64,000 nt of DNA from Acidipila sp. (GTDB lineage: Bacteria; Acidobacteriota; Terriglobia; Acidiferrales; UBA7541). Each line of letters opens with the position of its first letter. Position 1 is the stretch's first letter. The stretch lies in contig JAAFGT010000012.1 in NCBI GenBank assembly GCA_010365215.1, positions 1-64,000 on the forward strand, written 5' to 3'. Shown here piece by piece: positions 1 to 64,000 of this stretch. Made by a program: the position numbers and the translations under genes. Below the pieces are notes generated by a model. The model ran no database searches and was not told the DNA's origin. It saw only the letters and a program-made list of their open reading frames with translations.

Positions 1-849
1 TCCATGCCGACTCGTCCTGGCGCGCAGCCTGCGCCCAGTTCTTCTGCGAGCACTTCGCCCAGGACTTCGCTCAGCACTTCGCCCAGGACTTCGCTCAGCA
101 CTTCGCCCAGCACTTCGGGCACGTGGCAGAAGTTTTCCGGCTCGCCGCGGCCGTCGACGCCGCAAGGCTCCGCTCCTCAGGCGAACCCGAGCGGCAGACA
201 GCCACAGGCGTCCCCGACGCAGTCAGCGGCACCGCGAGCACAAGCCGGTGGGCAAGATTCGGGGTGGCAGCGCTTCCCATCCAACGCGCAAAGCCAGCAG
301 TCATCGAATGGATCTTCCCGGGAGTCCACATCCCAAAATTCGCCCGCGGGGGATAGGCAGTCGTCGCGCACTTGGAACCCTGCCCCCAGGGCCCAGCAGC
401 CGGCACGATCCGCTCCGGCTGTGGATTCTCGGCCCGCTCTCGATTTGCACAGGCAGATCGTCACACCGCGCCCGCCAGCAGCGAGCGGCGGCAATCGCAG
501 TGCAGCCTACGGGGGCGGTTACCGCGGTCAAGCCAGCAGTTCAGGCAGCTACAGAGGTCCATCTACGAGCAGCGGACACACAGCCGCGCGCAGCGGCAAT
601 TATGGAGGCACGTTCAACGGCGGGGGACCTGGCGGGGGACGAAGCGCCGCACCCAGCCGCAACTATGGAAGTAATTCAGGCAGTGGGGCTCGGGGTGCCG
701 CACCTGGCGGCGCTGCATCGAGCGGTAACAATACCCGCGCCTCCAGCGGCGGAGGCCGTAGCTCAAGTAGTGGCGGGGCTACGCGGGGCGGCTCGAATAG
801 CGGCAACACACAGCGCTCGGCCGGCGCTCAGTCTGCCCACCACCGGTAA
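1..849 (+). CDS. Ser/Gly/Arg-rich low-complexity protein, 3' part only
   Basis: The frame is open at the left edge, so the true start lies outside the window and only the C-terminal ~282 residues are seen. The visible part is disordered: Ser/Thr/Pro-rich at first, then Gly/Ser/Arg-rich, ending in His-His-Arg. Short aromatic motifs recur (TWQKF, GWQRF, TWNP), and there is an ALDLHRQIV segment. I associate this pattern with the tails of acidobacterial exported FecR/DUF6600-type proteins, but the missing N-terminus would have to confirm it. There is no catalytic motif. A cell-envelope or surface role is inference only. Confidence 0.55.
   Translation, partial: SMPTRPGAQPAPSSSASTSPRTSLSTSPRTSLSTSPSTSGTWQKFSGSPRPSTPQGSAPQANPSGRQPQASPTQSAAPRAQAGGQDSGWQRFPSNAQSQQSSNGSSRESTSQNSPAGDRQSSRTWNPAPRAQQPARSAPAVDSRPALDLHRQIVTPRPPAASGGNRSAAYGGGYRGQASSSGSYRGPSTSSGHTAARSGNYGGTFNGGGPGGGRSAAPSRNYGSNSGSGARGAAPGGAASSGNNTRASSGGGRSSSSGGATRGGSNSGNTQRSAGAQSAHHR
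49..119 (+). repeat. 24-bp tandem repeat inside the Ser-rich protein
   Basis: Two exact 24-bp units (49-72 and 73-96) are followed by a diverging third. The period is a multiple of three, so it encodes a repeated eight-residue Ser/Thr-Pro-Arg-rich unit and keeps the reading frame. Confidence 0.85.
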
Positions 850-891
850 GCTACAGCGAGTGCCACTAGCGGGAAGTATCAAGCGAGCATG

Positions 892-920
892 AAGGCCGCG
901 ACGAAATTGGGCGCGGCCTT
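892..920. terminator. Hairpin between convergent genes, possible bidirectional terminator
   Basis: A 9-bp perfect stem (AAGGCCGCG at 892-900 pairs with 912-920) has an 11-nt loop and lies between the converging ends of the Ser-rich gene and the protease gene. No long T-run follows, so termination strength is uncertain. Confidence 0.45.
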
Positions 921-986
921 TGCCCTTCCTGTGCGGCAAGCGGCGCAGGCGGCCTGGCTCGCTCCGCTCGGCCTGCACATCTGCCG

Positions 987-2498
987 CTACTCACTCCGCG
1001 TGAATTTCACCAGGCCATCGCGGTAGTCGATGGCGATCACCAGTTCTCTGAGCAGCGTATAGCCCAGAATTCCGGCGACTTCTACTCCCGGATGACGGCT
1101 CATCGAGGCCATGTCAATCGCCACCATACCCAAGTTGGGCTGGCGAAAACCTCCGAAATTCAGCATCACCACTCCGGTGACATACACCTGCTTGACCTTT
1201 CCGGATATGCCCCTGGCCTGCACGCTGCTTTCCTTCTGCACACTCGTCCAGCTTCGCGCAACGTCCTGGTCGATATAATTTACGAACGCTCCGGTATCCA
1301 GCAGGAACAACAGAGGCTCGCTCTTATTCACTCTGGTAGGTATCAGCAGCATATGGCCGTAGCGGAAAACACGGTCGAAGTCTTTCGTGTCCGGCGAAAA
1401 AGTCCGGTCGTACCGGCCCTGGGCATCGGGCTCGGCTTCCCGCTTGGGCAAGGGGGCAAGACGCAGATTTAAGCGGTGAATATCGATGGTTACCAGAAAT
1501 TCGCGGAACACATCGGCGCCGATCACGCCATTGTCATCGGCCACACTATTCTGCTCTGCTACTTCCACCGGGCAGTTTCGGAATTCCACGTTGCCCACGC
1601 GGACCTTTTCCACCAGCCCCCAATAACCCTTTACCGGCCCCTGATCGCCGATGCCGGAAATCTCCGCAGCGCTGACCCGTTTGACGCCCGCGCGCTCGGC
1701 AGCCTTCTGCGTCAGCAAGATTCCACTCGCACCGGTGTCGAGAAGGAGGACCAGAGGTTTACCTCCGTTCAAGCTCACCGGCAATCCCACGCCGGCAATG
1801 AAATGGGCGGAGTGATAGATGTTCTCCAATCCCACTTCGGTTTTTTGGTAAGGACTCAACAGCTCCCACATCTTGCCGTCAGTGTGCGCACCCTCGGCCA
1901 CGACTTCCGGGGAATTTGCCTCAGCTAGCGGAATGCCGGCGCCTAGGTATTTTTCGAGTGCGGCACTTCTTTCTTTCTTACCGAGACCTGAGCTGTAGCT
2001 GCGGAAAATGTCGGGATCTTTCGGGTCGAGCTGAAACGCGCTTTCATATAATTTTGCGGCGGTTTTATGCATCGAGGAGGCGGCGGCAATTCTACCCAAC
2101 CCCCACCATGCCCGAGCCAGCGCTCCGCCCAGTGCCAACGCATTTTTGTATTCCGCCTGCGCCTCGGTCAGCTTTCCCTGGCGGTAGTAGACCTCCCCGA
2201 GCAGGTCATGCGGTACAGGTGACTGCGGCGCCAGTTCCAGGGCTCTACGCGCGGCCTGCGCCGCTTCCGTCACGTCGTCCCGTCTCAGCAGCGAGGTAAC
2301 CAAACACGAATACGCGGGCATCGACGCCGGGCTCTGTGTCAGGACACTCCTGCAAATGTCGATGGCCTCGCCGTACTTTCCCGACTGGTACAACGACTTG
2401 GCTTCGCCAATTCGGTCCGGGTTGTATTGCGCTAACGCCGGCGCGCAGCACAGCAAAACGCACCAAGCCCGCAGGAAGAGCAGCTTTTTAGTTACCAT
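987..2498 (-). CDS. Exported TPR protein with two retropepsin-like aspartic protease domains
   Basis: About 503 residues. A signal peptide (residues 1-24, ending ALAQ) is followed by TPR-like helices (about 30-190). Two retropepsin-fold halves follow, with active-site motifs LLLDTGASG near residue 254 and LFLLDTGAF near 401, each followed by a predicted beta-rich domain with a glycine flap. The ATG at 2498 is chosen because it begins the signal peptide and has an AGGTGA-like site before it; an upstream in-frame ATG would bury the signal. The family cleaves peptides in the envelope or acts as paired Asp domains. The substrate is unknown. The gene is transcribed alone and diverges from the FAH gene. 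Confidence 0.85.
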   Translation of the reverse strand: MVTKKLLFLRAWCVLLCCAPALAQYNPDRIGEAKSLYQSGKYGEAIDICRSVLTQSPASMPAYSCLVTSLLRRDDVTEAAQAARRALELAPQSPVPHDLLGEVYYRQGKLTEAQAEYKNALALGGALARAWWGLGRIAAASSMHKTAAKLYESAFQLDPKDPDIFRSYSSGLGKKERSAALEKYLGAGIPLAEANSPEVVAEGAHTDGKMWELLSPYQKTEVGLENIYHSAHFIAGVGLPVSLNGGKPLVLLLDTGASGILLTQKAAERAGVKRVSAAEISGIGDQGPVKGYWGLVEKVRVGNVEFRNCPVEVAEQNSVADDNGVIGADVFREFLVTIDIHRLNLRLAPLPKREAEPDAQGRYDRTFSPDTKDFDRVFRYGHMLLIPTRVNKSEPLLFLLDTGAFVNYIDQDVARSWTSVQKESSVQARGISGKVKQVYVTGVVMLNFGGFRQPNLGMVAIDMASMSRHPGVEVAGILGYTLLRELVIAIDYRDGLVKFTRSE

Positions 2499-2661
2499 CG
2501 TCAGGTCACCTGGGCGGCATCGTATCAGAATCGTCAACTTCGCAACAACGGCTTGCTCACCTGACGTTGCCGCCTCACGCCGATGGAAATTTTCCCAGTG
2601 AGTCGGTAAGATGTTTACTTGCGCTTCGGACTGGGGCGTCAATCCGTAAATTCGAGGTCAC

Positions 2662-3675
2662 ATGCGTCTGGTTACATTTGATCGGGGACACAACGATCTT
2701 CGCATCGGAGCGGTCAATCCCGCGGGGAACATCGTCGATCTAAATCTGGCTTATGAACTCTATCTTGGCGAGGCCCAGCAGGAAGGCGCGGCCGCGCGCA
2801 TGGCGGCCGCCCGCGTTCCCGCGGACATGCGCAGCCTGTTTGAGGGCGGGGACCACAGCCTTCGCGCCGCAAAAGACGCGTTGCAATACGCCATGAATAC
2901 TCCGGCGCGCGTCACTGCCCCGTCCGGGCACACGCTGATCTACGCGCCCGGGGCAGTCCGGCTGAAGGCCCCCATCCAGCCACGAAAGTTTTTCCACACT
3001 GCCGGAAACTTTCGCGAGCACCACGAAGAGGCGCAAAAAGCGGGGTTTTCACATCCTGTGCTGCCCTGGATCGTTTTCTTTCAGAATGTGGACGCCATCA
3101 TCGGTCCCGACGAACCCATCGTCTATCCCGAACATCTCACGCAAGAGCTGGACTACGAGCTGGAGCTTGCCGTGGTGCTCAAGAAATCCGGCAAGCACGT
3201 TACCCCGGAACAGGCGCGAGACTATATTGGCGGTTATCTGATCTTCAACGACATCACTGCCCGCGACATTCAACGCCAGGAAATGAAATCGGGCGTGTTC
3301 AGCTTCTGCAAGGGTATCGACACATTCTGCCCGCTCGGCCCCTGCATCGTGACTCCCGACGAGATGCCCAACCCGCAGAAGCTGGCTATGAAGCTGCGCG
3401 TCAACGGCCAGCTCCGCCAGGAGTCGAACTCCAGCAAAATGTCCGTAACCATTCCTGAAATTATTTCGCACTACTCGCCTATGGGTTATAGCGCAGGCGA
3501 TGTCCTCTCCACCGGCACGGTTTCCGGCGTGGCTGCCTTCAGCGCGGACCCCAAGTCGCTTTTTCTTAAGCCCGGCGACGTGATCGAATGCGAGATCGAT
3601 GGGATCGGCATTTTGCGCAACCCGGTGATCTCCTGGCAGCAGGCGCAGGCCGGAAGAGCCGCCAATGCCGGATAG
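2662..3675 (+). CDS. Fumarylacetoacetate hydrolase (FAH) family protein
   Basis: 337 residues. The C-terminal FAH fold has the metal-binding ELDYELELAVVL stretch, then FNDITARD and LSTGTVSGVA, all hallmarks of this family. Members use Mg2+ or Ca2+ to cleave or decarboxylate acylpyruvates, or to isomerise 2-hydroxy-dienoates, in aromatic and amino-acid catabolism. The first ~100 residues form the smaller N-terminal domain. The ATG at 2662 follows a GAGGT site. The 3' end overlaps the homocitrate-synthase-like gene by 11 bp, so the two are probably translated together, which suggests a shared 2-oxo-acid pathway. The exact substrate cannot be told. Confidence 0.9.
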   Translation: MRLVTFDRGHNDLRIGAVNPAGNIVDLNLAYELYLGEAQQEGAAARMAAARVPADMRSLFEGGDHSLRAAKDALQYAMNTPARVTAPSGHTLIYAPGAVRLKAPIQPRKFFHTAGNFREHHEEAQKAGFSHPVLPWIVFFQNVDAIIGPDEPIVYPEHLTQELDYELELAVVLKKSGKHVTPEQARDYIGGYLIFNDITARDIQRQEMKSGVFSFCKGIDTFCPLGPCIVTPDEMPNPQKLAMKLRVNGQLRQESNSSKMSVTIPEIISHYSPMGYSAGDVLSTGTVSGVAAFSADPKSLFLKPGDVIECEIDGIGILRNPVISWQQAQAGRAANAG

Positions 3676-4921
3676 GATGCCCAGTAACGTGCCGGATAAA
3701 ACCGGGGGGGCGATGTCCACCACCAAGATGCCCGCGGCCGATCAAATCTGGGTCAGCACCCTCAATTCGCGCGGTGACTTCCCTGCCGGCGCGCGCGGAG
3801 CCGCGCCGGTGCGCTTTTATGACACTACGCTCCGCGACGGCGAACAGACCGTAGGAGTGGTGCTCTCGCCCCAGCAAAAACTGGAGTTGGCTCGCGCTTT
3901 GGATGATCTGGGCATCGCGCGCATCGAGGCGGGTTTCCCGCGCGTCTCGGCAGATGACGCCGAAGCGTTTGGCTTGATCGCGCGCGCCGGACTGCGAGCC
4001 GAAATTTGGGGCTTTGCCCGCGCGGTACAGGCGGACATCGAGGAAATTCTGCGCCTGGAAGCGCGCGCCTCGGTGATCGAGGTGCCCGCCAGCGAGATCA
4101 AGCTGAGCGCTTACGGCATTTCGCGCGCAGACTCCATCCGGCGCGCGGTCGAAGCGGTGAAATTCGCCACCAGCCACGGCGTGAAAGTCGCCTTCTTTCC
4201 TGTGGACGGCACGCGCGCCGATCTGGATCATCTCCGCGCGCTTTATCTCGCTGCCGTGGAAGCTGGAGCCAGCGAAGCGGTGGTGGTGGATACCATCGGC
4301 GCGTGCAATCCCGAAGCCGTCGAATTTCTGGTACGAAAAGTTTGCGAGTGGGTGGGGCCTGCGGTTCCCGTGCACTTCCACGGCCACGACGACTTCGGCA
4401 TGGCTACGGCCTGCGCCATTGCCGCCGTGCGCGGCGGAGCGCTGTGGATTCAGGGCACCATCAACGGCATGGGCGAACGCGCGGGAAATGCCGACCTCGG
4501 CGAAGTGGCCTTGGCGTTGCAGTGCCTCTACGGCATCCCCGTAGAGCTCGACTTTTCAAAAATCCGCGAAGTTTCGGAGCGCGTGCGCACCGCGTCGGGT
4601 TATGCGCTCGAGCCGTGGAAACCGGTGGTGGGCGAAAATCTATTTGTTCGGGAAAGCGGCGCCGTGGCCAGCCAGTTCCACATTCCCGAAGCAATTGAGC
4701 CCTTCGCGGCTGCGCTGGTGGGCGCGAAACGCTCGATCGTGCTGGGCAAAAAAAGCGGCCTGGACAGCATCGACCTCAAAGCCAAAGATCTGGGCTTGAG
4801 CATTCCCCAGGATCAGCGCAACGCCGTTCTATCCGCCGTGAAGCGCAGAGGAATCGAAAAGCGCGGCCTGGTTACGGACGCGGAGTTTCAGCAGATCGTC
4901 GCGCAACATCCCTCCCGTTAG
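3665..4921 (+). CDS. Homocitrate/isopropylmalate synthase-like DRE-TIM acyltransferase
   Basis: 418 residues. It has the DRE-TIM metallolyase signatures: YDTTLRDGEQ near the N-terminus (metal and catalytic Arg-Asp-Gly-Glu), HFHGHDDFGMATA (metal His pair), and GTINGMGERAGNADL (helix-capping Gly loop). Such enzymes condense acetyl-CoA with a 2-oxo acid. The layout is closest to NifV/homocitrate synthase, without the long LeuA regulatory domain. No nif genes are nearby, so a nitrogenase role is unlikely. The start overlaps the FAH gene by 11 bp. An ATG at 3713 is an alternative start that keeps the whole catalytic domain. Confidence 0.85.
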   Translation: MPDRMPSNVPDKTGGAMSTTKMPAADQIWVSTLNSRGDFPAGARGAAPVRFYDTTLRDGEQTVGVVLSPQQKLELARALDDLGIARIEAGFPRVSADDAEAFGLIARAGLRAEIWGFARAVQADIEEILRLEARASVIEVPASEIKLSAYGISRADSIRRAVEAVKFATSHGVKVAFFPVDGTRADLDHLRALYLAAVEAGASEAVVVDTIGACNPEAVEFLVRKVCEWVGPAVPVHFHGHDDFGMATACAIAAVRGGALWIQGTINGMGERAGNADLGEVALALQCLYGIPVELDFSKIREVSERVRTASGYALEPWKPVVGENLFVRESGAVASQFHIPEAIEPFAAALVGAKRSIVLGKKSGLDSIDLKAKDLGLSIPQDQRNAVLSAVKRRGIEKRGLVTDAEFQQIVAQHPSR

Positions 4922-4987
4922 ATTGGACGTGCTGCCCCCCGCGCCGAATGGCGATATGTGCAATTTCCGGGTGCACCGCCGTCTTGC

Positions 4988-5437
4988 TCAGCCTGCGGCC
5001 TGCCTTTTCTTCATGGCCTCGTCGAATCGTTTGCTCATTTCCGCGTCCGATACATCCTCGATATGGGTGGCAATCCACCACTGATTTCCCGACGGGTCGA
5101 CAACGCCCGCGTTGCGATCGCCATAGAACTGATCGGCCGGCGCCATCAGTGAGGTCCCTCCGGCCGCCACCGCCTGCTTGTACGTGGCGTCGGTGTCTTT
5201 GACGTAGAGATACATCGCGCAGGGTAGCGGCTTCCACTGTTCTCCGCCTTCAGCCAGCATGAGCGGCGAATCGCCGATGATTAACTGCGCGTGCCTGATC
5301 ACGCCGTCCGCCGCAGAACGATGAACCTCCTTGGCGTCAAAGGCGTGGTTCAGAAAATCAATCAGTTTTGCCGCATCGCGGACCACCAGGTAAGGCGTAA
5401 TGGTATGAAATCCTTCGGGTATGGGTTTAACGGCCAT
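4988..5437 (-). CDS. VOC/glyoxalase-family (PhnB-like) protein
   Basis: About 149 residues. The start ITPYLVVRDAAKLIDFL and the segment DPSGNQWWIATH mark a single PhnB-type vicinal-oxygen-chelate fold. Family members include metal-dependent dioxygenases, glyoxalases and resistance proteins; PhnB-like ones are mostly uncharacterised. ATG 5437 is preceded by GGAGA at good spacing, so the longer upstream frame is rejected. The C-terminus ends in a charged helix (FDEAMKKRQAAG). It is a monocistronic gene, divergent from the tryptophan-dioxygenase-like gene. Confidence 0.85.
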   Translation of the reverse strand: MAVKPIPEGFHTITPYLVVRDAAKLIDFLNHAFDAKEVHRSAADGVIRHAQLIIGDSPLMLAEGGEQWKPLPCAMYLYVKDTDATYKQAVAAGGTSLMAPADQFYGDRNAGVVDPSGNQWWIATHIEDVSDAEMSKRFDEAMKKRQAAG

Positions 5438-5722
5438 TTTATTTATCTCCTGTTTAAGGTTATTTTCGACTTTTCTCGCGCCGGCACATGACGGCACGCC
5501 GCGCGCGCGGCTGCCGGATTTCCCCGAGCACACACTTCCGGAGTATTACTCTCGACAGGACATCAGAACTTCGGGCCGCCGTCAAGCGGCGGCGGCGCAC
5601 TTCGCAAATCTGCACGGCATTCGCGCTTGCAGCTCAGGGTGGTGCGCAGTCTCTTGCCGTTTAGCCTTATGATAGGACGGTTACGAAGAACAGTTGCGGC
5701 GAGCGGCCGCGAGGGATGCGCC

Positions 5723-6460
5723 ATGGATCGTTTACACTTTTACTCGATCATGAACGGTGAGGGCACGCTGGATTACGAGCTTTATCTCAATACCAAGTCG
5801 CTGCTCTCCTGCCAGAAGGACTTCGCGGCATTTTGCAATAAGGACGAGCTGCAATTTCAGGTGGTTCATCAGATCGAAGAGTTATGGATGAAGCTGATCG
5901 GCTACACCCTGCTGGACGTCGACGAGTACCTTCTGAAGGAAAACACAAACCGGGTCATTACCCTTTTCCGCCGCGTGCACATCGCTCTTCGCCTGATGAT
6001 CAACCAGCTCGATCTGCTGGAAACCATGTCTCCCAAGGAATATCAGGAGATTCGCCTGCAGCTCGGCAACGGCAGCGGCCAGGAATCGCCGGGGTTTCGC
6101 GTAATCCTGAAGATGCATCCGTTTCTATGGCACTCATTTAAGTCGACGTACCTCGACCAACACGGCCTCACCGTCGAGAAAATTTATAATTCCGAGTACG
6201 CGCACGCGGACGCGTATGTCGTGGCCGAAGCGCTGGCCGAATTCGATGAGCTTTTCCAGCGCTTCCGCTTCGTGCACATGCAGCTCATCCAGCGCACCAT
6301 CGGAATGGGCTCGAAGTCGCTGAAAGGGCGCTCGGTGGAGATGCTGAACGAAGGACAGCGCGTGCGCTTCTTCCCCGAACTATGGGAAATTCGCAGCCAC
6401 ATGACCGACACGTGGGGCGCAAGTTACGGCGTAGTGAGAGATTCCATCGGCGGCCACTGA
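5723..6460 (+). CDS. Tryptophan 2,3-dioxygenase-family haem protein (atypical)
   Basis: 246 residues, all-helical. It has FQVVHQIEELWMKL (catalytic His region), a RLMINQLDLLETMSP helix, FRFVHMQLIQRTIG (probable proximal haem His) and RFFPELWEIRSHM. These match the tryptophan 2,3-dioxygenase superfamily, which opens the indole ring of tryptophan to N-formylkynurenine. Two substrate-site segments are unusual. The canonical ASGFQS-x-QFR becomes GSGQESPGFR, and the GTGGS loop is absent. It may act on another indole. ATG 5723 follows a GAGGGA-like site. No other kynurenine gene is adjacent. Confidence 0.8.
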   Translation: MDRLHFYSIMNGEGTLDYELYLNTKSLLSCQKDFAAFCNKDELQFQVVHQIEELWMKLIGYTLLDVDEYLLKENTNRVITLFRRVHIALRLMINQLDLLETMSPKEYQEIRLQLGNGSGQESPGFRVILKMHPFLWHSFKSTYLDQHGLTVEKIYNSEYAHADAYVVAEALAEFDELFQRFRFVHMQLIQRTIGMGSKSLKGRSVEMLNEGQRVRFFPELWEIRSHMTDTWGASYGVVRDSIGGH

Positions 6461-6528
6461 CCGTTCCTATCGATTCGTTGAACGCTCGGCGAACCCGCTC
6501 TTCGTTCGACCGGCAGGCACACCCGGGT

Positions 6529-7602
6529 TCAATTCCTGAAATGCGGCAAGACCGCCTCGCCAAATAGTTTGGCTTGCTCCAGCCGGTCGTCTCCCCACAC
6601 TTCCAGGAGAATGTGGGTGCAGCCCGCTGCTTTGTACTGCTCAATTCGGGCGATGCAATCGTCGGGGGTGCCGGCAATGGGGCAAACTTTTTCCAGAATC
6701 TCGTCGTTTACCGCGCGCGCCGCGGCCTTGCGTCCACCGGATTCCATGGCATCGGCGATGGGCGAAATCTCCTCAAACGTAAGTCCCGCTTTCTGCAGCA
6801 GCATGTCCGCCGAGCCCTTGATGTTTTGCACTTTATTGGCGAGATACATGGCGGCCATCTCGCGCGCGCCTTCGCGGCCTTTGGCGCGGTCGCGGTTCAC
6901 GCTGCCGACAATCACGCCGCCCAGATCGAGCTTCGCGGGTTCCTTGCCCGCCTTTCGTGCGCCCTCCTCCATGAATTGCCGCGAGTACGCGATGAAAGCC
7001 GGCGTGGTGATGCTTGCCGTCAACAGCCCGTCGGCGTGCCAGCCGGCCATACGTTGCAGCACAGGCCCCGTGGCGCCGATGTAGATGGGCACTTCGTGCC
7101 TGGAAACGTGAGCCTCATCATTCAACTTGGGCAACTGGGCGGAAAAAACCTCGCCGTTATAGTCGAGCGGAATGCCGCTAAGCGCCGCGCGAACTATGTC
7201 GATGCATTCGCGCATGTATCCGGCAGGGCCAACCTGTTTGCCCTTCTCCCCTTCCCCGATTTCTTTCATGAAAATTTTGGAAGCGCCGAGGCCCAGCAGG
7301 AATCGCCCAGGTCCCGCGGCTTCTTGCATCACACGAGCTTCCATGGCGATCTGAATGGGGTGGCGCGTGTAGGGGGAGATGATTCCCCAGCCGACAGGAA
7401 TGCGCTTGGTCTCACGCGCCACGATGGCAGTGATGGCCGTGGAAGAGCGCGCCTCATAGGAATGTTTGCGCCACCAGGGATAGGCTTCGGCCAGCCAGAA
7501 GGTGTCAAATCCAGCCTTCTCGCAAGCCTGGGCCATGGCCACAGTCTCGTGGAGAGGCTCCATACTGAGTTGCAGGACGCCGATACGGAACGGAACGCTC
7601 AT
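6529..7602 (-). CDS. LLM-class flavin-dependent oxidoreductase
   Basis: 357 residues, a TIM-barrel bacterial-luciferase family protein. The N-terminus (FRIGVLQLSMEP, CEKAGFDTFWLAEAYPWW) and the GRFLLGLGASKIFM segment are typical of LLM proteins that use FMN or F420. ATG 7602 has an AAGGAG site. It is the last gene of the ten-gene minus-strand unit that begins with the molybdenum hydroxylase, 106 bp after the ketopantoate-reductase-like gene, so it may act late in that pathway as a monooxygenase or an F420-dependent reductase. Cofactor and substrate are unknown. A second LLM gene lies at about 20.3-21.4 kb. Confidence 0.88.
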   Translation of the reverse strand: MSVPFRIGVLQLSMEPLHETVAMAQACEKAGFDTFWLAEAYPWWRKHSYEARSSTAITAIVARETKRIPVGWGIISPYTRHPIQIAMEARVMQEAAGPGRFLLGLGASKIFMKEIGEGEKGKQVGPAGYMRECIDIVRAALSGIPLDYNGEVFSAQLPKLNDEAHVSRHEVPIYIGATGPVLQRMAGWHADGLLTASITTPAFIAYSRQFMEEGARKAGKEPAKLDLGGVIVGSVNRDRAKGREGAREMAAMYLANKVQNIKGSADMLLQKAGLTFEEISPIADAMESGGRKAAARAVNDEILEKVCPIAGTPDDCIARIEQYKAAGCTHILLEVWGDDRLEQAKLFGEAVLPHFRN

Positions 7603-7708
7603 GATTGCATCAACTCCTTATTACTTCCGCCAAATCGAATCGACAGGCCCGGCTCTTTCGAAACATCGGCGACGGGGCTGCGCTGCATGAATTTGGCACG
7701 CCGCACAC

Positions 7709-8629
7709 TTACGGGTTCGTCCAGAAATGTTCCAGCCCTTTTACCAGCGCCCACATGGCGCGATTGAGCGGGGTAGGGACGCCGGCTTTCTCGCCCATGC
7801 GCACAATGGCTCCGTTCATGAAGTCAACTTCCGTAGGGCGGTTGGCGAGCACGTCCTGAAGCATGCTGGCCTTATGCTTGCCGGGCGCGTTAGCCGCGAA
7901 GCGCACCATTTTCTTGGGGTCATCGTGCAAATCGATTCCGAGGGCGCGAGCTACGGCTGTTCCTTCATCAATCAAGGCATCGAAGAGCGCGCCGGTAGGC
8001 TCAAAAAAAGTCGCCGCGCCGTGATGCAAGCCGGTCAAAGCACCCACCGGATTTGTGGACGCATTGAAAATCAATTTTGACCATTGCGCGCCGCGGGCAT
8101 CTTGCAGCGCCACGGTCTTCATGCCCGAGCGGTTCAACATCTCGGCCAGCTCGTTCACCAGCCGCATCGGGACGCCCGAAGGCTCGAACGGGCCGATCCA
8201 GGTGCTGCCGGCGATGTCATAGCCCACATGGCCGGGCGCGATAATATGCCCCGCTGGAAACGTGGTGCCACGAATGACCTGTTTGACGTGCTCGGCGATG
8301 ATTTCCTCGTTGCCCACTCCGTTCTGCACCGAGCAAACGGCGCTGCGGTCGTCGAAGATATTCCGCGCCTGCTCAATGGCCCCGCGGGTGTGCGTGCTTT
8401 TCGTGGCTACGATTCCGTAGTCGCAGCGCGGAATTTCCTGCGCGCGGATGGTGGCATGAAATCGCGCGGTAAAATCGGCCGCACCGGATATCCGCAACCC
8501 GTTCTTATTGATGGCATCCACGTGGGCCGCACTCACGTCGTAAGCGTGCACTTCGACGTCATTCAGCCGGGCGAGGTGCGCGGCGAATAGACTGCCGATC
8601 GCTCCGCAGCCGACTACGCACACTTTCAT
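7709..8629 (-). CDS. Ketopantoate reductase (PanE/ApbA)-like NAD(P)H oxidoreductase, copy 1
   Basis: 306 residues. The N-terminal Rossmann motif VVGCGAIGSLFAAHLA and the C-terminal helical segment WSKLIFNASTNPVGALTGL, with the likely catalytic Lys, fit the 2-dehydropantoate 2-reductase family. True PanE makes pantoate for CoA. This copy sits in a catabolic unit with a second paralogue at 12.3 kb, so it more likely reduces another 2-oxo acid or oxidises a 2-hydroxy acid. Its start overlaps the preceding M24 gene by 4 bp (ATGA), which indicates translational coupling. Confidence 0.88.
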   Translation of the reverse strand: MKVCVVGCGAIGSLFAAHLARLNDVEVHAYDVSAAHVDAINKNGLRISGAADFTARFHATIRAQEIPRCDYGIVATKSTHTRGAIEQARNIFDDRSAVCSVQNGVGNEEIIAEHVKQVIRGTTFPAGHIIAPGHVGYDIAGSTWIGPFEPSGVPMRLVNELAEMLNRSGMKTVALQDARGAQWSKLIFNASTNPVGALTGLHHGAATFFEPTGALFDALIDEGTAVARALGIDLHDDPKKMVRFAANAPGKHKASMLQDVLANRPTEVDFMNGAIVRMGEKAGVPTPLNRAMWALVKGLEHFWTNP

Positions 8630-9786
8630 GCCGGCTTTCCGGGGCGCTCGCGGCCGTTATAAAACTTCCAGGGAATGTCGGCGAGGCATTCGCCAGCTTT
8701 TTTGCCGATGCGATACATGTCCTGGGTGTAGAGACAGACCTTGCCGTCCTGATCCACCACCTGGGGATGAAAACTGAAGACCATATTCTCGCGCAGCTCG
8801 AAGTCGGTGCGTGCGCCGATCGCGGGATATTCAATCATGGTCTCGCCGATGGAGTGGCCAGACAGATGCCCGAGACCGAATCCATGCCGCGCGAAGATTT
8901 CCGCCGCGGCGTGGTGGACCGCGGAGATTTTCTCCCCTTCGCGCATGCACAGCCGCGCCGCCTCCAGCGCTTCGGGATACGCGTCGGCCATCTTTTGCGT
9001 CCGCGCGCTGGGCTTTCCCTGGATCAGCGCGCGCGAAAATTCCACCCAGTAGCCCTCCGGCCCGGTAATCTCGAGTGAATAGAGCAGCAGGTCGTCGGCA
9101 TGCACCACGCGGGCGCCGGGAACTTTGAAATGCGCCTCGGCTTCGCCACCGGTGCCGGAGAGCACGATATTCATCATGCGCGGCCCGGCGCCGCGCGCAA
9201 AAAAAAGCCCTACCGCCGGCGCCATCACTTCCGCTTCGGTTTTCCCCGGCGCATAATCACGTACCAGTATCCAGAAACCATCCACGATGATATCCATGGT
9301 GCGGCGGATCGCCGCCAATTCGAACTCGCTTTTCACCGCGCGCGCCATGTCGAACTGCACGTCAAAGGGAACGAGCTCGTAAGGCCCGCCTTCGAGCGCG
9401 CGGTAGTCGCGCACCGGCATGATGAAATTCATACCGTAGACGCCCAGACGCTTCCAGTGCTGCGCCTCCGCGCGCTGGCGGAGCCACAGGCCCGGCACAT
9501 CCGCCCATACGTGATCACGCACCCAGGTTTTGGACTTGTCGCCAATCCATTTCGCTTCACTGGGGAAAATCAGGGTGGGCTCGCCGTCGAGCGGAATTAA
9601 AACGTCCACGTAACGATGCACAATTTCAAAGTCCGAGACGTAGCGGACCCCACCTTCGAAGCCGGAGTACTGATTCCCGCAAACAATCAAGGCGTCGATA
9701 TTTTCATGACGCATCGCCTGGCGAATATTCTGGTAGCGACGCTCGATCTCAGCTTTGGGCACCATCAAATGATGTGTCAGCTCCAA
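8626..9786 (-). CDS. M24-fold (creatinase/Xaa-Pro peptidase-like) protein with degenerate metal site
   Basis: 386 residues. An N-terminal creatinase-type domain precedes a C-terminal pita-bread fold (GLGHLSGHSIGETMIEYP is recognisable). Metal-ligand positions look altered. The usual D-x-G…D-x-T pair reads YSLEITGPEGYWVEFS, the IEPG Glu reads SFHPQ, and the last R-x-ED is missing. Creatinase is a known metal-free M24 enzyme that keeps a catalytic His, so an amidinohydrolase-like or other C-N hydrolase role is possible. TTG 9786 follows GAGGAA; ATG 9765 is an alternative. The 3' end is coupled by ATGA to ketopantoate-reductase-like copy 1. Confidence 0.8.
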   Translation of the reverse strand: MELTHHLMVPKAEIERRYQNIRQAMRHENIDALIVCGNQYSGFEGGVRYVSDFEIVHRYVDVLIPLDGEPTLIFPSEAKWIGDKSKTWVRDHVWADVPGLWLRQRAEAQHWKRLGVYGMNFIMPVRDYRALEGGPYELVPFDVQFDMARAVKSEFELAAIRRTMDIIVDGFWILVRDYAPGKTEAEVMAPAVGLFFARGAGPRMMNIVLSGTGGEAEAHFKVPGARVVHADDLLLYSLEITGPEGYWVEFSRALIQGKPSARTQKMADAYPEALEAARLCMREGEKISAVHHAAAEIFARHGFGLGHLSGHSIGETMIEYPAIGARTDFELRENMVFSFHPQVVDQDGKVCLYTQDMYRIGKKAGECLADIPWKFYNGRERPGKPA

Positions 9787-9808
9787 GGAGGGTTCCTCGC
9801 TTCGGTCG

Positions 9809-11068
9809 TCAGGACGCTTCGCAGATTTCGGCGGCGGTCAGCGCATAAATTTTGGTGATATCGACCAGCGTTTTGATGGCCACTTTTTCGCCTTCGCGGT
9901 CGCGCGGCCCGCTGGAAGGCCCATAATTCACGGTTTCGATGCCGTAGCGCGTCAGCACGGAGGCGTCGGAGCTCCATAACACCGTATCTCTCCTCGGCGC
10001 GCTGCCCATCACCTGGGTGTGCGCGGCCTCGATGGTTTTCACCATGGGATGCTCGCCGCTGATTTCCGCGCCAGGAACGGAAACGTAAGTTTCAAATTCA
10101 ATTCCGTAGTCCGGGAAGCGTTTTTGCAAATTACGGACCAGTGACTGCACCGCGCGGCGCGCCTCGGCGAGCGGCTTGGTGGGAGGCACGCGAATATCGA
10201 GGCATACCTCGGCGCGGTCAGGAGTACGGCTGGCGCGCCAGGGATGTCCCGCGCGGAGACATCCGACATTGACCATGCCTGGCTTGCCGCCATAGCCGGA
10301 AGTTTTTTCCCAAGAGGGTATCCATTCGTAAACCGCGCCGAGGACATCATGCATCCGCCGGATGGAGCTTTCCGCCTGCCGCCCCTGCGCAAAGGCGGTG
10401 TGCACGTACATCCCCTGCGTGGAGATGCGCACCCACACCGAGCCATAGTGGCCGAGAATGAGCTGCATATCCGTCGGCTCGCCCAAAATACACATGTCGG
10501 GCAGCACGCCGTGATTTACCAGGTAGTGGCTTCCCACTCCGTAGCCGCGGAATTCCTTCCCGGTGAATTCTTCGCCGACTTGCGTCTTTTCTATTTCACC
10601 GGCTACAGCGGCGATGATCACGTCGCCGGCCAGCTTCACGCCCGCGCGTTGCAGGGCTTTCACCGCATGCGTGTAGCAGACCAGCGCGCCTTTCATATTG
10701 TAGATACCCAAACCATAGATCATGCCGTTCTTGACCACGGCGTGCGGCTTGTACCCAATGCCAGTAAGAAACGCTTCGCGGCCGGTGTTCGACGTATCCA
10801 TGTGGCCGTTGAACATCAGGCGCTTGCCGTCTCCGTGGCCTTCCCAAAGGCCGATGACGTTCGGCCGGCCGTCTTCTACTTCCTGCCACGTGGTCCTGAG
10901 GCCCAGTTCCTCGAAAGTGGAACGCATATAGCGCCCCATCTCGAGCTCTTCGCCGGTGGGGCTGGGAATATTCACCACGTCGCAGGCCATGGCGACGATT
11001 TCCTTCTCGTTCACTTCCGCGAGGATCGACTTCGCCAGTTTGGAATCGATTTTATGGGCTGCTTTCAT
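9809..11068 (-). CDS. M20-family (ArgE/DapE-like) protein, partly degenerate metal site
   Basis: About 419 residues. The M20 core is clear: FNGHMDTSNTG (HxD ligand), then GLGIYNMKGAL, AAVAGEIEKT, ILGEPTDMQL and the lid dimerisation domain. M20 enzymes normally cleave amide bonds with two zinc ions. By eye the bridging Asp before MKG is Asn, the second Glu of the EE pair is Ile, and the final His region reads GPRDREGEKV. It may bind one metal or have another activity. ATG 11068 is chosen; a GTG at 11101 would add 11 residues. Neither has a strong ribosome site. It lies between the two M24 genes. Confidence 0.8.
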   Translation of the reverse strand: MKAAHKIDSKLAKSILAEVNEKEIVAMACDVVNIPSPTGEELEMGRYMRSTFEELGLRTTWQEVEDGRPNVIGLWEGHGDGKRLMFNGHMDTSNTGREAFLTGIGYKPHAVVKNGMIYGLGIYNMKGALVCYTHAVKALQRAGVKLAGDVIIAAVAGEIEKTQVGEEFTGKEFRGYGVGSHYLVNHGVLPDMCILGEPTDMQLILGHYGSVWVRISTQGMYVHTAFAQGRQAESSIRRMHDVLGAVYEWIPSWEKTSGYGGKPGMVNVGCLRAGHPWRASRTPDRAEVCLDIRVPPTKPLAEARRAVQSLVRNLQKRFPDYGIEFETYVSVPGAEISGEHPMVKTIEAAHTQVMGSAPRRDTVLWSSDASVLTRYGIETVNYGPSSGPRDREGEKVAIKTLVDITKIYALTAAEICEAS

Positions 11069-11112
11069 CGGTCGTTTTTTTTGCTCTATGGTCGACAGCA
11101 CTCTTAGAACGG

Positions 11113-12288
11113 TTACAAGCGAAAGTCATCCGGATACGGACAGAGTTTCTCGTTCCCGTGTTCGCCAATCAAGAAATTATCTTCCAGGCGCAGTCCTCCG
11201 CCGCCCTCCCAGTAGATCCCCGGTTCGATAGCCAGCACCATTCCCGCGCGCATGGTCGCGGCAGCGGCCTGGTGCGCGTAGGGCGGCTCGTGCGCGCGCG
11301 CGCCGACACCGTGAGCCACGGGATGCGAAGGCTGCCCGGGATAACCGGCGTCGGCAATATCCTCGCGGATCGAGCGATCGAGCTCCGCGAGACTCGCGCC
11401 ATCCTTGCAGTGTGCGATAGCCGCGCTGAAAACTTCCAGGAGCTGGTCCAGCAACCGATCATACTTCGCCGTGAGCTTTCCGGGAACGATGTTCTTGGTC
11501 AAGTCGGTCCAATACCCGTCGGCGCAAACCCAGATCTCTACCAGCGTGGGCTCGTTAGGCACAATCTGCCGATCCGTGGTGGCCGTGAATGTGGCGATTC
11601 CCGGGCCGGACCACACCAGCGTAAAGGCCCGCGCCATTTCCACTTTGCCCTGGTAACCCACACCTACGGAATGAATGTGGCCCTCGATCATCGCCGCCAC
11701 TTCAGATTCCTTCATGCCGGGCTTGATGTTGGCGCGCGCATATTCCATGCCCAGGGCGGCCAGCTCGTTGGCCAGGCGCATGCGCTCGATTTCCTGCGGC
11801 GTCTTGATCATCCTGGCCTGCGCCAGCAGTGGTGCGGCGTCCACCACCTGTCGCGCGGCGCCACGGAAAGCGTCGAAGTAACCCTGCCAATAAACCGTCG
11901 GCTCTCCCACCATGCGGTCGCAAATCTGCGAGGTCTGCGAAAGCTCGATGCCCACCCTTGCGGTAAGGTTTTTTTCGCGAAGAACTTCAATGGCCATCTC
12001 CAGCGACCGCACCATCGGCGGCCGCGGGTCCGCGGGATGGTAGAAACGGAAAGAACGCACATCCTTTGTCCAAGCACAACGTTTGGCTTCTTCGTGCTGT
12101 GGTTCGATGGCCAGCAGTACCGGCTCACCTTCGCGCGGGAAAATAACCAGGTCATATCCTTTCATGCACCAATAATCGGTGAGATAAAGAACATTGTCGG
12201 GCGCGCGAGCGACGATGGCGTCAAGGTCCTGCTCGCCCATCAAGAGGCGAACACCGTCTAGCTTGCGCTGGTCAATCGGATGTGTCAT
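11113..12288 (-). CDS. M24-family Xaa-Pro peptidase-like protein, metal site mostly intact
   Basis: 391 residues. It has a creatinase N-domain and an M24 catalytic domain. Visible ligands include WTDLTKN (Asp), AHGVGARAHEPP (His), AIEPGIY (Glu) and LRLEDN (Glu). The first Asp is replaced by Glu (LVEIW). It therefore probably binds metal, unlike the other M24 protein of this operon. Family members cleave Xaa-Pro bonds, or in creatinase a C-N bond. The start codon is the last of three consecutive ATGA motifs created by a 26-bp tandem duplication, so translation is probably re-initiated from the upstream frames. Confidence 0.87.
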   Translation of the reverse strand: MTHPIDQRKLDGVRLLMGEQDLDAIVARAPDNVLYLTDYWCMKGYDLVIFPREGEPVLLAIEPQHEEAKRCAWTKDVRSFRFYHPADPRPPMVRSLEMAIEVLREKNLTARVGIELSQTSQICDRMVGEPTVYWQGYFDAFRGAARQVVDAAPLLAQARMIKTPQEIERMRLANELAALGMEYARANIKPGMKESEVAAMIEGHIHSVGVGYQGKVEMARAFTLVWSGPGIATFTATTDRQIVPNEPTLVEIWVCADGYWTDLTKNIVPGKLTAKYDRLLDQLLEVFSAAIAHCKDGASLAELDRSIREDIADAGYPGQPSHPVAHGVGARAHEPPYAHQAAAATMRAGMVLAIEPGIYWEGGGGLRLEDNFLIGEHGNEKLCPYPDDFRL

Positions 12289-12314
12289 GCGAATGTTCCA
12301 ACTGGATGGGTCAT
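12285..12314 (-). other. Nine-codon mini-ORF 2 in the ATGA chain
   Basis: It encodes MTHPVGTFA and stop. Its ATG overlaps the stop of mini-ORF 1, and its TGA overlaps the ATG of the M24 gene at 12288. The first four residues match the start of that M24 protein (MTHP). It probably arose by duplication; translation is not proven. Confidence 0.5.
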
Positions 12315-12340
12315 GCGAATGTGCCCGTTGGATGTGTCAT
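12311..12340 (-). other. Nine-codon mini-ORF 1 in the ATGA chain
   Basis: It encodes MTHPTGTFA and stop. Its ATG overlaps the TGA of the ketopantoate-reductase-like gene at 12337-12340, and its own stop overlaps mini-ORF 2. Together they make an unbroken relay of stop/start overlaps. Translation is not proven. Confidence 0.5.
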
Positions 12341-13332
12341 GCGGATGGGTCATGAGCCGAGGTAACTTTGGGAATTGCCGTGGAACCGGACGGAGAATCG
12401 CCTGCTTCCGAGCGGCGCCAGGACGCTTCCTTACCTTTAATTAAGCGATAAAGCGCAGTATGCAATGGCGCGCTTGCGCCTACGCGTTCCGCCTCGCGGG
12501 CGATGGCCCCCCCAAGAAACTCCACCTCCGTCTCGTAGTGGTGCTGCACATCGTAGAGCATGGAAGTGGGATGATTGGTTTCGGCGCCAATCTTGTTCAT
12601 TTCCCATGGATCTTCGTGCAGCGTGATACCCACGGCCTTGGCCACCTGCTTCCCTTCCTCGATCAGATCGTGCAGCAGCCGCCCCAGATCGCCGAAGCGC
12701 GCTTCCTCGGCGAATGCGGGACAGTGCGGAAGTCCGGTGAGCGCGCTCACTCCATTCACCGAGGCGTTGAAGATCAGCTTGGACCATTGCGCCGGGCGCG
12801 CGTCCTCGAGGGCCACTGCTTTCAGACCCGCGGCAACGATGAGATCGGCCGTATCGCTCACCGTTGAAAATGGGGTGGACGAGGGCTCGAAGGGACCCAA
12901 CCAGGTGGCCGTGTCGAGCTCGTATTGCACCACCGTATCGCTGTGCCGCGTGCCGCTCATAAAAGTTGTGCCGCGCAGGATCTGGCCTTGCGAATGCCGC
13001 GCCAGAATCTCTTCGCAGCCCAGGCCGTTTTGCGCGGAAAGCAGAGCGCCGCGATTGAACAGATGCCCTACCGGAGCCACCGCCTCTTCGGTCTGCGTGG
13101 CTTTCGAGCAGACAATTCCCAGGTGGCACTCCGGCAACTCGGCGGGATCGGTGGTGGCGCGGAGCCGCGCGGTGAAGTTATGTTTGCCGGTGACGCGCAA
13201 GCCTTGCTCGTTCAAAGCATGGGCATGCGCGGGACGCCGTACGAAAGCGTAGACCTCAGCCACTTGCGCCAGGTGCGCGGCGTAGAGACTCCCGATGGCG
13301 CCGCAGCCGATGATGCAGATTTTCTTGGCCAT
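12337..13332 (-). CDS. Ketopantoate reductase (PanE/ApbA)-like NAD(P)H oxidoreductase, copy 2
   Basis: 331 residues. It has a Rossmann motif (IIGCGAIGSLYAAHLA) and the catalytic-Lys segment WSKLIFNASVNGVSALTGL, paralogous to copy 1 but with a longer C-terminus. That extra tail ends inside the 26-bp repeat (HDPSA, stop), so the repeat has rewritten it. ATG 13332 begins 3 bp after the molybdenum-hydroxylase large-subunit stop. Two such reductases, each beside an M24 gene in one transcription unit, suggest duplicated enzyme pairs working on related intermediates, not CoA synthesis. Confidence 0.88.
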   Translation of the reverse strand: MAKKICIIGCGAIGSLYAAHLAQVAEVYAFVRRPAHAHALNEQGLRVTGKHNFTARLRATTDPAELPECHLGIVCSKATQTEEAVAPVGHLFNRGALLSAQNGLGCEEILARHSQGQILRGTTFMSGTRHSDTVVQYELDTATWLGPFEPSSTPFSTVSDTADLIVAAGLKAVALEDARPAQWSKLIFNASVNGVSALTGLPHCPAFAEEARFGDLGRLLHDLIEEGKQVAKAVGITLHEDPWEMNKIGAETNHPTSMLYDVQHHYETEVEFLGGAIAREAERVGASAPLHTALYRLIKGKEASWRRSEAGDSPSGSTAIPKVTSAHDPSA

Positions 13333-13335
13333 GCG

Positions 13336-15801
13336 CTAAGCGCGCCGCTCGACATGAACGGCTGGAGCGGGCTTCGCCGAGTCACCCTGCAACGCGTGGA
13401 AAATGCTATCTCCCGAATTGTGGGAATCATGAATGATGATCTTGCGCGAGTAGAGCGCGTCCTGCAGGGCGGCGCAGATGGTGTGCAGCGGGGCGGCGCC
13501 GCCCTCGCCCATGCCTTTCGCGCCGTTGTAGGAAAACGGCGACGGCGTCTCCAGGCCACCACACGCCAGGTCGGGCATATTCATCACGGTGATGGGCGTG
13601 TAGTCGCTGAAGGTTGCCGTCAGCATATTGCCTTCGGGATCGTAGACGCAATTTTCCATGAGCGCGGCGCCGATTCCATGAGCCGTGGCGCCGTGGACCT
13701 GGCCTTCCACGATCAGCGGATTGATCTTGGTGCCACAATCGTCCACGGCTGCGTAAGCGAGAATCTTCGGCTGGTAGGTCTCGCGATCGACCTCCATGAC
13801 CGCGATGTGAAGTTGCGCGGCATAGGTCAGCGTCAAATTGCCGTATTTTTTTTCTACGTCGGGCACCGCGAATGGCGCTTTATAGACGTAGCGGCAATTC
13901 AGCGTGATGTCCGCCATATCCATGGGCAGCTCGGCATTGTTTACGTTGACCAGGTTGGCCAAGCCCCAATAGTTAATGGAGCGGTCGGTGCCCTTGACGC
14001 GCACCTCGGGGCCCATCTTGCCCACTCCAAACTCAAGCTCGCTTTCTTTGGCCTTCAGCACAAACGCGGCGAGCCGCGCAATTTCCGCGCGCAATTTTTC
14101 TGCCGCGCCGTGGATCGCGGAAAGTCCGGTGACGGCAAATTGGCTGGCGTAGGTGCCGGTGTGGCCGGTGTAGACGTTATGCTCGGTGTCGAACCCGGGG
14201 CGCACCACAATCATGTCCGGAGGAACGCGGAGCACTTCCGCCACCACCTGGGCTGCGGTGGTTTCGTGGCCTTGCCCCTGCGGCACGGATCCCAGGGAGA
14301 CCACTACCTCGCCGTAGATATCGAGCTTCACGTTGGCCGCTTTGGATTGGCCTGAATAAGGAGCGAAAGCATTGATGATTCGCGCCTGGCCAAAATTATT
14401 TGTTCCGGAATCGAGGGTGGAGCCGATGCCCAGGCCGAGCATACGGCCTTCTTGCCTGGCCTGCTTCTGCTTCTCTTTCCACCCGTCCCAACCGACCAGT
14501 CCCTTGGCAATCTCTAACATGCGCGCGTAGTTTCCGGAGTCGTAAATACAACCGTTCGGCGTGGTGTAGGGAAACTCTTCGGTGCGGATGTAGTTGCGCA
14601 GGCGCATCTCGTCGGTGGGAATGCCGAGTTCGTGGCCACAGATGTCGATGACACGCTCAAGAAACCAGAGGTGTTGCATCCGCGAATAGCCGCGGTTGGG
14701 TCCCACGGGACATTTGTTGGAGACCACTTGTGTGAAATCAACGCGGTAATTACGGAAGCGGTAGGCGCCGGGCAGAACCTGCGCCCAGATAATGCAGCCC
14801 AGCGGCTCGTAACGGGGATAAGCGCCGCAATCGTCGATGTGCCGCGACTCGATGGCGGTGATCACGCCATTCTTGTCGAGCGCGACTCGCGTGTCCAGAA
14901 ATGTGCGTTCGTTTCCATGCGCGCTGGCCAGCATGTGCTCAGTGCGCGTTTCGATCCACTTCACTGGCCGTCCACCGAGCTGTTTCGAGGCCAGGGCGCA
15001 CACCGCCATCTGCGGGTAGGTGGTGATCTTGATGCCGAAGCCGCCGCCGATGTCGCGACTCTCCATCTGGATCTGGTCGATGCCCACGCCCAGCGCCGGC
15101 GAAAGAAACTGCGCGGCGAAAGCGGGAAAAGAATTGGTGGAGAGGAAGTGGATGCTTTCTTTCTTGGGATCCCAGGTGGCGATGATGCCGTTGTTTTCCA
15201 GCGGCGTGCTGGAAAAACGGTGGAAGTGCATTCGCCCGATGCTGACGATGTTCGCCGCTTCCTGGAAGGCTTTGTCCACCTCGCCATACTCGAAATTACC
15301 GTGCCACACCACGTTGCTGCCGTTCTGGTCATGGACCAGCGACTCATTTTTCAGTGCAAGTTCCGCGTCCAGAACTGGAACCAGCGCGTGGTACTCCACC
15401 TCCACCAATTCCGCAGCGTCTTCCGCGGCATTGCGCGATTCGGCCACCACCGCGGCTACAGGCTCGCCCTGATAGCGAACTTTGTCCGTGGCCATCGGAT
15501 AATCGATGACCTTTCCCTGCGCGCCGGGCCCGATCTCGATGAAAGGCTGCACCCGCGCGGCTACTTCGGCGCCGGTCAGCACCGCCAACACGCCGGGAGC
15601 AGTCAAGGCTTTGGAAACATCAACACGGTCGATGCGTGCATGGGCGTACGGCGACCGCACAAACTGCAGATACAGCATGCCCTGCAATTTGTAATCTTCG
15701 ACAAAGAGTCCCTGGCCGCGGACCAACCGCCCTTCTTCGCGCCGGCGCAGCGGCTGGCCGACCCAAGTGCCCTTTTCTGGTTTTGGTGCCTGGTTATTCA
15801 C
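13336..15801 (-). CDS. Molybdenum hydroxylase large subunit (xanthine dehydrogenase/CoxL-like)
   Basis: 821 residues. It has the aldehyde-oxidase a/b hammerhead N-domain (RSPYAHARI) and the molybdopterin-binding domain (GGGFG; PVGPNRGYSRMQH; late GAKGMGEGGAAP with the catalytic Glu). The loop PNRGYSR is neither the AYxCSFR of true CO dehydrogenase nor the AYRGAGR of form II, so CO is an unlikely substrate; a heterocycle or aldehyde is more likely. The GTG start at 15801 is used because no ATG precedes the hammerhead domain. Partner FAD and 2Fe-2S genes lie just upstream, so it forms the usual L/M/S enzyme. Confidence 0.9.
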   Translation of the reverse strand: MNNQAPKPEKGTWVGQPLRRREEGRLVRGQGLFVEDYKLQGMLYLQFVRSPYAHARIDRVDVSKALTAPGVLAVLTGAEVAARVQPFIEIGPGAQGKVIDYPMATDKVRYQGEPVAAVVAESRNAAEDAAELVEVEYHALVPVLDAELALKNESLVHDQNGSNVVWHGNFEYGEVDKAFQEAANIVSIGRMHFHRFSSTPLENNGIIATWDPKKESIHFLSTNSFPAFAAQFLSPALGVGIDQIQMESRDIGGGFGIKITTYPQMAVCALASKQLGGRPVKWIETRTEHMLASAHGNERTFLDTRVALDKNGVITAIESRHIDDCGAYPRYEPLGCIIWAQVLPGAYRFRNYRVDFTQVVSNKCPVGPNRGYSRMQHLWFLERVIDICGHELGIPTDEMRLRNYIRTEEFPYTTPNGCIYDSGNYARMLEIAKGLVGWDGWKEKQKQARQEGRMLGLGIGSTLDSGTNNFGQARIINAFAPYSGQSKAANVKLDIYGEVVVSLGSVPQGQGHETTAAQVVAEVLRVPPDMIVVRPGFDTEHNVYTGHTGTYASQFAVTGLSAIHGAAEKLRAEIARLAAFVLKAKESELEFGVGKMGPEVRVKGTDRSINYWGLANLVNVNNAELPMDMADITLNCRYVYKAPFAVPDVEKKYGNLTLTYAAQLHIAVMEVDRETYQPKILAYAAVDDCGTKINPLIVEGQVHGATAHGIGAALMENCVYDPEGNMLTATFSDYTPITVMNMPDLACGGLETPSPFSYNGAKGMGEGGAAPLHTICAALQDALYSRKIIIHDSHNSGDSIFHALQGDSAKPAPAVHVERRA

Positions 15802-15807
15802 GGCAGT

Positions 15808-15840
15808 TGCTCACGATGCGTGCTCACGATGCGTGCTCAG
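15808..15840 (-). repeat. 13-bp tandem repeat before the large-subunit start codon
   Basis: Two exact TGCTCACGATGCG units (15808-15820, 15821-15833) plus a partial third lie just upstream of the large-subunit GTG on the minus strand. They occupy the expected ribosome-binding region and part of the 94-bp gap after the CoxG-like gene. Confidence 0.8.
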
Positions 15841-15895
15841 AACAATTACTCACGCCAGGTCGGTCTTTGCTTCAGTAGGTATGCAGTCTGCCGGG

Positions 15896-16336
15896 TTACG
15901 CCAAAGCAGCTTGCAGCCCATCAATTAGTTTTTGGACGTTCTTTTTGGCCAGCGGCTCGAGCAGACCACCCGCCAGCGATGTCAGCTTGCCGAAAATCTG
16001 TGCCGTCCCTTTCCAGGCTACGCGCGTGCCTTGGGGTACGGCGCTGAGCTCGAATCCTGCGCTGATGTCCACGATTCCGCCCGCTACGCTGCCTGTACCG
16101 GAGTACCGCGCGTGGCTGGGCCGAGTGGCTTCTTCCAGCGTCATCTTTATCGCCGCGGTCCCGCGAATATGCGAGATCCCTACGGACAAACGAACCGTGA
16201 AATGTTTCTCGTCGATGAGGGACATACTCTCGAATCCGGGCAGTAGAGGGCAGAAACGCTGGGGATCGGCCAGGAAGTCGTAAACATCTTCCGGCTTGCG
16301 CGGCACAACAAAATCTCCTGTGAACGTAAAGGCCAT
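15896..16336 (-). CDS. CoxG-like SRPBCC-domain protein
   Basis: 146 residues. It begins MAFTFTGDFVV, then RKPEDVYDFLADPQRFCPLLPG, and continues through the alternating strands and C-terminal helix of a START/SRPBCC fold, matching the carbon-monoxide-dehydrogenase subunit G family. CoxG anchors Cox-type hydroxylases to the membrane or helps them mature. The start at 16336 is 11 bp after the 2Fe-2S gene. The longer upstream frame has no matching domain and overlaps the 2Fe-2S gene, so it is rejected. The gene lies between the small- and large-subunit genes. Confidence 0.9.
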   Translation of the reverse strand: MAFTFTGDFVVPRKPEDVYDFLADPQRFCPLLPGFESMSLIDEKHFTVRLSVGISHIRGTAAIKMTLEEATRPSHARYSGTGSVAGGIVDISAGFELSAVPQGTRVAWKGTAQIFGKLTSLAGGLLEPLAKKNVQKLIDGLQAALA

Positions 16337-16347
16337 AGGCGCTCTTT

Positions 16348-16830
16348 TTATTTCCCAGCCGCGGCAGCGGCGCGAATTGCTTTGAGAATATTCTGGTACC
16401 CGGTGCAGCGGCAGGTGTTGCCGGCAATGGCTTTGCGAATCTGCTGGTCGGAAGGTTTGGGGTGTTTCTCGAGCAGACGCACGGTGGACATCAACAGCCC
16501 GGGCGTGCAAAACCCACACTGCAGTCCGTGGTTGGCAGCGTAGGCTTCCTGCACGGGATGTAATTTCCCTTCCGTGGCGAGGCCCTCGACGGTGCGGACG
16601 TCGCTGCCATCGGCCTGCACCGCCAGGACGGTGCACGATTTCACGTTGCGCCCGTTCAGCAACACGGTACAGGCCCCGCAGTAGGTGGTGTCGCATCCCA
16701 CATGCGTACCGGTAAGATTGAGCTGCTCGCGGATCAGCTCCACCAGCAGGGTGCGCGGTTCGACCTCGACGGCGCACGGTTTGCCATTTACGGTTAGCTG
16801 CAGTGGAACTTTGTCAAACGCGAGCGACAT
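16348..16830 (-). CDS. 2Fe-2S small subunit of molybdenum hydroxylase (CoxS-like)
   Basis: 160 residues. The N-terminal plant-type ferredoxin cluster motif is CDTTYCGACTVLLNG with a following Cys (SCTVL). The C-terminal helical cluster domain has CGFCTPGLLMS and NTCRCTGYQNIL. These give all eight expected Cys ligands for two 2Fe-2S clusters, which pass electrons from the Mo site to FAD. ATG 16830 overlaps the FAD-subunit gene by 17 bp and follows GGAGG at about 12 nt. An upstream in-frame ATG at 16878 adds residues not seen in the family. Confidence 0.93.
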   Translation of the reverse strand: MSLAFDKVPLQLTVNGKPCAVEVEPRTLLVELIREQLNLTGTHVGCDTTYCGACTVLLNGRNVKSCTVLAVQADGSDVRTVEGLATEGKLHPVQEAYAANHGLQCGFCTPGLLMSTVRLLEKHPKPSDQQIRKAIAGNTCRCTGYQNILKAIRAAAAAGK

Positions 16831-17719
16831 ATTCGTGACCCGCCTCCACGCGCTCGCCACGGGCGCGTCGCGCTGCAATATCGATGGCCCGTTTGACCAC
16901 CGCTCGGACTAGCACGCGCTTGTAATCCGCCGAGCCGCGCATGTCGGATTGCGGTTCCGCTGCGGCCATCGCCGCATCCGCGGCGTTCTCGATACTTTTT
17001 GCGCTTACCGGTTTGCCGCGCAGGGCATCTTGAGCGGCGATAGGGACCACCGCGGTCAAACCGACGCAACCGAGCGCGATGTGAATGTCGCGGCAGATGT
17101 CGCCGTCGCCCAGCGTCAACTGCACGGCCGCGCTGGCGGAGGCATACACCGACGCGCAGCGCTTGAACGCGATAAACGCCCCTCCGCTTTTTGCCGGGGG
17201 CAGTTTGACCCTGATCTCTTGCACGATCTCAGCGGGACCCAGCATTGTGGTGTAAGCGTCGGTTACAAAATCCGACACCGGCATTATGCGTTCGCCCTGC
17301 GGCCCGGTGCATCGAACCTGCGCTCCCAGTGTTAGCAGTACGGCGACCCAGTCGCCGCTGGGGTCCGCCTCGGCTACCGAACCCCCAATCGTGCCCATGT
17401 TACGCACCTGGGAGTCGGCTATCCCGGCGGCGCAGTCGTGCAGGATGGGAACACGCGCGACGAGTTCGGAATCTTCCAGCGCCGCGTGGCGTGCCATCGC
17501 GCCCATGCGAATTTCGCCGCTGTGCTCATCGATGGCGGATAGGCCGGGGACGAAGTTTAGATCCACCAGTGCGCCGGGACGGGCCAGACGAAGCTTCATT
17601 AACGGGATTAGGCTCTGGCCTCCGGCAAGAAGCTGGCCCTCCCCGCCCAACTGCGCGAGCAGAGTCACCGCCTCAGCCAGCGTGTGAGCGCGATGATAGT
17701 GGAATGGATAGGGTGACAC
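16814..17719 (-). CDS. FAD-binding middle subunit of molybdenum hydroxylase (CoxM-like)
   Basis: 301 residues. FAD contacts are visible: LAGGQSLIPLMKLRL near residue 32 and TIGGSVAEADPSGD near 113, followed by the CO_deh_flav_C domain. The subunit takes electrons from the 2Fe-2S clusters to the final acceptor. The GTG start at 17719 has a GGGAAGA site. It is the first gene of the operon, so the main promoter should lie in the 220-bp gap shared with the divergent MocA-like gene. I could not pick a convincing promoter there. Confidence 0.92.
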   Translation of the reverse strand: MSPYPFHYHRAHTLAEAVTLLAQLGGEGQLLAGGQSLIPLMKLRLARPGALVDLNFVPGLSAIDEHSGEIRMGAMARHAALEDSELVARVPILHDCAAGIADSQVRNMGTIGGSVAEADPSGDWVAVLLTLGAQVRCTGPQGERIMPVSDFVTDAYTTMLGPAEIVQEIRVKLPPAKSGGAFIAFKRCASVYASASAAVQLTLGDGDICRDIHIALGCVGLTAVVPIAAQDALRGKPVSAKSIENAADAAMAAAEPQSDMRGSADYKRVLVRAVVKRAIDIAARRARGERVEAGHEYVARV

Positions 17720-17939
17720 GCAATCTTCCCTTTATCGCTGCACTCGGTTTCGGTCAATCAAAGAACTGCACGCTTCCGGTGACTGCCCAGTGCGTGTGAC
17801 GCGATCGCAAATTCTAGTGCCAGATGGAATAAGACGCAAGTGGCATCGGGCGGCGAGAGAAGGCTCATTGGAAGGCGTGGAACTCGCGGAGTGATCCGGG
17901 CTGGATAGAGACGCGCCGGTAGTTTATATTCGCGCTCCT

Positions 17940-18557
17940 GTGCCTGCCGCCAAAAACATGCGCGACGACCGAATCGTTCCCATCCTGCTTGCCGCCGGGC
18001 CGTCGCGAGGCCTACCGTTTCCAAAGGCGCTGGCTCCCTTCAGAGATACCACCGCACTGGAGATCGCTGCGGCAAATTGCGCAGGCTACGAGGAATCTGT
18101 AGTCGTGCTGGGATGCCAAGCCGCGCAGATTCGCCTGGCCGTGCCGGCCGGACTGCGCGTGGTAATCAATCGCGGATGGCGAGCGGGGCAGCACAGTTCC
18201 CTTCTGGCAGCGTTGCGGGTGATCCCACGGAGCGCGGCAATTCTGGTGTACCCGGTGGACCATCCCCTGCTGACCCGCGCATTGGTGAGTCGCGTGACCC
18301 GCGCCTTTTTTCGCCGGCGGCAAGGGCAGTCCATCGTCTTACCAATCGCGGGTGAAAAAGTTGGCCATCCCACGATCTTTGCTTCCGAGCTGCGTGAGGA
18401 GATCTTCGCCGCCAGAACCGCGCGCGACGTCGTCTACGCGAACTTACAACGAGTGAAATTTGTGAAACTGAATTCCCCCGCCGTCTGGCTTGATTTCGAC
18501 AACGAGGCATCCTACCGGCGCTGCCTGCGGGAATACAGAAAGAGCAGGCGCGCTTAA
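17940..18557 (+). CDS. MocA/MobA-like molybdenum-cofactor nucleotidyltransferase
   Basis: 205 residues. It opens with ILLAAGPSRGLPFPKAL, the nucleotide-binding loop of MobA-like NTP transferases, and has LVYPVDHPLL as the metal-binding Asp motif and KVGHPTIFA later. MocA-type enzymes add CMP to molybdopterin, the cofactor form used by CoxL-type hydroxylases. Its place divergent from the hydroxylase operon supports this. The loop has PSRGLPFPK where the consensus is xSxRMGxxK, a modest deviation. The GTG start at 17940 is used; ATG 17958 is equally possible because neither has a clear ribosome site. Confidence 0.8.
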   Translation: MPAAKNMRDDRIVPILLAAGPSRGLPFPKALAPFRDTTALEIAAANCAGYEESVVVLGCQAAQIRLAVPAGLRVVINRGWRAGQHSSLLAALRVIPRSAAILVYPVDHPLLTRALVSRVTRAFFRRRQGQSIVLPIAGEKVGHPTIFASELREEIFAARTARDVVYANLQRVKFVKLNSPAVWLDFDNEASYRRCLREYRKSRRA

Positions 18558-18590
18558 ATGACGAGAGCTATTAACTTGTTTTGAGGCTCG

Positions 18591-19076
18591 CTACGAAGTT
18601 CGACGCGCAAATCCGAAAGCCACGGCGCTAAGGCCTGCGATTAAGAGTCCAGAACCGAAGATGGCAACCGCTCGCGGCAGCGAGCCATGATCGAGGGTTT
18701 GCAAGAAGACGCCAAGCGGGAAGGTCACCGCGCCAATTAAAAGAGCAAGAGCCAAGACGAACTTGATTCGGTCGGCAAATCCAACGCGCTCGAACACCGC
18801 GCCCAGAACGATGAGCAGCATGCCCAGACCAATCCAGTGGCCGTGCACATCGATCTGACGAGTGTAGACGTATTTTATTTCCCCGTATCGATCGAGCGCA
18901 GCCTGCGATTCGGGCAGGTTCCTCTCCGCCGCGCGAATGAACGAAGTGGCTAGAGCACCGCCGATGCCATCAAGAGTCTGGTGCTCGACGAATAGCGCGA
19001 AGTAGAGACCGTAGCTCATCCCCAGAATAGCCAGGGCCAGCCCGCCGAGAATTAACATTTTCCGCGCGCCGGTCAT
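18591..19076 (-). CDS. Four-helix membrane protein with HxH motif, single module
   Basis: 161 residues, about four hydrophobic helices. It is one copy of the module seen twice in the upstream 407-residue protein. A first helix ends GMSYGLYFALFVEH, and a short soluble segment leads to QIDVHGHWIGLG with His78 and His80 at the start of helix 2. The start overlaps the upstream stop by 4 bp (ATGA). I do not recognise a named family. A His pair entering a membrane helix could bind haem or copper, as in NnrS or haem-copper oxidase-like proteins, but this is inference. Confidence 0.75.
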   Translation of the reverse strand: MTGARKMLILGGLALAILGMSYGLYFALFVEHQTLDGIGGALATSFIRAAERNLPESQAALDRYGEIKYVYTRQIDVHGHWIGLGMLLIVLGAVFERVGFADRIKFVLALALLIGAVTFPLGVFLQTLDHGSLPRAVAIFGSGLLIAGLSAVAFGFARRTS

Positions 19077-20296
19077 CGTGCGGATCCTTTCGGCGCGGAT
19101 TCTTGCGGCGCTGTTCCCTGCAGCAATGACGACGGCGGCGCACCATCCAGCCGGCCCGTATAACGCAGGACTCCGGTGAGCATCGCCGCCAGTGCCACAA
19201 CTACCAGGAAGCCCCCGAAATCAGCGATGGCCGCTGCGAGCAAGCCCCAGCGCAGCTCCAGCAGCACAAACACGGGCAGCATAACGCCACCCATCAAAAG
19301 CGCAACCACCCAGCGCCGCTTCCAGCGCTCTTGCAGAAAAACGTAGGGCTGAAAAAAAGCGACCAACATGGCCACCAAGCCAAACTCGATGATGTGGGAG
19401 TGCGCCGCAATCTTGACGGCATGGTCGGCCTGGAGGTTGCCGTAATCCCCCACCGCCAACTCCGCGGTTTGCAAGCCTGCTTGCGGCGAAGCGTTCTCCA
19501 AAATGCTGGTGGTCATGCGCGAGAGCAGGTTGACGTCAAGTTCCTCCTGCTTGTACAGGTCACGGGCGGCGTACCAGGCACCGTGAGCGAAGCCGGCCAG
19601 AATTAAAAGCGTGCCTCCCGCCAGCAGAACGCGGCAGCACCAGCTGCGGTCCGCCAGCAGAGCGTCGTGCGCCACCGGGGATGCAGGAGCACCTGAATCC
19701 TGCCCGGTGGCCACCGGCGCAGCACGGTTCCAGCCCCGCCACAGCCCGGCCAGGAATCCCACGCAGGACAGAATCACCAGCAAACCGCCGGCATCGGCGA
19801 TGATGCTGGCCCAGCCGATGGATTCGAGAGGACTGGAGGCAAGACCCACGTAGTGAATCGCCAGCACGCCGACGGGAAGGACCACCGCGCCAATAATCAG
19901 CAGCACCGCCAGGCGTTTCTTCGCGCGCTCGCTCCAGGCGACATACGGCATAACGATGGCCAGCAGCAGCGCCAGATATCCGAAATCCACCATGTGCAGG
20001 TGCGCGTCTACCTTTGTGCCGCGATTCTCCAGCGCATTGCCGATCATTTGGAAATTTCGACCCACTGCGGTGCTGTCACCTGCGGCCACGGCACGAGTAG
20101 CGGCGAGCAAAGCTTGGCCGATTCCATTCGCGTTGGGATGAAGAATAAAAACAGCGAAGATGTCGCCAAACAACATGCCCACGATGATGAGGGTAATGCC
20201 TCCGACGACGAGAATCCGGCGCGCGCTATAGGCTGCGAAGCCGCCCTTCACCGGATGGGCCTCGCCAGCAAGAAATGTGGCCTGTGCGGTGTCCAT
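19073..20296 (-). CDS. Eight-helix membrane protein made of two HxH modules
   Basis: 407 residues with two tandem four-helix modules (about 25-190 and 220-390) joined by an Ala/Pro-rich linker. Matching landmarks are KVDAHLHMVDFG (His99, His101) and KIAAHSHIIEFG (His300, His302), each followed by a helix ending in PYV. ATG 20296 has an AGGGGAG site 8 bp after the LLM flavoprotein stop, so the three genes form one unit. The function is unknown. A redox membrane partner for the flavoprotein is plausible because paired His residues and an oxidoreductase neighbour co-occur. Confidence 0.75.
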   Translation of the reverse strand: MDTAQATFLAGEAHPVKGGFAAYSARRILVVGGITLIIVGMLFGDIFAVFILHPNANGIGQALLAATRAVAAGDSTAVGRNFQMIGNALENRGTKVDAHLHMVDFGYLALLLAIVMPYVAWSERAKKRLAVLLIIGAVVLPVGVLAIHYVGLASSPLESIGWASIIADAGGLLVILSCVGFLAGLWRGWNRAAPVATGQDSGAPASPVAHDALLADRSWCCRVLLAGGTLLILAGFAHGAWYAARDLYKQEELDVNLLSRMTTSILENASPQAGLQTAELAVGDYGNLQADHAVKIAAHSHIIEFGLVAMLVAFFQPYVFLQERWKRRWVVALLMGGVMLPVFVLLELRWGLLAAAIADFGGFLVVVALAAMLTGVLRYTGRLDGAPPSSLLQGTAPQESAPKGSAR

Positions 20297-20304
20297 AGGC
20301 TCCC

Positions 20305-21444
20305 CTAATCCGAGTGCGTCCGTTCCGCGGCGGTTGCGCGCGGAGCGTTCCAGGCCGGGCCGGTGTGATCCGCACTCGCGCGAGTCTGACGAAAAGCTGG
20401 CATAACTTCCTTGGCGAACAGCTCCTGGGTCTTGATGGATTTCCAGTGAGCGAGGCCGCCGAAGTTGGAGACGATGGCCAGCTCGGAAATCGCCGGCTCG
20501 GTGCGTTGCAGGTTTTCAATCTGCCTGATCACCTTTTGCGGCGTTCCGATAAAGCCGATCTCCTGCTCGACAATCTCATCATAGGTGAGCTTGCACAGGC
20601 TCTCCATGGCGCCGCTGGCATAGAAGCCATAGCCCTTGGCGCGCAGCTCAGCCTTTTTCGCTTCGTCCTGCAAGGACTCCAGCGGCGACGCGTTGAAGGT
20701 CAGAAAATTGTGCAGCTCGGTTTCTACTTCCTTGCGAATCTGCTTTTCATCAGCGTCGAGATAGACCGGGCGAATGTATACAATTTTAGGCGTATGCCCG
20801 CTCTGTGCGCAGGCGTCCTTATAAATCTTGATAGGCGCTTCGAGCACTTTATAGGGCAGCAGCGGCGGCACGAAAATTCCCCAGCCGCGTTGGCCTGCCA
20901 TGCGGTAGGTGATGTCGCTGGTACCGCCGGTGTAGAGAGGCGGGTAGGGCTTCTGCAGAGGACGCGGCACCACGCTCAAATCCTTGACCTGGTAAAACTT
21001 GCCGTCGTAGGAGAATTTCTCCTGCGTCCAGGCGCGCTCGAGGATCTCGATCGCCTCGTCATAGCGCGGCCGGCTCTCCTCCAGTGGCAAGCAGGAAGGC
21101 CCGCAAAGCCATGCGTGGCCGCGCCCCAAGCCGCATTCCAGGCGCCCGTTGGTGAGGATGTCCGCCTCGGCGATGGAGCCCGCCAGGCGCATGGGGTTCT
21201 CCAGCGGCAGCGTGAACAGTGCCACACGGAAGCGGATACGTTGGGTACGCTGCGCCGCCGCGGCGAACATGGCCAGCGGGTTCGCTGAAATGGAAAACTT
21301 TTGAAAAAAATGGTGGTCGACTATCGAATAGACATCGAAACCGGCCTGGTCGGCATGCTCGATCTGCCGGAAGATTTCCCAGGTCATATCGTAGTGAGAC
21401 TTCCCGGGAGGAGTCTGCATCTCCGCATAGACGCCAAATTTCAT
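20305..21444 (-). CDS. LLM-class flavin-dependent oxidoreductase (luciferase-like alkanal-monooxygenase type)
   Basis: 379 residues. It begins MKFGVYAEMQTPPGKSHYD, then DVYSIVDHHF, SANPLAMFAAAAQRT, the NGRLECGLGRGHAW flavin region and PPLYTGGTS. This is the two-component luciferase-like monooxygenase layout, which uses reduced FMN. ATG 21444 has a very strong GGGAGGAGA site. It leads a three-gene unit with two HxH membrane proteins. It is only distantly like the other LLM protein in this window and closer to the alkanal monooxygenase alpha type. The substrate is unknown. Confidence 0.88.
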   Translation of the reverse strand: MKFGVYAEMQTPPGKSHYDMTWEIFRQIEHADQAGFDVYSIVDHHFFQKFSISANPLAMFAAAAQRTQRIRFRVALFTLPLENPMRLAGSIAEADILTNGRLECGLGRGHAWLCGPSCLPLEESRPRYDEAIEILERAWTQEKFSYDGKFYQVKDLSVVPRPLQKPYPPLYTGGTSDITYRMAGQRGWGIFVPPLLPYKVLEAPIKIYKDACAQSGHTPKIVYIRPVYLDADEKQIRKEVETELHNFLTFNASPLESLQDEAKKAELRAKGYGFYASGAMESLCKLTYDEIVEQEIGFIGTPQKVIRQIENLQRTEPAISELAIVSNFGGLAHWKSIKTQELFAKEVMPAFRQTRASADHTGPAWNAPRATAAERTHSD

Positions 21445-21589
21445 CGAATCTCTCCTCCCGAGAAAAGCCGTGCCGGGCCGCTATCCTGAGTCACTTCCGC
21501 GGCAAATTCAAGGGGTGTTCGCTGAAAAGCCCGGTTGAAGACATTGGCAGTTCGAGACAGACCGGAAGGAGTGAGGCCAGTGGACCATC

Positions 21590-21629
21590 AAAAAAAAAGG
21601 GGCGGACCGGAATCACTCCGGTCCGCCCC
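21590..21629 (-). terminator. Rho-independent terminator of TonB receptor 1
   Basis: A perfect 13-bp GC-rich stem (21599-21611 with 21617-21629) and a 5-nt loop are followed on the minus strand by nine T (21590-21598). It begins 13 bp beyond the receptor stop. Confidence 0.93.
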
Positions 21630-21641
21630 GCCAGCATCGAT

Positions 21642-24600
21642 TTAGAAAGTGAAGCGAAGCGCTAATTGAATTTGCCGCGGGTTGGAGACAGCGCGCGGCG
21701 TGCCGTAGCTGGGGTTGGGCGAGCCTTCTTTGAAGAAGGGCCCCGCGCCACAGACATCTGGTCCGGCACCCGGGCAAAAGTCAGCCGCACCGTAGGCAGT
21801 GTTAAAGAATCGCACGTTCACCGAATTGGCCAGGTTGAAGGCCTCGGCGATAAACTCCAGCTTCTTCTTTTCCATAATCGTAAAGGAGCGCGAGAGGCGC
21901 ATGTCCAGGGTCTTGAGCGTGTCCCCCTTGAAGGTATTGCGGCCCTCCAGGCCCACGCGGTCATTAGCACCGAAAACGTCTCCATTCACGTCCGACCCGG
22001 CAAACTTGGTAAAGTGTTGCGCGGACTGCAGCGTGAGGATGAAGCCCAGCTGGAAATCGCGAAACCAGATGTTCCCGCTGGTCGGGCTGGAAAGCACGGC
22101 GTTACCCACGAAGCGGTTGCGGACATCGTCGGCGGAAAGAGCGCGCTCGGCCCTGATGTTCAAGCTATCCTGCGGGATCAGCACGAAGCTCGGATTGGGA
22201 CCATCATCAATTCCCTTCGACCAGGTGTACGCGCCGCCCACGCTGAAGTGATGGCTCAGGCGCTTGTTGACGTTGATCAGCAGGCCGTCATACTGCGAGT
22301 TCCACCGTGAGTCTGCTTCAAAATAAACGGCATAGGTGGTGTTGCACCCGGGCGTAAAGGGAAGGATGCAACGCACGCCGGGATTTCCAGCAGAGCCGGC
22401 CAGGAAGCCCACCGGGTACGAATTTGTGCAGCCCCCAGCGCTCGGTCCCAGCAAAGCCGGATTCGCGAAGTAAACGTTCTTGCAGCCGGCAATCCCGGTG
22501 GAGGTGTGCGTCAACACGGTGCCGCTCGGCGCGGGCTGGTTCACGTTGTAAAAGCTTCCCAGATGTACGCCGTGAACGCGCAAATAACTGATGCTGACGC
22601 TGATGTCTTTTATCGGTTCGAATTCAACGGTAAGAGTGGATTGCACGCCGTAAGGGTTCTGGTGATTCTTGTTAAAGCGCACAATCGTGGCATCGCCCTG
22701 GAATCCGCAAGTCGTCGCCGGATTGGCGGTGATCAACGGCGCACACGGACCGCCAGGTCCGAAAGGCGACACGGTGGTGGCGTCAGGATAGGTTCCCGCG
22801 GTCACCAATTGATTGAGCGCGAAGTTGGTAATGGTCGGAGAGCTGGCAAAAGCGAAGAGTCGCACATTGGCATTCAAGGCATCTTCCTGGGCAGTGCGGA
22901 CGAGTCCGGTCACCGGGCTGGTGAACGGGCCGAACACACCGCCGCAGGAGGGCTTCTGGCAAGCCAGCAGAGGCGACGGAATGATGCCGTGGAAAAGCCC
23001 GGCACCGGCACGCACCACGATATTCCACCGGGTGCCGATGTTGTAGGCGAGACCCAGACGCGGATCGATGTTCTTATATTGATTATTTAGCGCCGCGCTC
23101 GGCCAAGTTTCAAACTCCCAGCGCACTCCGCCGTTAATGGTCAGCCGGTTGGTGGCGCGCCATTTATCCTGAATGTACAGGCCGTTATAGGTGTGGTCCA
23201 GAGTGCCCTCCGCTAATTTTCGGATGGACTCGGGAATTTTCACGCCTTGATAAACGGCGGGACCGTTGGGCAGCAGGGTAGGCTCGGTGAAATTCGAAGA
23301 AGCCTGGTTGCGCTGGAAGAAGATCACAAAAGGATGGGGACACGCAGTTCCCGTGGAGCAGGACGGGACTACGCCATCGGTGCCGAGGAAAGCCCCCAGG
23401 CTGGCGAAGTCGGCCTCAAAGGGATAAAACAGCGGGAAAGACTCGTCGGTACTGACGTGATTGTAATTTCCACCGAAGCTCAGCGTGTGTTTATTCAGGT
23501 TCTTGGTGACGTTGTCGACGATTTCGTAGCGCGTCTCGCGGTAAAAATCGGGGTTGCCGCGGTTAACGCCCACGGTGAAGGTGTTGGACACTTCGAGATG
23601 CGGCTGCGTGCTGACGGTGGTGAAATCGAAGGAGCGTCGCGCGTACTGCACGCGCAGCTCGTTGATCAGCGAAGGAGTAACCGTCGAGGTTAAGCTCCCC
23701 ATCAGCGATTGGTCGCGGAAAAAATTGTTCTTGAACGCCGATGGAAGATCGAAGCCGTCGTTGAGCGGCGACTGGTTCTTCAGCCGGCCATCGGTGATGA
23801 AGTAGCGCACGGTGAGATACTCGCGTTCGTTGATGCTGTGGTCCACGCGGATGAATCCATTGTCCTGATCTCCGGTGCGCAACACGTTCAGGTTGGCGGG
23901 CTCTCCCGGCAGGCCAAAGACATTTTCTTTGACGAAATTGATGGTCCCCGGCGCTGGATTCACGGAGCTCCCGATATTGGCCAGCACCACGGAATTGTAA
24001 AAAGGCGATTCACCGCGGCGCTGGGCCTCGTAATTGGCGAAAAGAAAAGTCTTTTCCTTGCGCAGCGGCCCGCCCAGAGTCGCGCCGTACTGATTCTGCC
24101 GCAGAATGTTCAAGCCGGGCGCCTGCAAGATGCTCTTGGCATCCATGGCGTTATTGCGGAAGTATTCGTAGACGTTGCCATGCCAGTCATTGGTGCCGCT
24201 CTTGGTGATGATGTTTACCACGCCGCCCACCGCGCGGCCAAACTCCGTGCTGTAGCTGCTGTTCACCACGCGAAATTCCTGCACCGCCTCTTGTGAAGGC
24301 GTGCCGCGCTGGATACCCGACGCCGTGGAAATGTCATCGGCGCCGTCCACGGCGATGAAGTTGTAGTGAATGTTCTGGCCGGCGAAAGAAAGCTTGGTCA
24401 CCGGCTCCACGATCACGTCGGTGGAGCCTGAAGTCGAGTCGCCGATCTGCACGGCGGGAGAGAGCAGGGCAAAGTCGATGAACTGCCGGCCGTTGACCGG
24501 AAGGTTTTCAATCTGCCGCGCCTCGATGACCGTGCTGACGCTCGTCCGGGTAGGCTCGGTCAGCTCGGAGGTGGCCTCGACGGTCACCTGCTGTTTCATT

Positions 24601-24941
24601 TCGCCGACGCTCAGGGGGAAGTCCAGGTTCGCCGATTGCGAAACCTGCAGCACAATGGACCGCGATTCCGCACGGAAGCCCTTGGCCTCGACGGTCACGG
24701 TGTATTCGCCGGCAGGCAGCGCGGGGATTGTAAAGTCTCCCGAATCAGAAGTCTCCGCGGAATGGGAAAGCTTGGTGGCGTTGTTCGTCGCGGTGACGGT
24801 GGCTTTGGGCACCACGCCGCCGGACGAATCCGTTACCCGCCCACCCAGCGTGGCGGTGACCAGTTGCCCGTAGGTGGGCAGCACAAAGGCCACGATCAGT
24901 CCAACCAGACACACCATAACGCCGATTTTTCCGAGCTTCAT
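21642..24941 (-). CDS. Oar-type TonB-dependent outer-membrane receptor 1
   Basis: About 1099 residues. A signal peptide is followed by a carboxypeptidase-regulatory-like beta domain (about 30-110; LGGRVTDSSGGVVPKATV), a plug (IENLPVNGRQFIDFALLSP; VNIITKSGTNDWHGNVYEY) and a long beta-barrel ending in aromatic Phe (ALRFTF). Such receptors import large or complexed nutrients using TonB energy; the ligand cannot be told. ATG 24941 follows a GGGAGA site, and the upstream ATGs are rejected. A consensus promoter and a strong terminator flank it, so it is its own transcript. Confidence 0.93.
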   Translation of the reverse strand: MKLGKIGVMVCLVGLIVAFVLPTYGQLVTATLGGRVTDSSGGVVPKATVTATNNATKLSHSAETSDSGDFTIPALPAGEYTVTVEAKGFRAESRSIVLQVSQSANLDFPLSVGEMKQQVTVEATSELTEPTRTSVSTVIEARQIENLPVNGRQFIDFALLSPAVQIGDSTSGSTDVIVEPVTKLSFAGQNIHYNFIAVDGADDISTASGIQRGTPSQEAVQEFRVVNSSYSTEFGRAVGGVVNIITKSGTNDWHGNVYEYFRNNAMDAKSILQAPGLNILRQNQYGATLGGPLRKEKTFLFANYEAQRRGESPFYNSVVLANIGSSVNPAPGTINFVKENVFGLPGEPANLNVLRTGDQDNGFIRVDHSINEREYLTVRYFITDGRLKNQSPLNDGFDLPSAFKNNFFRDQSLMGSLTSTVTPSLINELRVQYARRSFDFTTVSTQPHLEVSNTFTVGVNRGNPDFYRETRYEIVDNVTKNLNKHTLSFGGNYNHVSTDESFPLFYPFEADFASLGAFLGTDGVVPSCSTGTACPHPFVIFFQRNQASSNFTEPTLLPNGPAVYQGVKIPESIRKLAEGTLDHTYNGLYIQDKWRATNRLTINGGVRWEFETWPSAALNNQYKNIDPRLGLAYNIGTRWNIVVRAGAGLFHGIIPSPLLACQKPSCGGVFGPFTSPVTGLVRTAQEDALNANVRLFAFASSPTITNFALNQLVTAGTYPDATTVSPFGPGGPCAPLITANPATTCGFQGDATIVRFNKNHQNPYGVQSTLTVEFEPIKDISVSISYLRVHGVHLGSFYNVNQPAPSGTVLTHTSTGIAGCKNVYFANPALLGPSAGGCTNSYPVGFLAGSAGNPGVRCILPFTPGCNTTYAVYFEADSRWNSQYDGLLINVNKRLSHHFSVGGAYTWSKGIDDGPNPSFVLIPQDSLNIRAERALSADDVRNRFVGNAVLSSPTSGNIWFRDFQLGFILTLQSAQHFTKFAGSDVNGDVFGANDRVGLEGRNTFKGDTLKTLDMRLSRSFTIMEKKKLEFIAEAFNLANSVNVRFFNTAYGAADFCPGAGPDVCGAGPFFKEGSPNPSYGTPRAVSNPRQIQLALRFTF

Positions 24942-24994
24942 CGCGATTTCTCCCTTACCTTCGGACATGCACCCCAACGAAAACTTGCTGAGCC

Positions 24995-25024
24995 ATTACA
25001 CTTTTTCGATCGATGCCTTGTCAA
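24995..25024 (-). promoter_or_regulatory. Sigma70-type promoter of TonB receptor 1
   Basis: On the minus strand a perfect -35 TTGACA (25019-25024), an 18-bp spacer and a -10 TGTAAT (24995-25000) precede the receptor start by about 54 bp. The -35 lies inside a 13-bp palindrome GCCTTGTCAAGGC (25015-25027), a possible operator. Confidence 0.75.
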
Positions 25025-25135
25025 GGCTTAATCCCGCGGAGTTGCAATGGAGGCGCATCGCATCGGTAGCGTTAGACGCCCGCGAGACGACGGAGGTTGC
25101 GGTGATTCTCTGCTGCCGCCAGTTCGTTCGAGACA

Positions 25136-27085
25136 TTGCAATCCCCCGGTTATCGTCCTATTATTCGCATATTGGCGTGGAGCGTGATCTTGCTGCATAA
25201 TTATGGAAGTGCCGCCTGCGTTATCGCTTTCGTTTCCTGTTCAGGCTTGGCCGGCTGGGCACAGACATCGAAGAATCTTCCCTCTTCTTCTGAAACTTCC
25301 GCGGCTACTTCAAACTCGGTGCCAGGAGTTGTTGCTGGTCAGGCCACCACGCTCGTCGTCGAGGTCCGGCAGCCCAGCGAGGAGCCGCTCCCCGTACTTG
25401 CTACCGTCCGGCTGACCGAAACACAGAACAAAATTGACGGTTCGGCTGTGGCGCAGCACCGCAAGGGTGCGACGTTTCGCCAAGTCCCGCTTGGTCACTA
25501 CCGGCTGGAAGTAACCGCGATGGGATTCGCCCCCGCAATCGAAGAAGGCACTCTCCCTCTGTCGGCTGATGCTCACGGCACGGTCACTGTGTACGTCAGG
25601 CCCGAGCGGCCCCCCGGCACGTCGGTCGTGAACTGGATCCTCCCACTCTCCTCAAAAATCGGAAAAGAGTACGGACGCGCGGTCGATTCGACGCGCCTGC
25701 GGGATTGGAAGGAGGCGCCTAAACATGTAGAGCGCGTGCTGAAGATGGCGCCTGGGCATCCCGAAGTGAATTACCTGGCCGGTGTCTACTATTTATGGCA
25801 GGAAAAGCCAGATCTGGCTCGGCCCTACTTGTTGCGAGCCGCGTACTTGAATCCAGATTCTATTTCGGCGGCCAGCGCGCTTGGCGGGTTGCTCTATCGG
25901 GAACGGAATTATAAGGCCGCGCTGCCGGTGCTGGAACAGGCTGTAACGCTGGAGCCATCATCGTGGGAACTCGAGTGGACTGCCGCCAGCGCGGCATATA
26001 GCCTGGCCGATTTCGCGAGGGCCAATCTTCATTCGAGTCGCGCCTTCGGCCTGGGCAGAACGATCGCGCCGAGAACGGAACTCTTGCTGGCCTATGCATT
26101 GGCAGCGACCGGGCGCCGGGAAGATGCCTTGCAGCACGCTCGATCTTTCCTGAAGAGCCGCGTGGAGGCTGACGCCGGCGAGGCTGCAAATCAGTTGGTG
26201 CGGTCGCTCAGTATCGACGGCGCGCAGCCGGAAGTTACCGCCGGCCCCCGGCTCAATGCCGCAGTGGCCATGGCGCCGCCGAGTCTTCTGCCCGCGCGAC
26301 TTCCTTCGCGGCTCTGGGCGCCGCCGGACGTGGATGACGAAATTCCGGCCGTCTCCACCACCGAGGTCTGCTCCCTGCCGGCAGTTCTAGAGTTGGCCGG
26401 AAAACGAATAGAGACGATGATGGATAGCCTGCAGCGAATTGGCGCGACGGAGACGATCGAAGACTCCCAAATCGATGCCTACGGACGGGCCAGCGGCAGC
26501 CAGCATCGCAAGACAGGGTACGCGGTCGAAATCCGCCAGGTTCGGCCCGGAATGCTCGCCGTGCAGGAGTACCGGGATCTCAGCTTCATGCAGGAAGTGT
26601 CGGTCGCCCATCCCGTGGCGCATGGGCTAGGCGCGCTGGCCCTGGTTTTCCATCCTTACTACTCGGGTAATTTCGAGATGACCTGTGAAGGCGTGGGCTC
26701 CTGGAACGGCAAGCGGGCGTGGCAGATTCATTTCCATTTGCGGCCGGGCCGGCCTTCCCTCCACGCCTACGTAGCAAATGGCAATGTTTACGACGCGAAT
26801 CTTAAGGGGCGGGCGTTTATTGAGGTGGATAACTCCGAACTCTTACACCTGGAAACCGACCTGATGGAGCCCCTGCCGCAGATTGGCTTGGAACAAGAAC
26901 ACCTCGGAATTGATTATGGCGAGGCGGGATTTCCAAAAAAGTCGACGAAGTTTTGGATTCCAATTAAAGCAGAAGCCTTCATCAATATGCATGGCCGCCT
27001 GCACCGGCTCAGGCATACTTTCACCGACTTCATCCTGTTTTCCGTCGACGCCACCGAGCAGCAGCAAGCGCCCAAGCAACCCTGA
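25136..27085 (+). CDS. Exported TPR-repeat protein with N-terminal carboxypeptidase-regulatory-like domain
   Basis: 649 residues. An N-terminal hydrophobic stretch ending GWAQ (about residues 10-43) is a signal or anchor. A beta domain (about 65-155, FRQVPLGHYRLEVTAMGFAP) resembles CarboxypepD-reg. TPR helices follow (about 185-345), with the repeated spacing of LxxAxxLxP. The last ~250 residues form a beta-rich domain that I do not recognise. TTG 25136 is the only early start that keeps the signal. It is divergent from TonB receptor 1 and followed by BlaI, M56 and TonB receptor 2, so it probably belongs to the same envelope set. Confidence 0.75.
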   Translation: MQSPGYRPIIRILAWSVILLHNYGSAACVIAFVSCSGLAGWAQTSKNLPSSSETSAATSNSVPGVVAGQATTLVVEVRQPSEEPLPVLATVRLTETQNKIDGSAVAQHRKGATFRQVPLGHYRLEVTAMGFAPAIEEGTLPLSADAHGTVTVYVRPERPPGTSVVNWILPLSSKIGKEYGRAVDSTRLRDWKEAPKHVERVLKMAPGHPEVNYLAGVYYLWQEKPDLARPYLLRAAYLNPDSISAASALGGLLYRERNYKAALPVLEQAVTLEPSSWELEWTAASAAYSLADFARANLHSSRAFGLGRTIAPRTELLLAYALAATGRREDALQHARSFLKSRVEADAGEAANQLVRSLSIDGAQPEVTAGPRLNAAVAMAPPSLLPARLPSRLWAPPDVDDEIPAVSTTEVCSLPAVLELAGKRIETMMDSLQRIGATETIEDSQIDAYGRASGSQHRKTGYAVEIRQVRPGMLAVQEYRDLSFMQEVSVAHPVAHGLGALALVFHPYYSGNFEMTCEGVGSWNGKRAWQIHFHLRPGRPSLHAYVANGNVYDANLKGRAFIEVDNSELLHLETDLMEPLPQIGLEQEHLGIDYGEAGFPKKSTKFWIPIKAEAFINMHGRLHRLRHTFTDFILFSVDATEQQQAPKQP

Positions 27086-27184
27086 GCGCTGCAACAATAT
27101 GTTCCACTGCCTGGCGATCTGCCGTAAAATCCAGGAGAGGCGCCACACCGTAAGCTGGTGGTTAGGGGTTGCAATTCAAATTTC

Positions 27185-27631
27185 ATGCTCCGCTTTTTGA
27201 AAAATCGCTCCGGCAACCAACGCGAGGATGGTCAGCGTTTAACCTTGGGGCCTCTCGAACATCGCGTGATGAATCTTCTTTGGTCGCGTGGCAGAAGCAG
27301 CGTGCGCGAGGTGGTTCAGGCGCTCGAGCGGAAGTGGGCCTATACCACGGTGATGACCACGCTCGACCGGCTGTTCAAGAAGGGCCTGCTCGACCGCGAT
27401 AAGCTCGATCGGGCGTTTGAATATTCGCCGCGGTTTTCACGCCCCGAATGGGAGCGAAGGAAAGCGGGGAAGATAGTTGCGGGCTTTTTTTCTGGATCCC
27501 CGTCGTCGCGCGATTTCCTCCTTTCCTGCTTCCTCGACGCCGTCGGCGAGCACGATACGGTGCTCCTCGATGATCTCGAAAAGAAAATTCGCAGGAAGCG
27601 CAAAGAGCTCTTCCGGAGAGGACGGCCATGA
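27185..27631 (+). CDS. BlaI/MecI-family transcriptional repressor
   Basis: 148 residues. The winged helix has LGPLEHRVMNLLWSRG, SVREVVQALE and YTTVMTTLDRLFKKGLLDR, matching BlaI/MecI/CopY repressors. A longer, basic C-terminal tail (KKIRRKRKELFRR) follows. Repressors of this type are inactivated by proteolysis triggered by an M56 partner; here the M56 gene overlaps it by 4 bp (ATGA 27628-27631). ATG 27185 is chosen; GTG 27158 would add 9 residues. Target genes are unknown; an inverted repeat before TonB receptor 2 is a candidate operator. Confidence 0.88.
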   Translation: MLRFLKNRSGNQREDGQRLTLGPLEHRVMNLLWSRGRSSVREVVQALERKWAYTTVMTTLDRLFKKGLLDRDKLDRAFEYSPRFSRPEWERRKAGKIVAGFFSGSPSSRDFLLSCFLDAVGEHDTVLLDDLEKKIRRKRKELFRRGRP

Positions 27632-28608
27632 TCTTCTCCTATTTTCTGCGACTGATCTGCCTGTGCTTCTCATTGTTTTTTTGCGTGCATACAGCACTCG
27701 GTCTGGTCGCGTGGATGGTTACGCCCGCTGCCATTCGCATGGCGGAAGAGATGCGGCCCAAATTTGCGGTTCGTTTTCTGCTGGCCTTGCGCCTGCTCCC
27801 CGTTTCGCTGGCGCTTTTCGCTGTCGTGGGGCTCTGCGTGCCCAGTTATCTCTGGCTGGAACCGGACGCCTCGCCGGAGCGGGTCGGTTATGCATGCCTG
27901 GTGTCAGCGTTGATGGGATTAGCGCTCTGGTGCATCTCGCTCTCGCGCGTCGGGATCACCTTGGCCAACTCGATCCGTTATACGCGCCACTGCCAGCGGA
28001 CAGGGCGCGAAATCTGCGTCGTGGGAGGATCTTCTCCCTTGCTGGTCATCGAAGACGAAGGTCCGGTGCTGGCGGTTACCGGCGTACTGCATTCCCAGTT
28101 GGTGGTCTCGAGCGCTGTGCTTCGTGCGCTTACGACCGATCAGCTTGATGCCGCCTTGCTCCACGAAAATGCACATCGAATTTCACGGGATAATTTGAAA
28201 CGCCTGAGCTTCCTGCTGGCGCCGGAACTGTTTCCATTCCTGCGCTGCTTCGCAAGACTAGAACAAGACTGGGCCAGACTGACGGAATGGGCTACCGACG
28301 ATGAGGCTGCTCGTGGCAACCCGCATCGCGCGGTGTCCTTGGCTTCAGCGCTGATTCGCGTCGCGCGAATGGGCCCCGGCCCGAAATTATCCTTATTTCT
28401 TGTTTCTCTTGTTGCCGACGGGCGCGACCTTTCTGCCAGAGTCGAGCGCTTGCTGTGCCCGGCGCCCCCCCAGGAACGAATGGGAAGGCAGGCCCGAGTG
28501 TTGCTGGGCTCAGCCTGCCTATTGGCGGGTGTTGCCACCGGGATGCTGATGGTTCGCCCGCAAACGTTTTCGTCGATGCATCGTCTTCTCGAGCAATTCC
28601 TGCGTTAG
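27628..28608 (+). CDS. M56-family membrane metallopeptidase (BlaR1-like, no sensor domain)
   Basis: 326 residues. About four N-terminal membrane helices surround a cytoplasmic zinc-protease domain with HENAH (HExxH) and a downstream EWATDDEAA Glu region. A last helix is near the C-terminus (about 288-306). BlaR1 carries an extra beta-lactam-binding sensor at its C-terminus; this protein ends soon after the last helix, so the signal must come from elsewhere. It is translationally coupled to the BlaI gene. It may cleave the repressor to release the adjacent TonB receptor gene, which is inferred from gene order. Confidence 0.87.
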   Translation: MIFSYFLRLICLCFSLFFCVHTALGLVAWMVTPAAIRMAEEMRPKFAVRFLLALRLLPVSLALFAVVGLCVPSYLWLEPDASPERVGYACLVSALMGLALWCISLSRVGITLANSIRYTRHCQRTGREICVVGGSSPLLVIEDEGPVLAVTGVLHSQLVVSSAVLRALTTDQLDAALLHENAHRISRDNLKRLSFLLAPELFPFLRCFARLEQDWARLTEWATDDEAARGNPHRAVSLASALIRVARMGPGPKLSLFLVSLVADGRDLSARVERLLCPAPPQERMGRQARVLLGSACLLAGVATGMLMVRPQTFSSMHRLLEQFLR

Positions 28609-28632
28609 GTCGATTTTTCCGTCTACGATTCA

Positions 28633-28650
28633 ACTACGACCTATGGTAGT
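28633..28650. promoter_or_regulatory. Inverted repeat, possible BlaI operator before TonB receptor 2
   Basis: ACTAC-N8-GTAGT lies about 50-65 bp before the receptor start. The arms match the half sites I recall for MecI/BlaI operators (TACTACA…TGTAGTA), though the spacer is longer here. A TATAAC -10-like hexamer follows at 28666-28671. Confidence 0.4.
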
Positions 28651-28698
28651 AGAGCTTCGCCCTCCTATAACCTGCTTCAGGTTCCCAGGGGGACATTG

Positions 28699-31680
28699 GT
28701 GAAAAACTTTCTTAGATTCGGCTTGTTGATCACCGGCATTTTTTGGGGGGTGTGCCTCTACGCCCAGAATCCCGATGGCGTGTTGGTTGGCACTGTGGTG
28801 GATGGAACTGGCGCGCGCGTGCCCGCCGCCCCCATCACCGTCAATTTGGTTGACTCCGCGCTGGTGCGCAGCACCACCAGCAATGCAACCGGTGACTTCC
28901 GCGTGGGCCCTTTACCTCCGGGGCGCTATCGCGTTACCGTCGAGGCTCCCGGATTTGCACGGTCCACATTGGAAATCCAGGTCAGCGTCAGCTCCTCGCC
29001 CACGCTCTCCATCATATTGGTTCCTGGCGCGCACACAGAACAGATCCAGGTGTACGGCACGGAGCTCTCCATGGCCTCGCAACCCATTGAGACCACCAGC
29101 AGCGTGGAAAAGACCGCCGTCTTCGCGCAGGATCTGGCTGAGGTGCCCCTGGCCAGCCGCAGCTTCGCCAACATCGCCTATCTCGCTCCCATGACCTCGC
29201 CGGTCGAGCCTTCCGACCCCACCAAGGCGCGCATCACTGCGGTAGCGTTCGCGGGCAGCTCAGGTCTTAATGTCGATCTCTCCGTGGATGGAGGCGACAA
29301 CAACGACGATTGGATCGGCGGCTTTCTTCAGAACTATTCGCCGGATGCAATCCAGGAATTCGCCGTACGCACCGCCCAATTCGACGCCGATACGTCCAGA
29401 ACCAACGGTGGTTCGATCATTATCGCTACGCGGCGGGGCACCAACCTTTGGCATGGCGGCGCAGGAGTATATATGCGCGCATCGCAATTGAACGCGCGGA
29501 ATTCACTGGATAACCCGGCACCTAATCCCAAGCAGCCTTTCTCGCGCGTCAATACGGTAGGCACGCTGGGCGGTCCACTGGTAAAGGATAAGTTGTGGTT
29601 TTTTTCCTCGTACGAGTATGTTCATGAAAACTCGAGCGTAGCCTATAGCGCGCTAAGTCTCGGCGAATTCCGCGCGCTGGCGCAGCTCGCGACGACGGGG
29701 CTGATCACGCAAGCAAGCGGAATCAGCGTGCCCTCGATCCCCGTGCCCACGTCGGTGGGCGTGCCCTTCCGGGATAACCTGTTTTCCACTCGCGTCGATT
29801 GGGCGCAATCCACTCGTTCGCAGTGGTTCGTGCGCGTCGCTCTTGACCGCAACAACACCGGCAACAATCTGCTCCAGCAAGGCACACTGCCATCTACCGG
29901 CGCGTTCACTGTGGCGAATTACTGGAGCGCCCTGATCGGCCAGCAGTTTCAGTTCAACAAGGATTGGCTGGGAGTGCTCACGCTGCAGGCCAACAGTTTT
30001 CACCTCACCCAAAATCCCAATTCCAAACTCGGCCTGGGACTGGCCTTTCCCTTCACCGCAACGATTCTGACCACCTCGGGACAGGAGACCTTCGGAGACA
30101 ATCAATTCGCGACCTCTATCACCGCCTTCCCCATCGAACGCGATCAGCAGAAGTATCAATACCGCTACGATCTGCATTTTTCACATGGCCGGCACACCGC
30201 TGCGTTTGGCATCAATTTTATTCACGAGCCGGTTCTGCGCGGCAGGTTCCTGGACAGCGCGGAAACACTGGTGAACTTTCCGCAAAACCCAAGTTTCTAC
30301 CTCGGCAGTGGCGCTCAATTCCTCGCCGATTTTCTAGCTAACTCCGCATCGACGCCGGCGGGTGACGGGCGCTTCTCGCAGAGCGTCAAACGGCTGGGCT
30401 TCTACGCGCAAGATTCCTGGCGCGTGGTTCCCCACTTCACGGTGAATTTTGGTTTGCGGTATGACACGACTTTCGATCTTTTTAAGGCCTTTGGACGCAA
30501 CCAGGATCAGAACGGCGCCTTCATCGAGCTGCAGTCCCTGGGCATCCACCTGGTGCCCGGCATTCCGCACGATTATCGTGGGGCGCTTGCACCGAGACTG
30601 GGGATCGCCTATACGCCCGGCAGCTCAAATTCAACGGTTATTCGCGCAGGTGTGGGACTTTATTACAATGACTTGGCGCAAAACGGCTGGGCGCAGGCTT
30701 TCCAGTCAGTGAATAATCAAAACACCGGGGTCCAGCCGGGAATGGGTGGCCAGGGCTTTCTCATCGATCCGTACTATCGCAGCCCCTACGCCATCCAGGC
30801 CAGCGTTGGCTTGGAACACGAGTTCAGCAACAACTGGCACATTAATGTTCAATACGAGCACCAGCAGGGAGTGCACCAGTACCGGCGTTACGAATACTCC
30901 AGCGGTTTCACGCTTCCGGCGGCGGCCCCCAACATTTCGCTTTTCCGCACCGACAATCGCTCGCGATTCGACGGGCTGGCGTTCACCGTGCAGCGCCGCT
31001 TCTCCAACCATTTTGAACTGACCGCTCACTACACCCTGGCAAAGGCCACCACCTGGGGCGCGGTCATCGGCGAGCTGTTCGATTACGTGAATGGCGTGTC
31101 CGACGTGCGCAACGCGTTTGCGCCCGGCGACCATGGCCCGTCCGGTGAGGACGTTCGACATCGCTTCGTGCTGGTGGGAACGGTGCATCTCCCCGGAAAG
31201 ATAGAACTCAGCACCCTCTCCCAGTTCGAGAGCGCGCGGCCGTTTACTATGTTCACGCCCGTGGACGTGAACGGCGATGGAATCTCTACTAACGATCGCG
31301 CGGTGGTGAATGGCGTGCAAACCAGCCTGGACCAGTTTCGCGGCACGCCTTTCATGCAAATCGACTTGAAAGTCTCTCGCGAGTTCAAGTTTGGCGAGCG
31401 CATCGCGCTGCGTCCCTTTGCCGAGTTCTTTAACCTCTTCAACCGCACGAATCCCGGCAATAATTTTCTGCCGGATATCTCCGCGCTTCCCACCCCTGTA
31501 GACAATCCGGCGAACGCTACCTCTCTCTGTTTCAACCCGCCCGCGTGCACGCAGAATCGGGCGATCACCAGCTTGAATCAATTGCGTGTACCGGCGGGAG
31601 CGCTGGGTGATTTCTTCGGTCCCGGAACCACGGTGGGCAATCCGTTCGCCGCGCAGTTGGGTATTCGACTGACCTTCTAA
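28699..31680 (+). CDS. Oar-type TonB-dependent outer-membrane receptor 2
   Basis: 993 residues. A signal peptide (to about residue 23, YAQN) leads to a carboxypeptidase-regulatory-like domain (GDFRVGPLPPGRYRVTVEAPGF), a plug (IIIATRRGTNLWHGGAGVYM) and a beta-barrel ending GIRLTF. It differs from receptor 1 in length and plug, so it likely has another ligand. The GTG at 28699 has AGGGGGA 5 bp before it; a TTG at 28696 is possible. It follows the BlaI/M56 pair by 90 bp on the same strand and may be their target. Confidence 0.92.
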   Translation: MKNFLRFGLLITGIFWGVCLYAQNPDGVLVGTVVDGTGARVPAAPITVNLVDSALVRSTTSNATGDFRVGPLPPGRYRVTVEAPGFARSTLEIQVSVSSSPTLSIILVPGAHTEQIQVYGTELSMASQPIETTSSVEKTAVFAQDLAEVPLASRSFANIAYLAPMTSPVEPSDPTKARITAVAFAGSSGLNVDLSVDGGDNNDDWIGGFLQNYSPDAIQEFAVRTAQFDADTSRTNGGSIIIATRRGTNLWHGGAGVYMRASQLNARNSLDNPAPNPKQPFSRVNTVGTLGGPLVKDKLWFFSSYEYVHENSSVAYSALSLGEFRALAQLATTGLITQASGISVPSIPVPTSVGVPFRDNLFSTRVDWAQSTRSQWFVRVALDRNNTGNNLLQQGTLPSTGAFTVANYWSALIGQQFQFNKDWLGVLTLQANSFHLTQNPNSKLGLGLAFPFTATILTTSGQETFGDNQFATSITAFPIERDQQKYQYRYDLHFSHGRHTAAFGINFIHEPVLRGRFLDSAETLVNFPQNPSFYLGSGAQFLADFLANSASTPAGDGRFSQSVKRLGFYAQDSWRVVPHFTVNFGLRYDTTFDLFKAFGRNQDQNGAFIELQSLGIHLVPGIPHDYRGALAPRLGIAYTPGSSNSTVIRAGVGLYYNDLAQNGWAQAFQSVNNQNTGVQPGMGGQGFLIDPYYRSPYAIQASVGLEHEFSNNWHINVQYEHQQGVHQYRRYEYSSGFTLPAAAPNISLFRTDNRSRFDGLAFTVQRRFSNHFELTAHYTLAKATTWGAVIGELFDYVNGVSDVRNAFAPGDHGPSGEDVRHRFVLVGTVHLPGKIELSTLSQFESARPFTMFTPVDVNGDGISTNDRAVVNGVQTSLDQFRGTPFMQIDLKVSREFKFGERIALRPFAEFFNLFNRTNPGNNFLPDISALPTPVDNPANATSLCFNPPACTQNRAITSLNQLRVPAGALGDFFGPGTTVGNPFAAQLGIRLTF

Positions 31681-31700
31681 AGGGAATGTCCGGCCGGCGG

Positions 31701-33050
31701 TCAGGAAACGCTGCGCACCGGAAGAGTTTCCGCGGGCTCGCCCGGGATGAGACCTTGCGCCACAATCAGCTGCCGCGCTTCCGCGCGAATCTGCGGCAGC
31801 ACGCGCGCAAATCCGGCGGCGCCCAACAGGCACACAACACCGCCAAGCGCTACGGTGATCGGCGCGCCAAACCAATTCGCCGCAAGGCCCGCGCCCAGCG
31901 CTCCCAGCGGAGCCATACCCATAAACATCATGGAATACAGGCCCATCATGCGACCGCGCAGATGGTCAGGCACCATCGTCTGAATCAGCGTGTTGCAGCA
32001 CGCCGTCAATAGCATGACGCAGAAGCCTGCCGGCACCAGCAGAACAATGGAGAGCCAGAACGAACGAGAGAGCGAAAACAGGATCAGGCTGATGCCGAAT
32101 CCTGAAGCCGCCAGCGCCACCAGGCGCCCCAGGCCGCGCACGCCCTGGCGCGTGGCCAGCGTAAGCGCTCCCATCATGGCGCCGAGGCCCGCGGCGCTCA
32201 TCAGCAGCGAGTACCCGCGAGGCCCGCTGTGCAGAATCTTGTCGGCGAAGATCGGCATCAGCACCGCGTAGGGCAGCCCGACCACGCTCACCAGGCCGAG
32301 CAGCAAGAGTATTGCAAAAATGGGCAGGGTATTTCGCGCGTAACGGAATCCTTCCAGCACATCTGCCACCGCCGATCCGGACCGCCGCGGCGCAGCCCGC
32401 TTTTTTAGTTTCATCGCCAGCAAGCCGGCAATCACGGCCAGATAGCTGACGGCATTCGCAAAAAAACACCAGCCTTCGCCGATGCTCGCTACCAGGATTC
32501 CCGCCACCGCCGGGCCAACGACGCGCGCGCCATTAAACATCGACGAGTTCAATCCGATGGCGTTGAGCAGATCTTCCTTTCCGACCATCTCGACGAGAAA
32601 AGCCTGCCGCGCGGGAATGTCAAAAGCGTTTACGGTACCGAGCAGCGAGGCCAGAACGATGATGTGCCACACTTGAATGCGCCCGGATAGCGTCAGCGCC
32701 GCGAGAACGAAAGCCAGGCACATCGACGAGGCTTGCGTGGCGATGACGATGCGATGTTTCGAATTGCCATCGGCCACGATTCCGCCCACCGTCGACAGCA
32801 CAAAAACGGGAAACTGCGAGGCGAATCCGACCGTGCCCAGCAGCACCGCTGAACCGGTGATGCGGTATACCAGCCAGGACTGCGCTACCGTCTGCATCCA
32901 CGTGCCGATCAGCGAGATCATTTGACCCGCGAAAAATAACTGGAAGTTGCGATGCTTCAACGCGCGGAAAACTACGGGGAGGCGCTTTTTCTTGACGGCC
33001 GCGGCGGTAACTGTATCGACGGGCACCAATTTGGATGGCAGCTCAGACAT
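31701..33050 (-). CDS. MFS transporter (DHA3/MFS_3 type exporter)
   Basis: 449 residues with 12 predicted helices. The start FRALKHRNFQLFFAGQMISLIGTWMQTVAQSWLVYRITGSA and the later DIPARQAFLVEMV are characteristic of the MFS_3 (EntS-like) group, which export siderophores, drugs or metabolites by proton antiport. Here it is the last gene of the aminotransferase/dehydrogenase run, 121 bp after the semialdehyde dehydrogenase, so it may remove a toxic amine or aldehyde by-product. The ATG at 33050 is clear. It converges with TonB receptor 2. Confidence 0.88.
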   Translation of the reverse strand: MSELPSKLVPVDTVTAAAVKKKRLPVVFRALKHRNFQLFFAGQMISLIGTWMQTVAQSWLVYRITGSAVLLGTVGFASQFPVFVLSTVGGIVADGNSKHRIVIATQASSMCLAFVLAALTLSGRIQVWHIIVLASLLGTVNAFDIPARQAFLVEMVGKEDLLNAIGLNSSMFNGARVVGPAVAGILVASIGEGWCFFANAVSYLAVIAGLLAMKLKKRAAPRRSGSAVADVLEGFRYARNTLPIFAILLLLGLVSVVGLPYAVLMPIFADKILHSGPRGYSLLMSAAGLGAMMGALTLATRQGVRGLGRLVALAASGFGISLILFSLSRSFWLSIVLLVPAGFCVMLLTACCNTLIQTMVPDHLRGRMMGLYSMMFMGMAPLGALGAGLAANWFGAPITVALGGVVCLLGAAGFARVLPQIRAEARQLIVAQGLIPGEPAETLPVRSVS

Positions 33051-33171
33051 TAAGAAGACCGGGTTCTATTGTAGCGAAGACGAGCACTCACTCGGCACTG
33101 TTTTGAGTGTTCGGTTGCCTGGAGCGCCGTCAGAAAAGAAGGATTACCGCATCACGCCGCGGGAATCGCCG

Positions 33172-34677
33172 TCAGAAGGTAATCTTGTGTTCCGTGTCGT
33201 GCGAGGGCCATCGCGAGGTGACCACTTTGGTTTCGGTGTAGAACTGCACGGCATCCTTGCCGAGCGCATGGAGATCGCCGAAGAACGAGCCTTTCCATCC
33301 CGCGAACGGCAAATAGGCGGCCGGTGATGGCACACCTACGTTCACGCCCACCATCCCCACTTGCACGCGGCTGGCATATTCGCGCGCCTCGGCGCCCGAA
33401 GCGGTAAATACCGAAGTAGCGTTCCCGAACGCTGAGCTGTTCACAACGTCGATGGCCTCGTCGAGATTTTTTGCGCGCACCACGGCCAGCACCGGCCCGA
33501 AAATCTCTTCTTTGGCGATGCGCATCTCCGGGCGAACTTTGTCAAAAATCGTAGGCCCCACGTAATAGCCGGCAGTGTCGTCGTGCGGCTTCGCTCCGCG
33601 GCCATCGCGCACCAGCGCCGCGCCTTCGCTTTTGCCCACGCCGATGTAGCTCACGATACGTTCGCGCGCCGCCGCGGAAATAACCGGGCCCATATGGGTT
33701 TTGGGATGGGAACCCGTGCCGAGGGAGATCTTATCCACGGCTTCAGCGAGCTCGCGCACCAGGGGATCGCCTGCCTCGCCCACGGCCACCACCACGCTCG
33801 TTGCCAGACACCGCTGCCCGCTGCAGCCGAACGCGGCGCCCAGAATTGCTTTGGCCGCAGCTTTCATGTCGCAACCCGGCATCACCACCAGATGATTTTT
33901 TGCGCCGCCCATGGCTTGCACGCGCTTTCCATTCGCCGCAGCCTTCTCGTAGATGGCTTTGGCCACGGGAGTGGAGCCCACAAAGGAAACAGCCTTGACG
34001 CGCGGATCGGTAAGCAACGCGTCGACGACCTCTTTGCCGCCGTGTACCAGATTGCAAACTCCGGCAGGCAGCCCCGTTTCGTAGAGCAGCTCGATCAGGC
34101 GCACCACCGTGCGCGGCACGCGCTCCGAGGGCTTCATCACAAATGTGTTGCCGCAAGCGATCGCGATGGGAAACATCCACATCGGAACCATGGCCGGAAA
34201 ATTAAATGGCGGTATCCCCACGCACACACCGATGGGCTGGCGCATGGCCGTGCTGTCGATGCCGTTGGAGATGTCGGTGATCGTCTCGCCTTTCATCAGC
34301 GTGGGTATGCTGCACGCAAACTCCACGGCTTCGATTCCCCGGCCCAGCGACCCGCGCGATTCGTCGAGAGTCTTGCCATGCTCGAGCGTGATCAGCGCGG
34401 CAAGCTCCTCCGCGTGGGCCACGAGCTGTTCGCGGTAGCGGAACATATATTGCGCGCGCTCGGGCACAGGAACCTGCCGCCAGGAGTCAAAAGCAGCATG
34501 CGCGGCTCCCACCGCCGCGCCCACCTCTTCCGCCGTGCAATGCGGAACGGTGGTGATGGGTTCGCCGGTGGCGGGATTCAGCAGAGTCTCTGTGCGCCCG
34601 GTCGAATGGATCCATTTTCCGCCGACGCAGATCGGGCAGGTATAAATTTTGTTCGCAACGGATGCGATTGTGCCCAT
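33172..34677 (-). CDS. mmsA: CoA-acylating methylmalonate/malonate-semialdehyde dehydrogenase
   Basis: 501 residues, an aldehyde-dehydrogenase fold. Features of the MmsA branch are PFNFPAMVPMWMFPIA, SFVGSTPVAKAIYEKAA, and the catalytic Cys in FGCSGQRCLA, with the general-base Glu of other ALDHs absent as in CoA-acylating enzymes. MmsA turns (methyl)malonate semialdehyde to propionyl- or acetyl-CoA with NAD+, ending valine, beta-alanine or omega-amino-acid catabolism. It lies 50 bp after a GABA-type aminotransferase, which could supply malonate or succinate semialdehyde. AAAGGA precedes the start. Confidence 0.92.
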   Translation of the reverse strand: MGTIASVANKIYTCPICVGGKWIHSTGRTETLLNPATGEPITTVPHCTAEEVGAAVGAAHAAFDSWRQVPVPERAQYMFRYREQLVAHAEELAALITLEHGKTLDESRGSLGRGIEAVEFACSIPTLMKGETITDISNGIDSTAMRQPIGVCVGIPPFNFPAMVPMWMFPIAIACGNTFVMKPSERVPRTVVRLIELLYETGLPAGVCNLVHGGKEVVDALLTDPRVKAVSFVGSTPVAKAIYEKAAANGKRVQAMGGAKNHLVVMPGCDMKAAAKAILGAAFGCSGQRCLATSVVVAVGEAGDPLVRELAEAVDKISLGTGSHPKTHMGPVISAAARERIVSYIGVGKSEGAALVRDGRGAKPHDDTAGYYVGPTIFDKVRPEMRIAKEEIFGPVLAVVRAKNLDEAIDVVNSSAFGNATSVFTASGAEAREYASRVQVGMVGVNVGVPSPAAYLPFAGWKGSFFGDLHALGKDAVQFYTETKVVTSRWPSHDTEHKITF

Positions 34678-34727
34678 GCCAATTGTTCCTTTCGCAGAAA
34701 GTGTTGCGTTAAGACCCGTGCGCCGCG

Positions 34728-36092
34728 TTAGACGGCCTGTGGAACCGCGCGAATTTTGACTTCCGCTACAGATTGAATCGCTGCTTCAATAATGTCCAGG
34801 CCTTCCTGCAAGGCCTCATCCGAGATTACCAGCGGAACCAGCAGGCGCAGGACGTTGCCGTAGCTTCCCGTGGAAAGCACGATCAGGCCGCGCTCGTGGC
34901 AATATCGCACAATCTGCTTGGTCTCCTCTTCCGCGGGCACGCGCGAGCCGGGCCCTTTCACAAACTCCACCGCCTGCATCGCCCCGATTCCACGAACGTC
35001 GCCCACCAACGGCCAGCGCTGCTTCCAGGAGTTGGCGCGGGCGCGGAAACGCTCGCCAATCTTGTTGGCATTATCGAGCAGCCCGTCCTCATCGAAAATT
35101 TCAAACACCGCGCGCGCTGCGGCGCAGGCCAGCGGATTCCCGCCAAACGTGCCGCCCAAACCGCCCACGCCGGGTGAATCCATAATCTCCTCACGCCCCG
35201 TCACCGCCGCCAGCGGCAGGCCCCCGCCCAGCGATTTCGCGGTCACCAGCATGTCCGGCTCGATGCCGTAATGCTCGGAGGCAAACATCTTCCCGGTGCG
35301 GCCGAAGCCCGTCTGCACCTCGTCGGCGATCAGCAGGATGCCGTGCTTGCGGCAAATCTGTTGCAGGATAGTAAAAAATTCCGGCGGTGGCGCAACGAAT
35401 CCACCCTCGCCCAACACCGGCTCCACCACAATCGCTGCCACCGATTCCGCCGCGACCGTGCGTTTAAAAGTATCTTCCAGATGGTACGCGCAAAAAATAT
35501 TGCACTCCGGATATTTCAGCGAGTACGAGCAGCGATAACAGTACGCATACGGAATTCGATAAATATCGCTGGCGAAGGGCTGGAAGCCGGCCTTGTAAGG
35601 ATGCGTCTTGCTGGTCAGAGATAACGCCAGCAAAGTCCGCCCGTGAAACGCATCTTCGAAACAGATCACCGCGGGCCGGCCGGTGAAGCAGCGCGCAATC
35701 TTCACGGCGTTCTCCACCGCTTCGGCGCCGCTATTTACCAGAAGAGTTTTCTTGGCGGCCTTGCCGGGCGCGCGCTTGTTGAGCTGTTCGGCGACATAAA
35801 TGTAATTCTCATAGGGCGTCACCGAAAAACAGGTGTGCAGGAAGCGGTCCGCCTGCTCGCGGATTGCCGCCACCACTCGCGGCGCCCGATTGCCGACGTT
35901 GAGGCAGCCGATGCCTCCGCCAAAATCAATCAGGCGGTTGCCGTCGACATCTTCAAGAATTGCGCCTTCGGCTCGGGCCACAAAAATGGGCAGCGTGGTG
36001 GCCAGGCCTTGCGGCACAGCGGCCGCGCGTCGCTGGAAAAGCTCCACGGAGCGCGGCCCTGGAATCGCGGTGCGAAGCTGGATTGAAGCCAT
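34728..36092 (-). CDS. gabT: Class III aminotransferase, 4-aminobutyrate/omega-amino acid type
   Basis: About 454 residues. PLP-enzyme motifs are LLVNSGAEAVENAVKIAR, FEDAFHGRTLLALSLT, LIADEVQTGFGRTGK (Asp to the PLP nitrogen) and TAKSLGGGLPL (Schiff-base Lys). This is the GabT-type fold, moving the amino group of GABA, beta-alanine or 5-aminovalerate to 2-oxoglutarate. ATG 36092 starts 1 bp after the dehydrogenase stop; upstream ATG/TTG codons at 36119-36122 would overlap that gene. The gene order dehydrogenase, then GabT, then MmsA fits putrescine or beta-alanine breakdown. Confidence 0.9.
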   Translation of the reverse strand: MASIQLRTAIPGPRSVELFQRRAAAVPQGLATTLPIFVARAEGAILEDVDGNRLIDFGGGIGCLNVGNRAPRVVAAIREQADRFLHTCFSVTPYENYIYVAEQLNKRAPGKAAKKTLLVNSGAEAVENAVKIARCFTGRPAVICFEDAFHGRTLLALSLTSKTHPYKAGFQPFASDIYRIPYAYCYRCSYSLKYPECNIFCAYHLEDTFKRTVAAESVAAIVVEPVLGEGGFVAPPPEFFTILQQICRKHGILLIADEVQTGFGRTGKMFASEHYGIEPDMLVTAKSLGGGLPLAAVTGREEIMDSPGVGGLGGTFGGNPLACAAARAVFEIFDEDGLLDNANKIGERFRARANSWKQRWPLVGDVRGIGAMQAVEFVKGPGSRVPAEEETKQIVRYCHERGLIVLSTGSYGNVLRLLVPLVISDEALQEGLDIIEAAIQSVAEVKIRAVPQAV

Positions 36093-36093
36093 G

Positions 36094-37572
36094 TCAGTAC
36101 CATCCAATGGGTTGTTCATCAAGATTGATATACACCTGCTTGGTTTCCAGATACTCTTCGATGCCCCACGGGCCCAGCTCGCGGCCGAATCCAGACTGCT
36201 TGTAGCCCCCCCAGGGAGCTTCCACGTAGGTCGGCTGCATGTGATTCACCCAGATAATTCCCGCCTTCAATGCCTTGACCAGACGAAAGGCCTTGAAAAT
36301 ATCGCGGGACCACACCGCCGCAGCCAGTCCATAGGGCGTATCGTTCGCCACACGGATGGCTTCCGCTTCGTTCTCGAAGGGGATCACCGCGGCCACCGGA
36401 CCAAAGATTTCTTCGCGGGCGATACGCGCGCTGTTGGCCACATCATAAAAAATCGTAGGCTGAACGAAATAACCCTTGCCTCCATTCATGGCGCGTCCGC
36501 CGCCCGCGGCGAGCTTGGCCTCGCCTTTGCCCACCTCCATATAGTTCAGCACACGGTCAAATTGCTCCTTGCTGACCAGCGGCCCCATTTTCGTGTCGCG
36601 CTCCATCGGCGGGCCAAGCTTGATGCGCTTGGTTTTTTCCACCATGGCGTCGACAAATTTCTTGTAGATCGGTTTTTCCACCAGGATGCGGCTTCCCGCC
36701 GAGCACACCTCGCCCTGATTGATAAAAACGCCAAACAGCGCGCCATCGATGGCCGCCTCGAAATCCGCGTCGGCAAAGAAAATATTCGGCGACTTGCCGC
36801 CCAGCTCCAGGGTCACGCGCTTGACCGTGTCCGCCGCCATCTTTACAATTTTCTTGCCGACCTCCAGGCTACCCGTGAACGCCACCTTGTTCACCTGGGG
36901 ATGGCAGACCAAAGGCGCGCCGGCCGATTCCCCGAAACCGGTCACCACGTTCACTACGCCCGGCGGCACGCCGGCCTCTTCCAGCCACGCGGCAAACCGC
37001 AGCGCGGTGAGCGGCGTCTGTTCGGCGGGCTTGAGCACGCAGGTGCAACCCGCAGCGAGCGCCGGCGCCAACTTCCATGCCGCCATCAGCAGCGGGAAAT
37101 TCCACGGCACGATTTGCGCGGCCACGCCAATGGGCTCGCGCATCGACAAACTGAGCGCGTTGGCGGGCACGGGATTTACATGCCCCAGGACTTTGGTGGC
37201 CATGCCGCCGTAATACTCGAAGCAGGTCGCGGCGTCGGCCATGTCGTATTCGGACTCCACGATCGGCTTGCCGCAGTTGCGCGTCTCCAGCTCGGCAAGC
37301 TCCGGCGTATGCTTGCGGATGATGTCCGCGATGCGGAAAAGAACCTGCCCGCGAGCCTGCGGAGTGGACTGCGACCAGGGGCCCGAGTCGAACGCAGTGC
37401 GCGCTGCGTCAACGGCGGCGTCTACATCCTGACGGTTACCGTCCGCAACGTGGGCCAGCACTTCTTCGGTGGAGGGATCGTAAACCGGAAACGTCTTGCC
37501 GGAGAGGCTGTCCACGAACTTCCCGTTGATATACATCTGATATGTATCGACGCCTGCTTTCACACTGCTCAC
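36094..37572 (-). CDS. Aldehyde dehydrogenase, gamma-aminobutyraldehyde/betaine-aldehyde type
   Basis: About 492 residues. It has VPWNFPLLMAAWKLAPALAAG, TLELGGKSPNIFFADAD (catalytic Glu), and FINQGEVCSAGSR (catalytic Cys), with EEIFGPV and WGGYKQSGFGRE near the end. These match the ALDH9/BetB/PatD branch, which oxidises aminoaldehydes such as 4-aminobutanal to GABA. Start: GTG 37572 behind a GAGAGGTGG site. The open frame runs on to 38151, but that part overlaps the permease gene and has no ALDH features. Its product would feed the GabT-like enzyme encoded just after it. Confidence 0.9.
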   Translation of the reverse strand: MSSVKAGVDTYQMYINGKFVDSLSGKTFPVYDPSTEEVLAHVADGNRQDVDAAVDAARTAFDSGPWSQSTPQARGQVLFRIADIIRKHTPELAELETRNCGKPIVESEYDMADAATCFEYYGGMATKVLGHVNPVPANALSLSMREPIGVAAQIVPWNFPLLMAAWKLAPALAAGCTCVLKPAEQTPLTALRFAAWLEEAGVPPGVVNVVTGFGESAGAPLVCHPQVNKVAFTGSLEVGKKIVKMAADTVKRVTLELGGKSPNIFFADADFEAAIDGALFGVFINQGEVCSAGSRILVEKPIYKKFVDAMVEKTKRIKLGPPMERDTKMGPLVSKEQFDRVLNYMEVGKGEAKLAAGGGRAMNGGKGYFVQPTIFYDVANSARIAREEIFGPVAAVIPFENEAEAIRVANDTPYGLAAAVWSRDIFKAFRLVKALKAGIIWVNHMQPTYVEAPWGGYKQSGFGRELGPWGIEEYLETKQVYINLDEQPIGWY

Positions 37573-37593
37573 GGTTATCCACCTCTCGAACAA

Positions 37594-37653
37594 CGATGTT
37601 ACGGCCGCCGATGTTACGGCGACTGATGTTAAGACTATTAATGTTACGACGCC
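37594..37653 (-). repeat. Four-copy 15-bp tandem repeat between permease and dehydrogenase
   Basis: Four imperfect 15-bp units share a GATGTTA core (TAACATC on the minus strand). Each carries a TAA, and the first on the minus strand supplies the permease stop. It ends about 22 bp before the dehydrogenase start. Confidence 0.85.
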
Positions 37654-39086
37654 GCTGCCATTTGCGCGGCCTTGCGTCCGCCGTAGACAAAAAAGAAAAA
37701 CACCGCCATCCCGACAAAAAACAGCGTGCCGCCAGCCATCCACAGCTCGTAAGACCACACCGACTTGATCTGTTGAGCCGGGAAAAAAGCCAGTAGGATT
37801 CCCAATATCGTCGTGGCCAACCCACTGAAGCCGGCCAAGAGGAGTGTAGTCCTGCTGTAGTGGCCTTTCACATACGAATCGGCGCAGGCCAGTTTCAAAA
37901 GCGCGCCGAACATATAGATAAAAGGAATCAACTGCAGCACGACCGCGAGTGATAACAGCTTCTGAAAAGTTTCCTGCACTCCGGCGCCGGTAAACGTGAA
38001 ATTGATCACTACCAGAATCATGGAAACCACGGCGTGCACGATCAACGCGGCGTACGGCGTAGCGTATTTCGGATGCACCTTTCCCAGCCAGGCGGGCATG
38101 TACGAATCGAGACCGGCCACGAAGGGGATACGCGCCGAACCTCCCAGCCACGCGGAGCCGATTCCCGCGATGGAGAGGCTGAGCATCAGGGCGAACGGCA
38201 CCACGATCCAGCTTACCCCCACGCGTCCGGCCATGTGGCTGACCGCTTGCACGATTCCCTGCAAAACGTTAATGCTGTCCTTGCTCACCGCCACCAGCAG
38301 CGTCAGCGTAGCGCCGATATAGAGCAAACCTGAAAGCACGCCGCCCCAGGCCACCGCGCTGGGCAGAATTTTTTCAGGGTTCTCGATTTCGTCTCCCATG
38401 ATCGAGGCCAGCTCCAGGCCCACCAGGCCGAAGCAGATCACTCCGAAAGAGTTGAGAACGAATCGCGGGTTGGCGGGAATCTTGAAGTCGGCGGCGGTCA
38501 CGCTGGTGCCGAACCGCAGCCACACGGTAATGCCCAACCCGATCAGAAGAGCCGCGGCAATCCCTGTGCCGATGCCACCCACGTTGTTAATCCATTTCCC
38601 GACACCGAGACCGATTACGTTCAAAATTACCAGCACCGCAAGTAAAACGAGCGAGGAGCTGAGCGCGAAGAATTTGTTATCGGCCAGCGACTCGTGTCCA
38701 GCGCCCAGCGCAAAAACCGATACGCCGACGAAGTAGAGCATGATCGTCGGCACGTACAACATGTTGTTGGTCCAATAGCACCAGCCGGAGAGAAACCCGT
38801 GGAAGTCTCCGAAAACTTCCTTGGCCCAGAGGTACACGCCGCCCTCGCCGGGATAACGGTGCGCCAGTTCGATGACGGCAATTCCTTGCGGCCAGAAGAA
38901 CAGCGTCAGCGAAATAATCCACAGCCAGATGGTGACCCCGCCATTGGCCGCAATCGACGGAAGCACGTTGAGGTTGAAGACGGCCACCACAAACAGCAAC
39001 ACCAGGTCGCGGTGCCCTAGAACGCGTCGCAGATGCGGCCGCGCATCGCTCAAAGGCGCTGCCGGCGCCACGAGCGGCACGGTCAC
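37644..39086 (-). CDS. APC-superfamily amino acid/amine permease
   Basis: About 480 residues with 12 hydrophobic helices. ELAHRYPGEGGVYLWAKEVFG near helix 2-3 and FGLVGLELASIMGDEIENPEK are typical APC-superfamily segments. Such permeases exchange or import amino acids or polyamines, and the Glu-rich stretch is common in amine transporters. GTG 39086 (or the in-frame GTG at 39080) follows a GGGAGAGGGA site; the longer frame from 39152 adds a polar N-terminus. In this operon it could import an omega-amino acid for the aminotransferases. The stop lies in a 15-bp tandem repeat. Confidence 0.88.
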   Translation of the reverse strand: MTVPLVAPAAPLSDARPHLRRVLGHRDLVLLFVVAVFNLNVLPSIAANGGVTIWLWIISLTLFFWPQGIAVIELAHRYPGEGGVYLWAKEVFGDFHGFLSGWCYWTNNMLYVPTIMLYFVGVSVFALGAGHESLADNKFFALSSSLVLLAVLVILNVIGLGVGKWINNVGGIGTGIAAALLIGLGITVWLRFGTSVTAADFKIPANPRFVLNSFGVICFGLVGLELASIMGDEIENPEKILPSAVAWGGVLSGLLYIGATLTLLVAVSKDSINVLQGIVQAVSHMAGRVGVSWIVVPFALMLSLSIAGIGSAWLGGSARIPFVAGLDSYMPAWLGKVHPKYATPYAALIVHAVVSMILVVINFTFTGAGVQETFQKLLSLAVVLQLIPFIYMFGALLKLACADSYVKGHYSRTTLLLAGFSGLATTILGILLAFFPAQQIKSVWSYELWMAGGTLFFVGMAVFFFFVYGGRKAAQMAAAS

Positions 39087-39200
39087 TCCCTCTCCCAACG
39101 ATTTTCTCCAGTGTACTCTGTGAACTCTAAGTCGCGGCGCGCACGCGGCCATGCGGCAATCGTGGAAGTCAGCGCCGGCGGCGGAAGGCGCTCGAAAATC

Positions 39201-40583
39201 CTAGTGGCCCGCTGCGCCTACGAAAGCTACGCCGCGTTCCTGCTGCGCTTTGGCCAGGCCGGGCGCCACTTCTTCGAATGCGGCGAGGTGCTTATCAATA
39301 TCTTTCTCGGTGTGCTGCACGGAGATGGTCCACTGCTCGTCCCACCAATAGGGCTGCGCGAGCACGCCGCGGTTGACCATGCCGAACCAGTACTGCCGCC
39401 ACAGGTCCACATCGATCTTCATCCAGTCGCGGTAGTTGCGAATCTCCTGCGGATAAAGCATCAACGCGCCGTTTACTCCGGCGCGTGCCACATACGCCTG
39501 CAGTCCTGCCTTGCTCAGAATCTTGCGGTAGCCTGCGGCCAGCGTTTCGCCAAGCTTTTCTACGTGTGTATAGTTCGCGCGGGTGAGCACTTCGCGGAAG
39601 GTGGCGAGGCCGGCAGCCATGGCCACGCGATTGGTGTTGTACGTACCTCCGTGAAATACCTTATGTTGCGAAATCAGGTCCATGACTTCGCGGCTGGCGC
39701 CAAATGCGCCCAGCGGCACGCCGCCGCCGATCGATTTTGCCAGGCAGATAATGTCCGGCTTGACTCCGAAATATTCGCTGGCGCCGCCCCAGCAAAGCTT
39801 CGCGCCCGTTTTCACTTCATCGAAGATGAGCAGCGTGCCGTTCCTGGAGGCGATGTCGCGTAGTCCCTGCAGGAATCCCGGCTGCGGCATGCACAGCCCT
39901 ACGTTCATGAGGATTGGTTCCAGAATGATCGCCGCGATCTGTCCGGGATATTGCTTGAAGCGGTTCTCCACGCTGCCAAGATTATTGAAGGTGGCCACCA
40001 CCACATTATCCAAACTGGCTTTGGGCACGCCCATGCCGCCGGGAACGGAGTTTGGCGCGTTCTCGTTGCCGTAATCCTCTTCCTTGGGCTTGACGCTGAC
40101 CAGCGCCGTATCGTGCAGTCCGTGGTAGGCGCCTTCGAACTTCAATATTTTATCCCGCTTCGTCGCGGCGCGGGCGATGCGGCAGGCGTGCATGGTAACT
40201 TCCGTGCCGCTGGAGCCGAAGCGCACCATATCCACGGGGTAGCGCGCGCAAATTTCTTCGGCCAGCTCCCACTCCATGTCGTGCGGCATGCCGAAAGTCG
40301 TTCCGATTTTCAGCGCGTTCTCGATGGCTTTCACTACCGCCGGATGAATATGCCCGGCCATCAGGGTGCCGAAACACAGGTTATGGTCAATATATTCGTT
40401 GCCGTCCAGATCGGTGAGCTTGCTGCCCTTGGCTTCTTTTACGAAAAGTGGATAAGGATCGTACGCGCGGTAGTTGCTGGCTACGCCTAGAGGGATGCGC
40501 TTCAGCGCCCGCTGGTGCGCTCCTTTTGATTTTGGCGTGCGCTTTTCATACGTCTGAATTTCCTTCTGAAGGATTTCGTGCAT
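39201..40583 (-). CDS. Class III aminotransferase (glutamate-1-semialdehyde aminomutase-like)
   Basis: 460 residues. It has VRFGSSGTEVTMHACRIARA, EGAYHGLHD, LIFDEVKTGAK and CLAKSIGGGVPLGAFG (PLP Lys), the pattern of HemL-like class III enzymes. True HemL makes 5-aminolevulinate. Here the gene follows TonB receptor 3 and precedes an amine permease and dehydrogenase, so an omega- or beta-amino-acid transaminase role is more likely. Its C-terminus (about 390-460), with DLWRQYWFGMVNRGV and PYWWDEQW, resembles aminomutase-like paralogues. ATG 40583 has an AAGGAGA site. Confidence 0.88.
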   Translation of the reverse strand: MHEILQKEIQTYEKRTPKSKGAHQRALKRIPLGVASNYRAYDPYPLFVKEAKGSKLTDLDGNEYIDHNLCFGTLMAGHIHPAVVKAIENALKIGTTFGMPHDMEWELAEEICARYPVDMVRFGSSGTEVTMHACRIARAATKRDKILKFEGAYHGLHDTALVSVKPKEEDYGNENAPNSVPGGMGVPKASLDNVVVATFNNLGSVENRFKQYPGQIAAIILEPILMNVGLCMPQPGFLQGLRDIASRNGTLLIFDEVKTGAKLCWGGASEYFGVKPDIICLAKSIGGGVPLGAFGASREVMDLISQHKVFHGGTYNTNRVAMAAGLATFREVLTRANYTHVEKLGETLAAGYRKILSKAGLQAYVARAGVNGALMLYPQEIRNYRDWMKIDVDLWRQYWFGMVNRGVLAQPYWWDEQWTISVQHTEKDIDKHLAAFEEVAPGLAKAQQERGVAFVGAAGH

Positions 40584-40646
40584 GGATCGTCTCCTTGCGA
40601 ACCTGAAGCAATCTCTCCGCACAAACACTGGTGACCAGAAGCCTGG

Positions 40647-40697
40647 CGCGTGGTCAATCCATTGGCGTGGTCATTCCATTGGCGTGCTGAGTCCATT
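40647..40697 (-). repeat. Three-copy 17-bp repeat between TonB receptor 3 and the aminotransferase
   Basis: Three 17-bp units (40647-40663, 40664-40680, 40681-40697) share GCGTG and a trailing TCCATT. They lie in the 167-bp intergenic gap, away from either start codon. Confidence 0.75.
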
Positions 40698-40750
40698 CGC
40701 CCAACGTCCGCTAAGAGACGGGACGCACGCGCAGGTCCGCATCAAGCCGT

Positions 40751-43700
40751 TTAGAAAAACAGCTTCAACGCAAACTGAATGAGCCGCGGCTGCTGGGCAC
40801 GCAGCACTTTGCCGAAGGCCACGCCGCCGTTGGCGTTTTCGGTGATGTCCCCCTGCACACCGATAAACTGCGTATGGTTGAACACATTGAAAAATTCGGT
40901 GCGGAATTCCACCCGGAACCGGTCGTTAATGGGCGTCTGTTTGTGAAGGGCGATGTCGAAATTATTTATGCCCGGGCTGCAGCAGAGCGTGCGCGGCGAA
41001 CTCCCGGTCACCCCCAGCGTGGCGGGTACGGCGAAAAGATTCGGGTCGAACAAGAGATTCGATACCGGCGTGCACGGAGTAGCTGTGCCGCTGGTTGGGC
41101 CGGTACCCTGCGCGCATCCACCTTGTCGCGGGTCTTGCGTGTGGAACTTGCCCAACAGGTCCGGCTGGCCTGGGGACTCAAAGTCGAAGCTCCCCAGCAA
41201 CTCCGTATCCGACGAGTTGGAAATCAGCCGGATCGGGAATCCCGATTGGAAAGTGGCGATCCCAGAGAACGCCCACCCGTTCAGCGCCTTGCCGGCGAAT
41301 CCGGACATCTTGGGAACCGGCAGCTCGTAGAAATAACTAAAAACAAAGCGGTGGCGCGCGTCGAACAGCGACAGAGAACGCGACCTGCGGAAGTCTAGGG
41401 GATTGAGCGTATTCTCGAAACTCGATGCGTTGTCGATTGATTTACTGAGCGTGTACGCGCCCTGGAACTGCAGGCCGTGTGTAAAATGCTTTTCGACCAG
41501 CATCTGCAAAGAGTTGTAGTTGGAATTAGCGATAGTGTCCTGCGTAAAAATGTTTGAAAACACGGAAGTGTCGTCCGCCGGACATCCCGCGCCCGTAAAT
41601 GGGTCGCACAATGGCGAGGAGTACCGCCTGATGCCCACCAGGGTAATTCCATTGGGTCCCACAACGGTGCCGCCGGGGATCAGCGCCGGCCCTCCGCCAT
41701 TCGAACTGTAAGGCAGGTGGAAGCCGCTTGCAGGGATCACCGTTCCGGCGGGAATCGTGTAACGGACACTGTCTTCGCCGCCAGGGCCGCACGTGCCGGG
41801 TCCCAGAGTGTCATTCAGATCCAGGCAGGTTTGGGGGTTTCCCGGGTTCAGGTCGTAGGTGGCCAGCAACCGGTGACCCTGCGAGCCAACATAGCCTATC
41901 TGAAACAGGATGTTGCCGGGCAGTTCGCGCTGAATGGTCAAATTATACTGCTCGGAATACTGCGCCCGCATGTGCGGCTGGAACTGGCCGAACAACAGAA
42001 TGGGCCGGAATGTAGACATATCAACCGGCTGGCCTCGCGGCGGATTCAGAATCCCATTGGCGGCGTTGGGAATCACCCCGCCGGACTGGGTTACGAAGGG
42101 CGTGCTGAAAAGGCCGTTGAACACTGCAGAGCTGACTCCGAAGGGCGGCTCGGCCTGAAACTGCTCGAAAACAAGTTGTTCGATGGGATTGTAAAATATT
42201 CCATAGCCCATGCGAATGCTCGTCTTGCCCGTCGAGCCGAATAGGGAGTGCAGGAATCCTTCCTTGAAGTCCGGGCTATAGGCCAGGCCGATGCGTGGGC
42301 TGAACGCTTTGTAGTAGCTCTGCGTCAGGCCCCGGGGCACGCCGGGATCTCCGGGCACCAACAGGCCTCGCGGAGCGACACCGGCCGCAAAACAATCAGA
42401 GCTGGTGACCCCGAGAGTCGCCTGGCTTGCCGCGGAAAGCGCGCATGGGAATACCTTCGAATCCTGACCGGGCCGGAACACCTGAACGCGGTTGCCCGTG
42501 TCATACATCGGGTTGGTGAACTCCCACCGCAAACCGTAATTCAGCGTGAGATTGGGTTTGATCTTCCAGCTATCCTGAGCGAATAAATACAGCGCCTGGT
42601 TGCGCACGTTTTCGGTGTTCGCCGAGCCCTGCAGGTAACTCGTCGGCAGGCCGAGAAGATAATTCGGGTAGGAGTCCACGGAGCCGACCGTGCTGGCGGT
42701 ACTGCTCCCGGCACTGGAAAAAATAAAGCTGCCGTTGACGTTGAAGAATAGCGTCTGGTCGAATTTCTGAATGCGGAAATCACCGCCAAACTTCACACTG
42801 TGATTGCCAATCACCTTGGAATAGTTGTCGCTAAACTGAAAGGTGTTACCGGTCTGAACGAATTGGCCTTCAAAGTTGTTTCCGATAGTGAAGCCGCCAT
42901 TCACGCCGATCAGAGGCACGCCCTCGAATTGCGACCCGAGGTTGGGCGTGATTCCGTGCTTGGGATCAGCGGGGATAGGAGCACCACTCGAATCTACCAA
43001 CTGGGTGTCCGAGGTCCCCGTAAAACAGGACGGCAGCGCCGCCGCGCTGACGCAGGACTGCGTAACCAGATTCGTGCGCACCGGCTTGTTAAAGGTGGGC
43101 TCCGCTTCACGGAAATAGGAAAACCGGAACTCATTCACCGCGTTGGCGCCCAGCGTCCAGGTGTGGCTGATGTTCAGCTGCTGTGTGCGGTTCTTGAATG
43201 TTCCGCCAAAATTTCCGAGGTTGGCGCCGGCTGCCTGGAAAACGGCGAAGGGATCGAGCGCCCGATCGTCGGAAAAGAAATAGTACGCGCTCAGATTCTG
43301 CTTGCTGTTGATCGAGTGATCGAGCTTCACGCTGAACTGGTCCGAAAAGTCACTGGCGTTGGGAACACCCTGAAACACGTTATTGGGTTGATTCGCTGCG
43401 GGCAAAAAACGCAGCAGGTCTACCGAAACCGGGTCGAAGCACTGCACCGGAACGATGGCGCCCGGAAAAATATTCGCGTAGGGCGTGGGAGTGCCGGCCA
43501 CCGCCGCAGCCAGAGCGGTCATCCCGGCCGGAGTCAAGTTTGCGTTGCATCGGTTGGACAGTATGTTGGCCACGGTTACGTCGTTTACTGCACCCGTGAA
43601 ATCCCCCCCAGCGGAAAAATCTCCGCCCAACTCCTGCGCCGTGGGCAGGGTAACTTGCGGCGACGATTTTCCGTGGATCTGCCGGCTGCCCTGGTAGTCG

Positions 43701-44593
43701 GCGAAGAAAAAGGTCCGGTTCTTTCTGATCGGGCCGCCAAACGTGCCACCGAACTGGTTTTGCTTGAAGTCGGGCTTGACGGAGTCGAGAAATCCTCTGG
43801 CGTTGAGCGCCTTGTTCCGGAAAAATTCAAACAGGTTGCCGTGAAATTCGTTGGTACCGGACTTGGTGACCACATTCACCACCGCGCCGGAGTTTCGCCC
43901 GTATTCCGCGTCGAAAGTATTCGTCAGCACGCGGAACTCGGCGATGGCGTCGGGTGAAGGCTGCACCGCCGGGAGATTCGCAAAAAGATCGTTGCCGTCG
44001 CCGCCGTTCACGCTGTAGTTATTGGAGCGCCCGCGGCCACCGTTGACGCTGACCACGCCCGCTTTGTCGCTGCCATAAAACAGGTCAATGCCCACCTGGG
44101 ACTGCACCCCTGGCTGCAGTTGGAGAAGCTGGTACGTATCGCGCGCGCTCAAGGGAAGGTTGCTCACCGCGCGTTCGTTGACCACCGCGCCCAGCTGCGT
44201 GCTGGTGGTGTCTACGACGGTGGCCTCCGTGGTCACCACCACCTGCTCGGTCTTCTGTCCGATCTGCATCACCACGTCCACGCGCTTTACTTCAGTGATC
44301 GCCAGCGCTACGCCTTTGACGAGGTTCTGCTTGAAGCCGGCGGAATCCACTTGGACGGTGTACACGCCAACGGGCACTTCCAGCAAAGTGTAATTACCCG
44401 ACTCGTTGGTTTCCGTGGTACGCGCAATTCCCGTGGCTTCATTGGTCAGAACGATCTTCGCGCCGGCAATGACGCCGCCGTTCTGGTCCGTCACCGTGCC
44501 CAGGAATCTGCCCCCGGTGGTCTGCCCCCACGCCGCCCCGGAAAGCGCCATCACGCACAGCAGTCCCACCACACCACGCAGAATGCACCTCAT
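40751..44593 (-). CDS. Oar-type TonB-dependent outer-membrane receptor 3
   Basis: 1280 residues, the longest of the three. A signal peptide (1-23, ending AAWGQ) is followed by a carboxypeptidase-regulatory-like domain (VPVGVYTVQVDSAGF), a plug (VVNVVTKSGTNEFHGNLFEFF) and a beta-barrel ending FALKLFF. ATG 44593 has an AGGGGGCGGG site. It heads the minus-strand run of aminotransferase, permease, dehydrogenase and transaminase genes, so its ligand may be an amine-containing compound. It is divergent from the fusion regulator, and their promoters overlap. Confidence 0.93.
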   Translation of the reverse strand: MRCILRGVVGLLCVMALSGAAWGQTTGGRFLGTVTDQNGGVIAGAKIVLTNEATGIARTTETNESGNYTLLEVPVGVYTVQVDSAGFKQNLVKGVALAITEVKRVDVVMQIGQKTEQVVVTTEATVVDTTSTQLGAVVNERAVSNLPLSARDTYQLLQLQPGVQSQVGIDLFYGSDKAGVVSVNGGRGRSNNYSVNGGDGNDLFANLPAVQPSPDAIAEFRVLTNTFDAEYGRNSGAVVNVVTKSGTNEFHGNLFEFFRNKALNARGFLDSVKPDFKQNQFGGTFGGPIRKNRTFFFADYQGSRQIHGKSSPQVTLPTAQELGGDFSAGGDFTGAVNDVTVANILSNRCNANLTPAGMTALAAAVAGTPTPYANIFPGAIVPVQCFDPVSVDLLRFLPAANQPNNVFQGVPNASDFSDQFSVKLDHSINSKQNLSAYYFFSDDRALDPFAVFQAAGANLGNFGGTFKNRTQQLNISHTWTLGANAVNEFRFSYFREAEPTFNKPVRTNLVTQSCVSAAALPSCFTGTSDTQLVDSSGAPIPADPKHGITPNLGSQFEGVPLIGVNGGFTIGNNFEGQFVQTGNTFQFSDNYSKVIGNHSVKFGGDFRIQKFDQTLFFNVNGSFIFSSAGSSTASTVGSVDSYPNYLLGLPTSYLQGSANTENVRNQALYLFAQDSWKIKPNLTLNYGLRWEFTNPMYDTGNRVQVFRPGQDSKVFPCALSAASQATLGVTSSDCFAAGVAPRGLLVPGDPGVPRGLTQSYYKAFSPRIGLAYSPDFKEGFLHSLFGSTGKTSIRMGYGIFYNPIEQLVFEQFQAEPPFGVSSAVFNGLFSTPFVTQSGGVIPNAANGILNPPRGQPVDMSTFRPILLFGQFQPHMRAQYSEQYNLTIQRELPGNILFQIGYVGSQGHRLLATYDLNPGNPQTCLDLNDTLGPGTCGPGGEDSVRYTIPAGTVIPASGFHLPYSSNGGGPALIPGGTVVGPNGITLVGIRRYSSPLCDPFTGAGCPADDTSVFSNIFTQDTIANSNYNSLQMLVEKHFTHGLQFQGAYTLSKSIDNASSFENTLNPLDFRRSRSLSLFDARHRFVFSYFYELPVPKMSGFAGKALNGWAFSGIATFQSGFPIRLISNSSDTELLGSFDFESPGQPDLLGKFHTQDPRQGGCAQGTGPTSGTATPCTPVSNLLFDPNLFAVPATLGVTGSSPRTLCCSPGINNFDIALHKQTPINDRFRVEFRTEFFNVFNHTQFIGVQGDITENANGGVAFGKVLRAQQPRLIQFALKLFF

Positions 44594-44613
44594 CCCGCCC
44601 CCTTTTGAGCTAC

Positions 44614-44636
44614 CGCCACCCCGTGGCGCGTTTTTT
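44614..44636 (+). terminator. Rho-independent-like hairpin in the receptor 3 leader
   Basis: CGCCAC-CCC-GTGGCG (44614-44628) is followed by CG and six T on the plus strand. It lies in the 5' untranslated region of receptor 3, which is read on the other strand, and may stop antisense or incoming plus-strand transcription before the regulator promoter. Confidence 0.5.
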
Positions 44637-44650
44637 CTGGAAGTTTCGTG

Positions 44651-44680
44651 TTGCGTCCGCTAAATAAACCTTACTATAAT
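44651..44680 (+). promoter_or_regulatory. Promoter of the fusion regulator
   Basis: -35-like TTGCGT (44651-44656), an 18-bp spacer and a perfect -10 TATAAT (44675-44680). Predicted transcription starts about 44687, before both candidate start codons of the regulator. Confidence 0.6.
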
Positions 44681-44691
44681 CCGCGAAGGTT
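44667..44691. promoter_or_regulatory. Inverted repeat shared by two divergent promoters, candidate operator
   Basis: AACCTT-N13-AAGGTT. Its centre covers the -10 of the plus promoter and its right arm covers the -10 of the minus promoter, so one bound protein could control both. The adjacent MerR-XRE-cupin protein is the likely binder. Confidence 0.5.
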
Positions 44692-44715
44692 AGGATACGC
44701 CTCCGGCGTTGTCAA
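44687..44715 (-). promoter_or_regulatory. Promoter of TonB receptor 3 and downstream genes
   Basis: Minus strand: perfect -35 TTGACA (44710-44715), 17-bp spacer and a weak -10 TAACCT (44687-44692). A weak -10 under a consensus -35 is common in activator-dependent or repressed promoters. Receptor 1 also uses TTGACA within a CCTTGACAA context. Confidence 0.5.
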
Positions 44716-44780
44716 GGAAAAATGTCACCAGAAAAGGCCGCTTGCCCAAGCCCGCTCGCAAACCCGGAAAAACGCCGCGA

Positions 44781-45569
44781 ATGAACGCCCCCTTGCGCAT
44801 TGGGGACGTCGCGCGACGCGTCGGCGTCTCTCCGTCGGTGCTGCGCACCTGGGAGGGCCTCGGCCTTGTCCACCCGCGACGCACCGGCAATCATTACCGC
44901 CTGTACACACCGGGGGATCTGCGCCTGCTCAAGCGCGCACGCTATTTGCGGCGCGTGCGCGGGTTGAATCCTCGCGCGGTGGTCCACGTGTTGCGAAGCC
45001 AGGGACTCCTTGCCGCCTCGGCGCCCGCTCCCCCTGTGCCTCTCGGTTCGCGACTGAGAAGGTTGCGACTCGAGCGCAAATTATCGCTCTCACGAGTGGC
45101 CGAGGCATGCGACGTTTCCGTCGGTTTTCTGAGCGCGATCGAGCGCGGGCAGATGAGCGCCGCAGTAGGAACGCTGCGCCGTCTGGCCCGTTTTTACAAT
45201 CTGAACATTCTGGCCCTGTTCGAGCCGCCCGAAGGCAACCCTCATCGCGTGCAGCGAAAAGAGCGCAAGGTTCTCGAAGCCGGACCCGGTGTGCGCATGG
45301 AACTGCTGGCCTGGGGCAATACGGTAATGGAGCCGCACCTGTTTCGTATCGCACCGGGCAGCGGCAGTGGCGAGGCGTACGCCCACGAGGGCGAAGAATT
45401 TCTCCATATATTGCAAGGCCGTCTGGAGATCACACTGAATGGCGGCACCCGGTACAAGCTTGGCCAGGGAGACAGTTTTTATTTTGAGAGCAACTTGCCG
45501 CATCGCTGGATCAACCCGGGAAAAAACCAGACGCTAGTGCTCTGGGTGAACACGCCGCCGACATTTTGA
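44781..45569 (+). CDS. MerR-XRE-cupin three-domain transcriptional regulator
   Basis: 262 residues from ATG 44781 (a TTG at 44709 would add 24). There are three domains in order. A MerR-type helix-turn-helix (1-75) has LRIGDVARRVGVSPSVLRTWE. An XRE-type helix-turn-helix (about 87-147) has LRRLRLERKLSLSRVAEACDV and FLSAIERG. A cupin_2 ligand domain (about 165-262) has EGEEFLHILQGRLEI and DSFYFESNLPHRW. XRE-cupin proteins such as PuuR sense polyamines or related amines. An extra MerR head is unusual. It sits between the TonB/aminotransferase genes and the Pot/amine-oxidase genes and probably controls both. Confidence 0.85.
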   Translation: MNAPLRIGDVARRVGVSPSVLRTWEGLGLVHPRRTGNHYRLYTPGDLRLLKRARYLRRVRGLNPRAVVHVLRSQGLLAASAPAPPVPLGSRLRRLRLERKLSLSRVAEACDVSVGFLSAIERGQMSAAVGTLRRLARFYNLNILALFEPPEGNPHRVQRKERKVLEAGPGVRMELLAWGNTVMEPHLFRIAPGSGSGEAYAHEGEEFLHILQGRLEITLNGGTRYKLGQGDSFYFESNLPHRWINPGKNQTLVLWVNTPPTF

Positions 45570-45637
45570 CGGTGGCCGACCGGGACGCGGGAGCACAAAT
45601 TGAAGTTTCAAGAAAGTGAGACAGGGAGAGTGGAATC

Positions 45638-47386
45638 ATGACGATGAAGCGACGATTGGCATTTGCCGCGCTGGTCTGCGTGCTGTTCCTCCCTGCCCTA
45701 TCGAAATCAGCGGAGCTCGCCCCCGCGGACACGATCGTGTTGAACGGCAAGATCTACACAGTGAACACTGCGCAACCTATGGCAGAGGCGCTGGCAATCA
45801 TCGACGGCAAAATCGTCGCGGTTGGCAGCAGCAAGGAAATCGGTCGCTATCGCGGGCCGAAGACCCAAGTCATCGACGCCGGCGGCCGGCTCGTCTTGCC
45901 CGGATTTACTGACTGCCATACGCATTTTCTCAGTGGAGCTTTGTCGCTCGGCCAAGTTCAGCTTGACGGCACCACCTCGGTTCCCCAGATACAGGAACGG
46001 GTGCGCAAATATGTTACTGCGCACCCGGGAAAGGGCTGGGTGCTCGGGCGCGGATGGAACTATGCAGCGTTCGGCGCCACGGCACTACCCGACAAGAAGG
46101 ATCTCGACGCCATCGTCCCGGACCGTCCCGTATTTCTCGAAGGCTACGACGGTCACACCTACTGGGCAAACAGTAAAGCGTTGGAAATGGCCGGCGTAAC
46201 AAAGGCCACGCCCGACCCACCCAACGGGACGATCGTGCGCGATCCGCAAACCGGTGAAGCAACAGGGGCGCTGAAGGAAGCAGCAACGCGGGTAGTCGCG
46301 CGAGTTGTACCCAAGAGCAATCGCGCAGAGATGCTCGCTGCACTTCGCCAGGGCTTGGCCGAAGCCAATCGCGTGGGCGTAGTGCGCGCACACAGCGCCG
46401 GCGGGGATTTCGAGCACTTCGATCTTTACGATGAGCTAAACCGCAGCGGCAACCTGACCGTGCGTATGTATATCGCCTATTTCCTCAATCCTCCGGAGTT
46501 GACCACCAAGGAGATCGAAACCATCGAGGCTGCCCGCAAGCGCTACAACGGTGAATTTCTATCCAACGGCGCCGTGAAAATGATGCTGGATGGCGTCGTG
46601 GAATCTCATACTGCGGTAATGCTCCAGCCTTACAGCGACGACGCTCACTTCATCGGCAAAATGTTCTGGGACGCTGCGAAGTATAAGGCTGCCGTGGCCG
46701 AGCTCGACCGCCGGGGACTGCAACTCTTCACCCATGCCATCGGCGACGCGGCCGTGCGGCTGGCGCTGGATTCATACGAAAATGCAGCGGCCGCCAACCA
46801 TACCAGCGACGCCCGCCCGCGCATCGAGCACATCGAAACGGTCACCGCGGCGGATATTCCGCGATTCGGCAAGCTCGGCGTAATCGCCAGCATGCAGCCG
46901 CTCCACGCCTATCCCGATGACGACACGCTAAACGTCTGGGCGCGAAATGCCGGAGCGGATCGCGCATCGAGAGCCTGGGTATGGCAGAGCATTGCTGGCA
47001 GCGGCGGTCGCCTTGCTTACGGCAGCGACTGGCCGGTGGTCACGATAAATCCCTGGGACGGTGTGCAAAATGCGGTTACACGCCAAACGAAGGACGGCAA
47101 GCCGGCCGGCGGTTGGGTGCCGGCTGAGCGCGTAAGCCTGGCGCAAGCCATCGAGGCCTACACTCTGGGCGCGGCGTTCGCCGGAAGGCGGGAGAAAACC
47201 GAAGGCTCCCTCGAATCCGGCAAAGTTGCAGACCTGATCGTGCTCGATCAGAACCTTTTTGAGATTGATCCGCACAAGATCAGCCAGACACAAGTTTTGC
47301 TGACGCTGGTCGGAGGAAAGACCGTATACCGTGCGCCAAACTGGAAGGCGGCGGCGGAACGGCGGTCCGAGGAAGCTGTTCGATGA
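45638..47386 (+). CDS. YtcJ-like metal-dependent amidohydrolase
   Basis: 582 residues. A signal peptide (about 1-24) is followed by an amidohydrolase_3 fold. [13 protein letters not shown] supplies the first two metal His, [11 protein letters not shown] the bridging region, [10 protein letters not shown] another His, and YGSDWPV the late Asp. The family removes formyl or amide groups from substituted amines and cyclic ureides. ATG 45638 has a GGGAGAG site. It is coupled by ATGA to the PotD-like gene, so it could release an amine outside the cytoplasm for uptake. The substrate is inferred only from context. Confidence 0.87.
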
Positions 47387-48504
47387 AGCGTCGGCTATCC
47401 GCTCTCTGCACTGTCGCGAGCACTTTCGTGAGCACGGTCGCGAGCGCTGTTATGAGCGCTGTCGCAATCATTATTGTAACTGTTCTCGCGGCCAGCTCTT
47501 GCGGCAAGGCTGTGCCCACGCTCAGCCTGCTGGTGTGGGAAGGCTATGCCGACCCGAGTTTTGTGCGCGCATTCGAAGAGTCGCACAAATGTAAAGTAGT
47601 GGCCTCGTACATGGGTTCGAGTGATGAACTGGTAGCCAAGCTGCGCGGTGGCAGCGCCTCGAATTATGATGTGATCTCACCGTCAAGCGACGTGGCGGCC
47701 ATGATCGCCACCACCGGTCTGGCCGCGCCGCTCGACCTATCAAAACTGGCTGCTTACCCGCAACTCTCGCCGAAGCTGCGCGACCTGCCTCTAGTGCGTA
47801 TCGGCGACAAAGTCTTTGGCGTCCCGTTCATGTGGGGGCCAAACCCCTTGCTGTACGACACCTCCGCATTTCCTAAGCCGCCGGAAAGTTGGGGCGTGCT
47901 GTGGGACCCCAAGCTGAAGGGCAAGATTTCGGTGTGGGACGATCTTTCAACTCTTTACATGGCCGCGCAGATTCTGGGCTACGACAAACCCGATCCCTCG
48001 CACCTCTACAACCTCAGCGATCAGGAACTTGCCGCGGTCAAAGCGAAACTCCTCGAGCTCAAGCCCAATGTACGGAAAATCTGGGCCACGGGTGGCGAGT
48101 TAACCAACCTTTTTCAAAATCACGAAATTGTGTTGGCCATGGGCTGGCCATTGATGACCAATCAGCTTCGAAAGTTGAACTTCCCTATCGGAGAGACCAT
48201 TCCAAGGGAGAACACCACCGGCTGGATCGATCACCTGATGATTACTGCGGCCAGCGAGCGCAAGGATCTGGCCCATGAGTTTCTGGAATACATGATCGAG
48301 GCGCAGACTCAATCGAAAGTCACCGGCGTTACCGGTTATGTGCCCGCCAACCCGCGCGCCGCCGAGCGGATGAGCGCAGCGGAAAAAGCCAGTTTGCATC
48401 TCGACGATCCCGACCAGTATATGGCGCGCATCTATTTTTGGCAGAATGTGCCGCGGCGCGACAAATATAACGAAGTTTGGAATGAGGTAAAGGCCGCGCA
48501 GTAG
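47383..48504 (+). CDS. potD: Periplasmic polyamine-binding protein (PotD-like)
   Basis: 373 residues. An extended signal with a likely lipidation Cys (VLAASSCGK) is followed by a type II periplasmic binding fold with LSLLVWEGYADPSFVRAFE, VPFMWGPNPLLYD, and KGKISVWDD, as in PotD/PotF. It would capture spermidine, putrescine or a related amine and hand it to PotB/C. The signal's hydrophobic part contains a 24-bp tandem repeat (two TVAS-starting eight-residue units). The gene starts by an ATGA overlap with the amidohydrolase and leads the PotA, B, C genes. Confidence 0.9.
   Translation: MKRRLSALCTVASTFVSTVASAVMSAVAIIIVTVLAASSCGKAVPTLSLLVWEGYADPSFVRAFEESHKCKVVASYMGSSDELVAKLRGGSASNYDVISPSSDVAAMIATTGLAAPLDLSKLAAYPQLSPKLRDLPLVRIGDKVFGVPFMWGPNPLLYDTSAFPKPPESWGVLWDPKLKGKISVWDDLSTLYMAAQILGYDKPDPSHLYNLSDQELAAVKAKLLELKPNVRKIWATGGELTNLFQNHEIVLAMGWPLMTNQLRKLNFPIGETIPRENTTGWIDHLMITAASERKDLAHEFLEYMIEAQTQSKVTGVTGYVPANPRAAERMSAAEKASLHLDDPDQYMARIYFWQNVPRRDKYNEVWNEVKAAQ
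47410..47457 (+). repeat. 24-bp tandem repeat in the PotD-like signal peptide
   Basis: Two 24-bp units (47410-47433, 47434-47457), in frame, encode TVASTFVS and TVASAVMS; a partial third follows. The result is an unusually long hydrophobic signal. Confidence 0.75.
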
Positions 48505-48517
48505 CGCCGCGCCAATC

Positions 48518-49699
48518 GTGCCACCGAGTTTGGCCACCGAGTTTGGCCACCGGCACCGGATCCGGCAACCGAGTTTGACTTTGAAGACCTACGCCAAACC
48601 CCCTGCGAAAGAATGGGACCATGACGCCTCAACAACTGCTCGGGCGGGCGCTGACCCGCTGCTAGAAGTTCGTCACGTGGCCAAACGTTTTGGCGGCCGC
48701 GAGGTGCTTCGCGATATTTCGCTTGACGTGGCCTCTGGAGAATTCCTCACCATCCTGGGCGAGAGCGGATCGGGCAAAACCACGCTGTTGCGGCTGATCG
48801 CCGGATTCGAACAGCCCAGCAACGGCGAAATCTGGATGTCCGGCGAACGGCTGGATACACAACCTCCTTACCGCAGGCGCGTCAACACCGTCTTCCAGAG
48901 CTATGCCCTTTTTCCTCACCTCACCGTAGCGGAAAACGTTGCTTACGGTATGCGCGTGCAAGGCGTGCCGCGCGCCGAGATCCCGCCGCGCGTTGCCGAG
49001 GCCTTGGCCATGGTGAAGATGAGCGCTAGCGCGGAAACTCCGCCGGCCCGACTGAGCGGCGGAATGCAGCAGCGCGTGGCGCTGGCCCGCGCGCTGGTCA
49101 ACCGCCCGAAGCTGCTGCTGCTCGATGAGCCTCTTTCCGCGCTCGACGCCAACCTGCGAAGGCAGATGCAAACGGAGTTGAAAGCGCTGCAGCGCGAGAT
49201 CGGCATCACATTTTTATTTGTCACCCACGATCAGGACGAAGCCATGGCGCTCTCCGACCGCATCGCCCTGCTTCGCGCCGGCGCGCTGGAACAGATCGCC
49301 TCGCCTCGCGAAATTTATAATTCGCCAACCAGCGCCTACACCGCTCAGTTTATCGGCCAGACAAATTTGCTGACCGCGCAAGTCTCCGGCGGGACGGCGC
49401 GAGCCGGGTGCTTACTCTGGCCGTGTGCCGCGCCGGAAGGGCCGGCAACATTTTCACTTCGCCCGGAGCATATCCGTCTGGTGGATGGAGCATCGGGCGG
49501 CAACCCTGCAAGCTGCCGGTTCCGCGCCAAACTCGAGAACCAAACCTTCTGCGGCTCCACCGATATGCTGGAAATCGTGTCTCCCGATGGACAGCATCTA
49601 CGCGTGCGCGTGCCTAGCCGGGGAATCCTCGAGGACGAGGTAGACCTGGAATTTTCCGCCAAGGATTGCGTTCGCCTTCGCGATGCGGGGAGCTCTTAG
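48518..49699 (+). CDS. potA: Polyamine ABC transporter ATPase (PotA-like)
   Basis: 393 residues; the conserved ABC domain starts near residue 48. Walker A is GESGSGKTTLLR, the Q-loop is VFQSYALFPHLTV, the signature is LSGGMQQRVALAR, Walker B is LLLLDEPLSALD, the H-loop is VTHDQDEA, and a TOBE-type C-terminal domain follows. It energises uptake by PotB/C. The start is uncertain: the GTG at 48518 lies in a 13-bp tandem repeat and lacks a ribosome site, while TTG codons at 48575 or 48581 are alternatives that keep the domain. Confidence 0.9.
   Translation: MPPSLATEFGHRHRIRQPSLTLKTYAKPPAKEWDHDASTTARAGADPLLEVRHVAKRFGGREVLRDISLDVASGEFLTILGESGSGKTTLLRLIAGFEQPSNGEIWMSGERLDTQPPYRRRVNTVFQSYALFPHLTVAENVAYGMRVQGVPRAEIPPRVAEALAMVKMSASAETPPARLSGGMQQRVALARALVNRPKLLLLDEPLSALDANLRRQMQTELKALQREIGITFLFVTHDQDEAMALSDRIALLRAGALEQIASPREIYNSPTSAYTAQFIGQTNLLTAQVSGGTARAGCLLWPCAAPEGPATFSLRPEHIRLVDGASGGNPASCRFRAKLENQTFCGSTDMLEIVSPDGQHLRVRVPSRGILEDEVDLEFSAKDCVRLRDAGSS
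48520..48577 (+). repeat. 13-bp tandem repeat around the PotA-like start
   Basis: Two exact GCCACCGAGTTTG units (48520-48532, 48533-48545), a partial unit, then a diverged copy at 48565-48577. The period is not a multiple of three, so copy number would shift the frame of any start upstream of it. Confidence 0.75.
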
Positions 49700-49701
49700 C
49701 G

Positions 49702-50547
49702 GTGTATTCACGCGCCTACAAGCTCGCCATTTCCCTTCCGCCACTTGCCTGGGTAACTCTGTTTCTTCTGGCACCCTACGCGCTTATGTTTATGCACAGC
49801 TTCTGGACGGTGCAAGACAATCAGATCGTGCACACCTGGAGCCTGAACAACTACGCGAAGCTTGTCGCCAGCCCCGTCTATGTGCAGGTGCTGCTGCGCT
49901 CGATGTGGATCGCCGCGCGCGTCACCCTGTTTGCTTTGCTGCTCGGTTATCCGCTGGCGTATTTCCTCTCCTTCCATGCGGGCCCGCGCAAGGAGCTGCT
50001 CTATCAGTTGGTGATCGTTCCGCTCTGGGTCAGTTACCTGGTGCGGGGTTACGCCTGGAAAACAATTCTGGGCGGCGACGGCGTGCTGAATGGGCTTCTG
50101 CAATTCTTGCACATCACTCAGCACCCCGTGGAATTTCTGCTTTATAGCCCCTTCGCTGTGGTTCTGACTCTGACGCACATCTATACGCCATTCACTTTTC
50201 TGCCCATCTATGCGTCGCTCGAGCATATTCCGCGCAACCTGGTGGAGGCTTCGCAAGATCTCGGCGCCTCGCCTCGCGCCACTTTTTGGCGCGTGATCCT
50301 GCCGCTCTCCGTGCCGGGACTTCTCGCCGGCGCTACGTTTGCTTTTGTGCTCACGCTCGGCGATTTTCTGGCTCCGATTCTGGTTGGCGGACCTGGCGGA
50401 ACCATGATTTCCAATATCGTGCAGACGCTTTTTGGCGCAGCGTACCAGTGGCCGCTGGGATCGGCGATTGCCGTTTGCATCCTGGTGCTGGTCCTCGGTC
50501 TGCTGTTCGCCACCGAGCGTGTGGAACGTAAGTGGACGTTTTCATGA
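49702..50547 (+). CDS. potB: Polyamine ABC transporter permease (PotB-like)
   Basis: 281 residues with six helices. It has the LAPYALMFMHSF first helix and the EAA loop LVEASQDLGASPRATFWRVILP, which docks the ATPase. PotB/PotC pairs form the membrane channel of the spermidine/putrescine system. GTG 49702 begins just after the ATPase stop at 49699, with GGGGAGC upstream. An earlier in-frame ATG at 49666 lies inside the ATPase gene. The end overlaps the next permease by ATGA at 50544-50547. Confidence 0.92.
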   Translation: MYSRAYKLAISLPPLAWVTLFLLAPYALMFMHSFWTVQDNQIVHTWSLNNYAKLVASPVYVQVLLRSMWIAARVTLFALLLGYPLAYFLSFHAGPRKELLYQLVIVPLWVSYLVRGYAWKTILGGDGVLNGLLQFLHITQHPVEFLLYSPFAVVLTLTHIYTPFTFLPIYASLEHIPRNLVEASQDLGASPRATFWRVILPLSVPGLLAGATFAFVLTLGDFLAPILVGGPGGTMISNIVQTLFGAAYQWPLGSAIAVCILVLVLGLLFATERVERKWTFS

Positions 50548-51395
50548 GCGCCGCCGCACCGCAACCTCGCACCAAGGCAGGCGGGCTGGGGATTTACGCC
50601 GCTGCCGTATTTGCATTTCTCTATTTCCCGATCGTCGTGCTGGTGATCTACTCGTTCAACGGCGCGGGCGTGGGCGGCTTTCCGCCTCGCAACCTGACCC
50701 TGGAGTGGTACCGCATCCTTTTCAGCGACCGCGCCATCTGGGACGCGGTGCTCAACAGCGTTATTGTTGCGCTGGCTGCGGTGATGATCGCGCTATCCCT
50801 CGGACTTCCAGCAGCGCTGGCCCTCGACCGCGTATCTTTTCCAGGTAAAGCCCTGTTCCGCCGTCTGGTGCTGCTGCCGCTGATTTTGCCCGGCATCATT
50901 ACCGGGCTCTCGCTGCTGATGTTCGTACGCTACACCGGGCAGAAGCTGAGCCTGCTCACCGTAATCCTCGGCCATGGCACGGCGCTGATTTCCGTGGCCA
51001 CCACCGAGCTCTTCGCCGGACTGCAAAAAATGGATCGCGCGCAGGAAGAAGCATCCCTGGACCTCGGGGCCAATTACTGGCAGACGTTCTGGCGCGTCAC
51101 GCTGCCCAACCTGAGCCTTCCCCTGGCGGCCGCCGGCCTGTTGATTTTTACCCTCTCCATGGACGAGATCGCCGTCACTTTCTTTCTGATCGGGCGCGAT
51201 AATACTCTGCCTTTGGAAATCTGGGGACGCCTGCGCCGCGGGATGACACCGGAAATCAACGCCATCTCCACGCTTATTTTTATCTTCTCCGTCGCTCTGA
51301 TTCTTTTCTGGTATCACCTGCGCACACGCGGCCAAAGCAGCGCAGAACCTCTCTTGGCAGCCGAGCCGGAATCCTTTCAAGGAAAATTACGATGA
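50544..51395 (+). CDS. potC: Polyamine ABC transporter permease (PotC-like)
   Basis: 283 residues with six helices. A PotC-type first helix (FAFLYFPIVVLVIYSFNG) is followed by the EAA segment EEASLDLGANYWQTFWRVTLPN. It pairs with PotB. ATG 50544 is chosen because it forms an ATGA overlap; the GTG at 50532 would extend 12 bp into PotB. The stop overlaps the amine-oxidase gene by ATGA at 51392, so all Pot genes and the oxidase are one translation-coupled operon. Confidence 0.92.
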   Translation: MSAAAPQPRTKAGGLGIYAAAVFAFLYFPIVVLVIYSFNGAGVGGFPPRNLTLEWYRILFSDRAIWDAVLNSVIVALAAVMIALSLGLPAALALDRVSFPGKALFRRLVLLPLILPGIITGLSLLMFVRYTGQKLSLLTVILGHGTALISVATTELFAGLQKMDRAQEEASLDLGANYWQTFWRVTLPNLSLPLAAAGLLIFTLSMDEIAVTFFLIGRDNTLPLEIWGRLRRGMTPEINAISTLIFIFSVALILFWYHLRTRGQSSAEPLLAAEPESFQGKLR

Positions 51396-52918
51396 CCCAG
51401 TCACGCAGGGACTTTATCAAGTTTGTCGTTGCCGGCTCGGTGGTGGCCGGTTGCCCGATCGACCAGACGCTGGTTGCGGCGCCGCCCCCGGAGGCCAGTG
51501 TCCATGGAGAGCACAACGAAATCTGCCACGCCGTGCGCGACGGCCAGCGCTTCGACAGGCCACCCGTCTCTCGCCGCGCAGACGTAGTCATCGTCGGCGG
51601 CGGCGTAAGCGGCCTCTCCGCTGCCTACTTCCTGCAGAAATATAATTTTCTGCTTCTCGAGAAAGAACCGCATTGGGGCGGCAATGCGTACGTGGAAGAA
51701 TTTGAAGGGCAAGTGTATGGCACAGGCAGCGCGTTCGAAAGCATGGACACACCGGGCACTCACCTCGCCGCCGAACTGGGCATGAAGATGCTTCGCGTCG
51801 ACGATCCTGACCCCACATTGGTGCATGGAACTTGGGTTGCCGACACGTGGCGTACCGGGCTGGATCATCTGCCCTATCCACCGGCCGTGCGCCGCAGCTT
51901 CAAAGCATTCCGCGACTCCATGATGAAAATAGATGTTGCCGCACGCAAAGAGGAACTCGATAACCAGCCTTTTTCCAAATATACATCGGGGTACGCCCGG
52001 CAGATTTCACAGTGGTGGGATGGCTATGGCCCGTCCAATTGGGGCGCGAAGACAAAAGACACCTCCGCGTTCGTGGCTCTGGAGAGTCTTCAGTCCATCG
52101 CCGGTGACCGGCCCGACGACCGCATCACCTGGCCCGGAGGACTTGGGGCCATCACCAAGACGCTCTCCGAACTCCTGCTGCGCAGCAGGTCCGAAAGCAT
52201 GGTGTCCGCAGCGACGGTAGTCGCCGTCGAGCCACAGAAGGACGAAGTGCACATCACGTATGCACGCGAAGGGAAGATGGAAACGGTCGCAGCACGCGCA
52301 GTCATCATGGCGACGCCGAAGTTTATTACCTGGAGGCTGGTGGCGGGGATCCCGGAGGCGCAAATCGCGGCGATGCGCAAGATCCGCTATATTCCCTATC
52401 CCGTGGTGAACCTCATTTTCGACAAGCCGGTCTACCGCCGCGCCTACGATACCTGGTGCCCCGGCAACGCCTTTACGGATTTCGTCGTCGCCGATTGGAC
52501 CATCCGCAACGAAGTTGGTTACAAACCAAAATACAACATCCTGAGCTGTTACACGCCGCTGCAGGAGTTTGAACGTGGCCGCCTGTTGACTGAGGAAGGA
52601 TCGCGCGAGCTCGCTGCTAACGTGCTGCGCGATTTTCAGAAGCTGCTGCCCGCATTCCGCACCGACCCGCTGGAGGTGCATATCTACCGCCGCGGCCACC
52701 CCATGTTCATGTCCACCCCCGGCAACTACACCGCCACGATTCCAGTGGCGCGGGTGCCGTTGGAACGCGTCTTCTTCGGCAATGCGGATTCTGCAGGACC
52801 TGAATCTTTGACTTCGGGAGCAATCGCCGCATCCCGGATGGGCGCGGACTGGGTGGAGAAACTATTGGCCGGTGCGCCGCGCGCCTCGGTCCTGCGCGCT
52901 TCCCGTTGCCCGGCTTAA
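51392..52918 (+). CDS. Tat-exported FAD-dependent amine oxidase/dehydrogenase
   Basis: 508 residues. A Tat signal SRRDFIKFVVAG (5-16) is followed by the dinucleotide fold VVIVGGGVSGLSAAYFL, then LLEKEPHWGGNA, and a C-terminal flavin contact in which SAGPESLTSGAIAASRMGADW replaces the usual GEH…GTVEGA. This is the amine-oxidase or spermidine-dehydrogenase type, oxidising polyamines to aminoaldehydes in the periplasm. The Tat export, the coupling to PotC and the aminobutyraldehyde dehydrogenase nearby support polyamine catabolism. The exact substrate and electron acceptor are not visible. Confidence 0.85.
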   Translation: MTQSRRDFIKFVVAGSVVAGCPIDQTLVAAPPPEASVHGEHNEICHAVRDGQRFDRPPVSRRADVVIVGGGVSGLSAAYFLQKYNFLLLEKEPHWGGNAYVEEFEGQVYGTGSAFESMDTPGTHLAAELGMKMLRVDDPDPTLVHGTWVADTWRTGLDHLPYPPAVRRSFKAFRDSMMKIDVAARKEELDNQPFSKYTSGYARQISQWWDGYGPSNWGAKTKDTSAFVALESLQSIAGDRPDDRITWPGGLGAITKTLSELLLRSRSESMVSAATVVAVEPQKDEVHITYAREGKMETVAARAVIMATPKFITWRLVAGIPEAQIAAMRKIRYIPYPVVNLIFDKPVYRRAYDTWCPGNAFTDFVVADWTIRNEVGYKPKYNILSCYTPLQEFERGRLLTEEGSRELAANVLRDFQKLLPAFRTDPLEVHIYRRGHPMFMSTPGNYTATIPVARVPLERVFFGNADSAGPESLTSGAIAASRMGADWVEKLLAGAPRASVLRASRCPA

Positions 52919-52939
52919 TACGCTCGTCGGACTGACACG

Positions 52940-53434
52940 CTAGCGTTTGCGCTTGGGCTTTTCCGCCGCGTGGCGGATCTTCCCCAGAGCGCGGTTCAGC
53001 GCATTTTGTCTGGAAAGAAAAGGCATCACCGGGGGGCGGCGAATGCCGAACGCTCGCAGCGCGGCGATGATGCGCGAATCCCGCCCGGTAAACCGCAATC
53101 CGTCACGAAGAGTTTCCACGGCATCCCCGACGCGGCCCGAGTATTCATAGACATTGGCGAGATTCAGATAGAGCTGCGGCACCGTGCGCTTGAGCTGTAG
53201 CGCCTGCAGACAAAGCGATTCGGCTTCCGTCCACTTTTTCTGCGCGATGCCCGTGGCCAGGCCAAAATAGGAAACGAAATAAGCGTTGCCAGGCTGGCGA
53301 GCGACCGCGCTACGCAGCTTCACCACCGCGTCGCGGGCAAGTCCTTTTTGCAATTGCAGCAAGCCCTGCTTGAACTGGTCCAGCGCTTCCGCGTCTTCGA
53401 CAATTTCACGTTCTTTTAGCGTCGCTCCACCCAT
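52940..53434 (-). CDS. TPR-repeat protein
   Basis: 164 residues with no signal peptide, so it is probably cytoplasmic. It has about three TPR-like helix pairs between residues 15 and 125 (QFKQGLLQLQKGLARDAVVKL; NAYFVSYFGLATGIAQKKW; VPQLYLNLANVYEYSGRV), then a basic C-terminus (KPKRKR). It probably works as a protein-protein scaffold. ATG 53434 has a GAGGAGAA site. A 491-bp noncoding leader containing a candidate structured RNA lies upstream, and the LuxR-type gene precedes it on the same strand. Confidence 0.78.
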   Translation of the reverse strand: MGGATLKEREIVEDAEALDQFKQGLLQLQKGLARDAVVKLRSAVARQPGNAYFVSYFGLATGIAQKKWTEAESLCLQALQLKRTVPQLYLNLANVYEYSGRVGDAVETLRDGLRFTGRDSRIIAALRAFGIRRPPVMPFLSRQNALNRALGKIRHAAEKPKRKR

Positions 53435-53756
53435 CGATTTGTTCTCCTCTGCGTTTGCGGGCGCTCCGCAGTCTCAGGCAAAACAACTTCACCTCCAAAT
53501 ACCCGGCGAAATGAGCACCGGCGACTCTCGGCCACGAGCTCCAAACTGTTTTAGACCTGCCGGGGAGCGCCGCCCGAAGGAGGGAGTGGGGGGTGGCGGC
53601 GCAACCGGCAAGTTGGCCCGTGGGAAGCCGAACGAAAACGAATCACTGCATGAAATGAACTGAATGGCAAAAATCCTGTACACCTGGGACCTGTAGCCCA
53701 GACCGTCCGTCCGCGCGATTCCGTGAGGTTCAACATCCTTACTAAGGTAGGCGTAA

Positions 53757-53837
53757 GACCCTGCAAAAAACTACTGGTGTGAAGGCCAGTTGTGGGACAG
53801 GTCTGCTCCCTGTCCTCGCGGACAGGCTGTCAGGGTC
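53757..53837 (-). ncRNA. Candidate structured RNA with alternative hairpins, family unknown
   Basis: A closing stem GACCCTG/CAGGGTC (53757-53763 with 53831-53837) encloses two or three hairpins. GGACAGG-N7-CCTGTCC-N4-GGACAGG (53795-53826) allows two mutually exclusive 7-bp stems; on the minus strand the second is capped by a GCGA (GNRA) loop. Another hairpin ACTGG…CCAGT (53773-53790) is followed on the minus strand by AG and six T. It could be a riboswitch-like attenuator before the TPR gene or a small RNA. I do not match it to a known family. Confidence 0.35.
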
Positions 53838-53841
53838 AAGC

Positions 53842-53883
53842 GCCGAACGGAAAATGCCGGACGGAAAATACCAGACGGGAAAG
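53842..53883 (-). repeat. 14-bp tandem repeat, three copies
   Basis: Three units (53842-53855, 53856-53869, 53870-53883) share CCRRACGGAAAAT or near variants. They lie between the LuxR-type gene end and the candidate RNA. Confidence 0.75.
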
Positions 53884-53925
53884 GTTTAGCGAGGAGATTC
53901 AGCAGAACCCGCCGGCAGGAGATCT

Positions 53926-54633
53926 TCAGCGCGAGACGCCGCCCGAATGAAAGCTCAACAGAATAAGGTCTGCGCGGCGGCGCACGCCATGTTTGGCCAA
54001 TACATTGGACACGTGAAATTTTACCGTGCGCTCGGTGAGGCCCAGCTTCGCGGCAATTTCCTTATTCGCAAGATTCTCGAGCAACCCTTCCGCCACCTGC
54101 TGCTCGCGCGGGCTGAGCGGCACCGCTCGCACCGGCTGGCCGCTGCCCGAGCGCTCCAGGATCGAGGTCACAAAGCTGGAAAGCAGTGGCCGCGGCACCC
54201 AGTAGCCGCCGCCGCGCACCGCCGAGAGTGCGATGGGGAGTTGCTTGCGAGCGTCACCATAGCGCACCAGTCCGCGAACGCCCAGCCGTAAAAGCGGGAA
54301 GGCTGCGTCTTCCGGAAAAGTTTCCGCCATGAGAATTATCGGCACGCCGGGATGCGCGCTGCGCAAACCGGAGATCAGCAATTCGGTCGCGCGCGCCGGG
54401 CCGTGCAGATCCACCACGTACATCTGCGCCGGCGGAATAACCGGATCCGTGCTCCCCTTTCCGGGGGCGTGCTCAAGCCGCACGGCGCTTGCGCGAAAGC
54501 CGCTCTCGGCCAGCACACCCAGGTATTCCTCGAGCACCATGGGATGTGACGACAGCAGACACACCACGGCAGCCCGGGATTCTGTTCTTCGCCCTGTCTT
54601 CTTTCGCGGTTTTTTTCGCGCGGTGGCTCCCAT
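53926..54633 (-). CDS. LuxR/NarL-type response regulator-like protein
   Basis: 235 residues. A basic N-terminus is followed by a divergent receiver-like domain (about 20-145), with MYVVDLHG where the phospho-acceptor Asp region should be, and a C-terminal LuxR helix-turn-helix (about 168-230; LSPREQQVAEGLLENLANKEIAAKLGLTERTVKFHVSNV). No histidine kinase is beside it. The acidic pocket is hard to see, so it may be an orphan or phosphorylation-independent regulator. ATG 54633 is divergent from the N-carbamoylputrescine amidase gene with 121 bp between them, so it could regulate that pair. Confidence 0.8.
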   Translation of the reverse strand: MGATARKKPRKKTGRRTESRAAVVCLLSSHPMVLEEYLGVLAESGFRASAVRLEHAPGKGSTDPVIPPAQMYVVDLHGPARATELLISGLRSAHPGVPIILMAETFPEDAAFPLLRLGVRGLVRYGDARKQLPIALSAVRGGGYWVPRPLLSSFVTSILERSGSGQPVRAVPLSPREQQVAEGLLENLANKEIAAKLGLTERTVKFHVSNVLAKHGVRRRADLILLSFHSGGVSR

Positions 54634-54754
54634 GCAGAACTCAGGCTATCCCAGCCGCCGCCGCGCGGCAACTTGCAGAGGCGTAAGCGTTATCACCAGC
54701 CGCAAGCCCGCGCGAGGCTTGGAGGAACGGCGGGAGTCTTGTACTCTTTTGGCG

Positions 54755-55669
54755 ATGGAAACGCCGGGAAAATTTACGCTCGCTGTTGTGCAGATGGCCT
54801 GCACGCCGGATCCGGACGCTAACCTGGCGCGCGGTGTTGCATTGGTCGAACAGGCCGCGCGCGCGGGAGCGGCTATCGTCTGCCTCCCCGAGCTTTTCCG
54901 GTCGCAGTATTTCTGCCAGCGCGAAGACGCCGCACTATTCGATCTCGCCGAGCCGATTCCCGGGCCTACCACCGCAGCGCTCAGCCGCGTCGCACGCGAG
55001 AAGAGCATTGTCATCATCGCTCCGGTCTTCGAGCGGCGCGCGCCCGGCCTCTACCACAATAGCGCCGCCATCATCGATGCCACCGGCGAGATTGCCGGCG
55101 TCTACCGCAAGATGCACATTCCCGACGATCCCGCCTATTACGAGAAATTTTATTTTACGCCGGGCGACCTGGGTTTTCGCGCGTTCGGCACCCGCGTCGG
55201 CCGCATCGCTACGCTCATCTGCTGGGACCAGTGGTATCCCGAAGGCGCGCGCCTGGCCGCCCTGGCAGGCGCCTGCCTCATTCTTTACCCCACCGCCATC
55301 GGCTGGCATCCGCAGGAAAAGCAGGAGTTCGGCGCGCAGCAGCGCGATGCCTGGCGAACCGTCCAGCGCGCGCACGCCATTTCCAATGGCGTGTACGTGG
55401 CCGCCGCGAACCGTGTCGGCCACGAAATTCCTTCCACCGGCGGCGCGGGCATTGAATTCTGGGGCACTTCTTTCATCGTCGATCCCTTCGGCGTCGAGCT
55501 CGCCGTGGCGTCGGTAGACCGCGAAGAGGTGCTTCTCGCCGAAATCGACCTGGCACGCCTCGAAGACGTGCGCCGCAATTGGCCCTTTCTGCGCGACCGC
55601 CGCATCGACGCCTACGCAGGCATTACCGAGCGATTTCTTGACGCCGCTCCGGGGAGCAAGAAGTCCTGA
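54755..55669 (+). CDS. aguB: N-carbamoylputrescine amidase
   Basis: 304 residues, a carbon-nitrogen hydrolase (nitrilase) fold. The catalytic triad is visible: Glu in CLPELFRSQYFC, Lys in YRKMHIPDDPAYYEKF, and Cys in TLICWDQWYPEGA. The FYFTPGD segment is specific for N-carbamoylputrescine and beta-ureidopropionate-type enzymes. It converts N-carbamoylputrescine to putrescine, CO2 and ammonia. ATG 54755 starts the conserved TLAVVQMAC region; the longer frame from 54329 is antisense to the LuxR-type gene and is rejected. It is coupled to agmatine deiminase. Confidence 0.94.
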   Translation: METPGKFTLAVVQMACTPDPDANLARGVALVEQAARAGAAIVCLPELFRSQYFCQREDAALFDLAEPIPGPTTAALSRVAREKSIVIIAPVFERRAPGLYHNSAAIIDATGEIAGVYRKMHIPDDPAYYEKFYFTPGDLGFRAFGTRVGRIATLICWDQWYPEGARLAALAGACLILYPTAIGWHPQEKQEFGAQQRDAWRTVQRAHAISNGVYVAAANRVGHEIPSTGGAGIEFWGTSFIVDPFGVELAVASVDREEVLLAEIDLARLEDVRRNWPFLRDRRIDAYAGITERFLDAAPGSKKS

Positions 55670-56799
55670 CCCGCCCGCGCAGCATCTTTTCGGCCGCGCG
55701 ATTTCCCTCGCCGGGCGCGCCGTCCCCTGCGTCGCTGGGCTATCGCATACCCGCCGAATGGCATCCTCACGAAGCCACCTGGTTGGGTTGGCCGCACAAC
55801 GAATCCGATTGGCCCGGCAAACTTCCCGCAATCCAGTGGGTCTACGCGGAAATCGTGCGCAAGCTCCAGCCCGGCGAACTTGTCCGTATTCTTGTGAACT
55901 CGCGCGCACACCAGAGCGCGGTGCGAGGGATACTTGAGTCTTGCGGAGTCAGCCTGAAGCGGGTGCAGTTCTACCGGTTTCCCACCAACCGCGGATGGAC
56001 GCGCGACTTCGGCCCCATTTTCGTGAAGAAGGCTTCCAAGAGCGCGCCCCGTTTTAAGAATGCAACGACAATCGCCATTGTGCGCTTCCACTTCAATGCC
56101 TGGGCTCACTACCCGGATTGGCAGAAGGACAACAAAATTCCCGAGCTTGCCGCTCGCGCGTTAAAAATGAAACTTCTACCCGCGCTGGCGAATGGCCGCC
56201 CGTTCGTTCTGGAGGGAGGAAGCATCGACGTGAACGGCCGTGGAACGCTGCTGACCACCGAAGAATGCCTGCTCGATAAAAAAGTGCAGGTGCGTAATCC
56301 CGGACTGCGGCGCAGCGAGGTCGACGCAGCACTAAAAGAGCATCTCGGCGTTACCAATGTTCTTTGGCTGGGGCGCGGCATCGCCGGCGACGACACTCAC
56401 GGCCATGTAGATGATTTCTGCCGCTTCACCGGTCCGCGCACGATCGTCCTGGCCGAAGAGCGCAACGCCCGCGACGTCAATCACCGCGCCCTCGAGGAAA
56501 ATCGCGAGCGCCTGGAAGCCATGCGCCTGGAAGACGGTTCGCGGATCGATCTGGTGCGTCTGCCGATGCCCGCGCCGCTGTCGTTTCGCGGCGTGCGTCT
56601 GCCCGCCAGCTACGCAAATTTTTACATCTCCAACGCGGCCGTCTTGGTTCCCACCTTCAACGATCCTCGCGATCGCCAGGCGCTGGGCATCCTCGCGGAG
56701 CTTTTTCCTGATCGCCCGGTGGTCGGGATCCATGCCGTTGATCTGGTCTGGGGGTTTGGCACGCTGCACTGCCTCACGCAGCAGCAGCCCGCTTCGTAA
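55666..56799 (+). CDS. aguA: Agmatine deiminase, probably initiated at CTG
   Basis: 377 residues. The enzyme turns agmatine into N-carbamoylputrescine and ammonia, the step before AguB. Motifs are EGGSID, DDTHGHVDDFCRF (catalytic His) and FGTLHCLTQQQP (nucleophile Cys). The conserved N-terminus YRIPAEWHPHEATWLGWPHN begins upstream of the first TTG (55783), and that frame holds no ATG, GTG or TTG before it. The CTG at 55666 overlaps the AguB stop as CTGA and has GGGGAG about 9 nt before it. I therefore place the start there; a sequencing error is the alternative. Confidence 0.88.
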   Translation: MTRPRSIFSAARFPSPGAPSPASLGYRIPAEWHPHEATWLGWPHNESDWPGKLPAIQWVYAEIVRKLQPGELVRILVNSRAHQSAVRGILESCGVSLKRVQFYRFPTNRGWTRDFGPIFVKKASKSAPRFKNATTIAIVRFHFNAWAHYPDWQKDNKIPELAARALKMKLLPALANGRPFVLEGGSIDVNGRGTLLTTEECLLDKKVQVRNPGLRRSEVDAALKEHLGVTNVLWLGRGIAGDDTHGHVDDFCRFTGPRTIVLAEERNARDVNHRALEENRERLEAMRLEDGSRIDLVRLPMPAPLSFRGVRLPASYANFYISNAAVLVPTFNDPRDRQALGILAELFPDRPVVGIHAVDLVWGFGTLHCLTQQQPAS

Positions 56800-56893
56800 C
56801 ACAACGCCTACCCGCCGCGCTCGGACTCCGGCTGCCAGTGAATTGCGCCGGTCGAGACGGTTCGCCCAAAACCACCCTGCACCCGCAACGGCC

Positions 56894-58567
56894 TCACGGC
56901 TCGGGTATCGCAGCGCCGTCCTTGCGCGGATCCGAGGCTCCATAATTCACACCGCGGGCAAAATCCCGCAGCACGGCCTGCCCGCCGCCCATGTTTTCGG
57001 AATAATCACCCAGCAGCTTAATTTTGTGCCCGCGGGATTCGAGCGCTTGGCGCACGGCTTGAGGGATGCGCCCTTCCATCGCCACGTCGCACCCGCCGAA
57101 GCTATATTTTGTGAACCGCGGCGCTTCCAGCGCAGCCTGAATGTTCATGCCAAAATCCGCCACGTTGGCTACGAACTGCGCGTGCGCTTGCGACTGATTC
57201 CATCCGCCCATGATGCCAAAGGCAATGCGCACGCCGTCCTTCTCCATCATCGCGGGGATAATGGTATGCAGGGGCCGTTTGCGTCCGGCCAGAACGTTCG
57301 GCGAGGATGCGTCAAGGCTGAAAAGCCCGCCGCGATCATGGAGCGCGAAGCCTGTGCCATCCGCCACGATCCCCGAGCCAAAGCCTTCGTAGTTGCTCTG
57401 GATCAGCGAAACCATGTTGCCCTCGCGATCCACCACGCTCAGATAAGTGGTGTCGCCGGCAGCGGGCAGCCGGCCCGCCGCAACATCGCAATTCGCTCGC
57501 GCCGGATTAATTTCCGCCGCTCTCCTCCGCGCGCGTTCTTTCGACAGCAGCTCGGCCACCGGCAGTTTCGAAAACTTCGGGTCGCCGATATAGCGAAGCA
57601 GGTCCGCGTAGGCCAGCTTCTTCGCTTCAATCATCACGTGCAGTACGTCCGCGGAATTATGCGCGGAGGGTGGGAATGCCGAATTCTCCATCACGTTCAG
57701 CATCATTAAGGCGGCGAGACCCTGCCCGTTCGGTGGAATTTCGTAGACCTTCCATCCACGATAGGTTGTGGAAAGCGGTTCCACCCACTCCGCGGAATAT
57801 TCCGCAAGGTCGGCCGCGGTCATGGTGCCGCCCAGCCGCGCCGAGGTGGCCAGGATGCGCCGCGCGATATCGCCTTTATAAAATGCGTCGCGCCCCTCGC
57901 CGGAAAGCAGGCGAAAGGACGCCGCCAGGTCCGCATTACGGAAGATTTCACCCAGGCGCGGAGAATGTCCGCCGGGCAGATAGGTTTTCGCGGCGTTGGC
58001 ATCGCCGCGGACCTGCTGCGCGCTATCGCTCCAGTATTCGCTGACCCATTCCGTCACCGGAAATCCTTCTTCGGCGAGGCGAATAGCTCCGGCGAGATCG
58101 TCGGAAAGCTTCAGCCGCCCAAACCGCGTCAACAGTTTCGCCCAGCCATCGACAACACCCGGCACGGTCACGCTATGAATGCCTGCCTGCGGCATTTCCT
58201 TCATGCCCTGCTTGCGCAAAAAGTCCGGAGAAAGTGCCGCCGGCGCCCAGCCGCTGGCATTGAGGCCGTAGAGCTTGCCGCTTTTCGCCTCATAAACGAT
58301 GGCGAAGAGGTCCCCGCCCATCCCGTTCATCATGGGGGAGACCACTCCCATCGCTGCATTCGCAGCCACGGCCGCGTCCGCTGCCGAGCCGCCCTTCGCC
58401 AGCACGGCAGCGCCTGCCTGCGCCGCCAGCGGCGATTCCGCAGCCACAATTCCGCCGCGCGAGATCACCATCGAGCGCCCTTGAGATCGGTCTTGCGTAT
58501 CGCCTCCCGTCGAGATCGTCGCCGCCCCCACCATCAGGATGAGAGACGTAAACCAGAATTTTTTCAT
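56894..58567 (-). CDS. ggt: Gamma-glutamyltranspeptidase
   Basis: 557 residues. A signal peptide (about 1-20) precedes the Ntn-hydrolase precursor. GGSAADAAVAANA and MNGMGGDLFAIVY are typical of the large subunit, and the self-cleavage and nucleophile Thr is in AAGDTTYLSVVD (about residue 370), with GSGIVADGTGFALHDRG after it. It cleaves gamma-glutamyl bonds of glutathione or gamma-glutamyl amines in the periplasm. ATG 58567 has a GAGGGG site. It converges with agmatine deiminase, and whether it belongs to the polyamine set is open. Confidence 0.93.
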   Translation of the reverse strand: MKKFWFTSLILMVGAATISTGGDTQDRSQGRSMVISRGGIVAAESPLAAQAGAAVLAKGGSAADAAVAANAAMGVVSPMMNGMGGDLFAIVYEAKSGKLYGLNASGWAPAALSPDFLRKQGMKEMPQAGIHSVTVPGVVDGWAKLLTRFGRLKLSDDLAGAIRLAEEGFPVTEWVSEYWSDSAQQVRGDANAAKTYLPGGHSPRLGEIFRNADLAASFRLLSGEGRDAFYKGDIARRILATSARLGGTMTAADLAEYSAEWVEPLSTTYRGWKVYEIPPNGQGLAALMMLNVMENSAFPPSAHNSADVLHVMIEAKKLAYADLLRYIGDPKFSKLPVAELLSKERARRRAAEINPARANCDVAAGRLPAAGDTTYLSVVDREGNMVSLIQSNYEGFGSGIVADGTGFALHDRGGLFSLDASSPNVLAGRKRPLHTIIPAMMEKDGVRIAFGIMGGWNQSQAHAQFVANVADFGMNIQAALEAPRFTKYSFGGCDVAMEGRIPQAVRQALESRGHKIKLLGDYSENMGGGQAVLRDFARGVNYGASDPRKDGAAIPEP

Positions 58568-58707
58568 TGATCGCCCCTCATCGCGCCGCCGGGAATCACG
58601 GCAGCTCTCTGGAATTCACCGCCGAAACATACTCGGAAACATGCCTGAGAGCAATAAGCCAGGACTTTTGGGGAATGGTATTTATGAAAGGCTACACGCC
58701 GCGACGT

Positions 58708-59544
58708 TTACTCGATGCGTATGCTGCCAGCTCCCGTTTTCAGCTCAATGACATAACCGCCCCCGCGCAATTTCCCGCGGAGCACATGACTGATAGCGCC
58801 ATCGACCTTCAGCGGAAGCGAGGTGACAATTTCGCCCAGCCCGGCCTCGGCGTGGACGTCGAGACCCACATCGCCGAGAAGGCGTATCCGTACGTCGCCC
58901 AGCCCCGTGCTCAACCGCCATCCGCCGCCCGGCTCGCCTTCAGCGTTCACGTTGCCCGCCGATGAATCCGCGCGCAAAGTTCCGGTAACTCCAAGAATCG
59001 AAATATCGCCCAGGCCGGTGTTGGCGCGAACGTCTCCGGTCACCACCGAGATGGTCACCTTTCCCGCGCCCGTGTCCGCCGTGACCGCGCCATGTAATCC
59101 TTCCACCTGCACATCGCCGAGCCCGGTCTGGGATCGCAGGCGCGTATTCTCCGGCACTTCAATTTCGTAGCTGATGAAAGTATCGCGACGCAAATCCGAA
59201 TCCCGCAGGTGACCGATGGTAATGGAATTTCCGTGCTGCCGGATGGGAGGATGAGAAACGAACCGGCGGAGTGTTTGCTCCGGCACCGAATCGCCTTGCA
59301 GCAGCCCGGTCTTTACGCGCACTTCACCGGAGACGCGCACGCTCGAACCCGGCACCATGCGCACGGAAATGTTGCCTGCCGCGGTTTGCACGTCAACATC
59401 CGCCGCGTCGCCGACGGCAAACGTTCTCTCAAATTTTCCGTTGTTGTTCTCCGCAACCAGCGCCCGCGGGGCATAAAAGGTCAGCGCAGCAACGACTGCC
59501 GCCAGGCCTGGAATCAAGCGCCCGTGGCGGACGAAATATCTCAA
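58708..59544 (-). CDS. Exported DUF4097-type beta-repeat protein
   Basis: 278 residues. A signal peptide ends near residue 30 (ALVAENN). The rest is a right-handed beta-helix-like repeat: TGLGDV, TGAGKV, TGLGDI, SSAGNV and TGLGDV recur every ~18 residues, as in DUF4097 adhesin-like proteins. Its role in the envelope is unknown; such proteins often sit beside anti-sigma factors, but none is seen here. TTG 59544 has a GGGGAA site. It lies just downstream of the DinB-like gene on the same strand (18-bp gap). Confidence 0.8.
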   Translation of the reverse strand: MRYFVRHGRLIPGLAAVVAALTFYAPRALVAENNNGKFERTFAVGDAADVDVQTAAGNISVRMVPGSSVRVSGEVRVKTGLLQGDSVPEQTLRRFVSHPPIRQHGNSITIGHLRDSDLRRDTFISYEIEVPENTRLRSQTGLGDVQVEGLHGAVTADTGAGKVTISVVTGDVRANTGLGDISILGVTGTLRADSSAGNVNAEGEPGGGWRLSTGLGDVRIRLLGDVGLDVHAEAGLGEIVTSLPLKVDGAISHVLRGKLRGGGYVIELKTGAGSIRIE

Positions 59545-59562
59545 TGAGATTTCCCCATTCGG

Positions 59563-60159
59563 CTACTTTTTCGGCCGCGACTCCGGCGGTACCAGGCCGT
59601 TCGCGCGGTAATAAACCACCAGCTGCCCGTAATGCTCTCCGGTGTGCTCGCAGAGATCAGCCCAGACGCTATAGGGATTGTTCTCTTTGTGCCGTGCTCC
59701 CAGCAACATGGGCTTGCTGAAGCTCCCATCGCCGGCCTTGGTGATCATGGCCGCGCCGTCGGCAATGGCCTGCTTCACGTAGGCCACCAAAGCCGCGCGC
59801 GTTTTGTACGCCTCCGGTTTTGGATCGCCCTCCGGTGGCGCTTGGCCGGCGAGCAGCGCCTGGAAATAGTAAACCGTTCCCGCGGCATGCAGCATGGCCT
59901 CGCGAAAGGTTCGCGTGCCCGCCATCGGCCGGTAGTCGAACTTATCTTCCGGGAAGTCTTCCACCATCCCGATCAACTTCCGTCCGGTATCGTTCCACAC
60001 TTCCAGGTATCCGGCGGTCGGGCTGATTAACTTTGCTGGATCTTCCTTCTTAGCCGGCTCGTCTTTCTTGTCGGGCTCCTGCGCCGCCACGACAGCGGGA
60101 AACAATCCCCCAAGCCCCAATGCAATCATCATCACTGCGCCGTAATAATGAATTTTCAC
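59563..60159 (-). CDS. Exported DinB-superfamily protein
   Basis: 198 residues. A signal peptide (1-26, VVAAQ) and a Lys/Glu/Pro-rich linker precede a four-helix DinB fold: EDFPEDKFDYRPMAGTRTFREAMLHAAG and CEHTGEHYGQLVVYYRANGLVPP, where the His residues form the metal site. DinB-like proteins include metal-dependent thiol transferases; exported forms are common in Acidobacteriota and poorly understood. GTG 60159 follows a GGGGGACG site. It probably shares a transcript with the DUF4097-type gene downstream. Confidence 0.85.
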   Translation of the reverse strand: MKIHYYGAVMMIALGLGGLFPAVVAAQEPDKKDEPAKKEDPAKLISPTAGYLEVWNDTGRKLIGMVEDFPEDKFDYRPMAGTRTFREAMLHAAGTVYYFQALLAGQAPPEGDPKPEAYKTRAALVAYVKQAIADGAAMITKAGDGSFSKPMLLGARHKENNPYSVWADLCEHTGEHYGQLVVYYRANGLVPPESRPKK

Positions 60160-60218
60160 CTGGCGTCCCCCCTTTAAGTCTGACGTGCTGCTCGATCGGC
60201 TTACAATTCCGGTTTAGA

Positions 60219-61988
60219 TTACGGCGTAAACGTCTTGTAGAGAAACACTCCCGAATCGCTCAAGCGCACAGCTTTCCCGCCCGCCACGCTTTCGAAACGG
60301 AATCTCTCTGCCGTCGGCTCTTCGCCGGGCTGGAATTCCCCGGAGGGCAGCGGCACCAGTACCTCGGCGCCTCCGTCGGGAGATAGCGCGACAAGTTTGC
60401 CCTTTCGTATCGCGATGCGCAAATTTGAAATCCACGGACTGTAGGAACGATAGTGGCCCACGTAGTCCTGCCATTCTTTCGGTGTCTCAAACGTCCGCGG
60501 ACCGCTGTAGCGTTCATTCGTAAACCACTCCGAACCGTAAAACACTTCTACAACCTTTGCCGGCGAAGTATCACCGGGTTTCTTTTCTGCGCGGCCAAAC
60601 CGCAACAGAAAAAGCTTGAAGTCGGGATCGTTGGCGTAGAAAGCATCTTTGCGGCGCAACTCCAGTGCCACGCGCTCTGCTTCATACATCAGGCCCAGCC
60701 TCGCGCCCTGCGCGATAAATGCCAGCTTCTTGCCTTCGGGAGAAGTATAAACGCCCGCGTATTCAGCGGCGTTCATCACCACGCTTTGGGCATCCGGGGC
60801 GAGCAGTGGCGGAAGCGCATGCTTCTCTTGCGCCGCGCGAACGGCCCGAACGGCAAAATTCGCCACCTGATCTGCGCTGCCCGGCCCGTTGAGCAAAACA
60901 ACCACGCCCAATCCCGCGTCCAGATCTGCTTTTATCGACGACGTATAACCGATCATTCCGCCGCCATGGCCAATCATGGTGTGCCCCTCGTTCTCCCAGA
61001 TGGACATTCCGTAGCCGTAGAATTCTTTGCCGTTCTTCTCCGTGGGGACGGTTTGCTGCGTCAACAACTGAAAACTTTCTTCCGAGATGATTCGCCCGCC
61101 GGGCCGCGCGCCATGATTCAGCAGCATGCGTACGTAGGCGGCGAGATCGGCCGGCGTGGATGAAATCGCGCCGTCGCCCGCGCCATAATCGCCGTACGTG
61201 GCCTCCACAAGCTCATCGCCGGGTCCCTCCGGGCGGTCGTCGTAAAACGGCACATAACCCACAGCCATTTTTGCACGCATCTCCTGGCGAATCGTTGTCT
61301 CTGTCGCCTTCATACCCAGCGGCTCGATAATGCGCTTGCGCACGGAATCATAAGACGGCCGCCCGTCCAGTTCTCCCAACAAGTAGCCCAAAGTTTGAAA
61401 GCCGATATTTGAATAGGCCCAGTTGGTCCCCGGCGCATACCCGGTTTCCCGCTCGCTGAGCGCCGCGGTTTGAAACGGAGAAGATGGAATGTCGTCGCGG
61501 TCCCGCGGCAAGCCGGATGTGTGCGTCAACAGATGATGCACAGTGATCGGCGCGTACTTGGTCTTCACGCTAAACCACGGCAAATACTTGGTCACCGGCT
61601 GCTGAAAATCGATCTTGCCGGCCTCTTGAAGCTGTAGCAGGCAGATCGCGGTAAACGATTTGGAAATCGAGCCAATCTCGAAAAGCGTTTCCAGCGCTAC
61701 CGCGCGGTGCGTCTTGATGTCAGCCAGCCCGTACGTCTGCACGCGCAGCAATCCCTCGCGGCTGGTGATGGCCAGCGATATTCCCGGCGTTCCTGCTTCC
61801 TTCATTTGCTGCGCGATAAATGCATCGATCCTCTCGTAGGCTCGCGCAAAACGCTCGGCCTCTTCCTGCGCCCGTGCCGGCGACGTGCCCCACGATAGGA
61901 GAATGATGGCAATCAGCACCGACAAATTTCGCACGGACTTATAAAACGCGGTAACTAACGATGGACTCAATTTTACCTCCAGGTTCAC
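60219..61988 (-). CDS. Exported serine hydrolase, beta-lactamase class C family
   Basis: 589 residues. An N-terminal signal region (about 20-41, ending ARAQ) is followed by a PBP4*/class C beta-lactamase fold. Motif 1 is SISKSF (SxxK), motif 2 is YSNIGFQTLG (YxN), and motif 3 is GHGGG (HxG). A C-terminal ~190-residue beta domain (YVGHYRSYSPWI) is typical of acidobacterial esterase-type members. Activity may be a D-peptidase, esterase or beta-lactamase. GTG 61988 is used. It is 60 bp upstream of the DinB-like gene on the same strand. Confidence 0.87.
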   Translation of the reverse strand: MNLEVKLSPSLVTAFYKSVRNLSVLIAIILLSWGTSPARAQEEAERFARAYERIDAFIAQQMKEAGTPGISLAITSREGLLRVQTYGLADIKTHRAVALETLFEIGSISKSFTAICLLQLQEAGKIDFQQPVTKYLPWFSVKTKYAPITVHHLLTHTSGLPRDRDDIPSSPFQTAALSERETGYAPGTNWAYSNIGFQTLGYLLGELDGRPSYDSVRKRIIEPLGMKATETTIRQEMRAKMAVGYVPFYDDRPEGPGDELVEATYGDYGAGDGAISSTPADLAAYVRMLLNHGARPGGRIISEESFQLLTQQTVPTEKNGKEFYGYGMSIWENEGHTMIGHGGGMIGYTSSIKADLDAGLGVVVLLNGPGSADQVANFAVRAVRAAQEKHALPPLLAPDAQSVVMNAAEYAGVYTSPEGKKLAFIAQGARLGLMYEAERVALELRRKDAFYANDPDFKLFLLRFGRAEKKPGDTSPAKVVEVFYGSEWFTNERYSGPRTFETPKEWQDYVGHYRSYSPWISNLRIAIRKGKLVALSPDGGAEVLVPLPSGEFQPGEEPTAERFRFESVAGGKAVRLSDSGVFLYKTFTP

Positions 61989-62007
61989 GCTGTGGATAGT
62001 TCTTCGC

Positions 62008-62259
62008 TTAATGCCGGATCTGCCGCGCGCGGCCCGCGAACGCCAAGCTCAGCAGCGCCGCTGTAGCCGCCAGATAAAAAAGCGGAATGCCGGAGGCCAC
62101 CGCCGCCGGCGATGCGCCGATAAAATCCAGTTCGCGCGTGAGTTGTAACGGACCGATATACCACAGCGCGGTGTAGAAACATTCAAACAATTTGCTGCCC
62201 TGGCTCCACTCGCCCATCGCCAGCGCCAGCGTGGAATAAACATCGCGCCGATCAGCCAT
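62008..62259 (-). pseudogene. C-terminal remnant of a membrane protein, probably ABC-2-type
   Basis: About 84 codons after an in-frame ATG at 62259. The sequence SKLFECFYTALWYIGPLQ…LDFIGA and a last helix (PLFYLAATAALLSLAFAG) resemble the ends of long multi-helix ABC-2-type membrane proteins. No matching N-terminal part exists upstream; the frame there becomes basic and runs into the glgB start. It is therefore probably a truncated relic. It is 19 bp before the serine-hydrolase start on the same strand. Confidence 0.5.
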
Positions 62260-62398
62260 GCGGCAAGACTGCGCCAGCTTCTTGCTGCCAGCAATCGCGC
62301 AACGCACCAAACCGAAAACAATCCTCGTAAGCGCAACAATCCGCCAGATAGAATGGAGCAGCGCCCCAACGTGGCGGCGGGAGAACGCAGAAACCATC

Positions 62399-64000
62399 GT
62401 GCCAGACGACAAAAAAGCAACCGGCCCAAAACAGCCCAGCGCCGTGACCGAGCCGCGGACCAACCCGCCATCGGTTCGCCTCTCCGCGCCGCAGGAAGAA
62501 ATCGACCTGCTGCTTCGTGCCGAGCTCGCCGATCCCTTTCACCTGCTGGGTCCCCACGCCATCGAGATCAACGGCAAGAAGCAGCTTTCGATTCGCGCCT
62601 TCCGGCCCGGTGCCGAAAGCGTCGGGATCGTCCTGGAGGCCACCGCCGGGAGCTCCCTCCCGCGGGAGTTCCCGATGATTCGCGCGCACGCCGCGGGATT
62701 TTTTGAAGCCGTGCTTCCCTTCTCCTCGCTTCCGCAGGGTTACCGCCTGGCCATCGCTTATCCCGGCGGAGTCACTGAAAAGATTTACGACCCCTACAGT
62801 TTCGCTCCGCTGCTCACGGATTTTGATCTGCACCTCATCGGCGAAGGCACGCACCATCTCGAATACGAAAAACTCGGAGCACATCTCCACGTCATTAATG
62901 GCGTTCACGGGGTGCAGTTCGGCGTCTGGGCTCCCAACGCCCTGCGCGTCAGCATCGTTGGTGACTTCAACCACTGGGACGGCCGCGTTCATCCCATGCG
63001 CGCGCGCGGCTCCACCGGCGTCTGGGAGCTGTTCCTGCCGGGCGTTGGCGCAGGAATGATCTACAAATACGAAATCCGTTCGCGGCTGCGGGAGATTCCT
63101 TTCCTCAAGGCCGACCCGTACGGATTTTCCTCCGAGCTGCGGCCCAAAACCGGCTCCGTGGTCTTCGACATCGATCGCTACACCTGGCGCGACAAAAAGT
63201 GGATGGCGGACCGCGCCACGCGCAACTGGCTGGAAGCGCCGATTTCCATTTACGAGATACACCTCGGTTCCTGGCGCCATTCGCGCAGCGAGACCGGACG
63301 CTTCCCCACCTACCGTGAAATCGCCGACGAGCTGATTCCTTACATCCTGGAGCTGGGCTACACCCACGTCGAACTGCTGCCGATCATGGAGCATCCCTAC
63401 GACGCCTCGTGGGGATATCAGACCGTCGGCTACTTCGCCGCCACCAGCCGCTACGGCTCGCCATCCGATCTGATGGAGTTCATCGACCGCATGCACCAGG
63501 CCGGCATCGGCGTCATTCTCGATTGGACCCCTGCGCATTTTCCGCGCGACGCTCACGGGCTCGCCGAATTCGACGGCTCGCATCTCTACGAGCACGAAGA
63601 TCCCCGGCGCGGCGCCCATCCCGACTGGGGAACACTGGTTTTCAACTACGGGCGCATCGAGGTGCAGAATTTTCTTCTCGCCAATGCGCTTTTCTGGCTG
63701 GACAAGTACCACCTCGACGGTTTGCGCGTGGATGCCGTCGCCTCCATGCTCTATCTCGATTATTCGCGCAAGCAGGGCGAATGGGTGCCCAACGAATTTG
63801 GCGGAAACGAAAATCTCCCGGCGGTGGCATTTCTAAAGAGGCTGAATGAAGTGATTCATGGCCGACACGCTGGCGTGCTGACCATCGCAGAAGAGTCCAC
63901 CTCCTGGCCCGGCGTCTCCCGCCCCACCTATCTCGGCGGCCTGGGCTTCAGCCTGAAATGGAACATGGGCTGGATGAACGACACGCTCAATTATTTCAAG
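62399..64000 (+). CDS. glgB: 1,4-alpha-glucan branching enzyme, 5' part
   Basis: The frame runs off the right edge, with 534 residues visible of about 730 expected. The N-terminal CBM48 region (FHLLGPH; VWAPNALRVSIVGDFNHWDG) leads to the GH13 barrel: HVELLPIMEHPYDASWGYQ, DWTPAHFP, GLRVDAVASMLY (nucleophile Asp) and TIAEESTSWP (acid Glu). It makes alpha-1,6 branches in glycogen. The GTG at 62399 starts the frame after a loosely placed GGGAGAA. The next in-frame GTG is 62444. No other glg gene is seen in the window. Confidence 0.93.
   Translation, partial: MPDDKKATGPKQPSAVTEPRTNPPSVRLSAPQEEIDLLLRAELADPFHLLGPHAIEINGKKQLSIRAFRPGAESVGIVLEATAGSSLPREFPMIRAHAAGFFEAVLPFSSLPQGYRLAIAYPGGVTEKIYDPYSFAPLLTDFDLHLIGEGTHHLEYEKLGAHLHVINGVHGVQFGVWAPNALRVSIVGDFNHWDGRVHPMRARGSTGVWELFLPGVGAGMIYKYEIRSRLREIPFLKADPYGFSSELRPKTGSVVFDIDRYTWRDKKWMADRATRNWLEAPISIYEIHLGSWRHSRSETGRFPTYREIADELIPYILELGYTHVELLPIMEHPYDASWGYQTVGYFAATSRYGSPSDLMEFIDRMHQAGIGVILDWTPAHFPRDAHGLAEFDGSHLYEHEDPRRGAHPDWGTLVFNYGRIEVQNFLLANALFWLDKYHLDGLRVDAVASMLYLDYSRKQGEWVPNEFGGNENLPAVAFLKRLNEVIHGRHAGVLTIAEESTSWPGVSRPTYLGGLGFSLKWNMGWMNDTLNYFK

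Follow-up and report, generated by a model that had tools for sequence, protein, structure and literature searches.

The regulator gene described here lies in a window of 64,000 nucleotides (the whole stretch of DNA analyzed) from Acidipila sp., between two sets of genes on opposite strands. On the minus strand, the divergent gene encodes an outer-membrane beta-barrel receptor with a CarboxypepD_reg domain (40751-44593; PF25183, PF13620), and beyond it are genes for a class III, HemL/GntE-like aminotransferase in conserved synteny (39201-40628), a GadC-like APC-family amine/amino-acid permease (37644-39152), an aldehyde dehydrogenase of the betaine-aldehyde/aminobutyraldehyde type that scored below curated cut-offs (36094-37602), a 4-aminobutyrate transaminase (34728-36122; TIGR00700, 566.6 bits, cut-off 506.65), and a CoA-acylating (methyl)malonate-semialdehyde dehydrogenase (33172-34677; TIGR01722, 628 bits, cut-off 448.5). 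On the plus strand are an amidohydrolase gene (Amidohydro_3; 45638-47386), which about half of the loci compared lack at this point, the genes potD-potA-potB-potC of a polyamine-type ABC transporter in conserved synteny (47383-51395), whose binding protein matches the PotD/PotF/YdcS families, and the gene of a flavin amine oxidoreductase (51392-52918; PF01593). The best-fitting models for the aminotransferase at 39201-40628 are those of glutamate-1-semialdehyde aminomutase and the GntE type, not GABA transaminase, and few enzymes of the cluster are as well conserved. Just past the amine oxidoreductase, a carbon-nitrogen hydrolase gene (54329-55669) and an ORF with a LuxR-type HTH (53926-54633) overlap on opposite strands.

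The regulator is encoded on the plus strand in one continuous reading frame at 44709-45569, present as a single copy in its own 4.1 Mb genome. The frame is not an assembly join, as nearly all of 80 other Acidobacteriota loci match it over the full length at ~59-71% identity. In the numbering from 44709, Pfam placed MerR_1 (PF13411) at residues 30-97 with an E value of 1.3e-16 and 60.8 bits against a gathering threshold of 21.6, HTH_3 (PF01381) at residues 116-167 (E 2.6e-13), and Cupin_2 (PF07883) at residues 211-280 (E 8.3e-21), all three far above chance and cut-off. A second MerR model, PF00376, also matched the head (E 7.9e-12), so that the winged helix that marks the MerR family is present by two profiles. 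A single protein thus joins a MerR winged-helix head, an XRE helix-turn-helix and a PuuR-like cupin, and the original prediction of a complete MerR domain ahead of XRE and cupin stands, its profile check on the protein head having returned a significant match.

The start codon is likely to differ from the one first proposed. The TTG at 44709 sits within a conserved non-coding promoter element, TGTCAAGG, and the stretch around it, TTGTCAAGG, is kept upstream of the gene in relatives, where it falls in other reading frames. Because this upstream conservation is outside the coding frame, the ATG at 44781 is the likelier start, giving a protein of 262 residues (44781-45569) that begins immediately ahead of the MerR head (residues 6-73; 44796-44999). 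The head is followed by a flexible, variable linker (45000-45041), the XRE domain (45054-45209) and the cupin sensor domain (45339-45548).

Matches to proteins of known structure divided in the same way: the front part matched by sequence the MerR-type heads of CarH, BrlR, CueR and SoxR, and the remainder DdrO (6rnz) and the HTH_3-family regulator 1y9q, the latter by fold as well. In NCBIfam, PuuR was the best match of the C-terminal two thirds, at 77.8 bits, below the cut-off of 211 for membership of that equivalog. The order XRE then Cupin_2 is that of XRE-cupin repressors, with the XRE domain not N-terminal here, as the MerR head precedes it. An AlphaFold2 monomer model (mean pLDDT 83.9, pTM 0.44) comprised the winged-helix head with its helices and wing, a 14-residue linker of low confidence (pLDDT <50 at residues 80-85), a five-helix XRE domain and a cupin barrel, with the relative placement of the domains undefined. 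In this monomer model, no long antiparallel coiled-coil dimerization helix of the MerR type followed the head, whose last helix ends at residue 73. In a fold search with the full model, cupins and HppE-type enzymes took up the results, so that the MerR head was barely tested; the evidence for the head is the sequence profile. In the homologue alignment, mean column entropies were 0.86 and 0.87 bits for the two DNA-binding domains, 0.82 for the cupin and 2.25 for the linker; since the two DNA-binding domains are equally conserved, neither looks vestigial. In the cupin (262-residue numbering, region 200-241), His202, Glu206 and His241 are possible metal ligands, Tyr200 takes the place of the first His found in many cupins, and all four residues are invariant in the alignments.

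The distribution of homologues revealed that the fusion, far from being a local oddity, belongs to a family spanning Acidobacteriota and Alphaproteobacteria. A scan of named genomes found 80 acidobacterial loci with proteins 49-71% identical to the regulator, the closest named relatives at the locus being Acidobacteriota (Terriglobia) MAGs, and a strong match was present in 15 of the 396 genomes sampled from the phylum. Outside Acidobacteriota the distribution is that in a plasmid collection, where tblastn returned 119 records with one place covering at least 80% of the query; among the matches listed these were mainly from Rhizobiaceae, at ~35-40% identity, and several are annotated in RefSeq/GenBank as 'MerR family transcriptional regulator'. 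In all six homologues scanned with Pfam, MerR_1 was followed by an XRE-type HTH and then by Cupin_2, each above cut-off. Judged from these acidobacterial loci, plasmid matches and sampled genomes, the MerR-XRE-cupin architecture is an established, widespread family rather than a local accident. No description of such a regulator was found in a search of mostly open-access literature, and the family is apparently an unstudied, MerR-headed variant of the XRE-cupin repressors.

The gene neighborhood is conserved along with the protein. The order receptor, regulator and pot operon, with the receptor divergent, recurs in most of a set of ten relatives, within the reach of their contigs, and almost throughout those of the 80 loci that have enough sequence; among the 80, the receptor is directly divergent in 75, potD lies downstream in 54, and the amidohydrolase is directly downstream in 37. 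The proposed position between two arms of a polyamine/GABA program is upheld, with synteny kept in dozens of genomes. In rhizobia, the homologue on Sinorhizobium meliloti pSymB is divergent from gabT and gabD, that of Agrobacterium vitis is divergent from gabT, and that of Shinella adjoins pot ABC genes and an aldehyde dehydrogenase gene. Together with the acidobacterial synteny, these neighbors lend support in two phyla to a polyamine/GABA link of the regulator family.

When the DNA upstream of the gene was aligned for 11 relatives, a block next to the regulator gene proved invariant. Of the close homologues, 77 have upstream sequence, and in essentially all of these the block AACCTTrCTATAAT-N5-AAnnTTA stood directly 5' of the gene, usually in the form AACCTTGC-TATAATCCC-GCAAGGTT, followed by TTAGAGAA and, ~12-18 bp further, TGTCAAG. 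Three loci were without it, two of which (L054 and L122) had no or too little upstream sequence, the third (L123) being distant (49%). A weighted profile gave 100% conservation for AACCTT, for TATAAT and for the C two bases after AACCTT, a value slightly favored by the search since the loci were aligned on the motif itself, and both flanks were at background conservation. In the window, the predicted operator AACCTTACTATAATCCGCGAAGGTT occupies 44667-44691 as a dyad, AACCTT-N13-AAGGTT, with a single exact copy in its own genome. Among 61 genomes, the pattern with at most one mismatch occurred exactly once in 11 of 11 relatives with a close regulator and in none of the 50 without. Co-presence with the regulator is expected of DNA beside a gene; what is informative is that 25 bp of non-coding DNA are almost completely constrained in sequence and that no second copy occurs. 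With no further copies of the operator, a regulon beyond the locus is not claimed. An RNA element was rejected, with no Rfam match in 30000-56000 and a dyad that spans the predicted transcription starts.

Two opposed promoters are predicted to meet at this block. P_reg (44651-44680, plus strand) has a -35 box TTGCGT (44651-44656), an 18-bp spacer and a -10 box TATAAT (44675-44680), and in the aligned loci TATAAT has TTGnnn 15-18 bp upstream and reads toward the regulator. P_div (44687-44715, minus strand), with a -35 box TTGACA (44715-44710), a 17-bp spacer and a -10 box TAACCT (44692-44687), reads toward the receptor; its elements TGTCAA and AnnTTA are conserved 17 bp (43 cases) or 18 bp (30 cases) apart in 73 of 77 sequences. 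A strict consensus promoter scan called neither promoter, and the -35 box of P_reg is weak. The dyad covers or touches both predicted -10 boxes, so that one bound protein would block both promoters. The right half-site varies (GG, AC, CG or CC), and part of its conservation would thus be explained by the -10 box of P_div. DNA looping between divergent promoters, which the original prediction had suggested, was rejected, as a second site is absent in both the window and the genome and the single operator is sited at the overlap of the two promoters. A plus-strand hairpin followed by a T run (44614-44638), lying between the promoters and the start of the receptor gene, resembles a terminator, but only at chance level.

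Other arrangements were seen upstream of some homologues. Two loci, L118 and L120, contain the dyad twice in tandem, complete or in part (AACCTTGCTATAATTCCGGAAGGTTAGGCCTTACTATAATTGTGTAAGGTTAG in L118), which suggests local operator duplication. The AACCTT dyad was not recognizable upstream of rhizobial or distant acidobacterial homologues, and transfer of the operator to these groups was rejected on that ground. Four rhizobial loci (L028, L030, L031 and L032) have in common a different A/T-rich upstream stretch around TACAT or its complement (e.g. GAAAAATCTCTACATTTTTTCGG), which may be the operator of that branch.

One draft genome, G028, provides a natural deletion, and is a single case. It keeps the aminotransferase, permease, dehydrogenase, amidohydrolase and pot genes, with the regulator and receptor missing between them, and at the deletion site (L162, G028:C189, 7230-7520) the old P_reg directly precedes the amidohydrolase-pot arm. 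Of the intergenic elements, the P_reg part AAACCTTACTATAAATCTG survives there, but neither the right half-site nor the P_div box TTGACA does. The pattern fits P_reg driving the pot arm, and would also fit a right half-site that persists only if required by the regulator or by the promoter of the receptor.

Starting from the domains, the synteny, the single conserved operator-like block and the promoter-like boxes, we consider it rather probable that the protein is a local, autoregulating, ligand-relieved repressor of the XRE-cupin kind acting over both arms. The regulator would be a dimer, probably held by XRE/cupin contacts, with its two MerR heads on the half-sites AACCTTrC and GCAAGGTT (44667-44691), covering the -10 boxes of the opposed P_reg and P_div. 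The arm read from P_reg would extend over the regulator, amidohydrolase, potDABC and amine oxidoreductase genes, and that read from P_div over the outer-membrane receptor, aminotransferase, permease and aldehyde dehydrogenase genes. A polyamine-pathway amine or a GABA-related compound bound to the cupin would cause release, and both arms would be expressed together; by means of this single site the regulator probably switches polyamine uptake and breakdown on and off together. We infer repression from the predicted spacers of 15-18 bp and from the Pseudomonas precedent: in MerR-activated promoters the boxes are set 19-20 bp apart on either side of the dyad, and one published 17-bp spacer has been read as possibly repression only (PMC1526738, PMC5045206), whereas the characterized XRE-cupin factors of Pseudomonas act as repressors, bound for the most part to core promoters adjacent to the genes that encode them (PMC7901475). 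The heads are suggested as readers of the dyad by the likeness of the half-site ACCTTGC/GCAAGGT to the published CueR site, ACCTTCCC-(5)-TGGAAGGT, in what would be a wider dimer geometry, the half-sites here being separated by 9 bp and those of the CueR site by 5 bp.

That both unlike folds read this site is a tentative refinement of the repressor model, and our confidence in the two overlaps. Here the MerR heads would take the AACCTTrC/GCAAGGTT arms and an XRE pair either the center, TATAATCC, or the flanking TTAGAGAA/TGTCAAG. Invariance of the central TATAAT goes beyond the need of a -10 box alone, conservation reaches into TTAGAGAA, and both domains are equally constrained around a flexible linker; however, TATAAT, TAAnnT and TTGACA are all explicable as promoter boxes, and the covariation of protein and DNA that might assign domains to bases is dominated by clade differences and confounded by phylogeny. 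A distinct class of regulator, in which two folds jointly read one composite site to lock two opposed promoters, is in our view possible but less likely than not. We give a little more credence, short of expecting it, to binding by one DNA-binding domain alone, the other making a dimer or RNA-polymerase contact, a reading also compatible with the preferred repressor model. In the XRE recognition helix, the acidobacterial and rhizobial groups have different residues, and the MerR head is better kept, but within Acidobacteriota both domains are equally conserved, recognition helices included.

An activator of the MerR type, which would twist promoter DNA and activate transcription upon ligand binding, accords with a true winged-helix head with a conserved wing and with half-sites that resemble CueR sites. 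We regard it as unlikely, since the dyad lies over the -10 box and not between boxes, the spacers are not those of MerR activation, and the head is followed by a linker and the XRE domain with no MerR dimerization coiled coil predicted. It is very improbable that the invariant block is read by another protein while the regulator acts elsewhere: the block is confined, among the 61 genomes, to those with the regulator, always next to it, is degraded in the one genome that has the pathway without the regulator, and lies in a region with no Rfam match.

A regulator family for which no described function was found thereby gains a set of concrete predictions, comprising an operator, the genes it would control and candidate ligands, and the use of polyamines and GABA in uncultured soil Acidobacteriota gains a functional handle. 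Were both domains to read the site, this would be an unusual route to specificity for a single genome address and a possible two-sided switch for amine sensing, with one binding event controlling both arms of the catabolic program.

Among known systems, the XRE-cupin repressors (PuuR of E. coli; PauR, PsdR and ErfA of Pseudomonas) have the XRE and cupin order in common with the regulator, and are alike in that PuuR is the best C-terminal family match, in polyamine/GABA neighbors and in apparently local action; they differ in that the regulator has an extra MerR head in front and a PuuR score of 77.8 against a cut-off of 211. The rhizobial proteins annotated as MerR family regulators in S. meliloti pSymB and A. 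vitis have the same three domains in the same order and are likewise divergent from a GABA transaminase gene, but are only 35-40% identical and lack the AACCTT dyad upstream. CueR and HmrR of the MerR family have in common with the regulator the winged-helix head and the ACCTT..AAGGT half-sites of the dyad, whereas the regulator is without the coiled-coil dimer helix and the 19-20 bp promoter spacer, and its half-sites stand 9 bp apart compared to 3-5 bp in those proteins. The predicted operator of the regulator, a single site serving two promoters, is unusually clear.
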